From Gammaproteobacteria bacterium (lineage in GTDB: Bacteria; Pseudomonadota; Gammaproteobacteria; Xanthomonadales; Wenzhouxiangellaceae), in NCBI GenBank assembly GCA_021772985.1, contig JAJFKX010000056.1, forward strand, positions 1-64,000: 64,000 bases of DNA, in the 5' to 3' direction. Below the pieces are notes generated by a model. The model ran no database searches. It was not told the origin of the DNA and saw nothing but the letters and a program-made list of their open reading frames with translations. Position 1 is the first letter of the stretch, and each line of letters begins with the position of its first letter. The position numbers and the translations under genes were made by a program. Shown here one piece after another: positions 1 through 64,000 of this stretch.

Positions 1-117
1 GTGCTGTGCAAAGAGGCGGGGAGCCACTCTACAAACGAGGTCAGTATGATCTGCCTCTAGGAGCGTTCGGCTTCCCCAATGACCCATCTATAACTTAATC
101 GGTCATGGGGTTAACAT

Positions 118-205
118 ACAAGGAGCGGATTGTATCCGCGAATGGCCTTTCTCAAAAACAATAGATCATTTGTTAAGTTGTTCGCGGATACAATCCGCTC
201 CTACA
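118..205. repeat. REP-like inverted pair (TGT/ACA variant)
   Basis: Two facing copies of the window-wide monomer AGGAGCGGATTGTATCCGCGA enclose about 40 bp, so the locus can fold as one long hairpin. Each monomer is also a small hairpin (GCGGAT-TGT-ATCCGC). The stop codon of the YdjC-like gene lies inside the right copy. Upstream bases 1-117 hold nothing I can identify. Confidence 0.9.
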
Positions 206-1103
206 TATTGTTGTTGAGTTGTCGAATCGTATCGCGCAGTTGTCGGTAACTGACTGATTGGATGCCTGACGCCACCATAAAACGACGCAATTCCTTGCTC
301 ATAAAAACTTCATAATCGGCCACCCGGCATTGCCAATCCGGCACTATTCGGCGCAATTCCGGTGAGTCTTTAGCCGGATGTATATAAAACCTGGTCAAGC
401 CCGGCTTCAGCTGCGACAGCATCCGCTTAACGGTATCCAGATCCGCTGCCGGCGGCGCCATTCTGGTCCACAGCTGCTGTTTCAGCTGAAAAGCCCGTTG
501 CTGTTCAACCAGTACCAGAATGGCCTGACTGGCCTCAGCCAATTCCTCCGGCTGCATTCCGATTGCCGGACGACCCTGCAACGGCCATAACACCACCGGC
601 ACCTCAAACAACTGCTGCAAAGCCAGATAATCATACAAAAACGGCAGGCGTAAGGCGGTATACATGTGGCTGTCGATATGGGTCACATCTATGCCATGCT
701 GTAATGCACGCTGCACCTGGGTCTGTAACTCCAGTGCAACATTCTCCGGCGAGGCGTTGTCAATCACAGCCTGGCGTTGCTGATGCAAATAACCATGTTG
801 ATCGACCAAACCGGACAGCGAACTTTGCGGCGCCAATGGCGGCCATCGATAACTTTCCCATTCACTGGTCAGGGTTAAATGCACGCCCACTGAAAATTCC
901 GGATGCTGCCGCGCCCAATCTGCCGCTGCGGGAAACCACGGACATGGCACCATCACCGAAGCTGACGATACCAATCCAAAATCCGCCAGCTCTTCCAGTG
1001 CCGTGAGGCTGGACTCACACAGGCCAAAATCATCAGCGCTGAACACCACCACCCGCTGATCCGGCGCAAACCCCAGTTCGGCAAGCACAGCTGCATAGCT
1101 CAT
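201..1103 (-). CDS. YdjC/ChbG-HpnK family carbohydrate deacetylase
   Basis: A 300-residue protein of the YdjC-like fold, a family that removes N-acetyl groups from sugars using a divalent metal (ChbG on chitobiose, HpnK on a hopanoid sugar). Visible family motifs are SADDFG near residue 22, the GVHLTLT stretch near residue 73, and THIDSHMY near residue 141, which supply the Asp and His metal ligands. It is the last gene of a four-gene minus-strand run and overlaps the preceding methyltransferase by 4 nt (ATGA), so translational coupling is likely. The substrate is unknown; with two glycosyltransferases upstream, a glycan or glycolipid intermediate is a reasonable inference. Its stop codon falls in a REP-like repeat. 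Confidence 0.85.
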   Translation of the reverse strand: MSYAAVLAELGFAPDQRVVVFSADDFGLCESSLTALEELADFGLVSSASVMVPCPWFPAAADWARQHPEFSVGVHLTLTSEWESYRWPPLAPQSSLSGLVDQHGYLHQQRQAVIDNASPENVALELQTQVQRALQHGIDVTHIDSHMYTALRLPFLYDYLALQQLFEVPVVLWPLQGRPAIGMQPEELAEASQAILVLVEQQRAFQLKQQLWTRMAPPAADLDTVKRMLSQLKPGLTRFYIHPAKDSPELRRIVPDWQCRVADYEVFMSKELRRFMVASGIQSVSYRQLRDTIRQLNNNM

Positions 1104-1717
1104 CGCACAGTCTCGCTGTGCTTGCGCAAATAAAACACCTCACCAGGGTATATTCCTGGCTGGAGTTGCAAGCCCTCTGCCACTGCTTTCAATTCAGCAA
1201 AGCTCATTCCAACCACATCCGGCTTCCTGTAAATCCAGTTCAAACCGCGGCGTTCGGTCAACAACTCCCCGGTTGGCTTCAGCAACGCTGCATAGCTACT
1301 CATCATCTGCATAAAATGCTTTTTACAGCATGCATAACTGAAGATATTATTATCAATGATGAAATCATACCCCGGTGGCAGCCGGCCTAATGCCTGTGAG
1401 TATTTATTCAACAGCAGCACGGTGTAGTTGGCCAGCTCAAGTTGCTTTGCAAGCAACTGCTCTTCACTCCCCATGGTAATGCCATCAATCTGCTGCACTT
1501 GTGCGCTGAAGCGCTGTGCCAGCCGTGAATTACCGATTCCTACATGCAGCAATCGGGCAGCACTGATTGGCTTGCCGGCCAGCACTGCTTCAATATTTTC
1601 CTGGCCGATGGTTGTCTGCCGTTCAGGATAATCCAGCTGCCGGTCATCTCCCAGCGCCAACCCGGGTGTATCCGCATCGCACTCTACCGGGCAACGTTGG
1701 TATTCAGTCTCTATCAT
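1100..1717 (-). CDS. SAM-dependent methyltransferase-like protein
   Basis: About 205 residues. A class I methyltransferase motif I is visible as LLHVGIGNSRLAQRF near residue 56, and DFIIDNNIFSY near residue 119 fits the motif IV region. The motif I glycines are fewer than usual, so the class assignment is good but activity is less certain. I take the ATG at 1717 rather than the TTG one codon earlier. It overlaps the 3' end of the GT2 gene by 14 nt and the deacetylase start by 4 nt, so it belongs to the same transcript. The most economical role is methylation within the same glycan pathway; that is inference from context. Confidence 0.65.
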   Translation of the reverse strand: MIETEYQRCPVECDADTPGLALGDDRQLDYPERQTTIGQENIEAVLAGKPISAARLLHVGIGNSRLAQRFSAQVQQIDGITMGSEEQLLAKQLELANYTVLLLNKYSQALGRLPPGYDFIIDNNIFSYACCKKHFMQMMSSYAALLKPTGELLTERRGLNWIYRKPDVVGMSFAELKAVAEGLQLQPGIYPGEVFYLRKHSETVR

Positions 1718-2867
1718 CAAGTTTACCCAGGCCTCGCAAACAGCGCATGTTGTTCAATATGGCACTGCTGTATTGTTCGGTCAGTTCCAGCACCAGCGGC
1801 AATGCGTCGGCATATTGGCACAAACTGTGTTGCTGCCGCCAGTGATCTATCCGGTGGTGAAATTCGCTTTCAATCCCAGCAAAATAATCGCTGTTGGCGG
1901 TCACCCTGTCAGGCTTGACCACACACGGTTCAATAATAAAACGCTTGATCAGGTTTTTAGCCACCGGTGCAAACTCCACCTGTTCGGCCAAACCATTCAG
2001 CACCGCATAATTATCTTCCAGTTCAGTGTCGCGTAAATCCGGCATACCACCCGCATACGATTGACCACTGCACCAGCGCTCCGGGTCACCCAGCAGCCGT
2101 CTGGGATTTAACGTGATAAACGGCTTATCCACATAAGCCAGCCGGGCATCATTGATATCCAGGCGAAACCAGATATTCCGCGCCTCACCGAGTATTTCGT
2201 TACCGGCGGCATCGTATTCCCGAAAATAACCACCGCAACGCTGCAGGCTGTCCTTGGTCATGGCCAAACCAAGTTGATTCGGCACCCGGATAAAATCCTG
2301 GAACAGTTGTTCGGTAAACAGCGCATGGTGTTTATCAAAACCAAAATACCGGCGGGTTTCCGCAGAAAATTCCAGCATGCCGATAGACTCAAAATAAACC
2401 TGTGCCAGACGCGGTACCCTGCGCCAGAAGTCCAGGCTGAAATGCCCGGCATACGCCAACACATCGGTTTCGCCGGTGCTTAACCGTTGTCCAACATCAA
2501 ACAACAAGGTGTCAGGCAAATCATTATCAGCGTCAATATGCAACACAAATGGATTTGAGCCCTGGTTTGCCAGTACATACTCAGTACCCGTTTTACGCGC
2601 CTGTACCACGCCTTTTTGGGGCTCTTCCAATATCACTACCTGTGGCATTCCCGACTGCCCGGCCAATGATCGGATGATCCGAACCGAATCATCGGTACTG
2701 GCATTGTTAACCATGATGATCCGCCAGTAATCCTCCGGCAGCGATTGACCGTCAGGACCGACCTGGGCAGCAAACTGGCGGCACAAATCCGGCAATACAC
2801 TGGCCTCGTTATAAAACGGCACCACCACATCCACGCCACCAGGATATGGGTTTGACTGGAGTTGCAT
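1704..2867 (-). CDS. Glycosyltransferase family 2
   Basis: A 387-residue GT-A fold enzyme. The GT2 nucleotide-sugar region is clear: VDVVVPFYNEASVLPDL near residue 13, then IIMVNNASTDDS and HIDADNDLPD, which contains the metal-binding DxD. GT2 enzymes transfer a sugar from a nucleotide donor to a glycan or lipid. No membrane segment is seen, so it is probably cytoplasmic or peripherally bound. The start ATG overlaps the stop of the upstream GT8 gene by one base (TGATG), typical of coupled genes. The C-terminal third does not resemble a specific subfamily that I can name. Confidence 0.88.
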   Translation of the reverse strand: MQLQSNPYPGGVDVVVPFYNEASVLPDLCRQFAAQVGPDGQSLPEDYWRIIMVNNASTDDSVRIIRSLAGQSGMPQVVILEEPQKGVVQARKTGTEYVLANQGSNPFVLHIDADNDLPDTLLFDVGQRLSTGETDVLAYAGHFSLDFWRRVPRLAQVYFESIGMLEFSAETRRYFGFDKHHALFTEQLFQDFIRVPNQLGLAMTKDSLQRCGGYFREYDAAGNEILGEARNIWFRLDINDARLAYVDKPFITLNPRRLLGDPERWCSGQSYAGGMPDLRDTELEDNYAVLNGLAEQVEFAPVAKNLIKRFIIEPCVVKPDRVTANSDYFAGIESEFHHRIDHWRQQHSLCQYADALPLVLELTEQYSSAILNNMRCLRGLGKLDDRD

Positions 2868-3856
2868 CAGCTGATCCGTTTTACATTGTCCACACTTAAT
2901 TCGGCCGCGTGCTGTTTGGCCCAGGCTCTTTGTTTGGCCACCTGTGCTGCGATCCGGGCGAGTTCGCTCTGATCACGCGCTGCATGCAGCAGTTCATGCC
3001 AATTGTCGATGAACTTCAGATAGTGTGGGGCCTTTTCCAGCAGCTCCGGGTAAGCAAAATCAAACCATGGCTTGATCCGGCCAGCAAAGTGCACAATGCG
3101 CGCCTCCAGTGAGGTGATGTTTTCCAGACCCTTAATGTATTCCTCAATCAGAACCATATAATTGTAGCGGGCGCTGAGCGTATCGAACCGGCCTTTGAAG
3201 TACACATTCAAAGCCATCTGATCACCGAAATCCGAATTTTCAAATACCTGCGGGTTTAATACATCCAACAGGCTGTTATAGGTCTGCTCGCTGATCAATG
3301 GGCCATTGATCGACATCACCCCGGAGTTAAAGGATCGATTAACATCTGGACCATACGGTGTGGCTTCCGGTAAAACCTCCGGCGCCAGTTCTCCCAGTTT
3401 GTCCCACAACTGCCGGCGTAATGTGAATGCATCCGGGCAAGCCAGCAATGGTTCATCCCGGTAAAACAACTCACGAATATCTCCACAGCAATAAGTATCG
3501 CCATCGACATACACAATATGCTGGTACTCACTCAAGCGGAATAATTCAAATACATGAAAATGTGCACGTTTGTTCACCAGCCAGGGAATCGCCTGCTGCA
3601 GCTCATCCATCCGTTGCTCCAGGCCGGCTGACCCCTGGACATAACGGACTGGGTAAATGCTGTCCAGGCGTTTGCGGGTATCGGCGCTCAGGTCGCCGGT
3701 TTCGACAACCACGATATCGCCGTCAAACCAGGGATTAAATTTAATAAAGCTGTACAGCAGTACCTCCGCAGCCACTGCGAAAGCTTCATTGGTGACTGTG
3801 GCAAAACATATCCGAGGCGTTCCTGCTCCAGCTGCAAATGTGTTAACTTCTTCCAT
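2867..3856 (-). CDS. Glycosyltransferase family 8-like protein
   Basis: A 329-residue protein with the hallmarks of GT8 (glycogenin/LgtC-like) retaining glycosyltransferases: an N-terminal ICFATVTNEAFAVAAEVLLYS strand-helix, HIVYVDGDTYCCGD carrying the DxD metal site, FNSGVMSING, and the C-terminal HFAGRIKPW that contacts the donor diphosphate. It is the first gene of the minus-strand run GT8-GT2-methyltransferase-deacetylase and is divergent, 45 bp away, from the ATP-grasp-like gene. That short gap must hold both promoters if both are used. Donor and acceptor are not readable from the sequence. Confidence 0.88.
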   Translation of the reverse strand: MEEVNTFAAGAGTPRICFATVTNEAFAVAAEVLLYSFIKFNPWFDGDIVVVETGDLSADTRKRLDSIYPVRYVQGSAGLEQRMDELQQAIPWLVNKRAHFHVFELFRLSEYQHIVYVDGDTYCCGDIRELFYRDEPLLACPDAFTLRRQLWDKLGELAPEVLPEATPYGPDVNRSFNSGVMSINGPLISEQTYNSLLDVLNPQVFENSDFGDQMALNVYFKGRFDTLSARYNYMVLIEEYIKGLENITSLEARIVHFAGRIKPWFDFAYPELLEKAPHYLKFIDNWHELLHAARDQSELARIAAQVAKQRAWAKQHAAELSVDNVKRIS

Positions 3857-3901
3857 GTTCCCTACTTTTTTGCTTCAAAGGCGGCCCGACCACTAAAGAT
3901 T

Positions 3902-4684
3902 ATGCAAGCTTTGTTTTATCCCAGGTTCCCGGAGCTGGAACTCTACACTATTGTTGCGGTATTTAACCAACTCGATTACTTTGCCACAACCAACCCCGAA
4001 ACCGAGTTCGATTTTGCCATTGCCTGGCAGGACCAAACCTGGACCGAACCCAACTCGGTATTGGACCGCATTGCTGAAAGCCAGCTGGTGCTTAACCACC
4101 ATTGTAACGATATCAGCAAACAAAAAGTGGAATCGGTCGCCGGGCAGATCACGGGCTATAACACGCTGATTGATCCACTCAGCTATGCTGGTATGTGCGT
4201 CAAAAAACCCAATGAAAATGCCCTGGAACGCGGCACCATTATTGACTGCCCGATTACCGATGCCGACTCTGCTTACGTCTATCAGGTATACATTGATACC
4301 CGTGATGCCCAGGGCCTGCGCAATGAATACCGGGTGCCGGTGGTGTTTGGAGAAATTCCCTGCGTTTATCTGCAACGCAAAGAACACCACCCACAAAATG
4401 CCAAAACCGTCCCTTTGAGTACCGAGTTGTTAACCACCAGCGAGGTTTTTTCTAACACCGAACAACAACAGATCGCCAGCTTCTGTCAGCAAATCGGTCT
4501 GGACTTTGGCGATCTGGATATTCTGCGGGATAAGCTCACCGATAAGATTTACATCATTGATGCCAATAAAACCGGTGGTGGTTTTGGCTTGCTCAACCGG
4601 TTCCGCTGGACGGTAAAAGATCGTCGGCGGGCGATTGAATTGATTGCGGAGATGTTTGAGGGCGCTGTACAGCAGCGGCTTTAA
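3902..4684 (+). CDS. ATP-grasp-like protein of unknown function
   Basis: A 260-residue protein I do not recognise by name. The C-terminal part has a pattern typical of ATP-grasp enzymes: FGDLDILRDK followed by IYIIDANKTGGG, where the Asp and Asn would bind Mg-ATP. VKKPNENALERG near residue 100 could supply the nucleotide-binding lysine. Such enzymes ligate a carboxylate to an amine or thiol via an acyl phosphate. Divergence from the glycosyltransferase operon suggests a role in the same glycan or conjugate, but this is inference. No strong ribosome-binding site precedes the ATG. Confidence 0.5.
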   Translation: MQALFYPRFPELELYTIVAVFNQLDYFATTNPETEFDFAIAWQDQTWTEPNSVLDRIAESQLVLNHHCNDISKQKVESVAGQITGYNTLIDPLSYAGMCVKKPNENALERGTIIDCPITDADSAYVYQVYIDTRDAQGLRNEYRVPVVFGEIPCVYLQRKEHHPQNAKTVPLSTELLTTSEVFSNTEQQQIASFCQQIGLDFGDLDILRDKLTDKIYIIDANKTGGGFGLLNRFRWTVKDRRRAIELIAEMFEGAVQQRL

Positions 4685-4717
4685 ATCCTTACTGATTAAC
4701 CCACCAATTCAAAAAAT

Positions 4718-4782
4718 TGTAGGAGCGGATTGTATCCGCGATCAATTTACCCAATCATCGCGGATACAATCCGCTCCTACAG
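4718..4782. repeat. REP-like inverted pair (TGT/ACA variant)
   Basis: TGTAGGAGCGGATTGTATCC and its reverse complement face each other with about 16 bp between the monomers. It sits between the convergent ATP-grasp-like and sulfotransferase genes, where the hairpin could also stop transcription. Confidence 0.9.
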
Positions 4783-4827
4783 GCCTTAACAATTTCCAGT
4801 GGCACAGAAAATAACCCAGGCAGTTGC

Positions 4828-5616
4828 TTAATCCACAAAAAAATCTGCCCAGCCAGTATCAGCAAAATGCTGTTTTAACTCATCATAATTGCTGATCGCC
4901 TGCCGCAAACTGCGCTTTTCCAGCTTTTTGACTGCTGCCTGCAACGGATACGAATCCACCTTTAAAAAATCCAATACCTTTTTTGTGGTTACCGGCAGGT
5001 TATCGCGCAGTTGTTCATAAGTTATTGAGATACCGGGATGTTGGCTTAGCAACTGCTCAGCCCGGTTATGCCAATTTTCCACTTCGGCAAAATCAGTCTG
5101 CAACTGTTCTGGATCAAGCGCTACCACTTTATCGCGTCGGACATTTGAGCCAGCCCTGTCAATCGCATCATCCTCTATATGCGTAACAGCCTTAACCCGC
5201 TGTTTGTCCCAGCTGTGCCATTCACCGGTGGTGCGTGCCAGCACATGCGATAAATGCCGTTGCAGCAGGTTATCACGGCGTAGATGAATCACCGAAAGAT
5301 CCGGCATTCCCGCCAGTATCTGCCAGATATCCGCCCATGCCGGATTTTCCCGGATACCTGGAAACGCCTGCAACGCAAATGGGTGATAAGCCTGTAATAC
5401 AAACCCGGCCTGCTGGGTGGGTTCCGGAAAATCCTTGAACACCCAGTCAGCCAGTATGGTGTTGGTGGGTGTACTCAGTGGGTACGGTAGATTGGGGTTA
5501 TCGGAATTAAACACTTCCGTCTGGCAGACAATGCCAGGGTGCGATTCCAATGCCGTGCGTAGCAGGTGGGTGCCACTGCGCAGATAGGAAACAACAACAA
5601 ACTTACGGTAATGGAT
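4828..5616 (-). CDS. Sulfotransferase-like protein, start codon unusual
   Basis: The frame encodes a sulfotransferase-fold protein of about 262 residues. The PAPS-binding loop appears as FVVVSYLRSGTHLL, and VIHLRRDNLLQRHLSHVLAR fits the 3'-phosphate-binding region. The loop lies upstream of the first ordinary start (TTG at 5550), so the gene must begin earlier. The only room is between the in-frame TGA at 5620-5622 and the loop, and no ATG, GTG or TTG occurs there; an ATC at 5614-5616 would give the family's usual N-terminus. Either a rare start is used, or the start was lost by mutation. It overlaps the end of the threonine synthase gene by about 14 nt. The substrate is unknown. Confidence 0.7.
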   Translation of the reverse strand: MHYRKFVVVSYLRSGTHLLRTALESHPGIVCQTEVFNSDNPNLPYPLSTPTNTILADWVFKDFPEPTQQAGFVLQAYHPFALQAFPGIRENPAWADIWQILAGMPDLSVIHLRRDNLLQRHLSHVLARTTGEWHSWDKQRVKAVTHIEDDAIDRAGSNVRRDKVVALDPEQLQTDFAEVENWHNRAEQLLSQHPGISITYEQLRDNLPVTTKKVLDFLKVDSYPLQAAVKKLEKRSLRQAISNYDELKQHFADTGWADFFVD

Positions 5617-6751
5617 ATTTCAATCCCGTGGCACAATTAAACAACACCACCTGCTCGTCGGCATCTAGCCAACCCTGCTCCAACAGTTTCAGATAAGCCG
5701 CATAAGTCGCTGCGCCTTCCGGGCACATCAATAAACCATCCCGCTGCGAAATGCTTTTCCAGGCACTGACAATCTCAGCTTCACTTACCGCCACCCCGGT
5801 ACCGTTGGATTCTCTCAAGGTTTCCAACATCAACCGGTCACCTACCGCCATCGGCACCCGAATGCCCGCCGCCAGCGTCTGGGCATCATCCCAGCGCTCG
5901 GCTTCATCTTTGCCTTCCTGAAAGGCTTTAACAATCGGCGCACAACCTTCAGCCTGTACCGCTACCATGCGCGGCAGTTTTGCCTGATCCAGCCAGCCCA
6001 GTTCGGTCAATTCCTGGAAGGCTTTCCACATACCGATCAGGCCGGTACCACCGCCGGTCGGGTACAAAATTACATCGGGCAGCTTCCAACCAAATTGTTC
6101 AGCCAGTTCCAGGCCCATGGTTTTTTTGCCTTCCAAACGGTAAGGCTCTTTAAGTGTGGAAAAATCGAACCAGCCCTGCTCGGCTACCAATTCACGGACC
6201 CGCTTGCCGCAATCATCGATATAACCATCCAACAATTCCACCTGGCCACCCTGCATCCGGGTTTCTTCGATATTGATCTGCGGGGTGTCGGCTGGACAGA
6301 CCACAATCGATTGCATGCCGATTCTGGTGGCATAAGCCGATAACGCTGCACCGGCGTTGCCATTGGTCGGCATCGCCAGTTTGCTTATGCCGAGTTCCCT
6401 GGCTCTGGCCACCGCCAATGCCAGCCCGCGGGATTTGAAAGATCCTGTCGGCAAACGGCCTTCGTCTTTGACAATAAGCTGTTCACCATGCAGATTATTC
6501 AATGGAATTAAAGGTGTTTTGATCTCTCCCAGACGGGGCACACCTGGCCAGTCCTGAATCGGCAGTAATTCCCGATAGGCCCAAAAACCGTCATTGCGGG
6601 TGGCAAATACTTCACGGTCGACCTGCGCTTTAACAGCAGCCAGGTCATAACGGGCCAGCAATGGTCTGCCTGCTGGTGACAGACCGTGGATTTGATCGAA
6701 AGGATAGGTTTCGCCGTTCAGGCTGCACTCAAGATGGGTCAGGTAATTCAT
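5603..6751 (-). CDS. thrC: Threonine synthase-like PLP enzyme
   Basis: A 382-residue fold-type II PLP enzyme. Seen are the PLP-lysine motif PTGSFKSRG (Lys about 106), the TNGNAGAALSAYA substrate/PLP asparagine region, and the phosphate-binding YPTGGGTGL. The N-terminus (LECSLNGETYPFD followed by GRPLLARYD) matches threonine synthases of the short class that keep a degenerate zinc-ribbon-like start. Threonine synthase converts O-phosphohomoserine to threonine. No hom or thrB is adjacent, so a related role such as another beta- or gamma-elimination cannot be excluded. The sulfotransferase gene follows with overlap. Confidence 0.78.
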   Translation of the reverse strand: MNYLTHLECSLNGETYPFDQIHGLSPAGRPLLARYDLAAVKAQVDREVFATRNDGFWAYRELLPIQDWPGVPRLGEIKTPLIPLNNLHGEQLIVKDEGRLPTGSFKSRGLALAVARARELGISKLAMPTNGNAGAALSAYATRIGMQSIVVCPADTPQINIEETRMQGGQVELLDGYIDDCGKRVRELVAEQGWFDFSTLKEPYRLEGKKTMGLELAEQFGWKLPDVILYPTGGGTGLIGMWKAFQELTELGWLDQAKLPRMVAVQAEGCAPIVKAFQEGKDEAERWDDAQTLAAGIRVPMAVGDRLMLETLRESNGTGVAVSEAEIVSAWKSISQRDGLLMCPEGAATYAAYLKLLEQGWLDADEQVVLFNCATGLKYPLP

Positions 6752-6964
6752 GGAGTAATTTTACATCAGGTACCAAGTATCTTGCTGGTAACAATTTATG
6801 CCTGCCCGGTGATTACCAAACATAACCTGCCTAACATCAATATTACATTGCACGATTACACCTTATCTTAGCACCGCCAATCCGATATCCCTTAATGAGT
6901 GACAACGGGCAACCTGGTCAATGTCTGGTTTTTTTCAAAAAATATCATTAAACCTGACAATCTG

Positions 6965-8509
6965 CTAGCGAGCATGAATAAGTTTTTGCATCATGAATTC
7001 AGGGAATTTTTCATCACGCATCTTAGCAAGAGTATGTTCCAGGTCATAGCCAATATTCATGAATGAAATCTGCGAAGTAGACTGGTCAAAAACAGCAAAC
7101 TGCGTGTCAGTATTACCGCTGCGAGGGAACCCGACAGAACCAGGGCAAACCAGGCTGTGTTGATAATCATCCAAACTATAAGACTTCGCTATAAATTTAT
7201 CACTGAGCCTGCCCTCACGCACATATGCACCCTGGATATGGGTATGCCCGTGAAAACAAGCCCGGATGGCACGCTTGCGCAACTCATTGAGGTTTTCCTC
7301 ATAGGTCATTTTATAAACGTAAGCATTATAAAAGCCGGGATCGACAGGCGCGCCATGTACCGCCAGAAAACCACCCCAAGCTGCAGCTCTTGGTAATCGC
7401 TTTAACCATTCTCTTTGCTGTTTATGCAAACGCTCAGCACTCCAATCAATTACCCACTTAGCTAAGTCACTAAATCCACGCATATCGTGCAAACCAGCTG
7501 CAGCACTATCATGATTACCCATAATGCATATCAGATCATCTCGCATCAGGCATGCCAGTGTTTCATTAACAAATGGTCCATAACCAACCAGGTCACCCAA
7601 TACGATGGAACGTTGAATGCCTAAATGTTTAAGCTCGGCGAGAACTGCCTCAAGCGCCGGCAGGTTGGCATGCACATCCGCCAACAATCCAATCTGCTGC
7701 TGGTTAGCGGAGTCAAAACTGACCTCCCGAACCATGGTGCTGTATTGGTCGGGTTGAGCGCCCGTGATAAACCCGTCTATTTGCTCCGTCAATCGCTTAT
7801 TTCCGTGCTTACTGTTTTCCATCACAGTCAACACTTCGCGAATGAAATTATCGGTAAAGGCATTGCGCCTGGCACTCAACAGGAAGTCACGCCCACTTTT
7901 CTGACACGCCTGAATAGATAACTCAGGTACGTGACGCAACATAGCAGCAATAGCCGCACCCCAATTAACTGGTCGACCTGTTGCATATAAATCATCATCC
8001 ACATAGTAAACTTTGTTAGCATCAGCAATAAAATTCGATAATGCCAAATCCAAGCGCTTATTACTTTTAGAGGAAACACCACAGGCAAGTTGCCAAACCT
8101 GTTTAATCAGCGGCACTAAATTCACAACACTTTCAACAGCTATAGTGTGCAGTGACTCTAATCGCTTAGTTAAATTTCCAACCACATAATGATCATCTTT
8201 ATCTAATACAAACCAGCATCGACTTGGGTGATAAATTTGTAGGCTTTGCTCGAACTCGATATGTTGTTTCAACCAATCTAAAGTTCTTTTTTTACTATGC
8301 GAATGACTATAATTAGCCCTCAACTTAACGACGACCTGCTTATCGGCAAATAAACGGGTGCTAATTTTTCCACTAAACGCACTACCGTGTTTAAACTTTA
8401 CCTGTTGCTTATCCAATAATGCTTGCAAAGCCTGTGCGCTTATAAGTGGTAATTGTCCTGCTGTCGGAAAAAATATGATATTCTTATCCGCTGATAACTG
8501 CGCAGTCAT
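6965..8509 (-). CDS. Kinase-like domain fused to metallophosphoesterase
   Basis: A 514-residue two-domain protein. Residues 275-460 are a calcineurin-like phosphoesterase with all metal ligands visible: D278-x-H280, GDLVGYGP (305-312), GNHD (331-334), H385 and GHTH (421-424), closest in style to YfcE/MJ0936-type enzymes. Residues 1-260 look like a divergent protein-kinase fold: VVVKL (Lys 62), an acidic helix FEQS, RLDLALSNF with the D154-x4-N159 catalytic-loop spacing, and YYVDDDLY at the DFG position. The kinase reading is my inference; the phosphoesterase is secure. The gene diverges from the Roadblock/GTPase genes with only 67 bp between starts, so it is probably co-regulated with them. 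Confidence 0.8.
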   Translation of the reverse strand: MTAQLSADKNIIFFPTAGQLPLISAQALQALLDKQQVKFKHGSAFSGKISTRLFADKQVVVKLRANYSHSHSKKRTLDWLKQHIEFEQSLQIYHPSRCWFVLDKDDHYVVGNLTKRLESLHTIAVESVVNLVPLIKQVWQLACGVSSKSNKRLDLALSNFIADANKVYYVDDDLYATGRPVNWGAAIAAMLRHVPELSIQACQKSGRDFLLSARRNAFTDNFIREVLTVMENSKHGNKRLTEQIDGFITGAQPDQYSTMVREVSFDSANQQQIGLLADVHANLPALEAVLAELKHLGIQRSIVLGDLVGYGPFVNETLACLMRDDLICIMGNHDSAAAGLHDMRGFSDLAKWVIDWSAERLHKQQREWLKRLPRAAAWGGFLAVHGAPVDPGFYNAYVYKMTYEENLNELRKRAIRACFHGHTHIQGAYVREGRLSDKFIAKSYSLDDYQHSLVCPGSVGFPRSGNTDTQFAVFDQSTSQISFMNIGYDLEHTLAKMRDEKFPEFMMQKLIHAR

Positions 8510-8576
8510 AAGCTTGTATTATAAATAATTAAACATTATTATCACAGCACAATTGACAAAACACAATGGAGCAGGA

Positions 8577-8984
8577 ATGTCACAAACGCCTGTGGAAAAA
8601 GATTACTTTTTAGCTGATATACGCACTGAGCTACGCGGCTTCCTTGACCAAGCCGGCCATGCGCAAGCAGTATTCATTTCCAGCTTAGACGGTCATCTTA
8701 TTTATGACATTAGCCCTGAGCAACTCGACGTGGATCAGCTGACTGCAATGGCATCAGCTATGATTGGTTTAGCCGATTCTTTAGCTTTTTCCTTGGCCAA
8801 AGGCCAGTTGCGTGATGTGATTACCCGTACTGAAGAAGCCACCTTTATCGCTACCCGTATAGGTAATACCGAAGATGCGCTCGTTTTTGGAATTATTGCC
8901 GGTCCGCAAGCAAACCTTGGTATGTTATTAAGTCTTGCCAACAGTTATGCTGAAAAAATATTAAATATTCTTGAGCATATTTAA
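8577..8984 (+). CDS. Roadblock/LC7 domain protein 1
   Basis: A 135-residue protein consisting of a single Roadblock/LC7 domain (AVFISSLDGHLIYD, then a long helix QLTAMASAMIGLADSLAF, a central strand and a C-terminal helix). Roadblock proteins such as MglB bind Ras-like GTPases as GAPs or adaptors. I chose the ATG at 8577 because GGAGCAGGA precedes it; a TTG 24 bases upstream is less likely. It is the first plus-strand gene of the module, followed by a 721-bp gap before the first GTPase. It is longer and more acidic than the other two Roadblock proteins, so the three are not simple duplicates. Confidence 0.85.
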   Translation: MSQTPVEKDYFLADIRTELRGFLDQAGHAQAVFISSLDGHLIYDISPEQLDVDQLTAMASAMIGLADSLAFSLAKGQLRDVITRTEEATFIATRIGNTEDALVFGIIAGPQANLGMLLSLANSYAEKILNILEHI

Positions 8985-9705
8985 TAGTTGGCATACGACT
9001 AAAAGTGTATATAACTGAGTACAGTCAAAGGTGCATCTGCCAAATCGATAATGTAGCTTAGGCCAACAGACAACGACGATAGAATTCGCTATTGCTCTCA
9101 GATTGAGATCAATCGCTAACAACTTGTAACATATAACAACACCGCCTAAACATGACACCCACAAAATTTATATCTCTGCGTATTAGAACACTGTTGACAT
9201 CTGAACACACAAATCCCGGTTGGTCTAGATGACCCCGTTATAACCACCAAACCTGCCTGTTCCAATCGGTCATTACATCTTAATAAAATAGCCGAGTTGT
9301 ATAGTCTAAATACCCATCCGGTTGCTGTTTTCCAGGGCAGATCCCCGCTAATATGCTATGTTTTCAAGTAGATACCGCCTTCCTTATATGCCATATGGCT
9401 TAACTTTTCATCGATAAAGCAGTTGCTCCCATTCGGTTAGATGCACACCTTATTAACACGGCACCAAACAGGCATTGAATACAATCTCCAAAGCACTTTA
9501 GATATATCATTTCGCTTGTTTTAGCAACATTGGCCTGTGTTATTAGGTAGTCACCAGCGTAAAGCCACGTTACCAACAATTATAAAACTTTAGTCCAATA
9601 GACTATATCGATAAGAGTTCTGTATGGTGCTAACTTACAAAAATAATAATTTCAAGCACGGAAGCAACTGCAAGCTTAATTTTAAACTAGGTTGGTTTCT
9701 GTTAG
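8985..9705. other. 721-bp non-coding gap inside the Roadblock/GTPase cluster
   Basis: AT-rich sequence with frequent stops in all frames and no ORF of credible composition. I see no clear terminator, tRNA or repeat. TTGACA at 9193-9198 is not followed by a good -10 box at normal spacing. It could be a promoter region with a long leader for the GTPase gene, an unrecognised RNA, or decayed coding sequence. Confidence 0.6.
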
Positions 9706-10680
9706 ATGCATGTTTTTTCATTATCAACGGCGGGGTTATCACGCCACGATAGAGTGCTTGTTCGGTCTTTATCCACACTTCTGACATCCCGCTTGCAGCA
9801 AAAGTGGGTGATCACCGATTCGGATGATATATGCCACGCGCTTTTGATTGATATTGACTTGCCCGGCAGTGATCTAATCATTAGTAATGCTTGCTCTCAA
9901 AAAAAAAGCCCCGTTGTCATACATGTAACAAGACAATTTGGTGATAATCACTTGAGTAAACCGATACGCAGTCAGCAATTCGTAGAAACCCTAAACAGGC
10001 TTGGCAATAAATTATCGCTTGATAAGGCTTCTGTCATTAAGCGTTTCCGCAATAAAGCATATTCTAAAGATGAATTAAAGCGCTTCGACAACAATCCATT
10101 ATCAACACAGCGTACGCCACTTTTAGAACGGTTACGAAATCGCCTCCTGCTGAATACCCACAAAACAATAAAAGTCGTATTTTTGGGCCCACCAGGAGCA
10201 GGCAAAACAACCGCAATAAAAACTGTTGGTGAATCAGCAGTAATCACTAGTGAAGTAAAATCAACCGATCAAGTAGGAATGATTAAAAGCAATACTACGG
10301 TTGCAATCGATCACAGCACGGTCAATCTGCCAAACAATTATCAAGCTCGCCTGTTTGGTGCACCAGGCCAGGCGCGATTAAGTTTCATGTGGCCAATTTT
10401 AGCTCGTGGTGCCGACCTGATTGTGCTTTTTTGTGATGCGACCGATATTGATTTTTTTGAACAAATGCAGAAATTTTCTAAATTACTTAGCACCAGCAAT
10501 ACTTGCGTTGCCTTAACACATACTGATTTAGAAACTGGCATAAACCTGGATCAAACCAGGCAAATGATCGCTAGCCTAGGCATGAGTTGGCCTGTACATC
10601 TAGTTGATGCCCGCAATAAACAACAAGTAATAACCATGTTGACCAGGGAGCTAGAAGCCAGTCGACAATCCATTCACTAA
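9706..10680 (+). CDS. Ras-like GTPase with receiver-like N-terminus
   Basis: A 324-residue protein. The C-terminal half is a small GTPase of the COG2229/MglA-like type: P-loop GPPGAGKTT (161-169), a switch I threonine in KSNTTVAID, LFGAPGQARLSF at the G3 position, and THTD (271-274) at G4. G3 lacks the usual Asp of DxxG, and the G4 Asn is replaced by Thr, so guanine specificity may be relaxed. The first 100 residues contain LLIDIDLPGSDLII and a SKPIRSQQFVETLN ending that resemble a degenerate response-regulator receiver fold; this is tentative. Two Roadblock genes follow directly, which supports a GTPase-partner relationship. The ribosome-binding site is weak. Confidence 0.8.
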   Translation: MHVFSLSTAGLSRHDRVLVRSLSTLLTSRLQQKWVITDSDDICHALLIDIDLPGSDLIISNACSQKKSPVVIHVTRQFGDNHLSKPIRSQQFVETLNRLGNKLSLDKASVIKRFRNKAYSKDELKRFDNNPLSTQRTPLLERLRNRLLLNTHKTIKVVFLGPPGAGKTTAIKTVGESAVITSEVKSTDQVGMIKSNTTVAIDHSTVNLPNNYQARLFGAPGQARLSFMWPILARGADLIVLFCDATDIDFFEQMQKFSKLLSTSNTCVALTHTDLETGINLDQTRQMIASLGMSWPVHLVDARNKQQVITMLTRELEASRQSIH

Positions 10681-10715
10681 AACCAAACCCTATTTTTGAG
10701 AGGAGAGATCAATAT

Positions 10716-11123
10716 ATGGCTGGACTAAATGATATCGTACAGGAACTGGTCAACAATGTTGACGACGCATTGGGCGCCGCTGTGGTTGACCTGGATTCGG
10801 GACTGCTGCTGGGTGTGGCACACAACGTTCCCTATTTTACACAATCGTATCTTGACGCGGTGGCCGCTGCTGCGGTTGATATGTTCCGTGGCAAAACGGT
10901 TAGTGCAGTAGAAGAACTAATCGCTGAACAACGCGGAACCGACCCCAAGCCTTTGATGAGTGAAATTCAAATGACATCGGAAAAGACCTTCCACTTTATG
11001 TCAATTGTTCCGGGCAAGGAAAAAGCCCTGACCGTACTGATTACAGGCAAAAAAACCAACCTGGGAATGGGCTGGTCAAACCTGCGTAAGGCATTGCCAA
11101 AAATTGCTCCACATTGCCCCTAA
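10716..11123 (+). CDS. Roadblock/LC7 domain protein 2
   Basis: A 135-residue Roadblock-fold protein (GAAVVDLDSGLLLGVAHN, then a helix rich in Ala, then FMSIVPGKEKALTVLI and a C-terminal helix). A strong ribosome-binding site, GAGAGGAGAG, precedes the ATG. It lies 35 bp after the first GTPase and 33 bp before a third Roadblock gene, so the three are probably one transcript. Family members form homodimers that bind MglA-like GTPases. Sequence divergence from protein 3 suggests either a heterodimer or different GTPase partners. Confidence 0.85.
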   Translation: MAGLNDIVQELVNNVDDALGAAVVDLDSGLLLGVAHNVPYFTQSYLDAVAAAAVDMFRGKTVSAVEELIAEQRGTDPKPLMSEIQMTSEKTFHFMSIVPGKEKALTVLITGKKTNLGMGWSNLRKALPKIAPHCP

Positions 11124-11156
11124 TAACCCACACAACAATACAACCAGGAGAACCCT

Positions 11157-11552
11157 ATGAGCGTTGATACAATTGTAAGCTCTACATTATCTGAAGTACC
11201 AAAAGCCGTTGCAGCCGGTGTTGTCGACATGGAAACCGGCATGCTGTTAGGCACCAAGACTACCGATTCACATCCTCAGGCTGTGCTCGATATGCTTGCT
11301 GCAGCAACCAAAGAGCTATTTGAAGGCGATATGATTATGAATATCGAGGATACCTTTAAGAAAGCTCGTGGTGACACTAGTTCTGAACACTATTTCCAGG
11401 AAGTTATCGTAAATTCGAAAAACCTGATTCACGTTTTTTCGCGATTAGCTTCTGCTCCGCATATAGTGGTCACTGTTGTTTGCCGTATCAATGCCAACCT
11501 GGGGTTGGTAGTGACAAAATTCAGGCAAATAATCACAACAGATACTGTTTAA
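11157..11552 (+). CDS. Roadblock/LC7 domain protein 3
   Basis: A 131-residue Roadblock-fold protein with the same beta-alpha-beta layout as its neighbour (AAGVVDMETGMLLGTKTT, long helix, IHVFSRLASAPHIVVTVVC, final helix). CCAGGAGAACCCT precedes the ATG as ribosome-binding site. It sits between protein 2 and the second GTPase. The shared ends of proteins 2 and 3 (a TxxNLG[ML]/NANLGL motif before the last helix) indicate old paralogy. Confidence 0.85.
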   Translation: MSVDTIVSSTLSEVPKAVAAGVVDMETGMLLGTKTTDSHPQAVLDMLAAATKELFEGDMIMNIEDTFKKARGDTSSEHYFQEVIVNSKNLIHVFSRLASAPHIVVTVVCRINANLGLVVTKFRQIITTDTV

Positions 11553-11572
11553 ACTAAGCGCCAATAAAATAT

Positions 11573-11599
11573 CCGGGCCTGTGGACTATGCAGGCCCGG
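11573..11599 (+). other. Intercistronic hairpin, possible attenuator
   Basis: A perfect 9-bp GC-rich stem (CCGGGCCTG / CAGGCCCGG) with a 9-nt loop lies between the third Roadblock gene and the second GTPase. No U-run follows, so it is not a standard terminator. It may stabilise the upstream Roadblock mRNA and set different expression levels for the two halves of the operon. Confidence 0.6.
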
Positions 11600-11626
11600 G
11601 GTTAACACCATTCAATACCACTTATC

Positions 11627-13141
11627 ATGAGTTGGCTTGATGCTGATAACGATGAAATTGTCGTTCGTATCGTCTATGCCGGTCCGGCTGATTCTGGCAA
11701 AACAACCAGCATTCGAAAACTCGCCAAATTATTGCTTGGCGGTAAACAAACCAAAGTCCATACACCCGAAGAGATTGGTGGTCAAACCATGTACTTTGAT
11801 TGGCTGGATTATACTGGCGGGCTGTTCCAGGGCAAACGCATCCGCTGCCAAATTCTTAGTACCCCAGGCCAGGATGAACTTGCTAAACGCAGGCAGTATT
11901 TATTGGAATCTGCCGACGTTTGTGTTTTTGTTTTTAGCTCAAATACTGATGAACTTAAGTATAATCATAATTATTTTTTGACCATTAATAAAATACTTAA
12001 AAAAGCCACACCTGATATTAACGTGGTATTCCAAGCTAATAAGCAGGATTTACCTGAGGCCCAAGATGAGGCCAGCGTTCGTGCTGCTTTTGGCATAGAA
12101 ATAGAAAAACAAATGCTGCTATTAACATCAGCAATCGATGGCCAAGGTATTCGCGAAGCATTTGTCAGTGCTGTGAGGCTAGCCTTAGAGCGGGCAATAA
12201 AACTGCAATTGTCCGACAGCCTTGATAATCATCCGCCTTTTGCCAACGATCCTAGCGAGCTATTAAAGAGGTTATCCGATGACGTATATGCTAGCGAATC
12301 ACCTGTACTCAGTGATGCTGCGCAACAACCGCCAATAACCGAGCAAACTACGCCTGACACAGAAAACAGCCCTGAGTCTGTCGCAAGCACCGCAAAATAT
12401 TCTTCAGTTAATCTCAAACAGCAGGATCAGACTGATAATACCAACATGGTGATGCCATTTGAAACTGCCTCCCATCAGTTAATTTACCAAAACAATCATG
12501 AACGACGACTGCACAATGAAATAACCTGTTCGATGAGTTTTAAACGGGAGGTACTACCACAACGTTGGTACATTACCCTGGAGCGCCAATGGAAAATCAT
12601 CAATAACCCAAATAACCTTTATGCTAATAAAGCAGCAGCAAGAATAGCGCTGGACAAAATCAAGAAAATCACAGTTGCTTTGAGCAATATACTTTCACCG
12701 CAAAGGTGGCATTTGGCAGCAGCCTTCGGTGATCAATGGCAAATATGGCAATATGTTGCCGTGTTGCCAACGTTACGCTCAAACATGAATCTGTATATAG
12801 CTAACAAAGATTCAAAAAAACTAGCAACTCAGCTTGCAAAAACATACCAACTGGCCACCGAATTTACCCAAAAAGCCTGGCAATATAATCCAACCCTGCA
12901 TATATCACTGGACACTATCAGCATTATCCAAGAGCAACCTTATTACTCTGGCTTCTTGGCTTTTCGCAGCAAGTCAAATTTAAACTTGACAGCTTTCATA
13001 ACCAAATTATTCCATGATGTTTTTATAGAAATTAAGCAATCAAGGCCTCAACTCTTTATCGAAACCAAACAATCGATTAGTGATATAAGTAACCTGGATA
13101 ACTCAGCTAAATCTCTGCACAATATTCTGCGGGATATTTGA
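11627..13141 (+). CDS. MglA-like GTPase with C-terminal extension
   Basis: A 504-residue protein. Residues 10-190 form a Ras-superfamily GTPase: P-loop GPADSGKTT (19-27), Thr 54 in GGQTMYFD, G3 STPGQ (78-82) with Asp replaced as in the MglA group, canonical G4 ANKQD (137-141) and G5 TSAIDGQG. Residues about 195-285 are low-complexity and probably disordered. Residues 285-504 are a separate domain (ITCSMSFKREVLPQRWYITL, then IWQYVAVLPTLRSNMNLYI) that I cannot assign. In MglA systems the GTPase switches partners at cell poles; here the extension may bind the effector. The stop codon overlaps the start of the ABC-phosphatase gene (TGATG). Confidence 0.85.
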   Translation: MSWLDADNDEIVVRIVYAGPADSGKTTSIRKLAKLLLGGKQTKVHTPEEIGGQTMYFDWLDYTGGLFQGKRIRCQILSTPGQDELAKRRQYLLESADVCVFVFSSNTDELKYNHNYFLTINKILKKATPDINVVFQANKQDLPEAQDEASVRAAFGIEIEKQMLLLTSAIDGQGIREAFVSAVRLALERAIKLQLSDSLDNHPPFANDPSELLKRLSDDVYASESPVLSDAAQQPPITEQTTPDTENSPESVASTAKYSSVNLKQQDQTDNTNMVMPFETASHQLIYQNNHERRLHNEITCSMSFKREVLPQRWYITLERQWKIINNPNNLYANKAAARIALDKIKKITVALSNILSPQRWHLAAAFGDQWQIWQYVAVLPTLRSNMNLYIANKDSKKLATQLAKTYQLATEFTQKAWQYNPTLHISLDTISIIQEQPYYSGFLAFRSKSNLNLTAFITKLFHDVFIEIKQSRPQLFIETKQSISDISNLDNSAKSLHNILRDI

Positions 13142-14466
13142 TGCCACTTGAGCTACAGGATATAAGAGTAGGTTATGGTGAAGATACAGTCCTATGGGTT
13201 GACCATCTCTACTTCGAAGATAACTCAATAACCGCTTTGATGGGTCCCTCAGGTGTTGGTAAGAGCACTTTGCTTCGCTCTCTGTCAGGACTAAATGAAA
13301 TGGTCCCGGGGAGTTGGCAGACTGGCATTATAAAGGAGCGAGGCAACCTCATTGATTCACCTGTTAATTTTTTAGGTTATCTTCCACAAAAAGCACGCTT
13401 GTTTTCGGAAACAGTTGAAGAGTCGTTACTGCTGCCTTTAGGTTCTATTGACTCTAGCCATAAGCTTTCGCCGGATGAAATGCGTAATCAACTAAAAAAA
13501 CTTAAACTTTGGCCGCAGTTTACCGAACGCCTATCAATGCCGGTGTCTGATTTACCATTGGCAGACCATAAGATTATCCTTATAGCCCGCCTGGCAGCAT
13601 CTGGATATCCCTATTTATTGCTGGACGAGCCATTTCTGGATGTCGCCATTGCAGATGAACCTAAAATCGTTGATTTTATTCGCCTGTTATCCACTATCGG
13701 AAAAACCATCATCATCGTGTTGCACAACAAGTTAATTGCCAGGTCATTAAGTACACATGTTGCTTTACTGTCCGGAGGAAGATTGATTGAAGCCAACACC
13801 ACAGCACAATTCTTCGACTCTCCCCAAAATGAAATGACCAAGGAATTTATGCTATCTGGCAGCAGCTGGCCACATACAGACCATAATCTGAATGGTACTG
13901 GGGAACATATTAAAAATAAGCCCAAAGACAAACCTAGCCAAGCAAAAGGGATGTCAATAATCTTATCTAAAACACTTGAATTTCACTGGGTGTTACCTGC
14001 TTTGTTAGGCGGAATGCAAAAGCCTGGCATAGGCCGTGAAATTGGTATCGACTTGAATATTCTACGGGAACAACAAGTGAAACACCTCATTTCACTGACT
14101 CAAGCAACCATTGATCAAAAAATGCTAAACAAATATTCTATCAATGGAATACATTTTCCAATAGATGATATGCAAGCACCGGAAATGTTTGCAGCTTTAA
14201 CTTTATGTCGCACAGTGCAGCAATTAATACAGCAGCGTCAAACTGTAATATTCCACTGTCGTGCAGGGCTCGGTCGTACCGGTACAATGCTTGCTGCAAC
14301 AATTATGTGCATGAATTTTTCTGCTGTAGAAGCGATTGAAAGAATCCGCTTTGTTAATCCTCGCTATATTCAAAGCTCACCGCAAATTGCCTTTCTGCAT
14401 GCCTTTGAGCATTATATAGAAGCAGATGTCACTCAATTGTCAGATATGAATAACTCAATAATTTAA
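13141..14466 (+). CDS. ABC ATPase fused to dual-specificity phosphatase
   Basis: A 441-residue fusion. Residues 1-235 are an ABC nucleotide-binding domain: Walker A GPSGVGKST (35-43), Q-loop YLPQ (80-83), Walker B YLLLDEP (158-164) and switch His 195. The LSGGQ signature is missing; the matching place reads SDLPLADHK, so normal head-to-tail ATP hydrolysis is doubtful. After a polar linker, residues 280-435 are a cysteine-dependent dual-specificity phosphatase with HCRAGLGRTG (Cys 373, Arg 379) and a candidate general acid in PIDDMQAP. No transporter membrane subunit is encoded nearby, so the ABC domain is probably a regulatory ATPase. I start at the ATG at 13141, which overlaps the GTPase stop. 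Confidence 0.88.
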   Translation: MPLELQDIRVGYGEDTVLWVDHLYFEDNSITALMGPSGVGKSTLLRSLSGLNEMVPGSWQTGIIKERGNLIDSPVNFLGYLPQKARLFSETVEESLLLPLGSIDSSHKLSPDEMRNQLKKLKLWPQFTERLSMPVSDLPLADHKIILIARLAASGYPYLLLDEPFLDVAIADEPKIVDFIRLLSTIGKTIIIVLHNKLIARSLSTHVALLSGGRLIEANTTAQFFDSPQNEMTKEFMLSGSSWPHTDHNLNGTGEHIKNKPKDKPSQAKGMSIILSKTLEFHWVLPALLGGMQKPGIGREIGIDLNILREQQVKHLISLTQATIDQKMLNKYSINGIHFPIDDMQAPEMFAALTLCRTVQQLIQQRQTVIFHCRAGLGRTGTMLAATIMCMNFSAVEAIERIRFVNPRYIQSSPQIAFLHAFEHYIEADVTQLSDMNNSII

Positions 14467-14498
14467 AGATTATTTCACAGCCCCCAGGGAATTTTTGC

Positions 14499-15743
14499 TT
14501 AAATTAATTTGCCACGCTCTGTGACAATAACCGGCGAGCCTGTAACACCCACAGTATCCGATTTGGCTTTCACCACATCTTGATCCACCCACTTCAAACC
14601 GAATAACGGCCTTAATATACGTACCCGCCGGATCAGGTATTCATGCAGCAACAGGCAACCAAGGAAAGTTATCACGATCAGCAACAGCGGCTCAACCACT
14701 GGCCCCAGAGAAAGTTGCGTCAACTGATAACCAGCCACAACAATAATGCTTTGGTGCAGAATGTAATATGGATAAACCGCCTCATTCAGATAGCTCAATC
14801 GGGCGCTGGGTTTGTTCAGATATACCGAACCAAAACCCAATATCGCCAGCACCCAGCTCCAACGGTTGACGGCGCGGATCAACACCACCAGCCAGTCACC
14901 GGTGGCGGATAGAGTGACTTCCGGCTGCAACCACACCAAATGATAAAAAATCAAAATCACCACATAACTCAGTAATGCCAGCAGCAACATTTTGTAACGA
15001 TGGGCTTTGATCTGCTGCCACAAATTCGGGTGCCAGCCAAGCAGATACCCATACACCAGAAAAGTAAATCCCAAGGCCTTGCGATAACCCTCGCTATCAC
15101 TCTCAACCAGCAGACTTAACAGACAAATGGGTATCACCGGCATGACCAGTAACAACCAGCCACTGCCCCGCTGACCCAGCCAGTCGACCGCTTGCTGAAT
15201 CCAGCGGCTATGCAGCACCGGCAATAACACCAGCAGGTAAATGGTGAAGGTCCACAATTCCCGGATATACCACATATGATTAACATCCATATGCGGCAAT
15301 ATGCCCGGCTGGTAATTCTTGAAAATCGGATTATCCAGGTCAAAAAACGCCTGGTAAAACTGCCAGTAGCCCATCTGCAGGTCGCCATTTTGGGTCATCT
15401 CGTAATACAGTTGCGGCGGAATAATCACCAACACTGCAAAAGCCAGTGGCAGCAACAAACGCAGATGACGCAACCCCAGAAAACGAATCATCGATACTTT
15501 GCGCAACACAAACCGGATCGACAGTCCGGAAATCAAAAACAGAATCGGCAGGCGCCAATGATTGACCAGCAACATAATATTTTCCAGAAACTGGCTTTGA
15601 TACTGGCTTTTCACATGAAAACCCCAGTTGGCCACATAAAACATGCCGATGTGATAAAAAATCAACAAGCCAAATGCCATCACCCGTAAGGCATCAATAT
15701 CATGCCGACGTGGCAATGCTGCGGTGGAATTATCAGAAGTCAT
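14499..15743 (-). CDS. Acyltransferase 3 family membrane protein
   Basis: About 414 residues with roughly ten hydrophobic helices. RRHDIDALRVMAFGLLIFYHIGMFY near the N-terminus is the acyltransferase-3 (OafA/NodX-like) signature, including the conserved His of the active site region. These integral inner-membrane enzymes move acyl groups onto periplasmic or surface glycans and lipids. I prefer the ATG at 15743 to a TTG 60 bases upstream, because the family motif follows directly. It is divergent from the LytTR regulator, which may control it. The acyl acceptor is unknown. Confidence 0.85.
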   Translation of the reverse strand: MTSDNSTAALPRRHDIDALRVMAFGLLIFYHIGMFYVANWGFHVKSQYQSQFLENIMLLVNHWRLPILFLISGLSIRFVLRKVSMIRFLGLRHLRLLLPLAFAVLVIIPPQLYYEMTQNGDLQMGYWQFYQAFFDLDNPIFKNYQPGILPHMDVNHMWYIRELWTFTIYLLVLLPVLHSRWIQQAVDWLGQRGSGWLLLVMPVIPICLLSLLVESDSEGYRKALGFTFLVYGYLLGWHPNLWQQIKAHRYKMLLLALLSYVVILIFYHLVWLQPEVTLSATGDWLVVLIRAVNRWSWVLAILGFGSVYLNKPSARLSYLNEAVYPYYILHQSIIVVAGYQLTQLSLGPVVEPLLLIVITFLGCLLLHEYLIRRVRILRPLFGLKWVDQDVVKAKSDTVGVTGSPVIVTERGKLI

Positions 15744-15895
15744 GCTGAACTCGCTTGCTTTGAATCTGCCGTCAGCATGTTGCTGATGCGCGTGTATTAC
15801 CAACCCTATGTGCTGTAATGCCGTTATCCAGTGACAACCGGCGGAATATGGTGACCAGCGGTGTGGTCAGTGTGGGTGACACGCTACAATAAGCT

Positions 15896-16732
15896 ATGTC
15901 CCTGCAATACTACCTCGCCCACCGGCTGCGCCATGAAACTCTGCTATGGCTAACCTGGATAATCACTTCAGCAACCGCCAACAGCATTATTGCCACCCTG
16001 GATCTGCGCCGTATGCAGCAGGACTTTTTATGGTGGGAGCCGATATTATGGGAATGCAGCAGCGCATTGTTTTTTCTTTTACTGCTGCCGCTGGTATTGC
16101 TGGTGGAACGGCGTTTTCCACTGCAGCGCCCCAAGCTGGGTAAACACTTGCTGATCCATGCACTGTTGACGCCGATTTATTCAGCCCTGCATGTGCTGGG
16201 GATGGTTGGAACCCGATATCTGGTCTACGCGTTTAGTCACTCCAGCTACGACTTCGGTCACTGGCCTACGGAAATGGCTTACGAATACCTGAAAGATGTG
16301 CGGACTTATGCAGCCATAATCGCGGTCATTTACCTTTATCGGTTTGTTTTACGACGGTTACAGGGGGAGGCCAGTCTGCCGGATGATACCGAAACCGACA
16401 GCAGCCCGGCCGATCGTTTTCTGATCAAGAAACTGGGCAAAGAATTCCTGGTGAAAATTACTGATATCGAATGGCTGGAGGCATCCGGTAATTACGTCAA
16501 CCTGCACGCCCATGGCCGGGTCTATCCAATGCGCGAAACCATGACCACTATGGCCCGCCGATTACAGCAACAAGGCTTTGTGCGGGTACACCGCAGTATC
16601 ATTTTGAATCTGGATAAAATTGAGGAAATTGAACCACTGGACACCGGCGATGCCCGCGCCCGGCTGCTTTCTGGCGCTCGCCTGCCGATCAGCCGGCGTT
16701 ATCGGGCACAGTTAAAAATGCAGTTGTCCTGA
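15896..16732 (+). CDS. Membrane-anchored LytTR transcription regulator
   Basis: A 278-residue protein with four predicted transmembrane helices in the first 165 residues (for example LFFLLLLPLVLLVE and YAAIIAVIYLYRFVL) and a C-terminal LytTR DNA-binding domain (about 180-278: FLVKITDIEWLEASGNYVNL, then GFVRVHRSIILNLDKI). LytTR proteins bind direct repeats through beta strands. No receiver domain is present, so sensing probably occurs through the membrane part. The divergent acyltransferase gene, about 150 bp away, is the likeliest target; that is inference. Confidence 0.85.
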   Translation: MSLQYYLAHRLRHETLLWLTWIITSATANSIIATLDLRRMQQDFLWWEPILWECSSALFFLLLLPLVLLVERRFPLQRPKLGKHLLIHALLTPIYSALHVLGMVGTRYLVYAFSHSSYDFGHWPTEMAYEYLKDVRTYAAIIAVIYLYRFVLRRLQGEASLPDDTETDSSPADRFLIKKLGKEFLVKITDIEWLEASGNYVNLHAHGRVYPMRETMTTMARRLQQQGFVRVHRSIILNLDKIEEIEPLDTGDARARLLSGARLPISRRYRAQLKMQLS

Positions 16733-16746
16733 GCCGGTTAAACACC

Positions 16747-16810
16747 TGTAGGAGCGGATTGTAGCCGCGATCAATTCACGGAATATCGCGGCTACAATCC
16801 GCTCCTACAG
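16747..16810. repeat. REP-like inverted pair (TGTAG/CTACA variant)
   Basis: Two facing copies of GTAGGAGCGGATTGTAGCCG-type monomers. Both arms share the G for A change (GTAGCC / GGCTAC), which differs from the other loci. It lies between convergent genes. Confidence 0.9.
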
Positions 16811-16816
16811 GGTTGG

Positions 16817-17773
16817 TTACGGCGTACTCATACCACGCAAGCGCACACCTGTTTCCGGTCTGATAGATTGACCATTACCCGCCATAAACACAAACGGTAC
16901 AGATTCTAACCGCATACCGACATTACGCTGAATCACAAAATGCAGATGTGGGCCGGTAGAAAAACCGGTGTTACCCGATTCAGCAATCACTTCCCCGGCC
17001 AGAATCACTTCGCCGGGTTGCACCAAAACCCGTTCCGGCGCCAGATGCGCATACACCGACATGGTGCCATCGTCGTGCCAAACCCGAATCGAATTGGCAC
17101 GGGCGCCATAACGGCTTAAATCCGTACCAGCGCCAAAAAAATCCTCATCCACCTCCATCACCACCCCATCCCGGGCGGCCCGGATCGGCGTACCAACCGG
17201 CATTGGAATATCAATTGCATAGATGGCATCCGGCGAGTTGTGGGTCCGGGTGCCGTTAAAGCCCTGACTGACCCGAAATGACTCATCTGCCGGAAACGGC
17301 GGTAAATACCGGACCCTGTCATCATGCCGTACATTGGGTTCACCGGGAACTGCTGACGCGCTGATCCGGTAGCGCATACTGCGGCGTGGGTTAGCAGCCT
17401 TGTAAACCACTTTTTCGCCACGGAACCCTCGTGGCAATACAAAACTTTGCGGCAATGGCGGCTCGGTTATCAGGTTTTCGCTTTCGGTAACCCTGACTTG
17501 CAACTCAATTGGACCATACAGCAAGTTTTGGAAAATCTGTCGGTTGTTATCACCACTGCGTTCGTTGCTGATCTTGAAACTGTTGCGGTTTTCCGCTTTG
17601 ACCTGGCGTTTTTCAACAACTTGATCAGTTTCCGGCTCACGGTCGGTAACATGCACTACACCCTGCTCATCGGTGTACTTGTACAGGTGTTTAGCCTGGC
17701 CGGAGTTTACCCCCAGCAGGCTAAAAACCACTACCAGCATGACTAATTGAATACGATGTACTAACAGGTTCAT
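16817..17773 (-). CDS. Secreted M23-family peptidase with DUF4124 domain
   Basis: About 318 residues from the ATG at 17773, which gives a normal signal peptide ([18 protein letters not shown]); a TTG at 17830 would place 19 extra residues before it. The mature N-terminus is a DUF4124 domain ([16 protein letters not shown]). The C-terminal LytM-type fold shows [13 protein letters not shown] in place of the HxxxD motif and a full GPHLHFVI, so three zinc ligands can be proposed. M23 enzymes cleave peptidoglycan peptide bridges; some related proteins are inactive activators. The relaxed first motif leaves that possibility open. It acts in the periplasm. Confidence 0.85.
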
Positions 17774-17888
17774 GGTGTTATTTTGATCCACATCGCCGAA
17801 TCTGACAACGCTTTCAGCCAGCAATTCCAATCATCAAGAAGCCACCCCGCAAGGCGGCGTAAAGATATCTGATTAAATCAGAGCTTTG

Positions 17889-18335
17889 TTATTCTAAAAC
17901 TGCAATGCATTCAATTTCCACCTGGGCGCCCAGCGCCAGACCATTCACACCCATTGCTGATCGTGCCGGCCGATTGCTGGGAAAAAAACTGACATACACT
18001 TCATTCATAGCACCCCACTCCGACATATCGGCAAGAAACACCGTGCATTTGACCACCTTGTCCATATTGGAACCATATCGCTCAACTGCAGCTTTGATAT
18101 GTTCCATGGTCTGCCTGGTTTGTCCCTGGATTCCTCCCTCGGCCAAATCCCGGGTGCCTGCAATATTGCCTATTTTACCTGCCAAAAACAGCAGGTTACC
18201 GACCTGCACCGCATCTGAAAAAGGCAGGCTGCCGTCGCTGCCCGGAACCGGATGGAAAGTAAGCTCTGTTTTACCACCTGCCATGGCAGCCAAACTGAAA
18301 ACCATGGCTATCGCTAGCGTTACCAATCTCAACAT
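17889..18335 (-). CDS. Exported RidA-family protein
   Basis: 148 residues: a signal peptide (LVTLAIAMVFSLAAMAGG) and a RidA/YjgF fold (LFLAGKIGN, TMEHIKAAVERYGSNMDKVVKCTVFL, GALGAQVEIECIAVLE-like ending). Cytoplasmic RidA hydrolyses reactive enamines and imines from PLP enzymes; an Arg near the C-terminus is usual for that activity, and in this protein the region reads NRPARSAMGVNGLALG, so an Arg is present. Export to the periplasm is unusual and suggests another substrate. AAGGAG precedes the ATG. It lies just downstream of the GMC oxidoreductase on the same strand and may detoxify one of its products. Confidence 0.85.
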   Translation of the reverse strand: MLRLVTLAIAMVFSLAAMAGGKTELTFHPVPGSDGSLPFSDAVQVGNLLFLAGKIGNIAGTRDLAEGGIQGQTRQTMEHIKAAVERYGSNMDKVVKCTVFLADMSEWGAMNEVYVSFFPSNRPARSAMGVNGLALGAQVEIECIAVLE

Positions 18336-18349
18336 ATTAACTCCTTGCT

Positions 18350-20020
18350 TTAAGCTGTTTTTAACTCACCGGCCCGAGCCGATTTGATCAGGTTATCAGC
18401 CGCCCGAAATGCCAGTGCCTGGATCGTCATGGTCGGTTGACCCCGGCCCGAGGTCACCATACTGCTGCCATCACAAAGGTACAGATTGGGTACATCATGC
18501 GCCCGGTGCCAGCGATCAATGACCGACTCTTCAGGATCATCACCCATCCGGCAGGTACCCAGCAAATGTGCACCGATGTTTTGCGGCACAATTTCATCCG
18601 TCCAGACTTTCTCTGCTCCGGCAGCTTCAAGAATTTCCACCGAACGCTGCTGCATAAACCCGGCCATTGCCATATCATCCGGATGATCGTTATAAGTCAG
18701 ACGCATCGCAGCACGACCCCATTGGTCTTTTAGTTCAGGGTCCAGGCTGACGTTGTTAGAGGCCATTGCCAGTGAAGTTGAATTACCCAGCAAAGCCATA
18801 TTCCGCAGGTAGTAGTCTGCCAGCAGGCGTTTATACTCCGCCCCCCACCCCGGCGCATCTGGCGGCAGCCCGCTCAATGCATACATGATCGGATAAGCCT
18901 GCAGAAACGGCCGGGCATCAATCCCGCCGCCGCCATAAAACCCGCGTTTGGGATCACTGTCATAAAAATCCATCACAATCCGTGTGACCTGCACGCTTTT
19001 GTATTCATTTAACGGCTGGCTGAATACTGCATGTGCGGAACTATGCCCATTAAACATCAAATACTTGCCAACTTTACCGCTGGCATTGGCCAACCCATCA
19101 GGATGTCTTGATGATTCAGACAGCAACAGCAAGCGCGGCGTTTCCGCGCCATTGGCAGCCACAATCACCACTTTGGCCTTTTGTGCCTGCTCATTACCAT
19201 CGGCATCCCGATAGACCACTTCATTGACCAGACCCTGTTCATTGGTCTGTAATCGGGTCACCGTCGACAGCGGGCGGATTTCACAATGACCGGTAGCTTC
19301 AGCTTGTGGAATCATGGTGGACAGTGAGGAAGACTTGGCATTAACCTCACAACCAAAGCCCATACAGAATCCACAATGTATACATCCAGGCCGGCCGTTG
19401 TGAGGCTTGGATAAAATCGCCATGGGTGCCGGTTGTGCGTGCAAACCAAGCTTTTTAGCACCTTTTTCCAGCAATACACCGGATGACTTAACCGGTAGCG
19501 GTGGCACCGGATAGGGTTTGGAGCGATAGGGTTCATTAGGGCCGGGCGCACCGGAAACACCGATATCCCAATCCACTTTAGTGTAATACGGTTCCAGCTC
19601 ATCATAGCTGATCGGCCAGTCAGAAAAACCGGTGCCTTGAATACCACCCAGCAGGGTTTTTTCCTTAAAATCCACTGGCCGCAGGCGCCAATAATTACCA
19701 GTAAAATGCGCGCTGCTACCACCCACTGTACGTGCATAAAAAGCCGGCGGTGGTTGGTCTTGAATTTGTGCGGTTTCGCTTTCCAGACGCCTGAAAGTCT
19801 GCGGATCGCCCTTAGTGGCCCCGCTGAGCATTTCATTTTGAAAAATTACTGAAAATTCATCATGAGTGAACTGGTGTGCTTTGCGATAAGGCCCCTGCTC
19901 CAGCACCACCACATCCAAACCGGCCTGGGACAATTCACGGGCCAGTACCCCGCCGGCGGCGCCTGAGCCGATGATCACAAAATCCACCGCTTTACGGGTT
20001 GGGAAAGTCACTGTACTCAT
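18350..20020 (-). CDS. GMC-family oxidoreductase (gluconate dehydrogenase-type)
   Basis: A 556-residue FAD enzyme: the Rossmann motif VIIGSGAAGGVLAREL at the N-terminus, HCGFCMGFGCEVNAKSS in the middle, and a C-terminal NLYLCDGSSMVTSGRGQPTMTIQALA typical of GMC oxidoreductases of the gluconate 2-dehydrogenase large-subunit group. The cysteine-rich stretch is usual for that group. It oxidises an alcohol or sugar, passing electrons to a quinone or cytochrome. The start overlaps the stop of the Tat-exported subunit gene by 4 nt, so the two form a complex. The large subunit has no signal, so it probably leaves the cell as a passenger of its partner. Confidence 0.88.
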   Translation of the reverse strand: MSTVTFPTRKAVDFVIIGSGAAGGVLARELSQAGLDVVVLEQGPYRKAHQFTHDEFSVIFQNEMLSGATKGDPQTFRRLESETAQIQDQPPPAFYARTVGGSSAHFTGNYWRLRPVDFKEKTLLGGIQGTGFSDWPISYDELEPYYTKVDWDIGVSGAPGPNEPYRSKPYPVPPLPVKSSGVLLEKGAKKLGLHAQPAPMAILSKPHNGRPGCIHCGFCMGFGCEVNAKSSSLSTMIPQAEATGHCEIRPLSTVTRLQTNEQGLVNEVVYRDADGNEQAQKAKVVIVAANGAETPRLLLLSESSRHPDGLANASGKVGKYLMFNGHSSAHAVFSQPLNEYKSVQVTRIVMDFYDSDPKRGFYGGGGIDARPFLQAYPIMYALSGLPPDAPGWGAEYKRLLADYYLRNMALLGNSTSLAMASNNVSLDPELKDQWGRAAMRLTYNDHPDDMAMAGFMQQRSVEILEAAGAEKVWTDEIVPQNIGAHLLGTCRMGDDPEESVIDRWHRAHDVPNLYLCDGSSMVTSGRGQPTMTIQALAFRAADNLIKSARAGELKTA

Positions 20021-20622
20021 GCCTCATTCCCTTGTTGCTGTGACCACTCAGCATCGTAGTAACCAAATGGTGGTTGCCAGGCATGTCGGTGATCAAAACC
20101 CAGCAGTTGCCAGCCGATATTGTTCCGATTGCCACCATAACTGCTCATCGCGAACATCCCGACCAAGGTCAGAAACCTGATCAAACCGAATCCGCCGGTA
20201 TTTTCCTGGGCAGTCAGGATATCCTTTTGTTGCTGATCATTGAGCTGATAAAAACTGGTGCCGGCCTGGTGTTTGTCCGCTTCACCATCCAGTTCAGCAA
20301 TCCAACCATTCAATGGATCCACGGCAAAACCTGCATGTGAACTCAATGCCCGGTCAAAAAAATTGACCACCCCGGCTTCACGCGCACCCGGTGTGTCAGT
20401 GGTCGGGATAATTTGTGCGCTGATGGCATCCAGGCTGGCAGCCTGATGTGGGTTCAGAAATGAATAACCGTGTTGCTGTTCAAGATCAGCAGCAGCCTCT
20501 TCTGCTGCTACCAGACACCCCGCCCAATGGCTGCTTAACCATACGCCAAGCGCTGCATTGGAACCGTGACGCAAAAAGCGCCGACGTGAAAAATCCAGTG
20601 TTTCAGGATCGTGCTTTTGCAT
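20017..20622 (-). CDS. Gluconate 2-dehydrogenase subunit 3 family protein
   Basis: About 201 residues with a twin-arginine signal (SRRRFLRHGSNAALG) followed by a subunit-3 fold (FLNPHQAASLDAISAQIIPTTDTPGAREAGVVNFFDRAL). Family members escort the FAD large subunit through the Tat system and stay as a small subunit. The ATG at 20622 is chosen because GGGGAGAGGAG precedes it. It is the first gene of the pair with the GMC oxidoreductase (4-nt overlap). No cytochrome c subunit gene is adjacent, so the electron acceptor is not encoded here. Confidence 0.85.
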   Translation of the reverse strand: MQKHDPETLDFSRRRFLRHGSNAALGVWLSSHWAGCLVAAEEAAADLEQQHGYSFLNPHQAASLDAISAQIIPTTDTPGAREAGVVNFFDRALSSHAGFAVDPLNGWIAELDGEADKHQAGTSFYQLNDQQQKDILTAQENTGGFGLIRFLTLVGMFAMSSYGGNRNNIGWQLLGFDHRHAWQPPFGYYDAEWSQQQGNEA

Positions 20623-20722
20623 CTTATTACTCCTCTCCCCGACTGACAAACTGGACCGATCATAGCATTACGCTGCGATAGATGGTTACACTAGCCACCT
20701 CATATAATCAGGCTTTAAGCGC

Positions 20723-21106
20723 ATGGCTGATGTCGAAACTCAGCAACTGAATGTTTTTGGCGAACTCATAAGCGAATGTAGTTGCAAGCCGATAACCGGC
20801 TGGTATCGGGATGGCCGTTGTGCCACCGACGAACATGATCATGGTCAGCATGTGGTGTGTATTCACGCCACTGAAGAATTCCTTGAATTTTCCAAGACCA
20901 GCGGCAATGACTTATCCACTCCAAGGTCCGAATTTGGCTTTCCCGGGCTTAGACCGGGCGATCAATGGTGTCTGTGTGCGGCACGCTGGTTGCAAGCTCA
21001 CCAGGCCGGCAAAGCGCCGCGTGTACGCCTGGGGGCCACCCATATCAAAGCATTGGACGTCATTCCACTGGAAGTGCTTAAACCCTATGCCTTGGATTTG
21101 TCCTGA
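20723..21106 (+). CDS. DUF2237 family protein
   Basis: A 127-residue protein that matches the well-conserved DUF2237 pattern across its length: NVFGELISECSCKPITGWYRDG, DHGQHVVCIHATEEFLEFS, GNDLSTP, then GLRPGDQWCLCAARW and THIKALDVIPLEVL. The conserved cysteines and histidines suggest a metal or redox site. The biochemical role of the family is not established. It is a single gene, divergent from the gluconate-dehydrogenase-like pair. Confidence 0.9.
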   Translation: MADVETQQLNVFGELISECSCKPITGWYRDGRCATDEHDHGQHVVCIHATEEFLEFSKTSGNDLSTPRSEFGFPGLRPGDQWCLCAARWLQAHQAGKAPRVRLGATHIKALDVIPLEVLKPYALDLS

Positions 21107-21162
21107 AAGAACAGCAAGCCTTTAAGCGCCTGTGCATCCAGCATGCCATTTGTCATCAGGAA

Positions 21163-21260
21163 TGTAGGAGCGGATTTTATCCGCGATTAACGAACCTGAT
21201 TGGTTATTGTCCTCAGACCAATAATTTCCCTATTGATCGCGGATAAAATCCGCTCCTACG
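21163..21260. repeat. REP-like inverted pair (TTT/AAA variant)
   Basis: Facing monomers GTAGGAGCGGATTTTATCCG and the reverse complement, separated by about 55 bp. Both copies carry TTT/AAA in the hairpin centre. It lies between convergent genes. Confidence 0.9.
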
Positions 21261-21296
21261 TAATTGGAAACAGACGGATTTGGAGTGATGCCGTAA

Positions 21297-22529
21297 CTAA
21301 TCGCGCAATTTAAAACCAAGCCCGGCATTCGCCTGCAAACGATCCAGTAATGTTTCACCCAAAGCAACCGAAGGTGTGTAAAACCCACCATCGAGTGCTG
21401 TTTTATCCAACTGACTCAACACCACTGCAGCTTCGCTGATCATCTTGGAAGTTGATCCATAACCAGGATCACGGTCACCGGTAACCTCTGCCTTCAGTGT
21501 CTGGTTATCAGCTGTTTTACCCCATAACAACATTTTGAAGAACCCGGTTTCACGCTGTTCCAGGCTAGGTCCTTCTCCTGGTTTGGGCAGCACAAATTTA
21601 TTCAATATAGCCTTGCCCGGTGCCAACCCGGAAGCAACCAGGAAGGCACCCATCCCCAGTGATACCGTGGTTGCCCGCATCCGGCCGCTGAAACCTTTGC
21701 CCATCAACATGGCTTCGTCATAACTAAACTTATCGCCGTACGGATAACCCGCCAGCGCATTGCTGCGGTTCACAATACGGGTATTGATCGCAGCCATTAC
21801 AAACGGCGCTGTCCAGGCATTAAAATCCGAGTCAAAATGCGGCCCGGACACATACGGCTGGCGTGTTCCTTTGCGGCCATCCGGTGGGCAAATAGCATAC
21901 GGGTTCTTCAATATTGCCGCTACTGATTTATCCCGCCTGGCCTGATCCCCGATAGCCATCATGCTGGCATAGGTGCCGCCACTTAAACCACCTTTGGCTG
22001 CTTTTACCCGCAATTTGACACGTTGCAATGGCTGGCCGAATTTTTCAATGGCGGCCTGCTGTAAAAACCACACCCCCATATCCGATGGAATCGAATCAAA
22101 ACCGCAACAATGCACTATCCGGGCATCGCTGCTGCCGGCAGTTTCACCATGCAGGTCCAGCATCTGCCGCATCCACGGGACTTCGCCGGTCAAATCACAA
22201 TAATCCGTGCCGGCGGCCAAACAGGCAGCCACCAGTTCCGAACCATACAAAGCATATGGCCCCACCGTGGTCAGCACTACCCGGGTCTGGCTGACCAGTG
22301 CATCCAACGATGCCCGGTCATTGCTGTCAGCCTGCAGCAATGGAATTTCCGCGGCCTGCTGGCCCAATTGTTGGCGCACCTGCTCCAGTTTGGCTTGGCT
22401 GCGGCCGGCCATAGCCCAGCGCAGGTCAGCTTGAGTGCCGTACTGCTTTAATAAGTATTCTGCAACCAATTGCCCGGTAAAACCGGTGGCGCCCCATAAG
22501 ATAATGTCGTAATGATGTGCTTGATTCAT
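21297..22529 (-). CDS. Saccharopine dehydrogenase-like oxidoreductase
   Basis: About 410 residues from the ATG at 22529 (a TTG 30 bases upstream is less likely). The N-terminal Rossmann motif YDIILWGATGFTGQLVAEYL and the VVLTTVGPYALYGSELVAACLAAGTDYCDLTGE stretch place it with the saccharopine dehydrogenase-like/trans-acting enoyl reductase group, of which most bacterial members are uncharacterised. It probably uses NAD(P)H on a lipid-like or keto substrate. The hydrophobic VSLGMGAFLVASGLAPG near residue 300 could contact membrane. No operon partner. Confidence 0.82.
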   Translation of the reverse strand: MNQAHHYDIILWGATGFTGQLVAEYLLKQYGTQADLRWAMAGRSQAKLEQVRQQLGQQAAEIPLLQADSNDRASLDALVSQTRVVLTTVGPYALYGSELVAACLAAGTDYCDLTGEVPWMRQMLDLHGETAGSSDARIVHCCGFDSIPSDMGVWFLQQAAIEKFGQPLQRVKLRVKAAKGGLSGGTYASMMAIGDQARRDKSVAAILKNPYAICPPDGRKGTRQPYVSGPHFDSDFNAWTAPFVMAAINTRIVNRSNALAGYPYGDKFSYDEAMLMGKGFSGRMRATTVSLGMGAFLVASGLAPGKAILNKFVLPKPGEGPSLEQRETGFFKMLLWGKTADNQTLKAEVTGDRDPGYGSTSKMISEAAVVLSQLDKTALDGGFYTPSVALGETLLDRLQANAGLGFKLRD

Positions 22530-22673
22530 TGCTTCAGAATACACCAAAGTAGCTCTCAAACTGATTGTTTTTCAATTCGATATGAAAGTACTGACAGTTA
22601 TTCCAGATCGGAATAACGATCAGGTCGGCATACTGTTAAACTGCATTTTTTTAAAACAACCCCGGATCAATCA

Positions 22674-23477
22674 ATGCTGCAACTGCGTATTGGCGGTGTG
22701 CCCGAGCACTTCAATCTGCCCTGGCACCTGTTATTGGAATCGGATAGCCTGGATCAATCAGGTATTACCGCAAGCTGGCAGGATTTTCCAGCAGGCACCG
22801 GCGCCATGGTACAGGCATTAAACGATGACCTGCTGGATATTGCCATCCTGGTGACTGAAGGTGCCGTGGCTGCACATCAGTTACCTGATTGTCAGTTTGA
22901 GATGGCCAGCTTCTACACCACTTCGCCATTGTTATGGGGCATTCATGTTCCGGCGAATTCTAATATCTATACTCAAGCAGATTTACCCGGCCATCGTTAT
23001 GCTATCAGCCGCTACGGTTCCGGCTCCCACCTGATGGCCAGGGTTCATGCTCGCAGCCAGGGCTGGTCACTTGATCAATTGCAGTTTGTATTGGTAGAAA
23101 ATCTGGCTGGTGCACGCCAGGCATTTAGTGAATCACGCGCAGAGATATTTTTCTGGGAACATTTCACCACCAAGCCCTATGTTGATAATGGTGAATTCCG
23201 CTGGTTGGGTGACTTTCCACCACCCTGGCCCGGCTTTGTTATCTGTGTCCGGCAACAACTAATGACCAGCCAACCGGATATCATTATCAAGTTACTGAGT
23301 CTGGTGTTTAATCAGGCGCAGCAGCTGAAACAGGACCGCAATGCCGCACAAATTATCGCTGATCGTTACCGGTTAACACCTGATGATGTAAAGGCATGGC
23401 TGAATACCACCGACTGGAGCAGCCATTGTGATCTTGATCCTGGCGTTTTATTGAGTGTCAAAAAAGCACTGATGTAA
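22674..23477 (+). CDS. Cytoplasmic periplasmic-binding-protein-like (NMT1-type) protein
   Basis: A 267-residue protein with the fold pattern of ABC-type nitrate/sulfonate/thiamine-precursor binding proteins: LRIGGVPEHFNLPWHLLLES at the start, DLLDIAILVTEGAVA, LPGHRYAISRYGSGSHLMA, and ARQAFSESRAEIFFWEHF. It has no signal peptide or lipobox, so it is probably cytoplasmic, acting as an enzyme like Thi5/NMT1 relatives or as a ligand-binding regulator. No ABC transporter genes are adjacent. The MITE-like element begins just after the stop. Confidence 0.65.
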   Translation: MLQLRIGGVPEHFNLPWHLLLESDSLDQSGITASWQDFPAGTGAMVQALNDDLLDIAILVTEGAVAAHQLPDCQFEMASFYTTSPLLWGIHVPANSNIYTQADLPGHRYAISRYGSGSHLMARVHARSQGWSLDQLQFVLVENLAGARQAFSESRAEIFFWEHFTTKPYVDNGEFRWLGDFPPPWPGFVICVRQQLMTSQPDIIIKLLSLVFNQAQQLKQDRNAAQIIADRYRLTPDDVKAWLNTTDWSSHCDLDPGVLLSVKKALM

Positions 23478-23481
23478 TTTA

Positions 23482-23752
23482 GGAACCTCTGATTTAATCA
23501 GGCATGGCCGCGAGCGAGTCATTTTTTATGCAGGACAGTGTCTTTTTGAACACAGGCATAGCGGGCTACGTCAAGTTTAAAAAGTGCTGTCATGCATAAA
23601 AAACGACCGTTCCCCAAGGGGTTACGCTCGAAATGCGCCAATCCTGCGTTGCGTTGTTTGGCAATTGGCTGGTTATTGCACTGCACAACGACGCCTTGTC
23701 TTGACGCATTTCGAGTAGTAACGCGGCCATGCTTGATTAAATCAGAGGCTCC
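23482..23752. mobile_element. MITE-like element with 32-bp terminal inverted repeats
   Basis: The ends are near-perfect inverted repeats: 30 of 32 bases match between 23481-23512 and the complement of 23722-23753, starting AGGAACCTCTGATTTAATCA on the left. TTTA flanks both sides (23478-23481 and 23753-23756) as a possible target duplication. Inside are two more long hairpins, 23521-23604 (TTTTTTATGCAGGACAGTG pairing with its complement) and about 23622-23720 (CTCGAAATGCG / CGCATTTCGAG). No transposase is encoded, and the 78-codon frame inside is an artefact of the structure. Confidence 0.8.
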
Positions 23753-23768
23753 TTTAGCAAGTGACCGG

Positions 23769-24083
23769 CTAAACCTGCCTGCGCCGACTGCTGCAGGTGA
23801 TATTGGTTTTGCGTACTATGTTGCTTAATTCCGGATAAATGATGCACTCAGGATTAGCCTGATAATGATGCTGATTACCGATTTTGGTCATATTCAAAAT
23901 ACCGCTGTCAACCATTCTATCCAGTTCCCGCTTGATGGTAGCAACACCCATACCCGTTAACCTTAGAATTTCATTGGTGTAAAAGCTCTGCGCCGGTTGC
24001 CGGTACAGCAAGCCCAGCAGATTCTGCTGTGTCCGGCTGAATAATACAGCGGCCAACTTATGCATGAATGCCTGATAGATCAT
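23769..24083 (-). pseudogene. Truncated winged-helix regulator (nucleotidyltransferase-linked type)
   Basis: A 104-residue reading frame with a clear winged helix (LLGLLYRQPAQSFYTNEILRLTG, then TIKRELDRMVDSGILNMTKIG, then QHHYQANPECIIYPELSNIVRKT). In relatives this domain is usually followed by a nucleotidyltransferase domain; here the frame ends after a few unrelated residues, 13 bp from the MITE-like element. I infer that the 3' part was lost or frameshifted around the time of insertion. The DNA-binding half may still act, because two operator-like palindromes overlap its start. Confidence 0.6.
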
Positions 24084-24118
24084 TCATATAATATGAACTA
24101 TCATTCACAATGTATGAA
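24083..24118. promoter_or_regulatory. Two operator-like palindromes 21 bp apart
   Basis: TTCATATAATATGAA (24083-24097; perfect 7-bp arms) and TTCACAATGTATGAA (24104-24118; shared TTCA/TGAA ends) begin exactly 21 bp apart, two turns of the helix. They overlap the start of the winged-helix gene on the minus strand, so autoregulation is likely. Confidence 0.65.
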
Positions 24119-24156
24119 CACCCCATTGCCTATTCCTTGTTCTACCCCCGACGGCT

Positions 24157-24339
24157 TTACCGGCTGTTTAGTTTTTTCTCGCGTTGTAAGCGTTGATAAA
24201 TTTCTTCCCGGTAGATGGGAATATCCGGGTCGGCTTCAAAACCCAGACGAATCTGCTTGTAGCTCAATTCCACTACGCAGATTCGTATATCGTCTCCAAT
24301 GTAAATCGCCTCATCTTTGCGGCGTGACAAAATCAGCAT
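24157..24339 (-). CDS. csrA: CsrA-family RNA-binding regulator
   Basis: 60 residues from the ATG at 24339 (preceded by GGGAG), beginning MLILSRRKDEAIYIGDDI and ending with YREEIYQRLQREKK. The RNA-contacting residues of CsrA are kept: Leu 4, Arg 6, Arg 7 and the Arg of REEIYQR. CsrA binds GGA motifs in mRNA leaders to change translation and stability. The central region (IRICVVELSYKQIRLGF) differs from the canonical VTVTVLGVKGNQVRIG, and it lies among accessory regulators rather than beside alaS/recX, so this is likely an extra paralogue. A 17-codon upstream extension in the same frame is rejected. Confidence 0.88.
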   Translation of the reverse strand: MLILSRRKDEAIYIGDDIRICVVELSYKQIRLGFEADPDIPIYREEIYQRLQREKKLNSR

Positions 24340-24420
24340 GTTAGCGCTCCCTTTGGAAATGCTCGCCAGGCAAGCATGGGGCTGTTGCAATCCTATCCCT
24401 TATCCAATTCCACACCCAAA

Positions 24421-24464
24421 AATCCTAAACTGGGATATTGACCATCCTATCCTAGATTGGGATA
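24421..24464. promoter_or_regulatory. Operator pair upstream of XRE gene 1
   Basis: AATCCTAAACTGGGATA (24421-24437) and TATCCTAGATTGGGATA (24448-24464) are imperfect copies of the palindrome TATCCCA-nnn-TGGGATA, with starts 27 bp apart. They precede the first XRE gene and match a second pair 428 bp downstream. Confidence 0.75.
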
Positions 24465-24489
24465 TTTCTCAAATCAGTGGAAATATCTA

Positions 24490-24771
24490 ATGGCTAACAG
24501 GCCCTGGGACCCAAAGCATCAGGCTTTTCGGGAAGCTCTAAAAGATCTGCGCGACAGCAAAGGTATCAAGCAGAAGGAACTTGGCAAAAAGCTTGGCAAG
24601 CATCAGAGCTATATCTCCAAATACGAAAGCGGCGAGCGCAAACTGGGTTACCTGGAGCTGCTGGATGTGCTGGATGTCTGCGGAAATAGCGTGGAAGAAT
24701 TTCATGCACTGTACTTAACCAAAGTGGCTGAACCCAAAGCTGAATACCGGGGCCGCAAGTCAAAAAAATAA
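24490..24771 (+). CDS. XRE-family HTH regulator 1
   Basis: 93 residues from the ATG at 24490. The helix-turn-helix lies around LKDLRDSKGIKQKELGKKLGKHQSYISKYESGERKLGYLELLDVL. It has about 70 percent identity by eye to the following gene, and both are preceded by the same operator pair, so the unit of gene plus control region was duplicated. Autorepression through the TATCCCA-type palindromes is the simple inference. Such small XRE proteins often regulate phage, plasmid or defence loci; no such partner is adjacent apart from the CsrA-like gene on the other strand. Confidence 0.85.
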   Translation: MANRPWDPKHQAFREALKDLRDSKGIKQKELGKKLGKHQSYISKYESGERKLGYLELLDVLDVCGNSVEEFHALYLTKVAEPKAEYRGRKSKK

Positions 24772-24848
24772 GCGTCTGCGGCACTGCGGACAACATTATG
24801 AATCCAGCACCGCCGCTAGCTTTGCATCTCTTTTTCAGCACCTGAAAT

Positions 24849-24892
24849 TATCCCAAACTGGGATACCAGCACCATCATCCTAGATTGGGATA
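24849..24892. promoter_or_regulatory. Operator pair upstream of XRE gene 2
   Basis: TATCCCAAACTGGGATA (24849-24865) is a perfect palindrome with 7-bp arms; CATCCTAGATTGGGATA (24876-24892) is the second copy. The 27-bp spacing equals that of the first pair, so the architecture is conserved after duplication. Confidence 0.8.
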
Positions 24893-24916
24893 TCTCCTGA
24901 ATAGGTGAAATATCCA

Positions 24917-25204
24917 ATGATCAACAAGCTCTGGGATTCGAAACACCAGGCTTTTCAGCTGGCACTGAAGGAATTGCGCAACAGCAAGGGACTAAAACAA
25001 AAAGAACTTGGTGAGAAGCTCGGCAGACATCAAAGTTATATCTCAAAATATGAAACTGGTGAACGCAAATTGGATTATCTGGAGTTACTGGATATTCTGG
25101 ACGCCTGTGAAAACACGGTGGCAGAATTTCATGCGCTGTATCTGACCAAAGTGGCTGAAACCCGGGGCGAATATATTCATCACCAACCAAAAAAACAGCG
25201 TTGA
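24917..25204 (+). CDS. XRE-family HTH regulator 2
   Basis: 95 residues from the ATG at 24917, preceded by AGGTGA. Close paralogue of the upstream gene (ALKELRNSKGLKQKELGEKLGRHQSYISKYETGERKLDYLELLDIL); the helix 3 residues differ little (HQSYISKYE in both), so both should bind the same operator. The C-terminal tails differ (ETRGEYIHHQPKKQR against EPKAEYRGRKSKK). Two regulators sharing operators would form a cross-regulating pair. Confidence 0.85.
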   Translation: MINKLWDSKHQAFQLALKELRNSKGLKQKELGEKLGRHQSYISKYETGERKLDYLELLDILDACENTVAEFHALYLTKVAETRGEYIHHQPKKQR

Positions 25205-25234
25205 ACAAACAGCAGTAAATGCGCTGAACACTAT

Positions 25235-26437
25235 TTAATCCAGCTCGACACTTTGTTCCAGGCTTTCAATCACAAAACCAAGCGGCACCTCCAGCCCGGT
25301 AGCAATGTCGTTCAATACCGCCACTTCAGATGCTGAAGTATCACCTTCTGCACGCGCAACAATGCATAAATCCCTGATCAGGTGCATCCTTTGTGCCAAG
25401 CTGGTTTGCGCATGGGTATCTTTAATTCGTTTGGGTAATGCCTGACGCAATTTTTCGGCATCCAACTGATCAATGTTAATACCGTCTTCAAAAAAGCTTT
25501 GCATCACAGTTTTTTCCTGATCACTGATACCATCACGGGCATCTGCTATCGCCACTGCGCCGGCGATAAATAACTGCCGCATGGCTTTGGCGGTATCGGT
25601 ATGACCATCGATATAATTCGGTTCCATCAATCCCATCACATCCTGCACTTTGATTTCCAGTTCAGCTTTGGGAAAGCCCTCCCCAGGCATCAATGCTGAT
25701 TCATCAAACATTTTCAAAGCCTTGACCCGCAATGGGCTGAACGGATGGGTCGAAAACCAATCCTGCATCGGCGCCCCCTGCCCCGGTTCAGCATCCACCA
25801 GCAGCATGTCATCAACCTGTTGCAGGAATTCATCCAGATCAAACTGCACCACCTGGTCACACACAATACCCGAGGCCAGTTTGAATAATGCGCGCGCCAC
25901 ACTGTCCAGGTTTTGCGCACAAAACGCACCAGCCCGATCCGCAGAAACTTCTGCATAACGTGACCAGGCAAACAGGTTCAAGGCCAGATTTGCAGCCGGT
26001 GGCTGCTTGCCACGCAAAATATAGCCGATAGGAATGTCATGATGGCGATAAACGTGATGGCCCAGTTCGTGCCCCATGACAAATAACAACTCATTTTCCG
26101 AAAATGCTTCCAACAGACTGGAGGAAAACATCACAAACAAACGGCCTTCTTCCGGTTTAAAGCAGGCTGCATTAAATTGTGGACTGCTGAATGCATACAG
26201 CTCCAGGGGTATCTGCAGGCCCAGTTTCTCTGCACACAGGTCTGCCATTTTGTGTACGCCAGGCGCCATGCTGCTGCTCAGGCGCACCGAGGTTGCCAAC
26301 AAATGCCGGCGGGTGCCCATCGGCCCCTGTTCCTCACGTTTTTCAATCTGCTCATTAACCTGCTTGACCGTCCGATTTTCCAACAGCATATTAAAAAGCT
26401 TCAAATCATTGTCACAGCGGATAGCTTCAGCGGTCAT
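25235..26437 (-). CDS. M48-type metalloprotease with TerB-like domain
   Basis: A 400-residue protein. Residues about 60-255 are an M48 peptidase domain with zinc motif MGHELGHHVYRHH (HExxH) and a downstream Glu in YAEVSADRAGAFCAQ. From about residue 290 a TerB-like all-helical domain follows (AIADARDGISDQEKTVMQSFF, then LIRDLCIVARAEGDTSASEVAVL). No transmembrane helix is seen, unlike HtpX, so it is cytosolic or peripheral. TerB domains occur in tellurite-resistance and phage-stress gene sets and bind metal. A role in stress-linked proteolysis is inference. Confidence 0.85.
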   Translation of the reverse strand: MTAEAIRCDNDLKLFNMLLENRTVKQVNEQIEKREEQGPMGTRRHLLATSVRLSSSMAPGVHKMADLCAEKLGLQIPLELYAFSSPQFNAACFKPEEGRLFVMFSSSLLEAFSENELLFVMGHELGHHVYRHHDIPIGYILRGKQPPAANLALNLFAWSRYAEVSADRAGAFCAQNLDSVARALFKLASGIVCDQVVQFDLDEFLQQVDDMLLVDAEPGQGAPMQDWFSTHPFSPLRVKALKMFDESALMPGEGFPKAELEIKVQDVMGLMEPNYIDGHTDTAKAMRQLFIAGAVAIADARDGISDQEKTVMQSFFEDGINIDQLDAEKLRQALPKRIKDTHAQTSLAQRMHLIRDLCIVARAEGDTSASEVAVLNDIATGLEVPLGFVIESLEQSVELD

Positions 26438-26456
26438 TGCGAGTACTCCAGTAGAA

Positions 26457-27101
26457 CTATTGAACGGTGGGAAATACAGTCACATCATCCCCGGTTTTCC
26501 AAACAGGGTATTTCAACATCACTGCAGTAAACAAATCAGACGCTAAAAATTCCTGCAGCCAGCGTTGTAACTGTGGATACGGCGCCTGATCAAACCAGCT
26601 TTTATCAACGTAGGCGAATTGCCGGATAAACGGAAAAATGGCGACATCGGCAAATGTTATATCAGGACCCAGCAAATAAGGTGATGTTCGCAAGCGCTGT
26701 TCCAGCCTGACCAAAAATACTTCGCCCCGCTGACGGTAGGTTTCCCGGGAGAATTCCGGATGACGGTCGGCATACTTGTAATGATCCAGGTGAGTTTTGA
26801 AAGAACCGTCGTTTGCGTTGATCAGCTCAGCTATTACCGGCTCGTCTGGTGTTTTAAGCCAGTGTTCCGGATCATGCTGGGCCAAGGCCCAACGCATTAC
26901 CTGCTCGCTCTCATCCAGTACCACAGCATTCGGCAGAATCATCGTCGGCACAGTGCCTTTGGGTGATGCGGCCAGCATTTGCTCGGGCTTATCACGAAAC
27001 ACGATTTCCCGCAGTTCAACCGGTGTATTGGCATACTGCATCGCCATGCGGGCACGGATGGCATAGGGGCAGCGGCGGAAAGAATACAGAATCGGGAGCA
27101 T
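26457..27101 (-). CDS. Glutathione S-transferase family protein
   Basis: A 214-residue protein with an N-terminal thioredoxin-fold domain (PILYSFRRCPYAIRARMAM, where RRCPYA resembles the glutaredoxin-like CPY site) and KGTVPTMIL plus DESEQVMRWA for glutathione binding. The C-terminal helical domain includes LLGPDITFADVAIFPFIRQF, the usual N-capping motif. The CPY form suggests reductase or lyase activity of the Omega/Beta-like kind rather than simple conjugation. It lies 19 bp upstream of the M48 gene on the same strand and may share its transcript. Confidence 0.85.
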   Translation of the reverse strand: MLPILYSFRRCPYAIRARMAMQYANTPVELREIVFRDKPEQMLAASPKGTVPTMILPNAVVLDESEQVMRWALAQHDPEHWLKTPDEPVIAELINANDGSFKTHLDHYKYADRHPEFSRETYRQRGEVFLVRLEQRLRTSPYLLGPDITFADVAIFPFIRQFAYVDKSWFDQAPYPQLQRWLQEFLASDLFTAVMLKYPVWKTGDDVTVFPTVQ

Positions 27102-27287
27102 CCAGGCATTTTACACAAACCATTGCAGGTGAACTGCTAAACAACTGTATTGCAACAAGCCATAACCTGTCAGTCACATTTTTGATTGGTATCGAGCAAA
27201 CAATACCATTCCAGGAGGCGAATGCAGCTCACTTAGGTTACTGCCGATGATATCAGCGATAAGTTGGCACAATGTGGATTGGGTTTT

Positions 27288-27312
27288 CGCGGATGCAATC
27301 CGCACCTACAGT
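27288..27312. repeat. Single REP-like monomer
   Basis: A lone TCGCGGATGCAATCCGCACC (centre GCA, one mismatch from the consensus) without a facing partner, between the GST and EF-G genes. Confidence 0.75.
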
Positions 27313-27343
27313 TTTTTATGCTGAGATACCCTGACTTTAAGGC

Positions 27344-27378
27344 AATAAAAAACCCCGGCCACAAAGCGACCAGGGTTT
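27344..27378 (-). terminator. Rho-independent terminator of the EF-G gene
   Basis: On the minus strand AACCCTGGTC and GGCCGGGGTT pair (two G-U) around a 7-nt loop and run straight into TTTTTTATT. It lies 24 bp past the EF-G stop codon. Confidence 0.85.
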
Positions 27379-27401
27379 CAAATCCAGCTTGAAAGCTCAG
27401 C

Positions 27402-29489
27402 TTAGCCGTTAGCGGCTTTGCGTTCTTCAGCTTCCTTGATCACATCATCTGCAATGTTTTTGGGGCAGGCCATGTAGTGTGAAAACTCCATCGAAAACTG
27501 TCCGCGGCCTGAAGTGATGGTACGCAAATCGCCAATGTAACCAAACATTTCCGACAACGGCACATCACCCTTGATTCGGGTACCAGTAACACCAGCCTGC
27601 TGGGATTTGATCATTCCGCGGCGGCGATTCAAATCACCAATCACATCGCCGACATGATCATCCGGGGTAAATACGTCCACGTTCATGATCGGTTCCATCA
27701 ACTGTGGCTTGGCTTTAGGCATGGTTTGCCGATAAGCACCCTTGGCAGCCAGTTCAAATGCCAGCGCAGATGAATCCACTGCGTGATAGGCGCCATCCAG
27801 CAGGGTTACTTTCACATCCACACAGGGATAGCCGGCCATAACACCCAGATCCATGCTGACTTTGAAAGCTTTCTCAATCGCCGTCCAGTACTCACGCGGT
27901 ACGTTACCGCCGGTTACCTTGGATTCAAACTCATAACCATTGCCGGTTTCGTTGGGCTCGATCACATAATCGATTTTGCCATATTGACCGGAACCACCCG
28001 ATTGCTTCTTATGGGTGTAGGTATCTTCGGTCTGCTGGGTGATGGTTTCCCGATAAGCCACCAAAGGTTTACCGACAATAACGTCCACACCATGGGTCCG
28101 GCGCAGAATGTCCACCTTGATATCAAGATGCAGTTCACCCATGCCCTTCAGGATGGTCTCACCACTGTCTATGTCAGTTTCCACCTGGAAGGATGGGTCT
28201 TCAGCAATCATCTTGCCCAGTGCAACACCCAGTTTTTCTGATGCTGCTTTGTCTTTTGGCGCAACCGCCATGGAAATCACCGGGTCCGGGAACACCATCG
28301 GTTCCAGGGTGGCCGGGTTTTTCGGGTCGCACAAAGTATGCCCGGTCTGCACATTTTTCATACCCAGCACTGCAACGATGTCACCAGCCTGTGCTGATTC
28401 CAGTTCTTCACGGGAATCAGCATGCATTTCAACAATACGCCCAATACGTTCGGTTTTACCCGTATAAGTGTTCAGCACGGTACTGCCTTTTGCCATCTGC
28501 CCGGTATAAATGCGCATAAAGGTCAGTGCACCATAACGATCATCCATTATTTTGAATGCCAGCGCACGCAACGGCTTATCCGGATCAACGATCGCGAATT
28601 CGCCGGTTTCTGTACCCTCCAGGTCCACTTCCGGCTGAGGTTTAACTTCGGTTGGATTGGGCAGGTAATCGACCACCGCATTCAATACCAGCTGCACCCC
28701 TTTATTCTTAAAGGCTGAGCCACAATAGGTTGGAAAGAAATCCAGATTGATGGTGCCTTTGCGGATGCATGCCTTGATGGTTTCGATACTGGGCTCTTCA
28801 CCTTCAAGATAGGCTTCCATAGCTGCATCATCCTGATCCAATGCGGTTTCAATCAGCTCCTCGCGGTACTGTTCCACCTCATCGTGCATGTCTGCTGGTA
28901 CATCCTGCTCGACAAAATTCATCGGATCACCCGAGTTATCCCAAACCCATGCCCTGCGGGTCAACAGATCCACCACCCCGACAAAACTATCTTCACGGCC
29001 AATTGGTAAAGTCATTACCAAAGGTGAGGCACCCAATACATCTTTAATCTGCTTGACCACGCGGATAAAGTCGGCGCCGATACGATCCAGCTTATTCACA
29101 AATATGATCCGCGCAACTTCTGACTCATTGGCATAGCGCCAGTTGGTTTCAGATTGTGGCTCTACACCACCGGAACCACAAAATACGCCCACACCGCCGT
29201 CCAGCACTTTAAGTGAACGGTATACTTCCACGGTAAAGTCCACGTGACCCGGGGTGTCGATAATGTTCAGGCGATGCCCGTCCCATTCACAACTGGTCGC
29301 AGCCGATTGAATGGTAATGCCGCGTTCACGCTCTTGATCCATAAAGTCGGTGGTAGCTTCACCATCGTGAACCTCACCAATTTTGTGAATCTTGCCGGTC
29401 AGGCTAAGAATACGCTCGGTGGTAGTGGTTTTGCCCGCGTCTACGTGTGCAAAAATGCCAATATTTCTATATTTGGATAAGTCAGCCAT
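27402..29489 (-). CDS. fusA2: Elongation factor G, second type (EF-G2)
   Basis: A 695-residue translation GTPase: [14 protein letters not shown] (G1), [12 protein letters not shown] (G2), DTPGHVDF (G3), NKLDR (G4), then domains II-V through the end ([20 protein letters not shown], then [21 protein letters not shown]). EF-G moves tRNAs and mRNA during elongation. The [18 protein letters not shown] and [27 protein letters not shown] stretches are typical of the EF-G2 paralogue of marine gammaproteobacteria, and no rpsL, rpsG or tuf flanks it. The main fusA is therefore expected elsewhere. Paralogues may be specialised for stress or ribosome recycling; the sequence does not decide. Confidence 0.92.
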
Positions 29490-29795
29490 CTCGGTAATCT
29501 AACAAGTAATAGGGTTTCAACGTTTGTCGGGCGAGTGCCCTGAGAATGCAACCGGCGAATGATACACCATTCATATATAAAAACAAGCAATCACAAAGCA
29601 AAAATACGTATTTCTGCTGTATCCGCATGCGCTTATTTTTGTAACACCGACTGAAATGCCTCGCCAGTGCCAAACGCTTCACCGCAAGCTTATTAGCAGC
29701 CACCTGACCAATGGCCCACGGAAAAATTATCCAGGCGCTGTAACATTCCCTGCAACATCCATCTATAAGCAGGCAACATTCACTGGAGAATTTAC
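29490..29795. other. 306-bp intergenic region between divergent genes
   Basis: Separates EF-G2 from the secreted-protein/ECF sigma operon. It must contain both promoters. The part at 29560-29650 is AT-rich. I see no repeat, RNA gene or clear operator. Confidence 0.5.
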
Positions 29796-30719
29796 ATGAC
29801 CCTGTTTCACAAATTAATCAAACCTGCTGCGGTTGCTGTGATCACAGTCGGCATTGCAGTCACTGCCCAAGCACAGCCGATTGCCGCCGCAGACTCGGCT
29901 TTTTATATCCAGGTTAATCTGGATGAAATGCGTCAAAGCCCATCCGGCAGTCAATTGTACGCCTGGGTCGAAGATGAAGTACTGGAAGAAATCGAAGAAG
30001 AATTCGGTGCCAATTTCACCCAATCACTGGACGGCATCAGCATTTTCGGTGCTGGTGAAGAGCAGACACCGGTTGTTTTACTGCATGGATTTTTATCTCA
30101 ACAGGCCCGTGACGCCATCACTGATGAATTGTTTGAAGGCAACCAGGCTGAGTTCACCGAAAGCCGCTATGGTCAGGAGTTTTTTGCCATAGATGGCGAT
30201 GGCGAGTTTGCCAATGGCAATATTCAATTTGATGGCGATGAGTTTGATCATCTGTTTCTGGCCTTTGGTGATGCCGGCCAAACCCTGGTTACACCCAGCG
30301 AACAAGCACTGGATGAATTCCTGTCCAACGGCGCTGCTTTTCATGGCGCACTGTCACCCGATTTGATTGTTGTCCAGGCAACCCGGCCATTGGTCCAGGG
30401 TGGCTTGAACACCAAACACAGTGTATTCAAGCACGGCCCCTGGGAATCCAAATTCTTCCAGAACGTTGAACAACTCGGGTTGGTCATTGCCGATGCCAAT
30501 GACGGCTTTGACATCCGTGCCCAGGCCGTCAGCCGCACCGCTGCGATGGCTGAAGCCATGGGTGGTATTGCCAAGGGACTGTTGAGTTTTAAAGCCCTGG
30601 CCGATGACGGTGATGATGATATGGTGTGGCTGGAAAATCTGGAAGTATCCACCCAGGATAACGTCACAACTTTCCAATTGCAGATTCCGGCAGAACATTT
30701 GCTGGATGCAATCGACTAG
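29796..30719 (+). CDS. Secreted protein of unknown function, linked to ECF sigma
   Basis: A 307-residue protein with a signal peptide (PAAVAVITVGIAVTAQAQPI) and an acidic mature part (DEVLEEIEEEFG, then DGDEFDHLFLAFGDAG). I do not recognise the family; the alternating short strands and an even spread of Gly suggest a beta-rich periplasmic domain. GGAGA precedes the ATG. The ECF sigma gene follows 35 bp downstream and the candidate anti-sigma overlaps that, so this may be the signal receptor or the main target of the sigma circuit. Confidence 0.65.
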   Translation: MTLFHKLIKPAAVAVITVGIAVTAQAQPIAAADSAFYIQVNLDEMRQSPSGSQLYAWVEDEVLEEIEEEFGANFTQSLDGISIFGAGEEQTPVVLLHGFLSQQARDAITDELFEGNQAEFTESRYGQEFFAIDGDGEFANGNIQFDGDEFDHLFLAFGDAGQTLVTPSEQALDEFLSNGAAFHGALSPDLIVVQATRPLVQGGLNTKHSVFKHGPWESKFFQNVEQLGLVIADANDGFDIRAQAVSRTAAMAEAMGGIAKGLLSFKALADDGDDDMVWLENLEVSTQDNVTTFQLQIPAEHLLDAID

Positions 30720-30754
30720 TCCGGTATAGCCAGGCTGATCACTGAGTGATCGCA

Positions 30755-31309
30755 ATGACCCGCGAACAGGAACGCGTACTGATCAACCGAGCCCAGGGTG
30801 GCTCGGTTGCCGCGTTTGAGCAAATCGTATTGCATTACCAGGATCGGCTGTTGCGTTTTCTGATGCTGCGCGGACTGCAGCAGGTGGACGCTGAAGATGC
30901 CGCACAAAGCGCGTTTGTTTCCGCCTGGCAGAATTTATCCGGTTACCGCTCCAAATGGCAGTTTTCCACCTGGCTGTACACCATCGCCAGGCGTTGCGCG
31001 ATCCAGCGCAAGCCGTTACAGACCAATAACGATGAAATCGACAACAGCAGCACCACACTCGACCCCTGCCTTGATCAACAGCTGCGTGATAATGTCTGGT
31101 CGGTTGCCCGCAGCCGATTGGAACCTGCAGCCTTCCAGGCGCTGTGGCTACATTATGGAGAAGGTTTCAGCGGTGCCGAAGTTGCGCGTATAATGGATCG
31201 CACCACTGTATGGGTTCGGGTCACCCTGCATCGAGCGCGTGGCCAGCTGCGCAACATTTTTGCTAACGACAACCCAGTGGTTGAACAACATGAACACAGT
31301 ATCTCCTGA
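30755..31309 (+). CDS. ECF-type RNA polymerase sigma factor
   Basis: About 184 residues with sigma region 2 (FEQIVLHYQDRLLRFLMLRGLQQVDAEDAAQSAFVSAWQNLSGYR and FSTWLYTIARR) and region 4 (LEPAAFQALWLHYGEGFSGAEVARIMDRTTVWVRVTLHRARGQLR). ECF factors direct RNA polymerase to stress promoters and are usually held by an anti-sigma factor. I take the ATG at 30755; a GTG nine bases upstream is possible. The anti-sigma candidate starts inside the end of this gene in another frame. Confidence 0.88.
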   Translation: MTREQERVLINRAQGGSVAAFEQIVLHYQDRLLRFLMLRGLQQVDAEDAAQSAFVSAWQNLSGYRSKWQFSTWLYTIARRCAIQRKPLQTNNDEIDNSSTTLDPCLDQQLRDNVWSVARSRLEPAAFQALWLHYGEGFSGAEVARIMDRTTVWVRVTLHRARGQLRNIFANDNPVVEQHEHSIS

Positions 31310-31691
31310 CAATCTGGAAAATCGCCTGCGCCAAGATGCCAAACGCATCAAGGTTGGTGCAGATGAGCATTTCATGCAACGGATCAGCAACCAGTTGACC
31401 CCACCCGTTATCCATAAATCCCGCAGCAGCAGGCGCAGTTATTGGGCCTGGGGCTTGGCAGCACCGGCTGCATTGGCGGTAATTTTGCTGATCGGTCGGG
31501 TTGATCTACAAGCACCGAGGGAAAGCTCTCTCAGATTGGCCCAGCCATTGGTCAGCCATCTGGAAATGGACCTGGACAAAGCGCTGGCCAGCCGCGAGAC
31601 CCATTTGGGCAGTGAACTGCTGAAGGTGGAAAATGACCTGCAGAAATTGAGCAGCGTAGTCAGTTTGAATGGGGTAATTTTCGCAAAATAA
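31290..31691 (+). CDS. Putative membrane-bound anti-sigma factor
   Basis: 133 residues from the ATG at 31290, overlapping the sigma gene by 20 nt. A cytoplasmic N-terminus (residues 1-50) precedes one transmembrane helix (YWAWGLAAPAALAVILLIGRV) and a short helical periplasmic tail. This is the usual layout of anti-sigma factors, although no zinc-binding HxxxCxxC is present, so it would be a non-ZAS type. Assignment rests on position and topology rather than on sequence similarity. Confidence 0.65.
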   Translation: MNTVSPDNLENRLRQDAKRIKVGADEHFMQRISNQLTPPVIHKSRSSRRSYWAWGLAAPAALAVILLIGRVDLQAPRESSLRLAQPLVSHLEMDLDKALASRETHLGSELLKVENDLQKLSSVVSLNGVIFAK

Positions 31692-31757
31692 TATACAGAT
31701 CCTTCACCAGCGCCCGTCAGTCAGATGCGCCCGAAAGTGTATTTTAAATGCAGTCGT

Positions 31758-33950
31758 CTATTCTGACGCAGCGGCACTAACAGCCTTGCCCAGGTTTACC
31801 GTTCGATAATAGCCCTGCGACCATGCACGTGCTATGGCCAGCATGCGCTGAGCGGTGTCGATGTCACCTGCCGCGATTGCCAGATAGCCACAGTCGATGG
31901 CGGTGTCCACTTCAAGATCCAGCACGCCGATTTCACGGGCATGGCGCATTATCTCCTGATATTCCGGCAAAGCGGATTGTGCTCCATTCTGTTTGGCCTG
32001 AAGCGCGGCTTCTACTCTGCGTCGCTGCAGTCTGAGCACCGGGTTATTCAGCGCAGGATCAGCGCTGATGGTCTGTAATAATGCACCTGCTTCATCATCA
32101 CGGTCGGCTAATTGCAATAACTGCGCAAGTTCCAGGCGTGCTATCAGCGCATCCTGCAGCTCACCCATATCGACAAAAGCTGCCAGAGCCGATTCAATCA
32201 AATTAAAGGCTTGTGCATCTGCAAGGCCCTGGCGCAGTTTGATTCGGGCCCGCATCTGGTCAGACCAGGCCTGGCCCAAGGTATCTTCAGCAGCATCGGC
32301 AATTAACCGCGCTTCTTCCAGCAATAACCCAGCTTCCGCAAAACGCTGTTGCTGTATCCGTACTTCAGCCAGTTCTTCCAGATTATCAAATTGATCGTAA
32401 GGCAATTCCAGTTCAATCACAGTTGCCAGTGATTGCTGTAATAATTCATCCGCACGTTCAAAATTGCCACTGCGTCGCTCAATTCTGGCCAGACCATATT
32501 GGGAAGCGGCAATTAATGATGGAAAACCATATTTACTGCGGATATCCAAAGCACTCTGATGATACTGGCCGGCTTCGATAATGCGGCCCAGATCATCTGC
32601 CAGATAGCCCAGGTTGGTGAGCACCATGCTCAAATGATAAGGGTCACCAATGTCACGCAACGACATCTCGGCCTGTTTGGCATATTCCCAGGCCTGGTCG
32701 TAATTGGATTGTGACTGACGTACAAAAGACAGGCTGTTCAGGCTGCGCGCATGCAACAATTCAGCGTTACTGGTATTGGCCAGCGCCTGTTCCAGCAACT
32801 GGCTGGCCTGCTCCATTTCACCGGCGTACCACAACTGATCACCAATAACGAACGCCAAGCGGGCGCGTTCGGCCTGTGCTTCCTGCGGCAAGCCAGCCAA
32901 TAGGCTGTTATAGCGTTGTATTGATGTTTCGATATCATTGGCATCAAAATCAGCAATCGCCACTGCAATTTGCAACGGCAATGAATCCGGCGCCCGTGCC
33001 TGCGCAGCAGACAATAACGCCACTGCCTGTTCACGATCGTCTTGATAGAGTGCTTCGGTTCCACGGCTGAATAACTCAACCGCTAACGGATCATTCAACA
33101 ATGGCCGGTCAGTAATCGGTGCCAATGGACGTTCAGCCATTTGCGCCAGCACCGCTTCCGCTAATTGCCGGGCAATAGTGGATGCATCGGCAGTAATAAA
33201 GCTGCCATTGTTTGGCGCTTTTCCGGCAGCTACCAATGTCCAGGTTACCGTGAATCGGTCTGTATCCTTGGCAATGGTTGCCGTTAAGCCGTGTTCCACA
33301 CCCAGCATCGCAGTTCGCTGGGCAAGTGCGCCTGCAGGTACTTCTGAACCAATATCAGGGTGCCTTACCAGTACGTCATCGGTCAGCTCCAGCAACAGGC
33401 TGGTGGTTTCCGCCAGACCGTATTCCAACCATTGGTATTCAGCCTTGCCGGTAGCATTTTCAAATGGAAATACCGCTAAGGTTAAATCGGCTGCGCCTTC
33501 TCTGCTATCAGGGTCATTGGGAGTCGGCCAGGACACCACCACCAATAATAACAACAAAATTATCGGGGCTACAATCCAAGGGGTATTCAATCGCCGGGCG
33601 CTATCGACGGCTTCAGCATCGGGCAATACCCGCTCTACCGGCGCCACCCAACGAATACCTTTACCATGCACGGTACGAATAACCGCCTGTTGCTGGCCAT
33701 CGTCGCCAATCGCCTGGCGGGCTTTCTTGACTGCCTGGGCAATGGTGGCATCAGTCAGGTATTGGTTGTGCCAGACTTCATCCAGCAGGGTTTGTTTACT
33801 GACTACCTGGTCCGGGTGTTCCAGCAAATAAAAGAGCAGATCGAATACCTGATTTTGCACCTCAACAGATTGACCACCTCGCAACAGGGTGCGGTTACGC
33901 GGATCCAGCAGGTACTCACCGAATCTGTATTGGATTGGATTTGCTTGCAC
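31758..33950 (-). CDS. CadC-like winged-helix regulator with TPR domain
   Basis: A 730-residue protein from a GTG. Residues 7-105 are an OmpR-type winged helix (RFGEYLLDPRNRTLLRGG, then LLDEVWHNQYLTDATIAQAVKKARQAIGDD and TVHGKGIRWVAP). One transmembrane helix follows (PWIVAPIILLLLLVVVSW), and the periplasmic part contains a TolB-like segment (LTLAVFPFENATGKAEYQWLEYGLAE) and repeated TPR-like helices to the end. This matches a large family of membrane-bound one-component sensors. The ligand and targets are unknown. It is convergent with nothing and reads away from the PuuD-like gene. Confidence 0.88.
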   Translation of the reverse strand: MQANPIQYRFGEYLLDPRNRTLLRGGQSVEVQNQVFDLLFYLLEHPDQVVSKQTLLDEVWHNQYLTDATIAQAVKKARQAIGDDGQQQAVIRTVHGKGIRWVAPVERVLPDAEAVDSARRLNTPWIVAPIILLLLLVVVSWPTPNDPDSREGAADLTLAVFPFENATGKAEYQWLEYGLAETTSLLLELTDDVLVRHPDIGSEVPAGALAQRTAMLGVEHGLTATIAKDTDRFTVTWTLVAAGKAPNNGSFITADASTIARQLAEAVLAQMAERPLAPITDRPLLNDPLAVELFSRGTEALYQDDREQAVALLSAAQARAPDSLPLQIAVAIADFDANDIETSIQRYNSLLAGLPQEAQAERARLAFVIGDQLWYAGEMEQASQLLEQALANTSNAELLHARSLNSLSFVRQSQSNYDQAWEYAKQAEMSLRDIGDPYHLSMVLTNLGYLADDLGRIIEAGQYHQSALDIRSKYGFPSLIAASQYGLARIERRSGNFERADELLQQSLATVIELELPYDQFDNLEELAEVRIQQQRFAEAGLLLEEARLIADAAEDTLGQAWSDQMRARIKLRQGLADAQAFNLIESALAAFVDMGELQDALIARLELAQLLQLADRDDEAGALLQTISADPALNNPVLRLQRRRVEAALQAKQNGAQSALPEYQEIMRHAREIGVLDLEVDTAIDCGYLAIAAGDIDTAQRMLAIARAWSQGYYRTVNLGKAVSAAASE

Positions 33951-34040
33951 AACGCACTGATTCTACCCAACCACTGCCGGATGTACGAGCCAGCTGCCTA
34001 TTTGTGCTTTCCAGCCATCAGCCACGCATTGACTGTCAGC

Positions 34041-34073
34041 AATAAAAAAAGCCCGGTCAATGACCGGGCTTTC
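34041..34073 (-). terminator. Rho-independent terminator of the PuuD-like gene
   Basis: AAAGCCCGGTCA and TGACCGGGCTTT form a perfect 12-bp stem, followed on the minus strand by a T-run. It is 15 bp past the PuuD-like stop. Confidence 0.88.
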
Positions 34074-34087
34074 GCACTAAACTGATA

Positions 34088-34759
34088 TCAAAGCAGTTCA
34101 ATCATCAAATACAGCACTGCGGTCAACAGCAGGCCCATGTGAATCACACCGGAAACACTGGTCATCGGACCGGTTTTGCCTTTAATACCGTTAAAGGTCA
34201 ACAACGCGATCAAACCAAACACCGCAATCAGTGCGATGGTGCTGGCACTGGTGATAGGCATATTAATACCAGGCAAATGACGCGATGAGGCCATCAGGAA
34301 CAGCATCGGAATAGAAAACAGGGTATTGGTGCGTGAAGCCAGACCGGCTTTACCCAGTGCCGCGGCCGCATTTGGCAATGCTTCACCACCACCGGCTACT
34401 TTTTCAGCAGAAGCAATCACAATCTTCTGATTTGGCCAGATGATCAACCATACGTTCAAAAACATAATGGTGCCCAATACGCCACCGGTAAGAATACCGA
34501 AGCCACGTAGCTTGTAGAACTCGACCATCACGATACCCGTGAGGAAGGTAAACATCGCTGCCCAGCGGAACCACCACAAGGCGCGCGGTACCAGTTTCTG
34601 GATGGCATCCGATTTAGCGCCACCATCAGCTTCCTTGAAATATTCACCTTGCACAAAATTAAAGTAGTACAGCAGACCGATCCAGGTAATCCCGGCCAGG
34701 ATATGACCCCAGCGCAGCAGAAAACCGATGGCGGAATAATTCAGTATCGATAAATCCAT
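34088..34759 (-). CDS. PuuD-like urate hydroxylase membrane domain protein
   Basis: About 223 residues from the ATG at 34759, which has AGAGAGGAG in front. It has six or so transmembrane helices (IGFLLRWGHILAGITWIGLLYYFNFVQG, WWFRWAAMFTFLTGIVMVEFY, TIMFLNVWLIIWPNQKIVI). The pattern matches the N-terminal membrane domain of PuuD (urate_ox_N), a cytochrome-linked urate oxidase. The usual C-terminal cytochrome c domain is absent, so either another cytochrome supplies it or the function differs. No purine-catabolism gene is adjacent. The conserved His and Trp residues in helix 1 suggest haem binding. Confidence 0.75.
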   Translation of the reverse strand: MDLSILNYSAIGFLLRWGHILAGITWIGLLYYFNFVQGEYFKEADGGAKSDAIQKLVPRALWWFRWAAMFTFLTGIVMVEFYKLRGFGILTGGVLGTIMFLNVWLIIWPNQKIVIASAEKVAGGGEALPNAAAALGKAGLASRTNTLFSIPMLFLMASSRHLPGINMPITSASTIALIAVFGLIALLTFNGIKGKTGPMTSVSGVIHMGLLLTAVLYLMIELL

Positions 34760-34973
34760 GGTGAAACTCCTCTCTAATGGCATGGTACGGCGGTTACGCC
34801 GTTATTGGTTGTATTTCTGATGGTCCTGACCGACCAGCAAATGACTGTTGCCGACATTATACACCGGGCCGAATTCGCAATTAGCACCGCCAGGCAGGAT
34901 TCAACGTCAACCGTATCCAGGCTGCAGCGTTAAATGGGTAAGCGTTGTTATTCAGCCACCATGGACGAGTTTT

Positions 34974-36374
34974 ATGCTGCCAACATTATGTCGTATTGCA
35001 TTGCTTACATTAGCCGTGCTGGTGCTATCGCCGCCGGGTCATGCCCAGGATGATCCGGCGGCGCCGGGCTGGCATGAAGAACAGTTGCTCGATGTTGCCG
35101 GGACTAGCCGTTATTACCGTTATTTTGTCCCGGCGCAATTGACCAATCCGGCAACGGTGGTGATTTTGCTGCATGGCGGTGGTTCCAATATGCGCGCCGT
35201 AACCAACCCTCCTGGCGGCAGTGGCAGTCTGTGGCCGGTAATAGCCGATCAACAGGGCATTCTGCTGCTGGTGCCCAATGGCACCAATATTGATACCGGT
35301 GACCCGGCCGGTCCGGCCGGTAACAAACAGAACTGGAACGATTGCCGCATCGGTGAAATTACCAGCACGGCGGATGATGTCGGTTTTATCGATACGCTGC
35401 TGGGCTGGACAGAAAGTATCTTCAACATTGATTCACAACGGGTTTACAGTACCGGCGCTTCCAATGGCGGCATGATGACTTACCGGTTGTTACAGGAACT
35501 GCCTGAACGGCTGGCTGCCGGTGCTGCCTTTATCGCCAACCAGCCCGAACCTTCGAATTGCCAGCCCAAAAACCTGCCGCGCTCAGTGATGATAGTGAAT
35601 GGTTCGGATGACCCAGTGGTACTGGAGGATGGTGGTCCGGTGGCCAATGCACGGCGCGGTTCATCATTAAGCGCAACGGCTACCATTCAACACTGGCAGC
35701 AAATCAATCAGACCTGGCAACTTCCAGCCAGCCAAACTGATTTTCCGGATATCAACCCAGACGATCAAAGCACTGTGCAAAGCACGCTGTATCGTGGCGG
35801 TGATAACGGTACCGAGATCCGTTATGACCGGGTGCTTGGTGGTGGACACAGTATGCCCAGCATCGAATTTGCCAAAAGCCCTTTGCTAATCCTGTTTACC
35901 GGCCCGCAAAACCGCGACATGGAAGGCAACCAGGAAGCCTGGCAATTTCTTTCCCGGCAACGCCGCGATGGCCGCAGTGATCAGATCCTGAACCCGGCTG
36001 CCCTGACAGGCGCCTGGTTTGACCCGCTAACCGATGGTGAAGGGCTGCTGCTGGTCAGCACGCCGTTTGGTTTGGGCGGGTTTTATTTTGGCAATGATGC
36101 ACAAGGCAGGCGATTATGGACGTTGAGCGAGTTGCATCTGGATGAACTGAGCTGGGGGGCGAGTATCACCCTGCAATTAAGCCAATCAGCATCAGGCAAC
36201 TTCGCCCAGCCTGCGCCACCCGCGCTGTCGGAAAACTGGGGAACACTGAGCCTGCAATTTAACGACTGCAATAACGCTACCGGTATATTGAATGGTGTGG
36301 ATGGCAGTAAGACCCTGGCCTTGATTCCGTTGACCACGGTCCGTGGTCAGGCTTGTATTCCACCTGATAATTAG
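34974..36374 (+). CDS. Secreted PHB-depolymerase/LpqC-type esterase
   Basis: About 466 residues from the ATG at 34974, which gives a proper signal peptide (IALLTLAVLVLSPPGHAQ). The catalytic domain (residues 30-320) has VVILLHGGGSN as oxyanion region, GASNGGMM with the nucleophilic Ser, NGSDDPVV for the acidic residue and GGGHSMP with the His. The C-terminal 130 residues are a beta-rich domain (TGAWFDPLTDGEGLLL) seen in some secreted proteins and possibly a binding module. It probably acts outside the cytoplasm on ester-linked polymers or small esters. It converges with the monooxygenase gene by a 4-nt overlap. Confidence 0.85.
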   Translation: MLPTLCRIALLTLAVLVLSPPGHAQDDPAAPGWHEEQLLDVAGTSRYYRYFVPAQLTNPATVVILLHGGGSNMRAVTNPPGGSGSLWPVIADQQGILLLVPNGTNIDTGDPAGPAGNKQNWNDCRIGEITSTADDVGFIDTLLGWTESIFNIDSQRVYSTGASNGGMMTYRLLQELPERLAAGAAFIANQPEPSNCQPKNLPRSVMIVNGSDDPVVLEDGGPVANARRGSSLSATATIQHWQQINQTWQLPASQTDFPDINPDDQSTVQSTLYRGGDNGTEIRYDRVLGGGHSMPSIEFAKSPLLILFTGPQNRDMEGNQEAWQFLSRQRRDGRSDQILNPAALTGAWFDPLTDGEGLLLVSTPFGLGGFYFGNDAQGRRLWTLSELHLDELSWGASITLQLSQSASGNFAQPAPPALSENWGTLSLQFNDCNNATGILNGVDGSKTLALIPLTTVRGQACIPPDN

Positions 36375-37573
36375 TCCAGCTTCAGCGCTTTATCAAATAA
36401 TCTGCCGGTTTTAACCCCGGCGACGGTGCGCACCACCTGTTTATACACCACCGGCATGTTCAACCAGGGGAAAGCAATATCCCGCAGACTGGATAACCAG
36501 CGGCTGTCTGATTGAAAAAACGGCGTTAACATCCGGCTGGCCCATTGGTAGTAACGGATATGCCGACGGCGGCGCTGTGAGTATTGAGCGAACGCCTGCT
36601 CGATCGATGCCCCGGTTTGCAGGCATTGCGCCAGCGTCCAGGCATCAATCAGCGCCAGATTAACCCCCTGGCCCAGTTGCGGGCTCATCGCGTGTGCGGC
36701 ATCACCAATACAAACCATCCGCTGATGGTGCCAACGCTGCATGACCACATCGCCATAACGGGCAAAGGTCAAACTGTGATGGTCGGTCATGCTGCCCAGC
36801 AAACATTCCAGCTCCGGCCAATAATCCAGTAACCGTTGCTGCCAGGCAGCAAAATCACCAGCCAGCCAGTCAGGATAGTCACTGGCTTTCAGACTCCAGA
36901 AAAAACTGACGCTGGGTACACCTGTATCCGGGTGCGGCCCAGTGGGCAATACACCCATCATCATCTGCGCGTGGTGGTATTTTTGCAGCAAACTGCCGGT
37001 GAAACGTTGCTGTTCATCAGCACAATGCGCCCACAGTGCTCCCCAGGGATATGGAATATGTTGCTGCCGGGTTGAGACATGCCGCCGTAAGGTCGACTGG
37101 CTGCCGTTGGCAATAATCAGCGCATCGAAACCGGCATATTGTCTGCCCTTGGTATCTACCAGGGCGCAGTGCTGTTGGTGTTCAGCCAAGCCATCAATAT
37201 CACAGCCGGTTTTGAATTCCACCCCTAGGTCTGTGGCCAAACGGTATAGCTCTGTGAACAGCAGACCACGGTGCACTCCCAGCCCATATGCCTGCGGCCA
37301 GATGTCGGCATAGTGCACATTCATGATCCGTTTGTGTCGGTGGTTGTGGCCAATCAGTGCTGCGATACGCGCAGATCCGGCGACAACCACGTCCAGCAGA
37401 CCCAAATGCTGCAGTACCTGCACCCCGCTGGGCTGTATCAGTACCCCGGCACCAATTGACTGCGGTTGTTCAAAGCGTTCCAGCAAGCTAACCCGATGCC
37501 CCGCCCTGGCCAGAAATATCGCAGCGGCCAGACCACCGATGCCGCCACCAATAATGCCAAAATGATATGCCAT
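36371..37573 (-). CDS. FAD-dependent aromatic-ring monooxygenase-like protein
   Basis: A 400-residue enzyme of the UbiH/salicylate-hydroxylase fold: GIIGGGIGGLAAAIFLARAGH binds FAD, and CIGDAAHAMSPQLGQGVNLALIDAW is the second FAD/flavin motif typical of class A monooxygenases. An RxxLFTELYR-like segment (LLFTELYRLATDLGVEF) fits the NAD(P)H side. The substrate may be a phenol or a related aromatic ring; no ring-cleavage gene is near. It converges with the esterase gene. Confidence 0.85.
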   Translation of the reverse strand: MAYHFGIIGGGIGGLAAAIFLARAGHRVSLLERFEQPQSIGAGVLIQPSGVQVLQHLGLLDVVVAGSARIAALIGHNHRHKRIMNVHYADIWPQAYGLGVHRGLLFTELYRLATDLGVEFKTGCDIDGLAEHQQHCALVDTKGRQYAGFDALIIANGSQSTLRRHVSTRQQHIPYPWGALWAHCADEQQRFTGSLLQKYHHAQMMMGVLPTGPHPDTGVPSVSFFWSLKASDYPDWLAGDFAAWQQRLLDYWPELECLLGSMTDHHSLTFARYGDVVMQRWHHQRMVCIGDAAHAMSPQLGQGVNLALIDAWTLAQCLQTGASIEQAFAQYSQRRRRHIRYYQWASRMLTPFFQSDSRWLSSLRDIAFPWLNMPVVYKQVVRTVAGVKTGRLFDKALKLD

Positions 37574-37723
37574 GAGTCAGCTGATACTGCTTACAAATCT
37601 GCCTGGATCATCCCATAGATGATATAGGGGCTGCACGACATTGTTGTTAATCCTGGCTGATAGTTTGTGTTGTTCAACCTTATTTCCCGTAAAATCCCAC
37701 CCCTTCATCCAATCTACCGGCCA

Positions 37724-38392
37724 ATGAACGATCGCTACCCTTTTTTACCTTTGGAATTTGCTGAGCAGGACAGCACTGAGATGCTGGCTGCGGCCAAGTC
37801 GTTTTATCAACATGTGAAGCAGCGTAGAACCGTGCGCGAATTTTCCGACCGGCCGGTGCCCAGGGAAATTATCAATAATGCATTGCTGGCCGCCGGTACC
37901 GCACCCAGCGGTGCGAATATGCAGCCGTGGCATTTTGTGGTGGTCAGTAATCCAACTGTAAAACAGCAAATCCGCAGCGCCGCAGAGCAGGAAGAAGTTG
38001 AATTTTATACCCGCCGCGCTTCCCAGGAGTGGCTGGATGCATTGGCGCCATTAGGTACAGATGAACACAAACCATTTCTGGAAACCGCACCTTATCTGAT
38101 TGTTATTTTCCTGAAGAAATTCAGTTTTGATCAGCACGGTAAACGCTTTAAGAATTATTACACGGCTGAATCAGTAGGTATTGCCACCGGTATTATGATT
38201 ACTGCATTGCATACTGCCGGGTTGGCAACTTTGACGCATACCCCCAGCCCGATGAAGTTTTTAAATAAGATACTTGGCCGACCCAGTACCGAGAGGCCGT
38301 TTTTGATTTTGGTCGCCGGCTATCCGGAAGACAATGCGACCGTACCGGATATCAGCAAGTTTCCGCTGGATGAAATCGCCAGTTTTATTTGA
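37724..38392 (+). CDS. Nitroreductase family protein
   Basis: About 222 residues from the ATG at 37724. The FMN-binding [36 protein letters not shown] is the classic nitroreductase opening; the [10 protein letters not shown] and [15 protein letters not shown] segments resemble the IYD (iodotyrosine deiodinase-like) subgroup. It reduces nitro- or halo-aromatic or quinone substrates using FMN. It is convergent with the RRM gene, which ends 3 bp away. Confidence 0.87.
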
Positions 38393-38394
38393 AT

Positions 38395-38661
38395 CTAACG
38401 ACGTCTGCCGCCGCGTCCAGTGCGCGGTTGTTCAAATTTAACAGCCAGCATGTTGCCCTCAAAAGATGCACCATCCAGGCCGGCAATAGCAGCCCGCGCC
38501 TCATGACCTTCCATTTCGATAAAAGCAAAGCCTTTGCAATTACCGGAAAACAGATCTTTGGCCAGGTTGATGGAGCGGACAGTGCCATACTGTGAAAACA
38601 GTGTGGTCAAAGAATCTTCAGTTGTGGTGGGCGGTAAGTGGCCGACAAATAGTTTTTTCAA
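38395..38661 (-). CDS. Single-RRM RNA-binding protein
   Basis: 88 residues with one RRM fold: RNP2 as KLFVGHLPP and RNP1 as CKGFAFIEM, ending in an RGG-like tail (TGRGGRRR). The start is TTG with AAGGAG well placed before it. Such bacterial RRM proteins (Rbp-type) are cold- or stress-linked in several groups. Its end is nearly in contact with the nitroreductase stop, and it lies downstream of cspA on the same strand, with the cspA terminator between. Confidence 0.9.
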   Translation of the reverse strand: MKKLFVGHLPPTTTEDSLTTLFSQYGTVRSINLAKDLFSGNCKGFAFIEMEGHEARAAIAGLDGASFEGNMLAVKFEQPRTGRGGRRR

Positions 38662-38684
38662 CGTGAAGCTCCTTTTAGATTAGA

Positions 38685-38713
38685 AAAAAAACCCCGCGAT
38701 AGATCGCGGGGTT
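38685..38713 (-). terminator. Rho-independent terminator of cspA
   Basis: AACCCCGCGAT and ATCGCGGGGTT pair perfectly around AG and are followed on the minus strand by eight T. It is 34 bp past the cspA stop. Confidence 0.9.
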
Positions 38714-38746
38714 GGTGTTTGGTGAGTCACCAAACCAATTAGGACG

Positions 38747-38947
38747 TTAGGCCTGTAAGTTGGCAGCCTGCGGGCCTTTAGCGCCGTCTTCCACGTCAAA
38801 GCTTACTTGCTGACCATCAGCCAGTGTGTGCAAACCTGATTTAGAAAGCGCAGAAATGTGAACAAATACATCTTTGCTGCCATCGGAAGGAGCGATAAAG
38901 CCGAAGCCTTTGGTTTCGTCAAACCATTTGACGGTTCCTGTTGCCAT
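38747..38947 (-). CDS. cspA: Cold-shock-domain protein
   Basis: 66 residues with [15 protein letters not shown] (RNP1) and DVFVHISAL (RNP2), typical of CspA proteins, which melt RNA structure at low temperature or in transitions between growth states. A 245-bp gap lies upstream (to the Mrr-type gene at 39193), which leaves room for the long 5' leader usual in this family; I did not find a cold-box by eye. The gene has its own strong terminator. Confidence 0.95.
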
Positions 38948-39192
38948 GATAATTACCTCATTAAGCGTTAAAAAATTTAAAAGTGTTACTAAGTCTTACG
39001 AGGTATTGAGCAGGGTAGAACTTGAAAAGGACTTCTGACAGAACCAGGATAGAATGTAGTAATGCATAGTGTATCCGGTTTTGAGGCCGACGAACACCAT
39101 ACACTGCCCTATATAAGGGGCGAATGCGACATTTCAAGCATTATCCGGGGTTGTTTTCGTATTAGCCTAATGGTGTATCTGGTATCACAACG

Positions 39193-40029
39193 CTAAAGCC
39201 CGCGAATCCCCCGACATTTCGGATAGCTGGAACACCCCCAGAATTGATTGCCCGCATTGCTGCCCTGGCGGGCAGTTCGCAGCACCATTTTTAGGTTGCA
39301 GTTGGGGCAGCTTGGGTTTTGAGATAGTGGTTGGTGCTCCGGTGCCTGCTGTTCGGCAAGGTCTATTGAATCCGGACTGACACGCCGGATGATTTCACGA
39401 CCATCAATCAATTCGATATTTCTGCCACGCACAAAATCACTCGCACTTTCGGTAAACTCGCCGGAGGTCACCACAAAGCCACCAACCGCACCCTTAGCGG
39501 CGATTGCCCCCAGCAATTCACGCACCACTTTGACGCCCACCCTGGTTGCCCGCCATTGTTTGCACTGCACCAGGTATTTATCACCATCTTTGATAACGAC
39601 CAGATCTATGCCGTCATCCGGGCCGGTTTGTGCCAGTTGTCTGACGGTATAACCTTGTTGCTGGAAGAATTGGCCGACCAGCAATTCAAATTCACGCCAC
39701 GAAGTTTCGTTTAGCGTTTGCAGCTTTGGATTTTTGACCAGATGGCCATAAAGCCTTTTCTTTTTGCGGCTGGAGATTATCGAAACCACTGCACCAATGA
39801 GAAAATAAAATGGCAATACATACTGTAATATCCGGGCAACACTGATGAACATTTGCTTGGTAACAACACGGCCCATGTCTTGCATATTCGATGTTGTTTC
39901 GACCGGAACATCTGAGAACAAACCCAAACCAAAATAGGCAATACCTGCCAGACCGATACTGATCCACCAGGGGAATTTGGCGGATGCGCTGATGATGAGT
40001 GTTGCGAGTGATTCGTTTCTTCTTGCCAT
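39193..40029 (-). CDS. Membrane Mrr-type nuclease-like protein with zinc finger
   Basis: About 278 residues. Two hydrophobic helices (WWISIGLAGIAYFGLGLF and ILQYVLPFYFLIGAVVSII) are followed by an Mrr_cat nuclease domain (WREFELLVGQFFQQQGY, DDGIDLVVI, YLVQCKQW, GFVVTSGEFT); Asp and QxK residues of the active site are present. The C-terminus is a topoisomerase-type zinc finger (CPNCNLKM... CSSYPKC). Mrr nucleases cut methylated DNA. Membrane attachment is unusual for that role. I start at the ATG at 40029. It lies next to a second, soluble Mrr-like gene. Confidence 0.87.
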   Translation of the reverse strand: MARRNESLATLIISASAKFPWWISIGLAGIAYFGLGLFSDVPVETTSNMQDMGRVVTKQMFISVARILQYVLPFYFLIGAVVSIISSRKKKRLYGHLVKNPKLQTLNETSWREFELLVGQFFQQQGYTVRQLAQTGPDDGIDLVVIKDGDKYLVQCKQWRATRVGVKVVRELLGAIAAKGAVGGFVVTSGEFTESASDFVRGRNIELIDGREIIRRVSPDSIDLAEQQAPEHQPLSQNPSCPNCNLKMVLRTARQGSNAGNQFWGCSSYPKCRGIRGL

Positions 40030-40077
40030 CCTTTGCAAAGCCTCTATTAATTTATTTAACGACTATCCGCACGTTTA

Positions 40078-40986
40078 TTATGGATCTTCGAAATAATCTG
40101 TATCAATTCTTTTTATCGCAATGTTGCGGATGGTTGAAACACCAATACTATGCTCAATCATCAAATCGGCAAGCCTCGCACCATCAATTAAAATAATTTT
40201 TTGAGTCACAGCTTTTGCATAGTCAATTGCAGTATTGGCAAAAGTACTTGTGGTTATAAATACGCCTTTGTTGGCCTGTTTACCGGCAAGCGCACCGACA
40301 AAGCTTTGAATTTCTTTACGCCCTACGGTATTTTGCCAGCGCTTCGCTTGGACATAGATAACATCAAGACCAAGACGGTCTTCATTGATGACACCATCAA
40401 TACCTTCATCATTGGATTTTTTTGTGACGTGAGCAGCTTCTTCTCTTGAACCTCCGTATCCCATCGCAAATAATAAATCCACAACCAACTTCTCAAAACG
40501 AAATGGATCCATTTCTGCCATAACATCTAATAGTGAGTTCGCTAAAGAATCATTGAGTTCTTCGAAGGCTTCCTCAATTCTTTCATTTGGAGGTTGGAAT
40601 TCAGCTTCATTTGCGATTGTAATCAATGGTTTCTGTTTTTTAGGCGCATGAAACCAAGCTTTATGCCTTGGAATGGTATCAAGAAACTTAAGGTTAAGGT
40701 TTGGAGGCGGTGCTTGAAGGAGATTCATTCCCTCCTCTGAAATACGGTAATTTCCTCGTGTTACTTGTTCAACTAATCCAGCTTTATTGAGATGAGTTCT
40801 GGCCCAGCCAGCTCGGTTCGCAAGTCGAGTAGATTGCCCACTCGGAATCATTTCTTGCTTATCTTCTTCACTAAGCTCGAAATAGTTTTCCAATGCCTTC
40901 TTCACCTCTCGCATATGATGAACTTCTCTATCTGAGAGAAATTGAAGAAAGGGAAGGAACATTTCCTGGAATCCAGGTACCGCCAT
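40078..40986 (-). CDS. mrr: Mrr-family restriction endonuclease
   Basis: About 302 residues. The N-terminus (FLPFLQFLSDREVHHMREVKKALENYF, then ARTHLNKAGLVEQVTRGNYRISEEG) is the Mrr winged-helix recognition domain, and the C-terminal domain (FRFEKLVVDLLFAMGYG, DEGIDGVI, DVIYVQAKRW, GVFITTSTFA) is the Mrr catalytic domain. The family cuts DNA containing foreign methylation and can respond to high pressure. The ATG at 40986 is chosen over a start 12 bases upstream. It is visibly AT-richer than the flanking metabolic genes, compatible with transfer. Confidence 0.92.
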   Translation of the reverse strand: MAVPGFQEMFLPFLQFLSDREVHHMREVKKALENYFELSEEDKQEMIPSGQSTRLANRAGWARTHLNKAGLVEQVTRGNYRISEEGMNLLQAPPPNLNLKFLDTIPRHKAWFHAPKKQKPLITIANEAEFQPPNERIEEAFEELNDSLANSLLDVMAEMDPFRFEKLVVDLLFAMGYGGSREEAAHVTKKSNDEGIDGVINEDRLGLDVIYVQAKRWQNTVGRKEIQSFVGALAGKQANKGVFITTSTFANTAIDYAKAVTQKIILIDGARLADLMIEHSIGVSTIRNIAIKRIDTDYFEDP

Positions 40987-41116
40987 GTTATTTAGCATCC
41001 ATTAATTAGTGAGTTTTTTATTCAAGAATGAATATTGATAGTACGATAAACATGCAAAATTATGATCCCCGCCTTTCATGTGACCTTCTTAAATTTAACC
41101 TTGGCGCTTTACCTTA

Positions 41117-41815
41117 TTAGTACCAGATAGCCATATCCACACCTTTATCATCATACACCGGCACCGCTGGAAACCGTCCAGCATCACCAGCCACTATACG
41201 TTTTGCAGTCCAGAGAGCAATCAATGCATCCAGAATATCATCATCTGCTGCTTGCTTTTTCTTAGGAAATTTATCGCGAATCAAAGGGAAATGATCTTCG
41301 CCAAGCACCCGCGCCAGAATAGTACGGCGATGCAATAATCCAGCCACTGTTTTCTTGCTTTCCGGCAGAGTCTGAAATCCATTCGCCGCCCAAAAGCAGA
41401 CCTCGGGATGGGTTTCATAGAACATGGATTGGTTGATTAATCCGCTTTGCATGGCTTGATCAACATCCAAAATCGCCGGGAAAATATTGAATGCCTGTTT
41501 TGAAAAACCCTTGCCCGACTGCTTGCGATGATGCGCTAGTGCTTGCTGATAGTCTTCAAATGCGAACGCCGAGCGAAGCGGGACCATAAATACACTGCTT
41601 CGCCGCGGGCCAACGGCTTTGCGGGCTTGCATTTCGGCAGCACGTGGAAATTCAGACGGCAAGCCGATTGGGACATCTGCGGCGATAGTGACTTCTTTGC
41701 CTAAGTGGTTCAGCATGTCTTCAATGGCTGGGAACAGATGCGCTGACAATTCACCATCTTGTTCTGCAATGGTCAGCCATCCAGCTTTGCTGCGGTCGGT
41801 GCCGATACAGATCAT
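41117..41815 (-). CDS. DUF429 family protein
   Basis: 232 residues. The RNase H-like fold is suggested by CIGTDRSKAGWLTIAEQDGE and IAADVPIGLP, the DUF429 signature, and FYETHPEVCFWAANG later; acidic residues in DRS, ADVPIG and DDDILDALIAL could form the metal site. The family is predicted to include nucleases but its function is not established. It overlaps the NERD gene by 4 nt on the same strand, so the two are coupled. Confidence 0.85.
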   Translation of the reverse strand: MICIGTDRSKAGWLTIAEQDGELSAHLFPAIEDMLNHLGKEVTIAADVPIGLPSEFPRAAEMQARKAVGPRRSSVFMVPLRSAFAFEDYQQALAHHRKQSGKGFSKQAFNIFPAILDVDQAMQSGLINQSMFYETHPEVCFWAANGFQTLPESKKTVAGLLHRRTILARVLGEDHFPLIRDKFPKKKQAADDDILDALIALWTAKRIVAGDAGRFPAVPVYDDKGVDMAIWY

Positions 41816-42738
41816 GTCACTCTCAATATCTCACCCGGCGGCAAGTCAGTCACCTTCTGATCAATTTGATAGGCAATTTGCTGAATCTGCTGCTCAGTTA
41901 ATTGCTGCTGTTTCGGCTTTAAAAAGTAGCTGTCCAATTTTTTACCAGGCAACACAGCCACCAGCGGCTTTGCCGCCGGCCATTCGATATACCATCCGGG
42001 CAATACCACAACCGGCTGGACTTGGACTTGCATGCCAGTTGCGCCAGTTAACCATTGACTTGCCCATCGAGCTTGCCGCTTGGCCTGATCGATTGGCGCA
42101 GTTTCTACCCTGTTCGGAAAATGCAGCGCCTTGCCATCGTATTTAACCCTGGCCTGCTGTTGCGTTTGCGATTTACCTTTATCACGCTTGGAACGGCCTT
42201 TGGTTTCAACCGCAAAAATTCCGTTTTTACCCACCACCAAATGATCGATATTAAATCCATCTGCAGGAATATCATGAAATACACGATAACCGTGCAACAT
42301 TAATTGATCCAGTTCCTGGGCCACTGCCAGCTCACATTCATAACCGAGCCTGAGATTACGCAACTGGGCACGCATTTGAATCAGCTTTCTGCCGTAATGG
42401 ATATAGACGATTATGCAAAATAGTATAAAACTCAACTTAAATGCAAAAAAGTCGGGCAAATTTAACCAATCAGTAAAAATGTAATAGCAGCTGATCATGC
42501 ACGGCGCTACCAGCGTGATGTACATAATCGGTGTCATCAAATCAAAATCGACTCTGACTATTTTTTCCATTAGTGAAGCACCTGGTGGGCGGCGCATGGA
42601 TCGGGTTAGTGGGTTAAGGTGGTTTTTGTAAGCTCTTTTTTGCAACGCCACAGGAATGGTTATTGTTATCAATAAAGGACCCAGCAAAACCAACCACATG
42701 GCCAGTACCGCCATAAAAATATTAATGACCCCATTCAT
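41812..42738 (-). CDS. Membrane NERD-domain protein
   Basis: 308 residues with a membrane helix at the N-terminus (FMAVLAMWLVLLGPLLITITIPV) and a hairpin later (IMYITLVAPCMISCYYIF, LSFILFCIIVYIHYG), then a NERD (nuclease-related) domain: GYECELAVAQELDQLMLHGYRVFHDIP, FNIDHLVVGKNGIFAVETKGR with the E-x-K of the PD-(D/E)xK fold. NERD proteins are predicted nucleases in DNA processing. Coupled to the DUF429 gene. Confidence 0.87.
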   Translation of the reverse strand: MNGVINIFMAVLAMWLVLLGPLLITITIPVALQKRAYKNHLNPLTRSMRRPPGASLMEKIVRVDFDLMTPIMYITLVAPCMISCYYIFTDWLNLPDFFAFKLSFILFCIIVYIHYGRKLIQMRAQLRNLRLGYECELAVAQELDQLMLHGYRVFHDIPADGFNIDHLVVGKNGIFAVETKGRSKRDKGKSQTQQQARVKYDGKALHFPNRVETAPIDQAKRQARWASQWLTGATGMQVQVQPVVVLPGWYIEWPAAKPLVAVLPGKKLDSYFLKPKQQQLTEQQIQQIAYQIDQKVTDLPPGEILRVT

Positions 42739-42840
42739 GGAATGTGTTCCCTATTAGATTCCCTACTCGTCAGTTTAACTTTCGCTACCGGAAATTTCCA
42801 TTCGTCCCATCAGCGCTGTTTATTAAACCAGGTAGCTTAT

Positions 42841-44136
42841 TCACCATGTCATTTTGAGTGTGCGGTTAACGTGCTGTTTTAGCTTGACTGGAATACCGAG
42901 TTCATCGGCCAATTCATTCCAGTCTAAAAATGCGGTCAGTACTTGCTCAAGGATGTGTTTCCAGCGTCCGCGTGGTAACCCTGCGTAATCGGCTAGTTGT
43001 TTTAAATCTTGGCTGGTAAAACCATTGGTTTTGCCGTTAATGCTGAGTTGGTGGTTTTTGGTATAGTCACTACCCTCGGCATGACACAAATCGTAAGCAG
43101 GGCTCAAGTCCCATTGCCCTTGCCGATCCATCATGAAGGCTATGTTTTTTACATGGTCGTCATGGTTGCAGGCAACAATATTGAATACCGTGCGGCGGAA
43201 TTGTTGTTCAATGGTGGCTTGCGATATGCCCAGCTGCTTCATTGTCATGATCACTTGTTCATACGAGTAGTGACCGCTTTCCCAATAATCAAAATGCGCT
43301 ATTGCCGCAAGTGTCTGGACAAACTTTTTGCCGCCATTATCATCACGATCAAAACGCTTCGTCATAAAATGGTTACGGCCATTTTCGGTAAATAACCGGC
43401 TTTCCATCATGTTGATGCCACAGCGTTTTGCCACTAGATAATAGCTGTATTCAAGCAATCCATAACCAACCGGGTCCATCACGCCCCAGTCGCCATTAAA
43501 TTCAACGCCGTCGAATTTGATCAGCCAATGTTCAAACCCTTTAGGCAGCACCAACTGACCGGAACGAACCTGATTGGTTTCCGGGTGATAGGCAATCACT
43601 GCCTTGGGTCGCGCACCGCCAGCTGAGGTGCCGACGCTTAGAATATCCAACAGCGCTTGTTTCCCGTTGGCTTCACTTAGTTTTGAGTCCAGGGTTTTCT
43701 TTCGAGCAAATGCCAATGAGGCAAGTTCAACCAGTTGTTGCACTTCCAGTTGTTTGTCTGGAGTGTTAACTACCTCCATAGCTGGCTCAAATTCCAGCGC
43801 TCCCATGCCCCTGACGCCGGTGTAGCAGAGCCGATCAACGGCATTAAATTCTTCTGGTATCTGCCCGCGCTGGGCAAGCCAGACATCAATCAGGCTGTTG
43901 CCATATTTATCCGGAAGACTGTCAGACAACAGCCCTGGCAAACCATGAAACGAGCGGGGTTGCAGGTTGCTAAACTGATAAATGTAGCGTGCTTTGAGCG
44001 GCATCATCAGTGGTGCAAGTTCAACGCCACGCTGAGCAAAATCCGGGGCATATTCAAACCGGGCAAAACGCTCGCCAGTATCCATTGAGACATAGCCAAT
44101 GGTTGTGCCCCACAGTTTGACAGTGGCAGTGGTCAA
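42841..44136 (-). CDS. hipA: HipA-family serine/threonine kinase toxin
   Basis: A 431-residue HipA-like kinase: N-terminal HipA_N (LWGTTIGYVSMD, GLPGLLSDSLPDKYG), the Gly-rich SAGGARPKAVIAY, ATP-binding HWLIKFDG, and the catalytic NHDDHVKNIAFMM with SPAYDLCHAEG at the DFG position. HipA of E. coli phosphorylates GltX and causes persistence. The start is TTG, overlapping the stop of the antitoxin gene by 4 nt. The operon is preceded by a cluster of HipB-type palindromes. Confidence 0.9.
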   Translation of the reverse strand: MTTATVKLWGTTIGYVSMDTGERFARFEYAPDFAQRGVELAPLMMPLKARYIYQFSNLQPRSFHGLPGLLSDSLPDKYGNSLIDVWLAQRGQIPEEFNAVDRLCYTGVRGMGALEFEPAMEVVNTPDKQLEVQQLVELASLAFARKKTLDSKLSEANGKQALLDILSVGTSAGGARPKAVIAYHPETNQVRSGQLVLPKGFEHWLIKFDGVEFNGDWGVMDPVGYGLLEYSYYLVAKRCGINMMESRLFTENGRNHFMTKRFDRDDNGGKKFVQTLAAIAHFDYWESGHYSYEQVIMTMKQLGISQATIEQQFRRTVFNIVACNHDDHVKNIAFMMDRQGQWDLSPAYDLCHAEGSDYTKNHQLSINGKTNGFTSQDLKQLADYAGLPRGRWKHILEQVLTAFLDWNELADELGIPVKLKQHVNRTLKMTW

Positions 44137-44468
44137 GCGCCTTCATCCTCCCATGTTGAAGCCTCTGCAGGTGATGAGCGCTTATATCGGGCGCCCTTCT
44201 CTGCCAGCACCTCTGCCATGGGCGAATTGAAGGTTTCCGGTAACAGACTATCGATTGAGCTGGTCAGCTGCAGCGCTTTCAAAATTTTCAGCCAAGAGCC
44301 CAACTGGCTATCTTGCCCATCTTCTATTCTGCGCAGGGTTGCCACACCAATACCGGCTTGTTCGGCCAGCCTGTCCTGGGAGAAGTGCTGTTGCTTGCGA
44401 ACCCGACTAAGACGCTTTCCGAGTTCTTTTAGTATGCTGTTGTTTGGTGTTAGAGTATCGATTTTCAT
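44133..44468 (-). CDS. hipB: HipB-type XRE antitoxin
   Basis: 111 residues with an HTH_3 domain (LGKRLSRVRKQQHFSQDRLAEQAGIGVATLRRIEDGQDSQLGSWLKILKAL) and a C-terminal tail (MAEVLAEKGARYKRSS...) that usually contacts HipA. It is the first gene of the hipBA operon and the likely repressor at the palindromes upstream. The order antitoxin-toxin with a 4-nt overlap is canonical. Confidence 0.88.
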   Translation of the reverse strand: MKIDTLTPNNSILKELGKRLSRVRKQQHFSQDRLAEQAGIGVATLRRIEDGQDSQLGSWLKILKALQLTSSIDSLLPETFNSPMAEVLAEKGARYKRSSPAEASTWEDEGA

Positions 44469-44471
44469 ACC

Positions 44472-44698
44472 ATCATATATGATATTAATTTAGCTAAATA
44501 CAACAATATAATATCATATATGATAGTTATATTTCTAGTTTGAAACCTTGAATCAATCAAACTGTAAAACTCTAAACATTATTCAGGCATCAGAGCTGGA
44601 AATGTATAGCAAACGAAAGACTCATCGTTTGTTCATATCATATATGATATTTAATAGCTATTAATACTCAATAAACTATTATATATGATATATATCAT
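44472..44698. promoter_or_regulatory. HipB operator cluster
   Basis: Three exact copies of ATCATATATGAT at 44472-44483, 44513-44524 and 44637-44648, plus a related palindrome ATGATATATATCAT at 44685-44698. The first two flank the hipB start region. A repressor that covers several sites would loop or tightly shut the promoter. The rest of 44484-44840 has no gene I can support. Confidence 0.78.
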
Positions 44699-44840
44699 TC
44701 ATTATGATCTAATTCCCTGATAAGCTGAAATGAGAGCCACCAAGGTGGTAATCAAAGCAAAGAGTCTCTAGGTAGTAGAGTGAGATCTCAATCAAGAACA
44801 TGAATAGCTGATAAGCAAGCATGACATTGATAGATCGAGC

Positions 44841-45254
44841 TTATGCATCAACCTTTCCTCGCAATGATTTGAGCTTGCCTTTTTTTGTTTTGCTGTCCAA
44901 CCGTTTGCGGTTGGAAGATCTGGATGGCTTGGTCGGTTTGCGCTTTTTCTTTATTACCGTTGCTGCTTTGATCAGTTCCCGCAAGCGTTGCAATGCGTCG
45001 TTACGGTTATGTTCCTGGGTGCGGAATTGTTGGGCTTTGATGACGACTACGCCATCGGTGGTAATGCGTTGGTCATTGAAGTTGAGCAGACGTTGCTTGT
45101 AAAAATCCGGTAACGATGAGGCTTGGATGTCAAAGCGCAGATGGACTGCTGAGGATACTTTGTTGACGTTTTGGCCGCCGGCGCCCTGGGCGCGGATGAA
45201 ATTCAGCTCAATTTCGGTGTCGGGGATGGTGACTTGTTCAGAAATTTTCAGCAT
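44841..45254 (-). CDS. arfB: Peptidyl-tRNA hydrolase ArfB
   Basis: 137 residues with the release-factor-like domain (IELNFIRAQGAGGQNVNKVSSAVHLRFDI; GGQ at 26-28) and the basic C-terminal tail (KKKRKPTKPSRSSNRKRLDSKTKKGKLKSLRGK) that enters the empty mRNA channel. ArfB rescues stalled ribosomes by hydrolysing peptidyl-tRNA. The order of domains and the length are normal. A short, damaged copy of its 5' end lies about 720 bp upstream at 45934-45990. Confidence 0.95.
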   Translation of the reverse strand: MLKISEQVTIPDTEIELNFIRAQGAGGQNVNKVSSAVHLRFDIQASSLPDFYKQRLLNFNDQRITTDGVVVIKAQQFRTQEHNRNDALQRLRELIKAATVIKKKRKPTKPSRSSNRKRLDSKTKKGKLKSLRGKVDA

Positions 45255-45441
45255 GACACGTATTGTAATGTTCGTGCCCAGCTTTTCCAGTCACTGAAAT
45301 ACCGAGTTAATTATTGCCTGGTCTAGCGGCGTAATATCGGCCTTGTGCCATTACAGCTCTACTGCTGAAATGAGCCTGGTTTCAGCGTTACCGCAACCAC
45401 TTGCGATGCCTGGTGTTTTCCCAGCGTTGGGTTTCCAATGT

Positions 45442-45570
45442 TTAGCGGGTTTTATCAATATCCAGAAAAGCCTTGGTTTCGAGCTTGGCTTTTTTCGCGG
45501 CTTTTTTCTCTTTAGGGGTTAATAGTGCTTTCTTTTTGCTTTCTTTGGCGCTGTTGCGTCCCTTGGACAT
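45442..45570 (-). CDS. Small lysine-rich protein
   Basis: 42 residues from the ATG at 45570, preceded by AGGAGATG, reading KGRNSAKESKKKALLTP then KEKKAAKKAKLETK. Short basic proteins of this type are common as conserved hypotheticals in gammaproteobacteria; a role in nucleic-acid or ribosome contact is likely from composition but not established. The 71 codons before this ATG are open but have no supporting ribosome-binding site, so I leave them out. Confidence 0.7.
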   Translation of the reverse strand: MSKGRNSAKESKKKALLTPKEKKAAKKAKLETKAFLDIDKTR

Positions 45571-45933
45571 GTTACATCTCCTGATGCGTTGTTGGGTAAG
45601 GCTGTTGGCAGGTCCTTCAAAAGGGCCAGGCCAGTTAGTGTCCAAACTAAGCTTGTGAAGATACTCCGGGTCGATGCAAATAATCCGTACCGCACGGGCC
45701 GTGAAATATCTTGCTATCTGGCAGCGGGAATGCCGTAGATGGTGAGGATAGTCGAGATTGCTTATTGTAGCATTAATCAACAATCCGGCTTATGGCCTGG
45801 TTGCAGTGTAAGGGAGGACATGGGCTGGTGTGGTCAGCCACGATAAACTTAAGCGAACCATTTAAGTTGATGATTTGACTTGATCCTGTGGTTTACTTTC
45901 TTTTATTTTTTATGTGATGGGTGGCTATATTCT

Positions 45934-45990
45934 CCGGTGTCGGGGATGGTGACATGGTCGGAGACTTTTAGCATGACACCTATTGTAATG
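45934..45990 (-). pseudogene. Remnant duplicate of the arfB 5' end
   Basis: About 57 bp match 45214-45270, including CGGTGTCGGGGATGGTGAC, the start codon region and the flanking ATTGTAATG. On the minus strand it would read MLKVSDHVTIPDTG before the similarity ends. The rest of the gene is missing. It shows a past duplication spanning about 720 bp that included the intervening small gene or a rearranged end. Confidence 0.75.
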
Positions 45991-46053
45991 CTGGTAGCCT
46001 GTCTAGCCCATCGTAATAACCATTGATGTAGATGAGTGTCATATTTATCCCGA

Positions 46054-46662
46054 TTAGAGGATCGCTTCTATTCGCTCGATGAGTTCCAGTTGGTAGATCA
46101 GGTCGTGGTCATAGTCTAACTTTTCGGTATCCAGGACCAGCACCTCGCTCATGGTGTAGTCTGCCACCCAATTCTCGTAGAGTTTCTCGAGCCGCTTCAA
46201 ATAGGCCAGCGGAATGTCCTGTTCCATTTCGCGACCGCGCTGTTTGATCCGGCGGCGCAGTGTTCGTATAGAACATTTAACGTAGATTAAGAGATCAGGT
46301 GGTTGTATGGCCTCAAGAATCGTCTGGTAAAAATCCCAATAGGTTTTGAAGTCTCGATCATCCATGCCACCCATGGCATGCAGCGCAGTCGCAAAAATTT
46401 CGGCATCTTCAAAAATAGTGCGATCCAGCGCAACCACACCCTCGCATCGATCAAACGCGCGATGTAAACGGAATTTGTTGCTCAGAAAGTATATTTGCGA
46501 ATGAAACGCCCAGCGCTGCATGTCTTCATAAAACGATGGCAGATAGGGGTTGTCATCATTCGGCTCGTAAAACGGCTGAACACCGAACTGGCGTGACAAA
46601 AAGTCGACCAGCGTGGATTTACCGCTACCCATGTTACCGGCGATTGCGATGGTTTTTTTCAT
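46054..46662 (-). CDS. Deoxynucleoside kinase
   Basis: 202 residues: P-loop AIAGNMGSGKSTLVDFL, the substrate motif LDRTIFEDAEIF, and a lid RRRIKQRGREME. These are features of dNK/dGK/dAK-type deoxynucleoside kinases, which salvage deoxynucleosides to monophosphates. It lies alone among defence genes; phage and defence islands often carry dNTP-metabolism genes, but the gene here looks like an ordinary house-keeping type. Confidence 0.88.
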   Translation of the reverse strand: MKKTIAIAGNMGSGKSTLVDFLSRQFGVQPFYEPNDDNPYLPSFYEDMQRWAFHSQIYFLSNKFRLHRAFDRCEGVVALDRTIFEDAEIFATALHAMGGMDDRDFKTYWDFYQTILEAIQPPDLLIYVKCSIRTLRRRIKQRGREMEQDIPLAYLKRLEKLYENWVADYTMSEVLVLDTEKLDYDHDLIYQLELIERIEAIL

Positions 46663-46832
46663 GGGGGGATGTTATCGCATTTGGGGTGTGGGGGCTTAGA
46701 TGGTGAATGATTCTCTTTGGAAGTGATGACCCTCAAGGGGAAAGATCAGCTTTGCCATCTAGTTTAATTAAATTAAAGAAATGGGTGTCTGTTTTCTTAG
46801 TTAGAGTAATAATTGTCAGGTATTTTCGTATG

Positions 46833-47672
46833 CTAGAACGACGCACGGAACTGTGTTGCATTGAGATTCACATGAGATGCTATATTTCCATTGAGCTGGA
46901 ATAGTCTTGTGTCATATGAAAAGTCGAACACCCGATAAAGCGAGAAATTTTCTGAACATTCTTTTGAAAAGGAAAGCTCGTTAACAGATAACAAAAATGG
47001 TTGGTACTTGCCTGCATTTGTCGTTTTGACTTCAATGAAACGCGGCTCATCAGTTTCACCGAAAAACGAACGAATATCGTAACCAACACCGTCACCCTTC
47101 TCTTTACTGGTCCATTCAATATCGTCTGCCAAATCTTTTCTTCCCATGTTCTGTAGCCTACACTTTTCAAACTCCAAAACAAACCCTTCACCCAGCTCAC
47201 CCAACCGCCTGTTTCTCGCCTCCTTTTCAGCGTAGCTGATACGCAAAGGCGATCGAGACTGAGAGTCTCGAACCGACATATGCAATACCATCTCAGGTGG
47301 CTCCACTACGATGTTATCAATTCGATCAGGACAGGTTTGTGCGGCACATCGGCCAATCAGTGCGCCCTCAGCAGATTTCAGCATTTGATCTGAGATAGCA
47401 ATACGTTCCAGAACTACCATTTCGAGAAGCTCCTGATAGTTCCAAGCTGGTTTATATCCGCGGATGTAGATATGGCCAGCTCTTATGAGAACGGCACTGA
47501 TGTTTTGGTGTTTGTACTCAATCGAACCATCAGAGCGATTATTTAACTTGCTCTGAAGTGCACGACGATGAGCTGCTTTGCTGTAATTCTTGCCGAGGCA
47601 CTCAGAATTAAGCATGTCAAAATAATCAGCAACTATTGCCTCGCATTCAAGTTGAGACCACTGTTTGTCCAA
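46833..47672 (-). CDS. DUF3883 nuclease-like protein
   Basis: 279 residues. The C-terminal part carries a DUF3883 domain: LGEGFVLEFEKCRLQNMGR, DDIEWTSKEKGDGVGYDIRSF, RFIEVKTTN and SFSKECSENFSLYRVFDF. The D...ExK pattern matches a PD-(D/E)xK fold, so a nuclease role is likely. The N-terminal part (residues 1-150) is unassigned. The start is TTG with a very strong ribosome-binding site (GGAGGAGGAG), which decides it. It faces away from the methyltransferase operon across 677 bp and is the obvious candidate restriction component. Confidence 0.8.
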   Translation of the reverse strand: MDKQWSQLECEAIVADYFDMLNSECLGKNYSKAAHRRALQSKLNNRSDGSIEYKHQNISAVLIRAGHIYIRGYKPAWNYQELLEMVVLERIAISDQMLKSAEGALIGRCAAQTCPDRIDNIVVEPPEMVLHMSVRDSQSRSPLRISYAEKEARNRRLGELGEGFVLEFEKCRLQNMGRKDLADDIEWTSKEKGDGVGYDIRSFFGETDEPRFIEVKTTNAGKYQPFLLSVNELSFSKECSENFSLYRVFDFSYDTRLFQLNGNIASHVNLNATQFRASF

Positions 47673-48349
47673 GCTTAATCTCCTCCTCCGGTCTCAGGTT
47701 GATTCAAATCTTCCACAGTCAGTCGTTTAGTGAGGCTGGTGTTCATTATTCTTCGAGCATCTGCTTTATCCATTCGGATATATGAATATCAACTTTGAGC
47801 ATCAGACTAAAGCCTAAGTTTTGGATTGACGTGAAGCATAAAAACGCTAATGATAGGAATTGTGTTGTTGAAATAAGTTGACCCTTATTGTAGAAGATTT
47901 CTTACGAGAGTGAGAACTATCACTTATGACTTAATCGAGAAGTTAATGGTAGAGAGACTTACAGCCCACCAGTGAAAATAGAATAATTGGTGTGCAGCAT
48001 TTTTCAACTTGGTTGCTGATCGTATGAGATCTTTGACTTGGAATCTGATAACTCTTGTCAGGACAGTGACTTGTCTTAGAATACAAGAATACTCTCTCTC
48101 AGCTACGCAGAGCACGAACCATTTCTAAGCAAGAAAATGCTACTATTGTTTACGAAGAATGAGAATAAGCTTTACTGATTTCGAGAATGCTTAACTTACG
48201 GTTGTAAAATTAAATTGACTTGAGAGATTTATTAGAACAAATCGTCACAACCGTGAATACTCGACATTTGATCGGAATTTTGGCAAGGTAATCATTCTGA
48301 AAGAGGGACCCGCAATGACTGAGGTCATGTTCGAAAAGCAAATACACGC
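47673..48349. other. 677-bp intergenic region between divergent defence genes
   Basis: AT-rich, no ORF of credible composition, no repeat of the REP-like family. It must contain the promoters of the DUF3883 gene and of the methyltransferase operon. I see no clear C-protein box or terminator. Confidence 0.55.
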
Positions 48350-49486
48350 ATGAAACCTGAATGCAATAAGTTATTGAATTGTATAGATTTATTTTCAGGC
48401 GCCGGGGGCTTTTCGCTATCAGCCAAACTAGCTGGCCTTAAAGTCCGCCTCGCGATTGAAAACAATCCACATGCCATTGACACTTATCGAAATAACCTTT
48501 GTGAAGAAGAAGAAAACTCAACGGTTGTAATCGATAAGGACATATCAACTCTCACCCCGATTGATATCCATTCCGAACACTTCAATGATAATCCACGATG
48601 CGATCTATTGTTGGGAGGACCACCATGTCAAGGGTTTTCAGCGCATAGAATCAAGGATGCAGGAGTAGGTGATTCTCGAAATAGTCTCATCCACATTTAC
48701 TTCGAGTTTGTACGAACATTCAAACCCACTGCATTTCTCATGGAGAATGTTCCTGGAATGTTGTGGCCAAGACATAAGGACTATTTGGAGAGATTCTTCA
48801 TGGAAGCCCGTGAAGCGGAATATTTCTTATATGATCCAGTAGTTTTGGATTCACGCGACTATGGCGTCCCACAAAGACGTAAGCGTGTCTTTATTCTTGG
48901 TATAAAAAAAGGTGTAGATATATCGAATTTTATTTGGCCTCCGACAGAAAGCCACGGTAAACATGAAAAGCACCTAAAGAACCCAAACTTAACACCGTGG
49001 ATAAATTGTGCCGATGCGTTCACCAAACCTGTTCCTAAGGACGATCCAAACGATATACATATGCATCACTCCAATGAACTTGTCAATGCCTTCAAACGTA
49101 CCCCACCTAACGGCGGTAGCAGAAAAGACTCAGGACGAGTACTCAAATGTCATGAAGAATATGATGGGCACAATGATGTATACGGACGGATAGACTCGAG
49201 GGCACCTGCACCTACAATGACAACTGCATGCATAAACCCATCGAAAGGCAGATTTGTACACCCGGTAGAACATCATGGCATTACTGTAAGACAGGCTGCC
49301 CGCTTGCAGACTTTCCCTGATGATTTCATTTTTGAAGGTGGTCTTATTGCTGCCGGGCAACAAATAGGCAACGCCGTTCCGATCAAGCTTGGCCAAGTAT
49401 TGATTGAACACATAAAACCGCTGTTGGAAGCACAGCACTATGCACAAAACCCACCCGAGACCTGCAAAAAATATCAAATCGCATGA
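48350..49486 (+). CDS. C5-cytosine DNA methyltransferase
   Basis: 378 residues with the full set of C5-methyltransferase motifs: CIDLFSGAGGFS (I), LLLGGPPCQGFSAHR with the catalytic Cys (IV), FLMENVPGML (VI), YGVPQRRKRVFILG (VIII), VRQAARLQTFPDDF (IX) and QQIGNAVP (X). It methylates C5 of cytosine in a short sequence that the target-recognition region (about 215-310) decides. It is the first gene of an overlapping operon with a GHKL ATPase, a receiver protein and Vsr. The ribosome-binding site is weak. Confidence 0.93.
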   Translation: MKPECNKLLNCIDLFSGAGGFSLSAKLAGLKVRLAIENNPHAIDTYRNNLCEEEENSTVVIDKDISTLTPIDIHSEHFNDNPRCDLLLGGPPCQGFSAHRIKDAGVGDSRNSLIHIYFEFVRTFKPTAFLMENVPGMLWPRHKDYLERFFMEAREAEYFLYDPVVLDSRDYGVPQRRKRVFILGIKKGVDISNFIWPPTESHGKHEKHLKNPNLTPWINCADAFTKPVPKDDPNDIHMHHSNELVNAFKRTPPNGGSRKDSGRVLKCHEEYDGHNDVYGRIDSRAPAPTMTTACINPSKGRFVHPVEHHGITVRQAARLQTFPDDFIFEGGLIAAGQQIGNAVPIKLGQVLIEHIKPLLEAQHYAQNPPETCKKYQIA

Positions 49487-52467
49487 TCAGCGGGATTTCA
49501 TTTCAAACAAGGGCGCGTACGGTCGATCACTTGGGCCGGGAGCAGATTGCCGACACACCTACAGCAGTATCTGAACTTTGGAAAAATGCCTTTGATGCCT
49601 ATGCGCGCCATGTGGAACTGGGTATCTATGATGGGGAACAGCCCGTTGCCGCCATGATTGATGACGGACATGGGATGAATCGGGAAGAATTCATTAATCG
49701 CTGGTTGGTGGTCGGTACTGAATCCAAAGTTACATCAAAAAAAACACCCTTGTCTGGTAGAAACGGTCTCCGCCCGCGGACTCGCCAAGGCCAAAAAGGA
49801 ATAGGTAGGCTATCGTGTGCAAACCTTGGATCGACTCTTTTCCTTATATCGAAAAGGTCTGAATCGGATTTTGTCGCTTCACTGGTTGATTGGAGACTGT
49901 TCGAAAACCCCTTCCTTAACCTAGCTGATATTCAGCTACCGGTTGCGGAATTTCCAGATAAAAATGAGATTTTTGAGCAGCTTCCAAGCCTTATTAACGA
50001 ATTGGTTGAAAATATCAAAGGGGGCGGTGCTGATAAACATCGCAGCCAAAGAATCAAAGAAGCATGGTCGGCCTTTGACGAGCTACATCGCGATGAAATC
50101 AAAGAAGGCATCGCCACCAGGTCCCAACAGCCTTCTGAAGCGATCATCACCGAGTTGCAATGCTTGCCCTTCGATGAGCGCCACCTCGATCAATGGCAGG
50201 TCTGGACAGACAAGGGAACACATGGAACTGCCTTGCTAATTGCCAACATAAACTACGATCTGCGCATACAACTACAAGAACAGATCTCGGATTCGTCAGC
50301 GAAGAATACTAAAGATCGTTTTTTTGAAACTTTGTCGAGTTTTGTGGATCCCTTCGTTGATCCCTCTCAACCGGAAGTGAACGCGGTTGATCATCAATTT
50401 TCTTACGCCGTTAAAACCTGGATAGAAGAGAAATCAAAGTTAATCCTTGGTTCCGATAAGCAATTTGACCTGCATACTATCGAACCAATGGAACATCAAA
50501 TCATAGGAACCATTGATGAAAAAGGCATATTCAAAGGCAAGGTGAAAGCATTTGGAGAGTGGATTCCAGATGATTGCGTCATTGAGCCACCCAAAGATCT
50601 GAAGATACCAAAACGCGTTGACAGCAAAGTTGGACCCTTCGACTTCTTTATTTCATCTATGGAATTTAGCTTAATTAATAGCACTCACACAAAAGATGAA
50701 TATGAATATTTTCGTGAGGTAGCTGAACGCTATGCTGGTTTTATGATCTTTCGTGATGGTTTAAGAGTAATGCCGTTCGGACGGACCGATAATGATTTTT
50801 TTGAAATCGAGCATCGCAGAAGCAAAAGTGCAGGACGCGAGTTTTGGAATCATCGGCAAATGTTCGGCCGCCTTGCTATCAGCAGACTGAACAACCCCAA
50901 TTTGAAGGATAAAGCCGGCCGAGAAGGTCTATTGGATAACCGCGCAGCTAAAGCGTTAAAAGAGCTTGTGTCGAATATTTTGATGACATTGGCCAGACGA
51001 TATTTCGGTTCCGCTTCCGATATACGTAATGAAGTCCTTCCTGAAATAAGGGAAACGAATCAGAAGAAACGAGCAGCAGAAGCACGTAATGCCCTCAGGA
51101 AAAGCCAACGTAAAAAGTTCAGGTCGCGTCTCAAGAAATTAACTGCCGAGCTACCGAGTTTTGCCGAGGAAGTATCGACCTATTCAGCAAACCTTAATTT
51201 AAACAATGAATCGGATATTGCAGAAGCCCAAAGTACCGTCGAAAGTTTCAAAGATCGCTTATCGGATTTTCGACTGCCCGGAGCTCCTACGAAATTGGGT
51301 ACATCGAAGGAAAGTTATACAAAATTCCGGGAAGAAATGCGCGCACTTCATTCCGATGTTGCTTCGCTTACAGAATTCTTGGATCAGGAAATAGAGCGAG
51401 TAAAGCCAACAAATCCCCAGGAACTTCTGGAAAAACAAGTGGCTAGGAACGCAGCACAACTACATCGACGGATTCAGGAGTGGAAAAAAAGCATTCAAGC
51501 TCTACAAAAAGCTGAATACAACCGCATTCATGAACTCATCAAACAGAGAAACAAAATTTTCCACGCCGAAGCTATTCCGCTTATCCATCAGTTGGAAACA
51601 GGGAAACAAAGTTTCTCTGAAATCTCCAAACACTTGGAACTCATAAAGCTGAAATTGGACGATGAAAATGAAGATCTATTCGTTCCCTATATCGGCGCTC
51701 TTGAGAGTTTGGCGGAAAGCATTGACCTCGAGCATCTGGCCACTTTCGGCATGGAGGAATTGAGTGATCTAAGAAGCGAATTAAATAGATTGAACAGCCT
51801 CGCGCAACTTGGAATCGCGGTTGAAATTGTCGGCCACGAGCTGCAATCCTATGACGAAATAATTGGATCAGGGTTACGTCGGCTACCGGAGAAGGTGCGG
51901 AAAGGAAAAGCAGCAAAAGATATTGAATTCGGATACGAAGGTTTGACGGATCAATTGCGGTTTTTGTCACCGCTAAGGCTTGCTGGTCAGAAGATCCAGA
52001 AATGGATCACTGGTGAGGAAATATACTCATATCTGAATGACTTCTTCAAAATTACACTAACAAAAAGCAAAATAACCTTTACGGCATCGCCAGAATTCAG
52101 ACAATTCAGAGTTTATGATCAACAATCAAGACTACTGCCGGTCTTCATCAATTTGATGAACAACAGTGTGTACTGGTTAAGCGTGAGTGAAAACGATGAA
52201 CGCCGAATCACCTTTGATGTTGTGGGGGAAGAAATTGTCGTTTCCGACAACGGCCCGGGGATCGAGCCGGAAGATATTGAAAATCTTTTTACTCTTTTTT
52301 TCACTAAAAAAATACGCGGCGGCAGAGGGGTTGGACTCTATTTATGCAAGGTCAACCTCGCCGCAGGCAACCATCGCATCAAGTATGAGCCGTCTTCCAT
52401 CGGCATGCCTTATAACGGCGCAAATTTTTTGATTAACTTTAGGGGAGCTGAGTTCAATGACGAATGA
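49483..52467 (+). CDS. Dual GHKL protein: MORC-like ATPase plus histidine-kinase core
   Basis: 994 residues. The N-terminus is a GHKL ATPase of the MORC/MutL-like type: TAVSELWKNAFDAYA (Asn 35), MIDDGHGM (60-65), and a lid RQGQKGIGRLSCANLGS. A long helical, coiled-coil middle (about 530-730) follows. The last 210 residues read as a full histidine-kinase core: LGIAVEIVGHELQSYDE with His 785 as candidate phosphoacceptor, N-box INLMNNSVYWL (893-894), G1 VSDNGPGIE (Asp 922), and G2 GGRGVGLYLCKVNL. Seen: both ATP sites. Known: GHKL/MORC proteins sit in some restriction systems (Iyer et al. 2008). Inferred: a sensor kinase in a defence operon. It overlaps its neighbours by 4 and 11 nt. Confidence 0.85.
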   Translation: MISGISFQTRARTVDHLGREQIADTPTAVSELWKNAFDAYARHVELGIYDGEQPVAAMIDDGHGMNREEFINRWLVVGTESKVTSKKTPLSGRNGLRPRTRQGQKGIGRLSCANLGSTLFLISKRSESDFVASLVDWRLFENPFLNLADIQLPVAEFPDKNEIFEQLPSLINELVENIKGGGADKHRSQRIKEAWSAFDELHRDEIKEGIATRSQQPSEAIITELQCLPFDERHLDQWQVWTDKGTHGTALLIANINYDLRIQLQEQISDSSAKNTKDRFFETLSSFVDPFVDPSQPEVNAVDHQFSYAVKTWIEEKSKLILGSDKQFDLHTIEPMEHQIIGTIDEKGIFKGKVKAFGEWIPDDCVIEPPKDLKIPKRVDSKVGPFDFFISSMEFSLINSTHTKDEYEYFREVAERYAGFMIFRDGLRVMPFGRTDNDFFEIEHRRSKSAGREFWNHRQMFGRLAISRLNNPNLKDKAGREGLLDNRAAKALKELVSNILMTLARRYFGSASDIRNEVLPEIRETNQKKRAAEARNALRKSQRKKFRSRLKKLTAELPSFAEEVSTYSANLNLNNESDIAEAQSTVESFKDRLSDFRLPGAPTKLGTSKESYTKFREEMRALHSDVASLTEFLDQEIERVKPTNPQELLEKQVARNAAQLHRRIQEWKKSIQALQKAEYNRIHELIKQRNKIFHAEAIPLIHQLETGKQSFSEISKHLELIKLKLDDENEDLFVPYIGALESLAESIDLEHLATFGMEELSDLRSELNRLNSLAQLGIAVEIVGHELQSYDEIIGSGLRRLPEKVRKGKAAKDIEFGYEGLTDQLRFLSPLRLAGQKIQKWITGEEIYSYLNDFFKITLTKSKITFTASPEFRQFRVYDQQSRLLPVFINLMNNSVYWLSVSENDERRITFDVVGEEIVVSDNGPGIEPEDIENLFTLFFTKKIRGGRGVGLYLCKVNLAAGNHRIKYEPSSIGMPYNGANFLINFRGAEFNDE

Positions 52468-54205
52468 ATACTATTCCGAATTCATAGAAAAAGCCTTCAT
52501 CAAACCCATTCGTTCTGTTCTGATTGTTGATGATGATTATCCCACATTCGATGAAATTCTCAGCGCCCCCATCAATTCTGAAGGACATCTTGAAATCACT
52601 TCAGGAAAAAGGTGGCACCAGAGTCAAAAACACATATGGAACGTAATAAAAGCCTTTAGATCATCAAACCGTCCACTGCTTGTAGATATTCATGATGGAA
52701 CAGACTTAGCAAAAGATGGGCAAGCAAATGTCACAGCCCATCTTCATCAAACTGATCTACTGATTCTAGATTACGAGCTCGATAAATCGAGACAAGGCGA
52801 CGGCACACAGGCTGTTGAAATTATCCGTAGCCTCATGAAAAACGACCACTTTAATTTGGTGATCGTTCATACACGTGAGAGTTTGGACAATGTGTTTAAC
52901 GCCATCTTGGTTGGGCTTATGGCACCTCATGAAAATATTCTTTCAGATACGGAGCTAACTGAAGCTCAAACGCTGGTTGAAGAAATTGAAGATGACAATG
53001 ATGGTTTTATAGACCAGATACTCAATACCGTAGCAACAGAACAGTATTTTGATTTCAGAAGATGTCCTAAATATCTCCGAAAAATGGGTATGGGAAAAGA
53101 ACCTTACTCTGCATTCAAAAGTTTGTACGACTCAAGCGGATGCGATAGAAACAACGCAAGCCTGATATTTAAATATGCATTAAAAGAGCACGAAAATGGC
53201 CTTCTCAATAAAATGAACATTAACTCCGATAAAGAGTTAAGCTGGTCAAATGAAACAAACAAATGGATTCGATCGGATTCCGTTTTTATCGCATTTTCAC
53301 AAAAATCCAGCAAACTCAACCTGCTCACAGAACTCCAAAGCGCATTAAATGATTGGAACCCTCACCCCTCCAGGCTCTTCCTAACCATGCTAAGAGCTGA
53401 AATGGATGAGCTTGGAGTGGTTGCCCAAAGCCATGCCTTGGACAACAAGTATGCACTTGCCCATTGGTATCATCACCTTCTTTCAGCTGACGGTTCTGAA
53501 CAGCGTTGGGACGTTTCGAAAAGCGTTTCTCGTCATTCAGATCAATTACTGAGCACAATACTCCCTCGGGTTGAAAGATTTGCAACAGACTTGGTAAACA
53601 ATGAACGAATGAGTGATGACGCCGGCATGATCTGCAAAAATCACTTCAAAGTGGATTTAACAAATGTCGATATAAAACGCAAAGCAGAACGAGAGCATTT
53701 TGTTTTCGTGTGCAGTAAAAAACCTGAGGGATGGCACCTTAGATCAGGGCATGTTTTTGTCATGCAAGAGAAATATTGGGTCTGCTTATCACCGGCATGT
53801 GACATGGTTCCATCACAAATACCCCCTTATCATAAAGATGCATTCGGAAATAAATTGCCGTTTATTGCAGTTAAACTTTCTGAGGTAAGCAATTATAAAG
53901 AAATTAAAACTGATAAATTAAAAAGATATGTATTTCTAAGAATTGATACAGATATGAAAAGCTTTAGTTTCGCACAAAAAAATGACTCAAAACCTGAGTG
54001 GCACTTACTCTATGCAAACAACAAAGGCGAATTTGAAAACAATACATTTAATTTATTTATCTCACAAGCTGAGCAAGGCGCAACACGACTAGTTTTTAAT
54101 AGACATCAGGCAACAGTTGTCAGCCAAATCCGATACGAATATACCCTAAATCTGATACAAAAGCTTGGAATTTCAATGACACGCGTTGGTCTCGATTTTG
54201 TATGA
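52457..54205 (+). CDS. Receiver-domain protein of a defence operon
   Basis: 582 residues. An N-terminal receiver domain is seen: SVLIVDDDYPTFDEIL (acidic pair 25-27), DLLILDYELDKSR (phosphoacceptor Asp 105) and VIVHTRES (Thr 139), with a longer-than-usual insertion before the Asp. The remaining 430 residues are a long unassigned region (LNDWNPHPSRLFLTMLRAEMDELG, then WVCLSPACDMVPSQIPPY) with no nuclease motif that I can identify. It overlaps the GHKL/HK gene by 11 nt, so phosphotransfer from the histidine-kinase-like end of that protein is the natural hypothesis. Similar receiver proteins are known in Pfam as Response_reg_2. Confidence 0.8.
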   Translation: MTNEYYSEFIEKAFIKPIRSVLIVDDDYPTFDEILSAPINSEGHLEITSGKRWHQSQKHIWNVIKAFRSSNRPLLVDIHDGTDLAKDGQANVTAHLHQTDLLILDYELDKSRQGDGTQAVEIIRSLMKNDHFNLVIVHTRESLDNVFNAILVGLMAPHENILSDTELTEAQTLVEEIEDDNDGFIDQILNTVATEQYFDFRRCPKYLRKMGMGKEPYSAFKSLYDSSGCDRNNASLIFKYALKEHENGLLNKMNINSDKELSWSNETNKWIRSDSVFIAFSQKSSKLNLLTELQSALNDWNPHPSRLFLTMLRAEMDELGVVAQSHALDNKYALAHWYHHLLSADGSEQRWDVSKSVSRHSDQLLSTILPRVERFATDLVNNERMSDDAGMICKNHFKVDLTNVDIKRKAEREHFVFVCSKKPEGWHLRSGHVFVMQEKYWVCLSPACDMVPSQIPPYHKDAFGNKLPFIAVKLSEVSNYKEIKTDKLKRYVFLRIDTDMKSFSFAQKNDSKPEWHLLYANNKGEFENNTFNLFISQAEQGATRLVFNRHQATVVSQIRYEYTLNLIQKLGISMTRVGLDFV

Positions 54206-54242
54206 ATTGAAATCGAATTTTTCTTATAATGCAAGAGATCAA

Positions 54243-54716
54243 GTGGTTTTGACCGATACGGTTCCCCTTCAGGTTCGAAGCCGGATAATGGCCTCGGTTC
54301 GAGGCAAGAATACTCAACCCGAATTGCTATTGCGAAGACATCTTCACCAGGCAGGATATCGTTATCGCCTCCATGCGAAAAACCTACCGGGAAAACCCGA
54401 TCTCGTTTTTCCACGCCTGTGCGCGATATTGTTTGTGAACGGCTGTTTTTGGCACGGACATGATTGCTACAGGTTCAGCTGGCCTAAAACTAGGGAAAGC
54501 TTCTGGCGTGAGAAAATCCTCGGCAATATGGAGCGAGACAAGCGTAATCAACAAGAGTTGGCTTTACTGGGATGGAGGGTCGGTATTGTTTGGGGGTGCG
54601 CGCTACAAGGAAAGTATAAACTCGGTATTAATGAAACAACGGAAAAGTGTATTCGTTGGCTTGAAAGCTCTACGAAAACTTTTTCAATAGTAAACAGCTC
54701 TCAAGCAAAGATGTAA
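54243..54716 (+). CDS. vsr: Very short patch repair endonuclease (Vsr)
   Basis: About 157 residues. The whole Vsr pattern is kept: VPLQVRSRIMASVRGKNTQPELLLRRHLHQ, YRYRLHAKNLPGKPDLVFP with the catalytic Asp, and LFVNGCFWHGHDC with His and Cys zinc ligands. Vsr nicks 5' of a T in T:G mismatches that arise from deamination of the methylated C. The start is uncertain: GTG at 54243 has a fair ribosome-binding site (AAGAGA), while a TTG at 54186 overlaps the previous gene. It ends the operon that starts with the C5-methyltransferase whose damage it would repair. Confidence 0.9.
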   Translation: MVLTDTVPLQVRSRIMASVRGKNTQPELLLRRHLHQAGYRYRLHAKNLPGKPDLVFPRLCAILFVNGCFWHGHDCYRFSWPKTRESFWREKILGNMERDKRNQQELALLGWRVGIVWGCALQGKYKLGINETTEKCIRWLESSTKTFSIVNSSQAKM

Positions 54717-54835
54717 ATTATTTAGACATAATATCAATCGTCGACGGGAAAACAAATGCGTTTGCAAGGCAACCGAACACCCCAATCTCTTTACTTGGTT
54801 TTGCGTACACAGTTCGCATGCAAAAATCGGTTTAT

Positions 54836-55150
54836 TTATTCCTTTACCTGCCAACGGCTATGCAATTCTTCGGTAATGCCCTGCACTTCGGCAACCAGTG
54901 CTTGCAGCATCCACAGATAGTCACTGTTGATGTGCTCTGATTCTTCTGGCGGATAAGTGGCGGCATATAATTGGCTAAGACGTTCAGACAGTTTGTCATA
55001 CAAGGCCAGGGTATCGATGCTTTCCGGGATGGTGAAAATGCCATCGATCAGATTTTCCGATGTTGGGATTTGCTGCTTGCCATAATCACTGCGTTTTTCG
55101 TGAATATAGATAGCGTTGTTGGTTGCCGTGGTAAGCTTTTGGGTAGCCAT
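54836..55150 (-). CDS. Hypothetical protein, 104 residues
   Basis: A soluble, mainly helical protein (ESIDTLALYDKLSERLSQLYAATYPPEESEHINSDYLWMLQALVAEVQGITEELHSRW). I do not recognise the family. The codon use resembles that of the metabolic genes. The ATG at 55150 is followed by normal residues, and no competing frame exists. It is between the Vsr gene and the REP-rich stretch. Confidence 0.6.
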   Translation of the reverse strand: MATQKLTTATNNAIYIHEKRSDYGKQQIPTSENLIDGIFTIPESIDTLALYDKLSERLSQLYAATYPPEESEHINSDYLWMLQALVAEVQGITEELHSRWQVKE

Positions 55151-55331
55151 GATTCAACTCCATTTTAGTTGGGTTGCGGTTAGGGGCTTTGTGGTGCTCG
55201 TAACACTGCACTGCCCCGCTTGATTTAATTTTAGTATAGCATTTGGGGTGTTAAATTAAGCATAAGTTATTGTTTTAAAATGAATTATTAGTTTTTTCTA
55301 AATTTTTCAATTGTGCTTAGATTTAGCTTTT

Positions 55332-55560
55332 TCGCGGATGGAATCCGCTCCTACAATTCCGGGTAATATTCATCGCCCCAAATATCCTGTAGGGGCGCAC
55401 CTGGGCGCGACCTGTTGTTGTGGTAGATTTATCGCGGATGGAATCCGCTCCTACAATTCTGGGTAATATTCATCGCCCCGAATATTCTGTAGGGGCGTAC
55501 CTGGGCGCGACCTGTTGTTATGGGTAGATTTATCGCGGATGGAATCCGCTCCTACAATTG
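55332..55560. repeat. 100-bp tandem repeat array with REP-like monomers
   Basis: Three copies of TCGCGGATGGAATCCGCTCC at 55332, 55432 and 55533, in the same orientation and with centre GGA, separated by a second element GTAGGGGCGYACCTGGGCGC and the word GGTAATATTCATCGCCCC. Period 100-101 bp. All monomers face one way, unlike the inverted pairs elsewhere. The 442-bp region 55151-55592 holds no gene. Confidence 0.9.
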
Positions 55561-55592
55561 TGTACGGTTAATATTGATAGCTTAAAAAAGGA

Positions 55593-56492
55593 TTATTTTC
55601 TTTTCGTGCTAAAAAACTGCTGTGAGAAAATCTCAAGCCATTTTAAGCAGTCAACCAGCTTCCATATGCTCTGCCTTTGCATATCTCGAGCAAACTGCTC
55701 CACTTTGTCGGGCTGATCGAATAATGCGCTGTTTAAAAATGATTTGGTCGATGCCAATGCAATCCCCCCCGCATCTCGGCCTAATTTCATTGCACAGGCT
55801 TGCTCGATATCCCAGTTCTGCGCTTCCATGAAACCCTGTTCATACAGCGCATCAAAAATTTCCGGTATCTTTTGATAAGTTTGAATCAAATAAGCAAAAT
55901 CAGCAGCGTCCTTGGATTTCAGGTCAACCTCTCTATCTACCCAGGCAACCAGCTTAAGAACAGCAACCCCGGGCGGTGAAGCCACTGAAATAATGCTCAT
56001 AGGGTTTTTACTGATTTGCACTTGCAATGCATGTTCAAAAACTTCTTCAAAGCCATGCACATTCATAATAAATGCCTGATCGGGGGGCCAACCTATGGTT
56101 TGGTTGGGTTTCGCAATGCCACCAAAAGGGACAATATCGATTTCCCAAGGGAGATCGTCATCATCTCGCCAATGCAGGCGATGTAGCCTATTGGAGTCTG
56201 GCCGATAACCTGTCGAAATCAGCATGTTCCGCAAAGCATTAAACTCATCCCAGCCTGCTACATTGATGGCAAAATCAACATCCCTGGTGCCGCGCTCAAT
56301 AGCAGCACCATAGCCATGAACCAACACCAAATCTCTGGCCATCGCACCAACCACCATAAAATCGATGTTTAATGATGCCGCATGGCTGGCAACATCCAAA
56401 TACAGCGCCACCAAACCCTTAGGAAGTTTACCGACAATATTAACGCAGGTATTTTTCACGAATTCTGTTCGCTGTATCGATATTACGCGCAT
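55593..56492 (-). CDS. Nucleotidyltransferase, AbiEii-like toxin candidate
   Basis: 299 residues. The nucleotidyltransferase fold is visible as FMVVGAMARDLVLVHGYG followed by RGTRDVDFAINVAG (D71-V-D73) and WEIDIVPFGG (third acidic residue). AbiEii toxins of type IV systems are such nucleotidyltransferases, modifying tRNA or nucleotides. The start is uncertain: ATG at 56492 overlaps the upstream gene by 53 nt, while GTG at 56459 would leave a 20-nt overlap. The pair with the AbiEi-like gene suggests a toxin-antitoxin function. Confidence 0.8.
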   Translation of the reverse strand: MRVISIQRTEFVKNTCVNIVGKLPKGLVALYLDVASHAASLNIDFMVVGAMARDLVLVHGYGAAIERGTRDVDFAINVAGWDEFNALRNMLISTGYRPDSNRLHRLHWRDDDDLPWEIDIVPFGGIAKPNQTIGWPPDQAFIMNVHGFEEVFEHALQVQISKNPMSIISVASPPGVAVLKLVAWVDREVDLKSKDAADFAYLIQTYQKIPEIFDALYEQGFMEAQNWDIEQACAMKLGRDAGGIALASTKSFLNSALFDQPDKVEQFARDMQRQSIWKLVDCLKWLEIFSQQFFSTKRK

Positions 56493-57495
56493 CGCCTGAT
56501 TCGATCAGGTCGGCGTAAACAATAAGTGGATGTACGCTATCCATGGATTGTATTGATTGCATAGTCCCGGTCCAAAACGGTTCAACCAGATCAACACGCC
56601 AATCTGGTTGCTGGTGAGCATTAACCGCTTTTAGCCTCGTGCTTTGCAAAAAACTGGAAACATCCGCCCTATCAATATAGACCACGGCATTTTTGGGGTT
56701 AAGGTATTGGGTGTATTGTGCAGCGGCCACCTCCCCTGCCCATAGAGCATGCAACGGCTTTATGTTTACTGATTTCCACCATTGTGGATTATTACCAGTA
56801 AAAACACCTAACCTTTGCTTGGCTTTTAATTGATGTGGATAAGCCTCCACCCATTTATCAATAAGCCTGTCCACATTACTCAGTTTCCTTTGACGCTTTT
56901 TAATGCCTTCCAGTAAAAAACCCTGTGCTGTCAAATCATGGAGCACCCAGCCAACTGTGCCCAGGGCTACTTTTGCTGTTTTCGCTATTGTGCGGTATGG
57001 CGCGTTAATTAACCCTTGATCTTTAAGGAAAGCAAACACCACCCGCATGCCAGATGGTGAAAAGGCCCGGCCGGTTTTTTCCTGTTTATTGACCAGGCTA
57101 TTAGCCGTGGGTTTGTTCCCGGTGATATATACAAATACAGGTGGTTGATTTATATAAGCATTCCCCACTGTATCGATAAACTGAATACCTTGATGTTTCA
57201 AAGCTTCTGCACGATTACTATTAATATAGTCGGTTACCAATAATCCTTCATGCGACTCTGCCATGGAAAGCAGCTGATTTATCATAGAACCCAAGTGTGC
57301 ATGGGATGCCCATTTCTTGACCTCCACTACCAAGCGCTTATCTGTACCGTTCAATTGGACGATAGCATCTATGCGCCTTCGCCCATCGGGCATCAACACT
57401 TCACGATCTACAACCTCCAGGCGTAAGCCAGCCTCACGCTCTATGGCCGCTATAGCGCGAATTAATATTTCCTGTTCTGTGATGAGTCTATCCAT
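56440..57495 (-). CDS. AbiEi-like antitoxin/regulator with nuclease-like N-terminus
   Basis: 351 residues. The middle and end (FAFLKDQGLINAPYRTIAKTAKVALGTVGWVLHDLTAQGFL, then VVYIDRADVSSFLQSTRL and PLIVYADLIESGDARNIDTANRIREKYL) match the type IV antitoxin AbiEi: winged helix plus a C-terminal antitoxin domain. The first 130 residues add a fold with RRIDAIVQLNG and RLVVEVKKW (D43, E58, K60), which resembles a PD-(D/E)xK nuclease. The order antitoxin then toxin and the overlap fit a type IV system. The pair is flanked by direct repeats. Confidence 0.8.
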   Translation of the reverse strand: MDRLITEQEILIRAIAAIEREAGLRLEVVDREVLMPDGRRRIDAIVQLNGTDKRLVVEVKKWASHAHLGSMINQLLSMAESHEGLLVTDYINSNRAEALKHQGIQFIDTVGNAYINQPPVFVYITGNKPTANSLVNKQEKTGRAFSPSGMRVVFAFLKDQGLINAPYRTIAKTAKVALGTVGWVLHDLTAQGFLLEGIKKRQRKLSNVDRLIDKWVEAYPHQLKAKQRLGVFTGNNPQWWKSVNIKPLHALWAGEVAAAQYTQYLNPKNAVVYIDRADVSSFLQSTRLKAVNAHQQPDWRVDLVEPFWTGTMQSIQSMDSVHPLIVYADLIESGDARNIDTANRIREKYLR

Positions 57496-57609
57496 TGAAT
57501 AGTATCGTATGCTCTTGGTGCGTGAATTTTGTTCACTTAATATATATGTTCATTATTAATATACTAACATTAAAAGCGAACCAAAGACATTCGTGCATAA
57601 ATTCAGCTT

Positions 57610-57762
57610 TACACGGATGTAGTCGGCTCCTGCAATTTCGTATTGCATCCATCATTCCGAATATTCTGTAGCAGCGCAGCTGGGCACGACCTGTCGTTGC
57701 GGTTAGTTTGATCGCGGATGGAATCCGCTCCTACAATTGTGTACGGTTATATTGATAACTTG
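57610..57762. repeat. Downstream copy of the 55.5-kb repeat unit
   Basis: About 150 bp resemble 55431-55582 in the same orientation: a decayed REP-like monomer at 57613, then CCGAATATTCTGTAG, GCACGACCTG, ATCGCGGATGGAATCCGCTC and CAATTGTGTACGGTTA. The two copies flank the AbiEi/nucleotidyltransferase pair as direct repeats. Confidence 0.85.
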
Positions 57763-57778
57763 AATGAGGGAGCACAGC

Positions 57779-58399
57779 ATGAACAGTTTAACCATAACCA
57801 ACTCCACCACGGAAACCATATACATCGCTGTGTTTAACAAGCCGAATACGCCGCCCAGCCTGAACGCGCAGCCGTTCGTGATTACCCAAATTCCACCCAC
57901 CCACAAAACCGTAATCACACCACATATTTATTCTGTGTATGTCAATTATGGTGATCAAACCGATCCGAATGGCGGCAAGCAAACCAAGCCCATAGAATTT
58001 TATGAAACCACTGCACGGTTTCTGGTGGAGTCAGTACCATCCGGCCCTGCTGGCCACGATACTATTAAAGTCACACAGGTATTTAATGATCTGGTTCTGA
58101 ATGAAATTCATATTGATAACGAATCCGACCAGGGTGTGTGGGCGCATACCACCAACAGTGGTATCGACATTATTCCACCACAAACAGTCTCGCCGGGTTC
58201 AGCATTACTGTTAAATATGACCGGTAGCCAGGCAGCCCCGGCCGGCCCTATTCCTGTCTATTATCTGGCTGTGATCAGCAAGCCAAGCGGTCAGGAAAAT
58301 TATGAAGTGGTCAGCACCGCCCAGGTTCAGATTTTGTTGGGGCAGACCGGGACGGTTACGGGGACTGAATGGACCGGGTATACCATTTCGGTTAGTTGA
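57779..58399 (+). CDS. Unknown protein A of a tandem paralogue pair
   Basis: About 206 residues from the ATG at 57779, preceded by GAGGGAG. It begins NSLTITNSTTETIYIAVFNKP and ends WTGYTISVS, with short beta strands throughout and very few charged helices, so an all-beta fold is likely. I do not recognise the family. No signal peptide. About 45 percent identity by eye to the next gene, with conserved NEIHIDNESDQGVWAHTT and TARF segments. It may be a lectin-like or structural protein; that is only a suggestion. Confidence 0.65.
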   Translation: MNSLTITNSTTETIYIAVFNKPNTPPSLNAQPFVITQIPPTHKTVITPHIYSVYVNYGDQTDPNGGKQTKPIEFYETTARFLVESVPSGPAGHDTIKVTQVFNDLVLNEIHIDNESDQGVWAHTTNSGIDIIPPQTVSPGSALLLNMTGSQAAPAGPIPVYYLAVISKPSGQENYEVVSTAQVQILLGQTGTVTGTEWTGYTISVS

Positions 58400-58408
58400 T
58401 TTATGTTT

Positions 58409-58487
58409 TTCGCGGATGGAATCCGCTCCTACATTGGATTTAGATGTGTGGATTGATTGATCGCGGATGGAATCCGCTCCTACAGCA
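58409..58487. repeat. Two REP-like monomers in direct orientation
   Basis: TCGCGGATGGAATCCGCTCC occurs at about 58409 and 58463, both with centre GGA and the same orientation, between the two paralogous genes. Confidence 0.88.
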
Positions 58488-58517
58488 GTAGAATTTTAAA
58501 GTCAGCAAAGGAATACC

Positions 58518-59129
58518 ATGTCTTCTCAAATTACTATTATTAATCAAACCAATGAAGTTATTCACGTCGGCGTCTTCAAGCAACCGCTAGGCCAAGCCTC
58601 TTTGAAATCCATTGCCTGGATGATAGTTGCCCCACCCCCGGCTGGTGGGCGAACTGTTATTTCCATACCCAGCAACTATGGTGTCTATGCCAGTTATGGC
58701 AATCATCAAGACCCTTATTCCGGCTATAAAACCCCTACCATCGAATTTTCGGAAACCACAGCTCGCTTTGAAACAGTAAATGTTGAAAGTCCGGATAAGC
58801 AAGTCGAAGGCATCATTCTGAAGCAGTTATTCACTCAGTTGGTAGCCAACGAGGTTCACATCGATAACAATGCCGACCAAGGCGTTTGGGGGCACATTAC
58901 ACTGGATGGCAGTGACCTGTTCGCGCCGCAGGTAATCCCGCCGGGTACGAAGTTAATGGAAGATATCAGAGGGAATGTATTTTACCTGGCGGTACTCAAT
59001 AAGGCGGTTACAGCCGGTCAAAAAATTGACGTGGAAGTCATCAGTGATCAGGTTACTCCCATACTGCAAGGCCAGACAGCAACGGTAACCGGTTCCGAGT
59101 GGGAAGGTTATGCCATTTCGGTGAGTTGA
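58518..59129 (+). CDS. Unknown protein B of a tandem paralogue pair
   Basis: 203 residues, ATG at 58518. It begins SSQITIINQTNEVIHVGVFKQP and ends WEGYAISVS, paralogous to the preceding gene over the full length (YGVYASYGNHQDPYSGYKTPTIEFSETTARF, then ANEVHIDNNADQGVWGHIT). No known domain and no signal peptide that I can see. The pair is enclosed by REP-like arrays, and duplication by repeat recombination is likely. Confidence 0.65.
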   Translation: MSSQITIINQTNEVIHVGVFKQPLGQASLKSIAWMIVAPPPAGGRTVISIPSNYGVYASYGNHQDPYSGYKTPTIEFSETTARFETVNVESPDKQVEGIILKQLFTQLVANEVHIDNNADQGVWGHITLDGSDLFAPQVIPPGTKLMEDIRGNVFYLAVLNKAVTAGQKIDVEVISDQVTPILQGQTATVTGSEWEGYAISVS

Positions 59130-59140
59130 TTTGCAGGTAG

Positions 59141-59322
59141 GTTGATCGCGGATGGAATCCGCTCCTACATTGGATTTAAATGTGGGTTGATTGATCGTGG
59201 GTGGAATCCGCTTCTAGATTGGGCTTGAATGTGTTGCTGGGTTGATCGCGGATGGAATCGGCTCCTACATTGGGCTTGAATGTGTTGGTGGGTTGATCGC
59301 GGATGGAATCCGCTCCTACATT
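59141..59322. repeat. Tandem array of REP-like monomers, 49-51 bp period
   Basis: Four direct copies of GTTGATCGCGGATGGAATCC at 59141, 59190 (degenerate: GATCGTGGGTGGAATCC), 59241 and 59292, separated by TACATTGGGCTTGAATGTG-type linkers. The array ends 31 bp before the start of the flavoprotein gene. Confidence 0.9.
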
Positions 59323-59352
59323 ATAATTACTGCTTTTATCAGCAGCTTATTC

Positions 59353-60540
59353 ATGCCTGAATCTTTTGATGTGGTGATTATTGGCGCCGGTGCCGCCGGT
59401 TTGATGTGCGGGTTGACCGCCGGTTACCGTGCCCGCAAGGTGCTGGTATTGGATCATGCCAACAAGCCTGGTAAAAAAATTCTGATGTCCGGTGGTGGGC
59501 GCTGCAATTTCACCAACCTGAACACCACCCCCAAACATTTCCGCTCGGCCAATCCGGCGTTTTGTATCTCCGCTCTGCGCCGTTACCCGCCAGGCGCTTT
59601 TGTTGAGCTGGTGGAACGCCACGGCATAGACTACGTGGAAAAAGCCCCCGGGCAATTATTCTGCGGGGATGACTTTAAATCCAAGGCGATTGTGCAAATG
59701 CTGCTGACCGAGTGTGAATGGGCCGGTGCTGAAGTGCGTTTGCAGACCTCGGTAGAGCAGATTGAAACCACGGGTAATGGCTTCAGCTTGCGGACCAACA
59801 AAGGCAAACTGCAATGCGACTCACTGGTAATTGCCTGCGGTGGTCTGTCGGTGCCGACCATGGGCGCTTCCGGTTTTGGTTATGAAGTTGCACGTCAATT
59901 TGGATTGGATATATTACCCACCCGCGCAGGTCTGGTGCCGTTTACCCTGCACCCTGAGCAAAAACAGCATTTCACCCCACTATCCGGAGTAGCCTGTGAG
60001 GTGACAGTCAGCTGCCGGGGCCAGACATTTAAAGAACCGATGCTGTTTACCCACCGTGGCTTAAGCGGCCCGGCGATGTTGCAGATTTCCAGCTACTGGC
60101 AGGCCGGTGATCCGTTAAGCATAGACTTGTTGCCTGGCATCCCCGTTGCCCGGGAACTGGCCGGCTACCGCAACCAGCAACCTCAAAACACATTATTAAA
60201 CTGGCTGAACAGACAATTACCCAAACGGGTGGCGCAGGCGCTGGTGGAATTACATCAATGGCATGGCCCGCTGCAAAATTACAGCAATGCGCAATTGGCT
60301 GCGATAGAACAGCAATTACGTGAATGGAGCATCAAACCGGCCGGTACCGAAGGTTACCGTACTGCCGAGGTGACCCTGGGCGGGGTGGATACCCGCGGGC
60401 TGTCTTCCAAAACCTTTGCCTGTCAGAACAGGCCCAATTTACATTTTATCGGTGAGGTGCTGGACGTAACCGGCGAGTTGGGCGGGTTTAATTTTCAGTG
60501 GGCCTGGGCATCGGGCTTTTGTGCCGGTCAGGTTGTCTAA
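59353..60540 (+). CDS. HI0933/BaiN-type NAD(P)/FAD-dependent oxidoreductase
   Basis: About 395 residues from the ATG at 59353. The dinucleotide motif DVVIIGAGAAGLMCGLTAGYR and the signature KPGKKILMSGGGRCNFTNLN identify the HI0933/YhiN family; FTHRGLSGPAMLQISSYW and the C-terminal GEVLDVTGELGGFNFQWAWASGF match it too. These are flavoproteins of uncertain substrate, including enzymes that reduce bile-acid or similar double bonds. A longer frame extends upstream through the repeat array; it lacks composition and support. Confidence 0.9.
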   Translation: MPESFDVVIIGAGAAGLMCGLTAGYRARKVLVLDHANKPGKKILMSGGGRCNFTNLNTTPKHFRSANPAFCISALRRYPPGAFVELVERHGIDYVEKAPGQLFCGDDFKSKAIVQMLLTECEWAGAEVRLQTSVEQIETTGNGFSLRTNKGKLQCDSLVIACGGLSVPTMGASGFGYEVARQFGLDILPTRAGLVPFTLHPEQKQHFTPLSGVACEVTVSCRGQTFKEPMLFTHRGLSGPAMLQISSYWQAGDPLSIDLLPGIPVARELAGYRNQQPQNTLLNWLNRQLPKRVAQALVELHQWHGPLQNYSNAQLAAIEQQLREWSIKPAGTEGYRTAEVTLGGVDTRGLSSKTFACQNRPNLHFIGEVLDVTGELGGFNFQWAWASGFCAGQVV

Positions 60541-60563
60541 CCTGGCTGAATAAGCTGCTGTGT

Positions 60564-61331
60564 TTATGCAGCTACCAATACCCGGTCCAGACGCTGCTGG
60601 ACACAACTTAAAACCTGATCCCGATGGGTATCAATAAAAAAGTGATCCCCATCAAACATCTGCAGCTGATATTCATCGCCTGCATGTTGTTCCCATTGCT
60701 CAAAATCGTCTGCTTCCACCAGTGGGTCCTTGCTGCCTCCAAACACTGTCAATGGACAGCCGATTTTGCCACCCTGTTGATCAAATTCGTAGGTTTCACA
60801 GGCAGTAAAATCCGCCCGGATAACCGGTAATGCATATGCCAGCAGTTCCCTGTTGGCCAGCACTTCCGGCGGCAGACCATTCAGATCTATCACGGCCTGC
60901 ATAAATTCCTGATCAGGCAGATGATGAATGGGATCTCGCTCCGGAATATGCGGCGCACCGGTACCGGAAACAATCAGTTGCGACGGCATCGGTTTGTTAG
61001 CGGCCTGCAGCATCCGGGTCAGTTCAAAACTGATCAACGCCCCCATGCTGTGACCAAAAAAAGCAAACGGCCTGTGCAAGCGTGGCAGGATGGAAGGTAA
61101 TAGCGATGCGGTGATTTTTTTGATATCGATCATCAATGGATCAGCAATCCGTGCCTCACGCCCCGGGTACAAGATGCCGGTCAATTCCACCTGGTCTCCA
61201 AAATGGTTTTGCCACGAGCGGTATGCGCCGGGCCCACTGCCCCCATAAGGAAAACAAAACAACTGTAATTTGGGTGCTGCCGCTGATCCGATTTTTCTGA
61301 ACCAGCGTTTATTAATAGCATCATGCTGCAT
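60564..61331 (-). CDS. Type II thioesterase
   Basis: 255 residues: an alpha/beta hydrolase with the GrsT/TEII pattern LQLFCFPYGGSGPGAYRSW, FAFFGHSMGALISFEL (nucleophile Ser), SKDPLVEADDFEQW (Asp) and DGDHFFIDTHRD (His). Such enzymes release stalled intermediates from NRPS/PKS carrier proteins. No synthase, carrier protein or other biosynthetic gene is near, so it acts on genes elsewhere or has another role. Confidence 0.9.
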   Translation of the reverse strand: MQHDAINKRWFRKIGSAAAPKLQLFCFPYGGSGPGAYRSWQNHFGDQVELTGILYPGREARIADPLMIDIKKITASLLPSILPRLHRPFAFFGHSMGALISFELTRMLQAANKPMPSQLIVSGTGAPHIPERDPIHHLPDQEFMQAVIDLNGLPPEVLANRELLAYALPVIRADFTACETYEFDQQGGKIGCPLTVFGGSKDPLVEADDFEQWEQHAGDEYQLQMFDGDHFFIDTHRDQVLSCVQQRLDRVLVAA

Positions 61332-61451
61332 AGTTACTCCATTTGCGCTGCAGATCGCGCTTATTTTTTATCTAGCCCCACACCTGGACACTGAACTGGT
61401 GGCCGGTACCAGTCAGATTGAAAAACTGATACTCGTTACAGGGTTTGCGCG

Positions 61452-61847
61452 CTATTGTGCATCAGATGGGTTTTTATTGACAACGGCTGGACGCTCAGCC
61501 GGCTGTAGCGGCCTGGGTTTGGGGGATCCGATCCGGGTCAGGGTTACGGTTTGCTCAGCATCGCCGGGCAATTTGTCCTGCAGGGTTTGTGGATCGACCA
61601 GCGTTTGCGCGCCGGTTTGCAGGTGGTCAAAAACCTCTTTATAACTATCCGTCAAACGATTGACCAGCTCTGCGGTATCAACAAAATGGTCGCTTACCTG
61701 CTGTTGAAATGCCTGGTGCTCCTGCTGCAGCTGCTTAACGGTTTTACTGCCGGTTTGTTTGCGTTGCTTTACTAATATCACCATCACACCCAGCAGCAGC
61801 CCGGCCAGCATCCCAATAAATAAGCCGACAAAAAGGCTTGAATTCAC
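61452..61847 (-). CDS. zapG: ZapG/YhcB-like inner-membrane protein
   Basis: 131 residues with an N-terminal transmembrane helix (SLFVGLFIGMLAGLLLGVMVILV) and a helical, probably coiled-coil domain (VKQLQQEHQAFQQQVSDHFVDTAELVNRLTDSYKEVFDHLQTGAQTLV), matching YhcB (DUF1043), a gammaproteobacterial protein linked to cell division and envelope growth. The start is GTG with AAGGAG ahead of it. The C-terminal tail is Pro-rich and variable. Confidence 0.88.
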   Translation of the reverse strand: MNSSLFVGLFIGMLAGLLLGVMVILVKQRKQTGSKTVKQLQQEHQAFQQQVSDHFVDTAELVNRLTDSYKEVFDHLQTGAQTLVDPQTLQDKLPGDAEQTVTLTRIGSPKPRPLQPAERPAVVNKNPSDAQ

Positions 61848-61933
61848 ATCTGACTCCTTGGTTGAAAGTGGTCAGTTTAGATATTGGGTTATTTGATTTT
61901 TGTAAAAGCGCCGATTTTTCAAAAATAATGACC

Positions 61934-62032
61934 TGTAGGAGCGGATTGTATCCGCGATTCATCTGTAGGAGCGGATTGCATCCGCGATTAACCTCTGTTC
62001 CAAATGAATCGCGGATGCAATCCGCTCCTACA
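61934..62032. repeat. Three REP-like monomers, one pair inverted
   Basis: One GTAGGAGCGGATTGTATCCG copy followed by a TGC copy facing its GCA complement. The third monomer pairs with the second, not with the first, so the locus holds a spare monomer plus one inverted pair. Confidence 0.9.
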
Positions 62033-62038
62033 GAAAGG

Positions 62039-62461
62039 TCAATTGTTCAGGTATTCAACCAACTCGCCCAATTCCTGTTTCCAGCCTTGCACATTGTCTG
62101 CCCGGTCTTTATCGCGGTTGAAGCCGGATTCCAGCATATGCAGTCGGGTGCCACCATTGGGCAATGACTCCAGAGTCCATTCCACCAAGGTGGTGTAGGC
62201 TTCACTGATTGGAGTATCCGGTTCCCTGGCCCAGCTCCAGCTGATGCTGTGCATCGGCTCGACCGCTTCAACTTTAACTGCGTATCGGCCGGTGCATTCT
62301 TCCAGATTCCAGGCAAACCAGCCTTCAAACCCCGGGGTGGGTTCAAATTCGGCGCCGGCATTGGGAAACCAGGCAGCCAGTTCTTCAGCGTTGGTCAGGG
62401 CTGCCCAGACGCGTTCTATGGATGCCTGAAATTCCAGGCTGCGTTCGATGCTCTCGATCAT
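62039..62461 (-). CDS. SRPBCC/AHSA1-type protein
   Basis: 140 residues: a START-like AHSA1 fold (IERSLEFQASIERVWAALTNAEELAAWFP, then WFAWNLEECTGRYAVKVEAVEPM and TTLVEWTLESLPNGGTRLHMLESGF). The family binds hydrophobic ligands; many members are paired with an ArsR regulator that shares their operon, as here, with a 3-nt gap. The ligand is unknown. Confidence 0.88.
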   Translation of the reverse strand: MIESIERSLEFQASIERVWAALTNAEELAAWFPNAGAEFEPTPGFEGWFAWNLEECTGRYAVKVEAVEPMHSISWSWAREPDTPISEAYTTLVEWTLESLPNGGTRLHMLESGFNRDKDRADNVQGWKQELGELVEYLNN

Positions 62462-62464
62462 GAT

Positions 62465-62797
62465 TTATTCTCCAGTATTATTGCTATTGTCAGGTGCTTC
62501 ACCCAAATGCTTGCGTAACCGTGCAAATGCATCATCCCAGGCTTGCGCATAAGGCCGTAACCAGTCATCGACCGCTTGCAGCGGTTCGGGCTGCAGCCGG
62601 TGCCGACGCTCGCGGCCGTGCCGTTCAACCTTGATCAATCCGGCCTTATGCAGAATATCCAGGTGTTTGGTGACTGCCTGTCGGGTGACGGTCATGGGTT
62701 CGGCCAGTTGCTTAACCGATAAGGCACCTTCGCTGCGCAGGCGCTCCAGCACCTGGCGACGAGTGGGGTCCGCGATGGCGGTGAATACAGTTTCCAT
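62465..62797 (-). CDS. ArsR-family transcriptional regulator (SdpR-like)
   Basis: About 110 residues from the ATG at 62797: METVFTAIADPTRRQVLERL followed by the winged helix LSVKQLAEPMTVTRQAVTKHLDILHKAGLI. This is the SdpR/SRPBCC-associated ArsR subgroup. No metal-binding CxC is seen. A perfect 20-bp palindrome lies 12 bp upstream of the start, a clear autoregulatory operator. The ArsR and SRPBCC genes form one operon. Confidence 0.88.
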   Translation of the reverse strand: METVFTAIADPTRRQVLERLRSEGALSVKQLAEPMTVTRQAVTKHLDILHKAGLIKVERHGRERRHRLQPEPLQAVDDWLRPYAQAWDDAFARLRKHLGEAPDNSNNTGE

Positions 62798-62809
62798 GTC
62801 GATAATAAT

Positions 62810-62829
62810 ATGCAACCAATTGGTTGCAT
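62810..62829. promoter_or_regulatory. ArsR operator, perfect 20-bp palindrome
   Basis: ATGCAACCAATTGGTTGCAT is identical to its complement. It covers the region just upstream of the ArsR start, where repression would block the promoter. Confidence 0.85.
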
Positions 62830-62936
62830 GTCAAGTTTATGCTGTAAATGACCATTCACCGCTGATGTTGAAACGCCACAACAACCAGCCAGCCGAACGG
62901 TTTAACAGATGGCTAGGTCTAATTGGTTTTGGAAAT

Positions 62937-63425
62937 TTAGGGGTCAGCCCGATTGGAGCGGTGGGCAGCGCGCCGTTCGCGGAAAAAGTTTTGCAGCAGT
63001 GCGGCGCTTTGTTCCGCCAGTACTCCCTGCTCTACCTGCAACTGGTGGTTATGCAACGGGCTTTGCAAAATATCGAACTGGCTGCCGTCAGCTCCTGTTT
63101 TGGGGTCTTTAGCAGCATACACAACACGCGAAACCCGGGCATGGATAATCGCGCCAGCGCACATGATGCAGGGCTCTAAGGTGACATACAAAGTGGTATC
63201 CGGCAGCCGGTAGTTAGCTTGTTGCAACCCGGCGTCACGCAGAGCAACAATTTCAGCATGCGCGGTGCAGTCACTCAGGCTGATGGTCTGATTATGACCA
63301 CGACCGATGATCTGCCCATACTTAACCAGCACCGCGCCGACCGGCACCTCACCCTGACCGCCGGCCTGCTCAGCCAGTTGCAGCGCTTGTTCCATCAATG
63401 CGGTGTCGATTGCGCTGAAGCTCAT
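62937..63425 (-). CDS. tadA: tRNA-specific adenosine deaminase TadA
   Basis: 162 residues from the ATG at 63425 (an in-frame GTG two codons upstream is less likely). Zinc and catalytic motifs TAHAEIVAL (His, Glu) and [10 protein letters not shown] (two Cys) identify TadA, which makes inosine at the wobble position of tRNA-Arg. The start overlaps the guaA stop by 4 nt (ATGA). Confidence 0.95.
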
Positions 63426-64000
63426 TCCCACTCAATGGTGGCCGGTGGTTTTCCAGATATGTCGTAGACCACCCGGGAAATCCCGCTGATCTCGTTGATA
63501 ATCCGCCTCGAGACATGATCCAGAAAATCATACGGTAAGTGCGCCCAGCGGGCAGTCATGAAATCGATGGTTTCGACTGCCCGCAGGGCGATCACATATT
63601 CATATCGGCGACCATCGCCGACCACGCCAACGGATTTTATCGGCAGGAAAACAGCAAATGCCTGAGCGACCTTGTGATACAGCTCATGGGCGCGCAGTTC
63701 CTCGATAAAAATATGGTCCGCCTGTTGCAGTAACGGCACATGCTGCCGGTGAATTTCACCCAGCATCCGCACCCCCAGACCCGGCCCCGGGAAGGGGTGC
63801 CGATCAATTAATTCAGCAGGCAGCCCAAGCTGACGGCCGATAGTGCGAACTTCGTCCTTAAACAATTCACGCAATGGTTCAACCAGCTGCATTTGCATCC
63901 GTTCCGGCAGCCCGCCGACATTGTGGTGCGATTTGATCACATGGGCTTTGCCGGTTTTGCTGCCGGCTGATTCAATCACATCCGGATAAATGGTGCCCTG
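63422..64000 (-). CDS. guaA: GMP synthase, C-terminal part (partial at window edge)
   Basis: The reading frame is open to the window edge and gives 192 residues: [47 protein letters not shown], then the dimerisation domain ([36 protein letters not shown]) and the typical end [10 protein letters not shown]. GuaA makes GMP from XMP with glutamine. The N-terminal amidotransferase domain lies beyond 64000. It is upstream of tadA in one operon. Confidence 0.95.

Follow-up and report, generated by a model that had tools for sequence, protein, structure and literature searches.

A cytosine methyltransferase operon encoding a MORC-type ATPase with a histidine-kinase core and an adjacent receiver protein, a further member of the HEF_HK/Response_reg_2 modules

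The window, i.e., the whole stretch of 64,000 nt analysed here, belongs to a contig (C52) of a 4.85-Mb genome and contains four co-directional genes on the forward strand in the order DCM, HK, RR and Vsr. DCM (48350..49486, +) encodes a C5-cytosine DNA methyltransferase of 378 aa (PF00145, 1.2e-61; TIGR00675, 1e-46), and HK (49483..52467, +) a protein of 994 aa in which, according to its domains and a structural model, a MORC-type GHKL+S5 ATPase at the N-terminus is joined to a histidine-kinase core at the C-terminus. RR (52457..54205, +) encodes a receiver protein of the Response_reg_2 family with 582 aa (PF19192, 2e-19; model pLDDT 90.3), and Vsr (54243..54716, +, starting with GTG at 54243 or TTG at 54249) a very-short-patch repair endonuclease (PF03852, 3e-26; TIGR00632, 5e-41). 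The initial annotation of this DNA had described a four-gene operon with overlaps of 4 and 11 nt; Pfam and TIGR profile matches confirm the domains of all four genes, and the overlaps are correct, with 4 nt (ATGA) shared by DCM and HK and 11 nt by HK and RR. A probable overlap of Vsr with RR had been proposed as well, and a TTG at 54186, which lies within the RR gene, could serve as the start of a longer Vsr ORF. However, the family match begins at residue 29 of this extended ORF and the plausible starts at 54243 and 54249 lie 37-43 nt past the RR stop codon, and therefore this overlap is doubtful and Vsr probably follows RR without one. The operon is horizontally acquired. Its G+C content is 39-47% compared to 49-50% in the flanks, and the RR family is present in only one of the 61 genomes searched, namely that of the window, and in none of the 60 relatives.

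The HK protein contains the domains HATPase_c_3 (residues 27-130, 1.2e-17), HEF_HK (775-832, 5e-7) and HATPase_c (881-969, 7.5e-15), each of which exceeds its Pfam cut-off. In an AlphaFold model built on an alignment of 72 sequences, residues 8-515 (49504..51027, +) are predicted to form an ATPase module of the MORC/SMCHD1/Hsp90 type, which matches MORC3 (5ix2_B; Z 17.9, 335 aligned residues, rmsd 4.2) and SMCHD1 (Z 17.5), and the fold match to the ATPase module of MORC3 indicates that the N-terminal GHKL domain is joined to an S5 domain. The nucleotide-binding residues E31, N35, D60, G62, G64, G106 and G108 are invariant in the 72 HK sequences. Weak similarity of the same GHKL domain to the restriction enzymes BbrUII/HgiDII was also observed (NF050001, 3.5e-17, residues 12-129). 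The module is followed by a long helical, coiled-coil-like linker (residues 516-755; 51028..51747, +) and by a DHp-like helix pair corresponding to HEF_HK (PF19191; residues 756-830; 51748..51972, +), whose helices span residues 757-799 and 809-827 in the monomer model, with low pLDDT in this part. The catalytic ATP-binding domain (residues 837-990; 51991..52452, +; PF02518, 7.5e-15) matches ThkA (3a0y; Z 16.8, rmsd 2.5), and residues 756-990 as a whole match the entire cytoplasmic part of HK853 (2c2a) with Z 16.4 over 220 residues. The N and G boxes of the kinase core are intact, since N890, N893, N894, G924, G947, G949 and G951 are invariant in the 72 sequences, as is H785 (51835-51837), the presumed phospho-acceptor histidine.

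RR matches PF19192 with 70.9 bits, above the cut-off of 27. In an AlphaFold model based on an alignment of 77 sequences, residues 17-300 (52505..53356, +) adopt a receiver fold similar to PorX (Z 9.5) and CheY (Z 9.1); a helical segment is inserted ahead of its final strand, which carries K283. The residues D25, D26, D105 (codon 52769-52771) and K283 are invariant in the 77 relatives, and T139 is conserved in at least 90% of them. A helical linker (residues 304-419; 53366..53713, +) leads to a C-terminal barrel (residues 425-577; 53729..54187, +), which is specific for this system, being confined to PF19192 proteins in a search of 398 genomes, and which we presume to be the output domain. Within this C-terminal region G431, C448, D449, R576 and G578 are invariant and R559 is conserved in at least 90% of the 77 proteins. 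Neither a DNA-binding output domain in RR nor a catalytic site in the barrel was recognised, and comparison of the RR profile with PDB sequences returned nothing credible. At the level of structure, the barrel can be aligned with MazF-mt1 (6l2a; 102 residues, rmsd 3.5) with Z 7.9 and with the Kid-type toxin 7bye with Z 7.7, both below the value of 8 from which the aligner is trusted, and CcdB (1vub) appears in the Foldseek list with a probability of 0.54. A homology to MazF was not supported by profile comparison (hhalign probability of 0.2% against 30 PemK/MazF sequences), and a PemK match is absent from the families listed for the 77 RR proteins. Since the profiles are not supportive and the Z values fall into a range in which unrelated folds appear, the weak resemblance of the modelled barrel to MazF/CcdB folds makes a toxin a lead only. 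The initial annotation had named a complete histidine-kinase-type core at the end of the ATPase, a receiver protein encoded beside it, and H785 and D105 as the putative residues of phosphotransfer; all of this was supported by the fold match to HK853, the PF19192 match of the overlapping RR gene and the invariance of both residues, and the DHp-like helix, for which a structural model was to be consulted, is present as a pair, although with low pLDDT. Both ATPases of HK as well as the phosphorelay look active, as judged from these residues.

For a census, one genome per species was scanned by RR alone, which resulted in 80 species-level loci. HK adjoins RR at all 80 of them, with a few HK genes truncated or broken, a DCM is found nearby at 76, and the order HK-RR is conserved. 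A chance arrangement is therefore excluded, and judged by gene content the conserved unit is DCM-HK-RR. Plasmid copies exist in Rhizobium with the order HK-RR-DCM-Vsr and in Pantoea and Pseudoalteromonas with DCM-HK-RR lacking Vsr. Moreover, a triad of this family is present in 205 of 5,426 complete Escherichia coli genomes in copies at least 99% identical to one another, there without an adjoining Vsr. It is followed in E. coli by an HNH_2 McrA-like gene annotated as phosphorothioated-DNA-binding (Type IV-like), which in L127 (triad at 5697-11772, HNH_2 gene at 12017-12889) lies 244 bp past RR. An unrecognised nuclease recurring beside the triad was also considered and rejected, because all-against-all clustering of the neighbours revealed no recurrent nuclease gene other than Vsr, and the larger clusters were represented at no more than 14 and 10 of the 84 loci. 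Two loci keep an intact HK-RR pair with no intact DCM next to it: in Phyllobacterium (L032:89-9008) MzaB, MzaD and MzaC-like genes are followed by a decayed DCM fragment and the HK-RR pair, and in L034 no DCM is within reach. Both genomes contain other DCMs of a different type, and in L032 a full one is located just upstream on the same contig. A single-sequence query with the RR of the window found no relative in viral contigs. The viral families phrog_8137 and phrog_7659 of PHROGs match the C-terminal part of HK (3e-113) and RR (1e-16); phages or prophages therefore carry parts of the HK-RR system.

Vsr of the window matches the E. coli Vsr protein (1cw0, 6.5e-32) and keeps its residues E25, D51, H69, H71, C73, D97 and C117, the Zn ligands among them. 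Position H64 of the E. coli protein is replaced by Asn (54438-54440), likewise in L030, L033, L035 and L075. DCM, which writes m5C, and Vsr, which repairs T:G, are natural partners in this genome, because Vsr is the sole member of its family found in the genome and the single-copy DCM is the only PF00145 (m5C methylase) gene found there. Among the 80 loci Vsr occurs at 33 and is missing from 47, and its placement varies (11 downstream and co-directional, 9 upstream and co-directional, 9 upstream and reversed, 4 downstream and reversed). Vsr is thus optional, and it is highly probable that it serves as an accessory that repairs T:G mismatches.

The methylase itself can be exchanged. Five loci close to that of the window, whose HK proteins show 56-62% identity, encode another methylase downstream of RR; its identity to DCM is about 34-36% over the catalytic part and, for the recognition domain, 17-23%. 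When ten loci with the type-A methylase were compared with five of type B, identity between the types in the core of the recognition domain dropped to 0.18-0.23 of that within the types, whereas over stretches of 40-50 residues no comparable dip was found in HK (ratio 0.92 overall, minimum 0.76) or RR (0.90 overall, minimum 0.81). The distance correlation over 72 loci is 0.95 between HK and RR, a value inflated by shared ancestry, and 0.41 between HK and DCM. By the comparison of type-A with type-B loci HK-RR would contain no matching site-recognition module, unless both methylases share a site or a few residues suffice.

The system is conserved and has been catalogued since 2021. Bellieny-Rabelo, Pretorius and Moleleki (2021; PMC8011034) defined PF19191 (HEF_HK) and PF19192 (Response_reg_2), reported a linkage of both of 91.6% over 644 regions, and found the order HATPase_c_3+HEF_HK+HATPase_c in 174 of 222 proteins, their group 1. 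They also described C5 methylases as over-represented, with DCM upstream, in a test of the association with restriction-modification (R-M) against shuffled genomes, and Vsr genes, found in 20 genera, as mostly located directly downstream of RR (PMC8011034). The context of GHKL, DCM and Vsr, without a receiver, had been described before by Iyer, Abhiman and Aravind (2008), who also cite GHKL proteins including MutL as known partners of Vsr (PMC2292703). The R-M context assumed in the initial annotation is supported, while the novelty claimed there for the kinase core with an adjacent receiver does not stand, as the pair, DCM and the downstream Vsr were published in 2021. In domains, domain order, RR adjacency, upstream C5 methylase, downstream Vsr and invariant His and Asp the window operon agrees with this system without any structural difference, and it is another member of the HEF_HK/Response_reg_2 modules that travel with C5-cytosine methylases. 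Added here beyond PMC8011034 are the optional nature of Vsr, the exchange of the methylase, K283 behind the insertion, the C-terminal barrel of RR and the count in E. coli. In the literature we found no phage, biochemical or other functional assay of this family.

Several known systems share parts of this architecture. The paraMORC/MORC ATPases of R-M operons have the same N-terminal GHKL+S5 module and co-occur with DCM and Vsr, but carry a nuclease or TIR domain at the C-terminus where HK has the histidine-kinase core, and they are accompanied by a helicase or a stand-alone gene of the restriction endonuclease fold (PMC2292703); a domain search of the HK C-terminus and the operon genes revealed no such nuclease or helicase apart from Vsr. 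In Mza, as defined by the PADLOC profiles MzaB/C/D, a MutL-like GHKL protein is likewise combined with R-M-type genes, and in the Phyllobacterium locus HK-RR directly follows such genes, but the window operon encodes neither a Z1 nor a DUF4420 protein. Detocs, said to have been introduced by Rousset et al. in 2023, is reportedly a two-component phage defence that also comprises a histidine kinase and a receiver, with a purine nucleoside phosphorylase (PNP) as effector and neither a methylase nor a MORC-type module. No PNP domain was found in the domain search of the operon proteins. With Type II R-M systems the operon shares the methylase (PF00145). As regards a restriction endonuclease for the same site, no nuclease gene recurs beside the triad, and HK and RR do not co-vary with the recognition domain of DCM. 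PADLOC-DB contains no model for the whole HK or for RR.

That the operon combines a methylase, a soluble protein uniting a MORC-type ATPase with a histidine-kinase core, and a receiver with all phosphotransfer residues is practically certain from sequence and model. We regard a phosphorelay between HK and RR as very likely and a role in defence as fairly probable, and RR is slightly favoured as the output. Taken together, our working interpretation, to which we assign somewhat less than even confidence, is that the operon acts in methylation-linked defence by means of a two-component relay with phosphorylated RR, and not Vsr, as its output. DCM would mark the host DNA with m5C, and the MORC-type module would engage DNA, alone or in complex with protein, as a sign of invasion or of a lost mark, but would not itself read the DCM site. 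The engaged state would then switch autophosphorylation of H785 and transfer to D105 of RR, and phosphorylated RR might act via its C-terminal barrel, either as an effector that blocks growth or targets nucleic acids, or by recruiting such an effector in the manner of an adaptor; Vsr would not be an effector, but would repair T:G mismatches arising from deamination of the m5C set by DCM. We prefer this interpretation because of the invariant residues, the conserved triad, the optional Vsr, the swap of the methylase, the single DCM and Vsr, the mobility, the defence-type neighbours and the published association with R-M. Against it count the barrel, in which no catalytic site was recognised and whose likeness to MazF/CcdB lies below the aligner's level of trust, the lack of a PADLOC-DB model for the whole HK or for RR, and the fact that a regulation unrelated to phages would leave much the same pattern. 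A more specific version appears rather unlikely, namely a restriction or abortive-infection system gated by the phosphorelay and lacking any classical nuclease, in which a MORC-type DNA clamp would be the input domain of the soluble kinase and the receiver, once phosphorylated, would itself be the effector by way of a MazF/CcdB-like barrel.

Four other explanations have to be weighed against this methylation-linked relay. The least probable is the one proposed in the initial annotation, in which Vsr is the defence nuclease switched by phosphotransfer from HK to RR. The gene is the last and co-directional one of the operon, in 11 loci it lies downstream on the same strand, and GHKL proteins such as MutL are partners of Vsr (PMC2292703). 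However, its absence from more than half of the loci, its scatter over both sides and strands in the others, its mismatch-repair residues, its position beside the only m5C methylase of the genome and the E. coli triad lacking an adjoining Vsr led us to reject Vsr as core nuclease and make this proposal very improbable. It is also quite unlikely that HK and RR jointly serve as site-specific restriction enzyme in a Type II-like R-M system of the ordinary kind, with phosphotransfer or ATP only powering cleavage at unmethylated DCM sites. The match of the GHKL domain to BbrUII/HgiDII would fit, as would the lack of another nuclease gene recurring beside the triad. Yet no known nuclease fold was found, and the methylase was exchanged (recognition ratio of 0.18-0.23) without a matching change in HK or RR; HK-RR is therefore unlikely to be such an enzyme. 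The intact HK-RR in L032 and L034, next to a DCM fragment or without a nearby DCM, argues, albeit not strongly, against a constitutive restriction enzyme.

A device for abortive infection or addiction, in which HK is activated by lost or disturbed methylation or replication and the phosphorylated RR is a toxin resembling MazF/CcdB, has to be considered unlikely. It would explain the structural alignments of the barrel with MazF-mt1, the Kid-type toxin and CcdB, but these may reflect merely a common arrangement at Z values below 8, the profile comparison does not support them, and HK-RR persists in L032 and L034 without an intact adjacent DCM. To the same degree we doubt that HK-RR is a regulator unrelated to defence, tuning expression or methylation upon a cytoplasmic signal. 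For Pectobacterium, HEF_HK/Response_reg_2 relatives were reported to be up-regulated under stress in planta (PMC8011034), all parts look soluble and a toxin or nuclease is unproven, which would be in line with a regulator; the patchy and mobile distribution, the defence-type neighbours and an RR without a recognised DNA-binding output domain speak against it.

The operon thus belongs to a methylase-linked class that carries a complete two-component relay, and if this relay gates immunity, self-marking by methylation would be coupled to phosphosignalling. The swap of the methylase and the optional Vsr direct the search for the effector to RR rather than to Vsr. Since about 4% of the complete E. 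coli genomes contain a triad of this family, its function can be tested in a laboratory strain.

In the window the operon is bordered on one side by a NOV_C gene, which belongs to the PADLOC candidate family PDC-S36, and on the other by an AbiE-like pair. The NOV_C protein (46833-47672, −; PDC-S36, 1e-98) has a D...ExK-like nuclease core and is encoded divergently from DCM. As a member of PDC-S36 directly follows and overlaps RR in L023 and another lies near RR in L044, this protein may be an occasional fourth component. A few kb upstream of the operon, two adjacent Mrr-type genes (39193-40998, −), one with Mrr_N and the other with a topoisomerase zinc ribbon, adjoin a NERD gene and a HipA/HTH pair, so that this is a dense defence region. 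On the other side, the AbiEii/AbiEi-like pair (55593-57495) is flanked by a 136-nt direct repeat in three copies that are 70-81% identical (55335-55570, 57614-57749), which are perhaps traces of the insertion of this pair.
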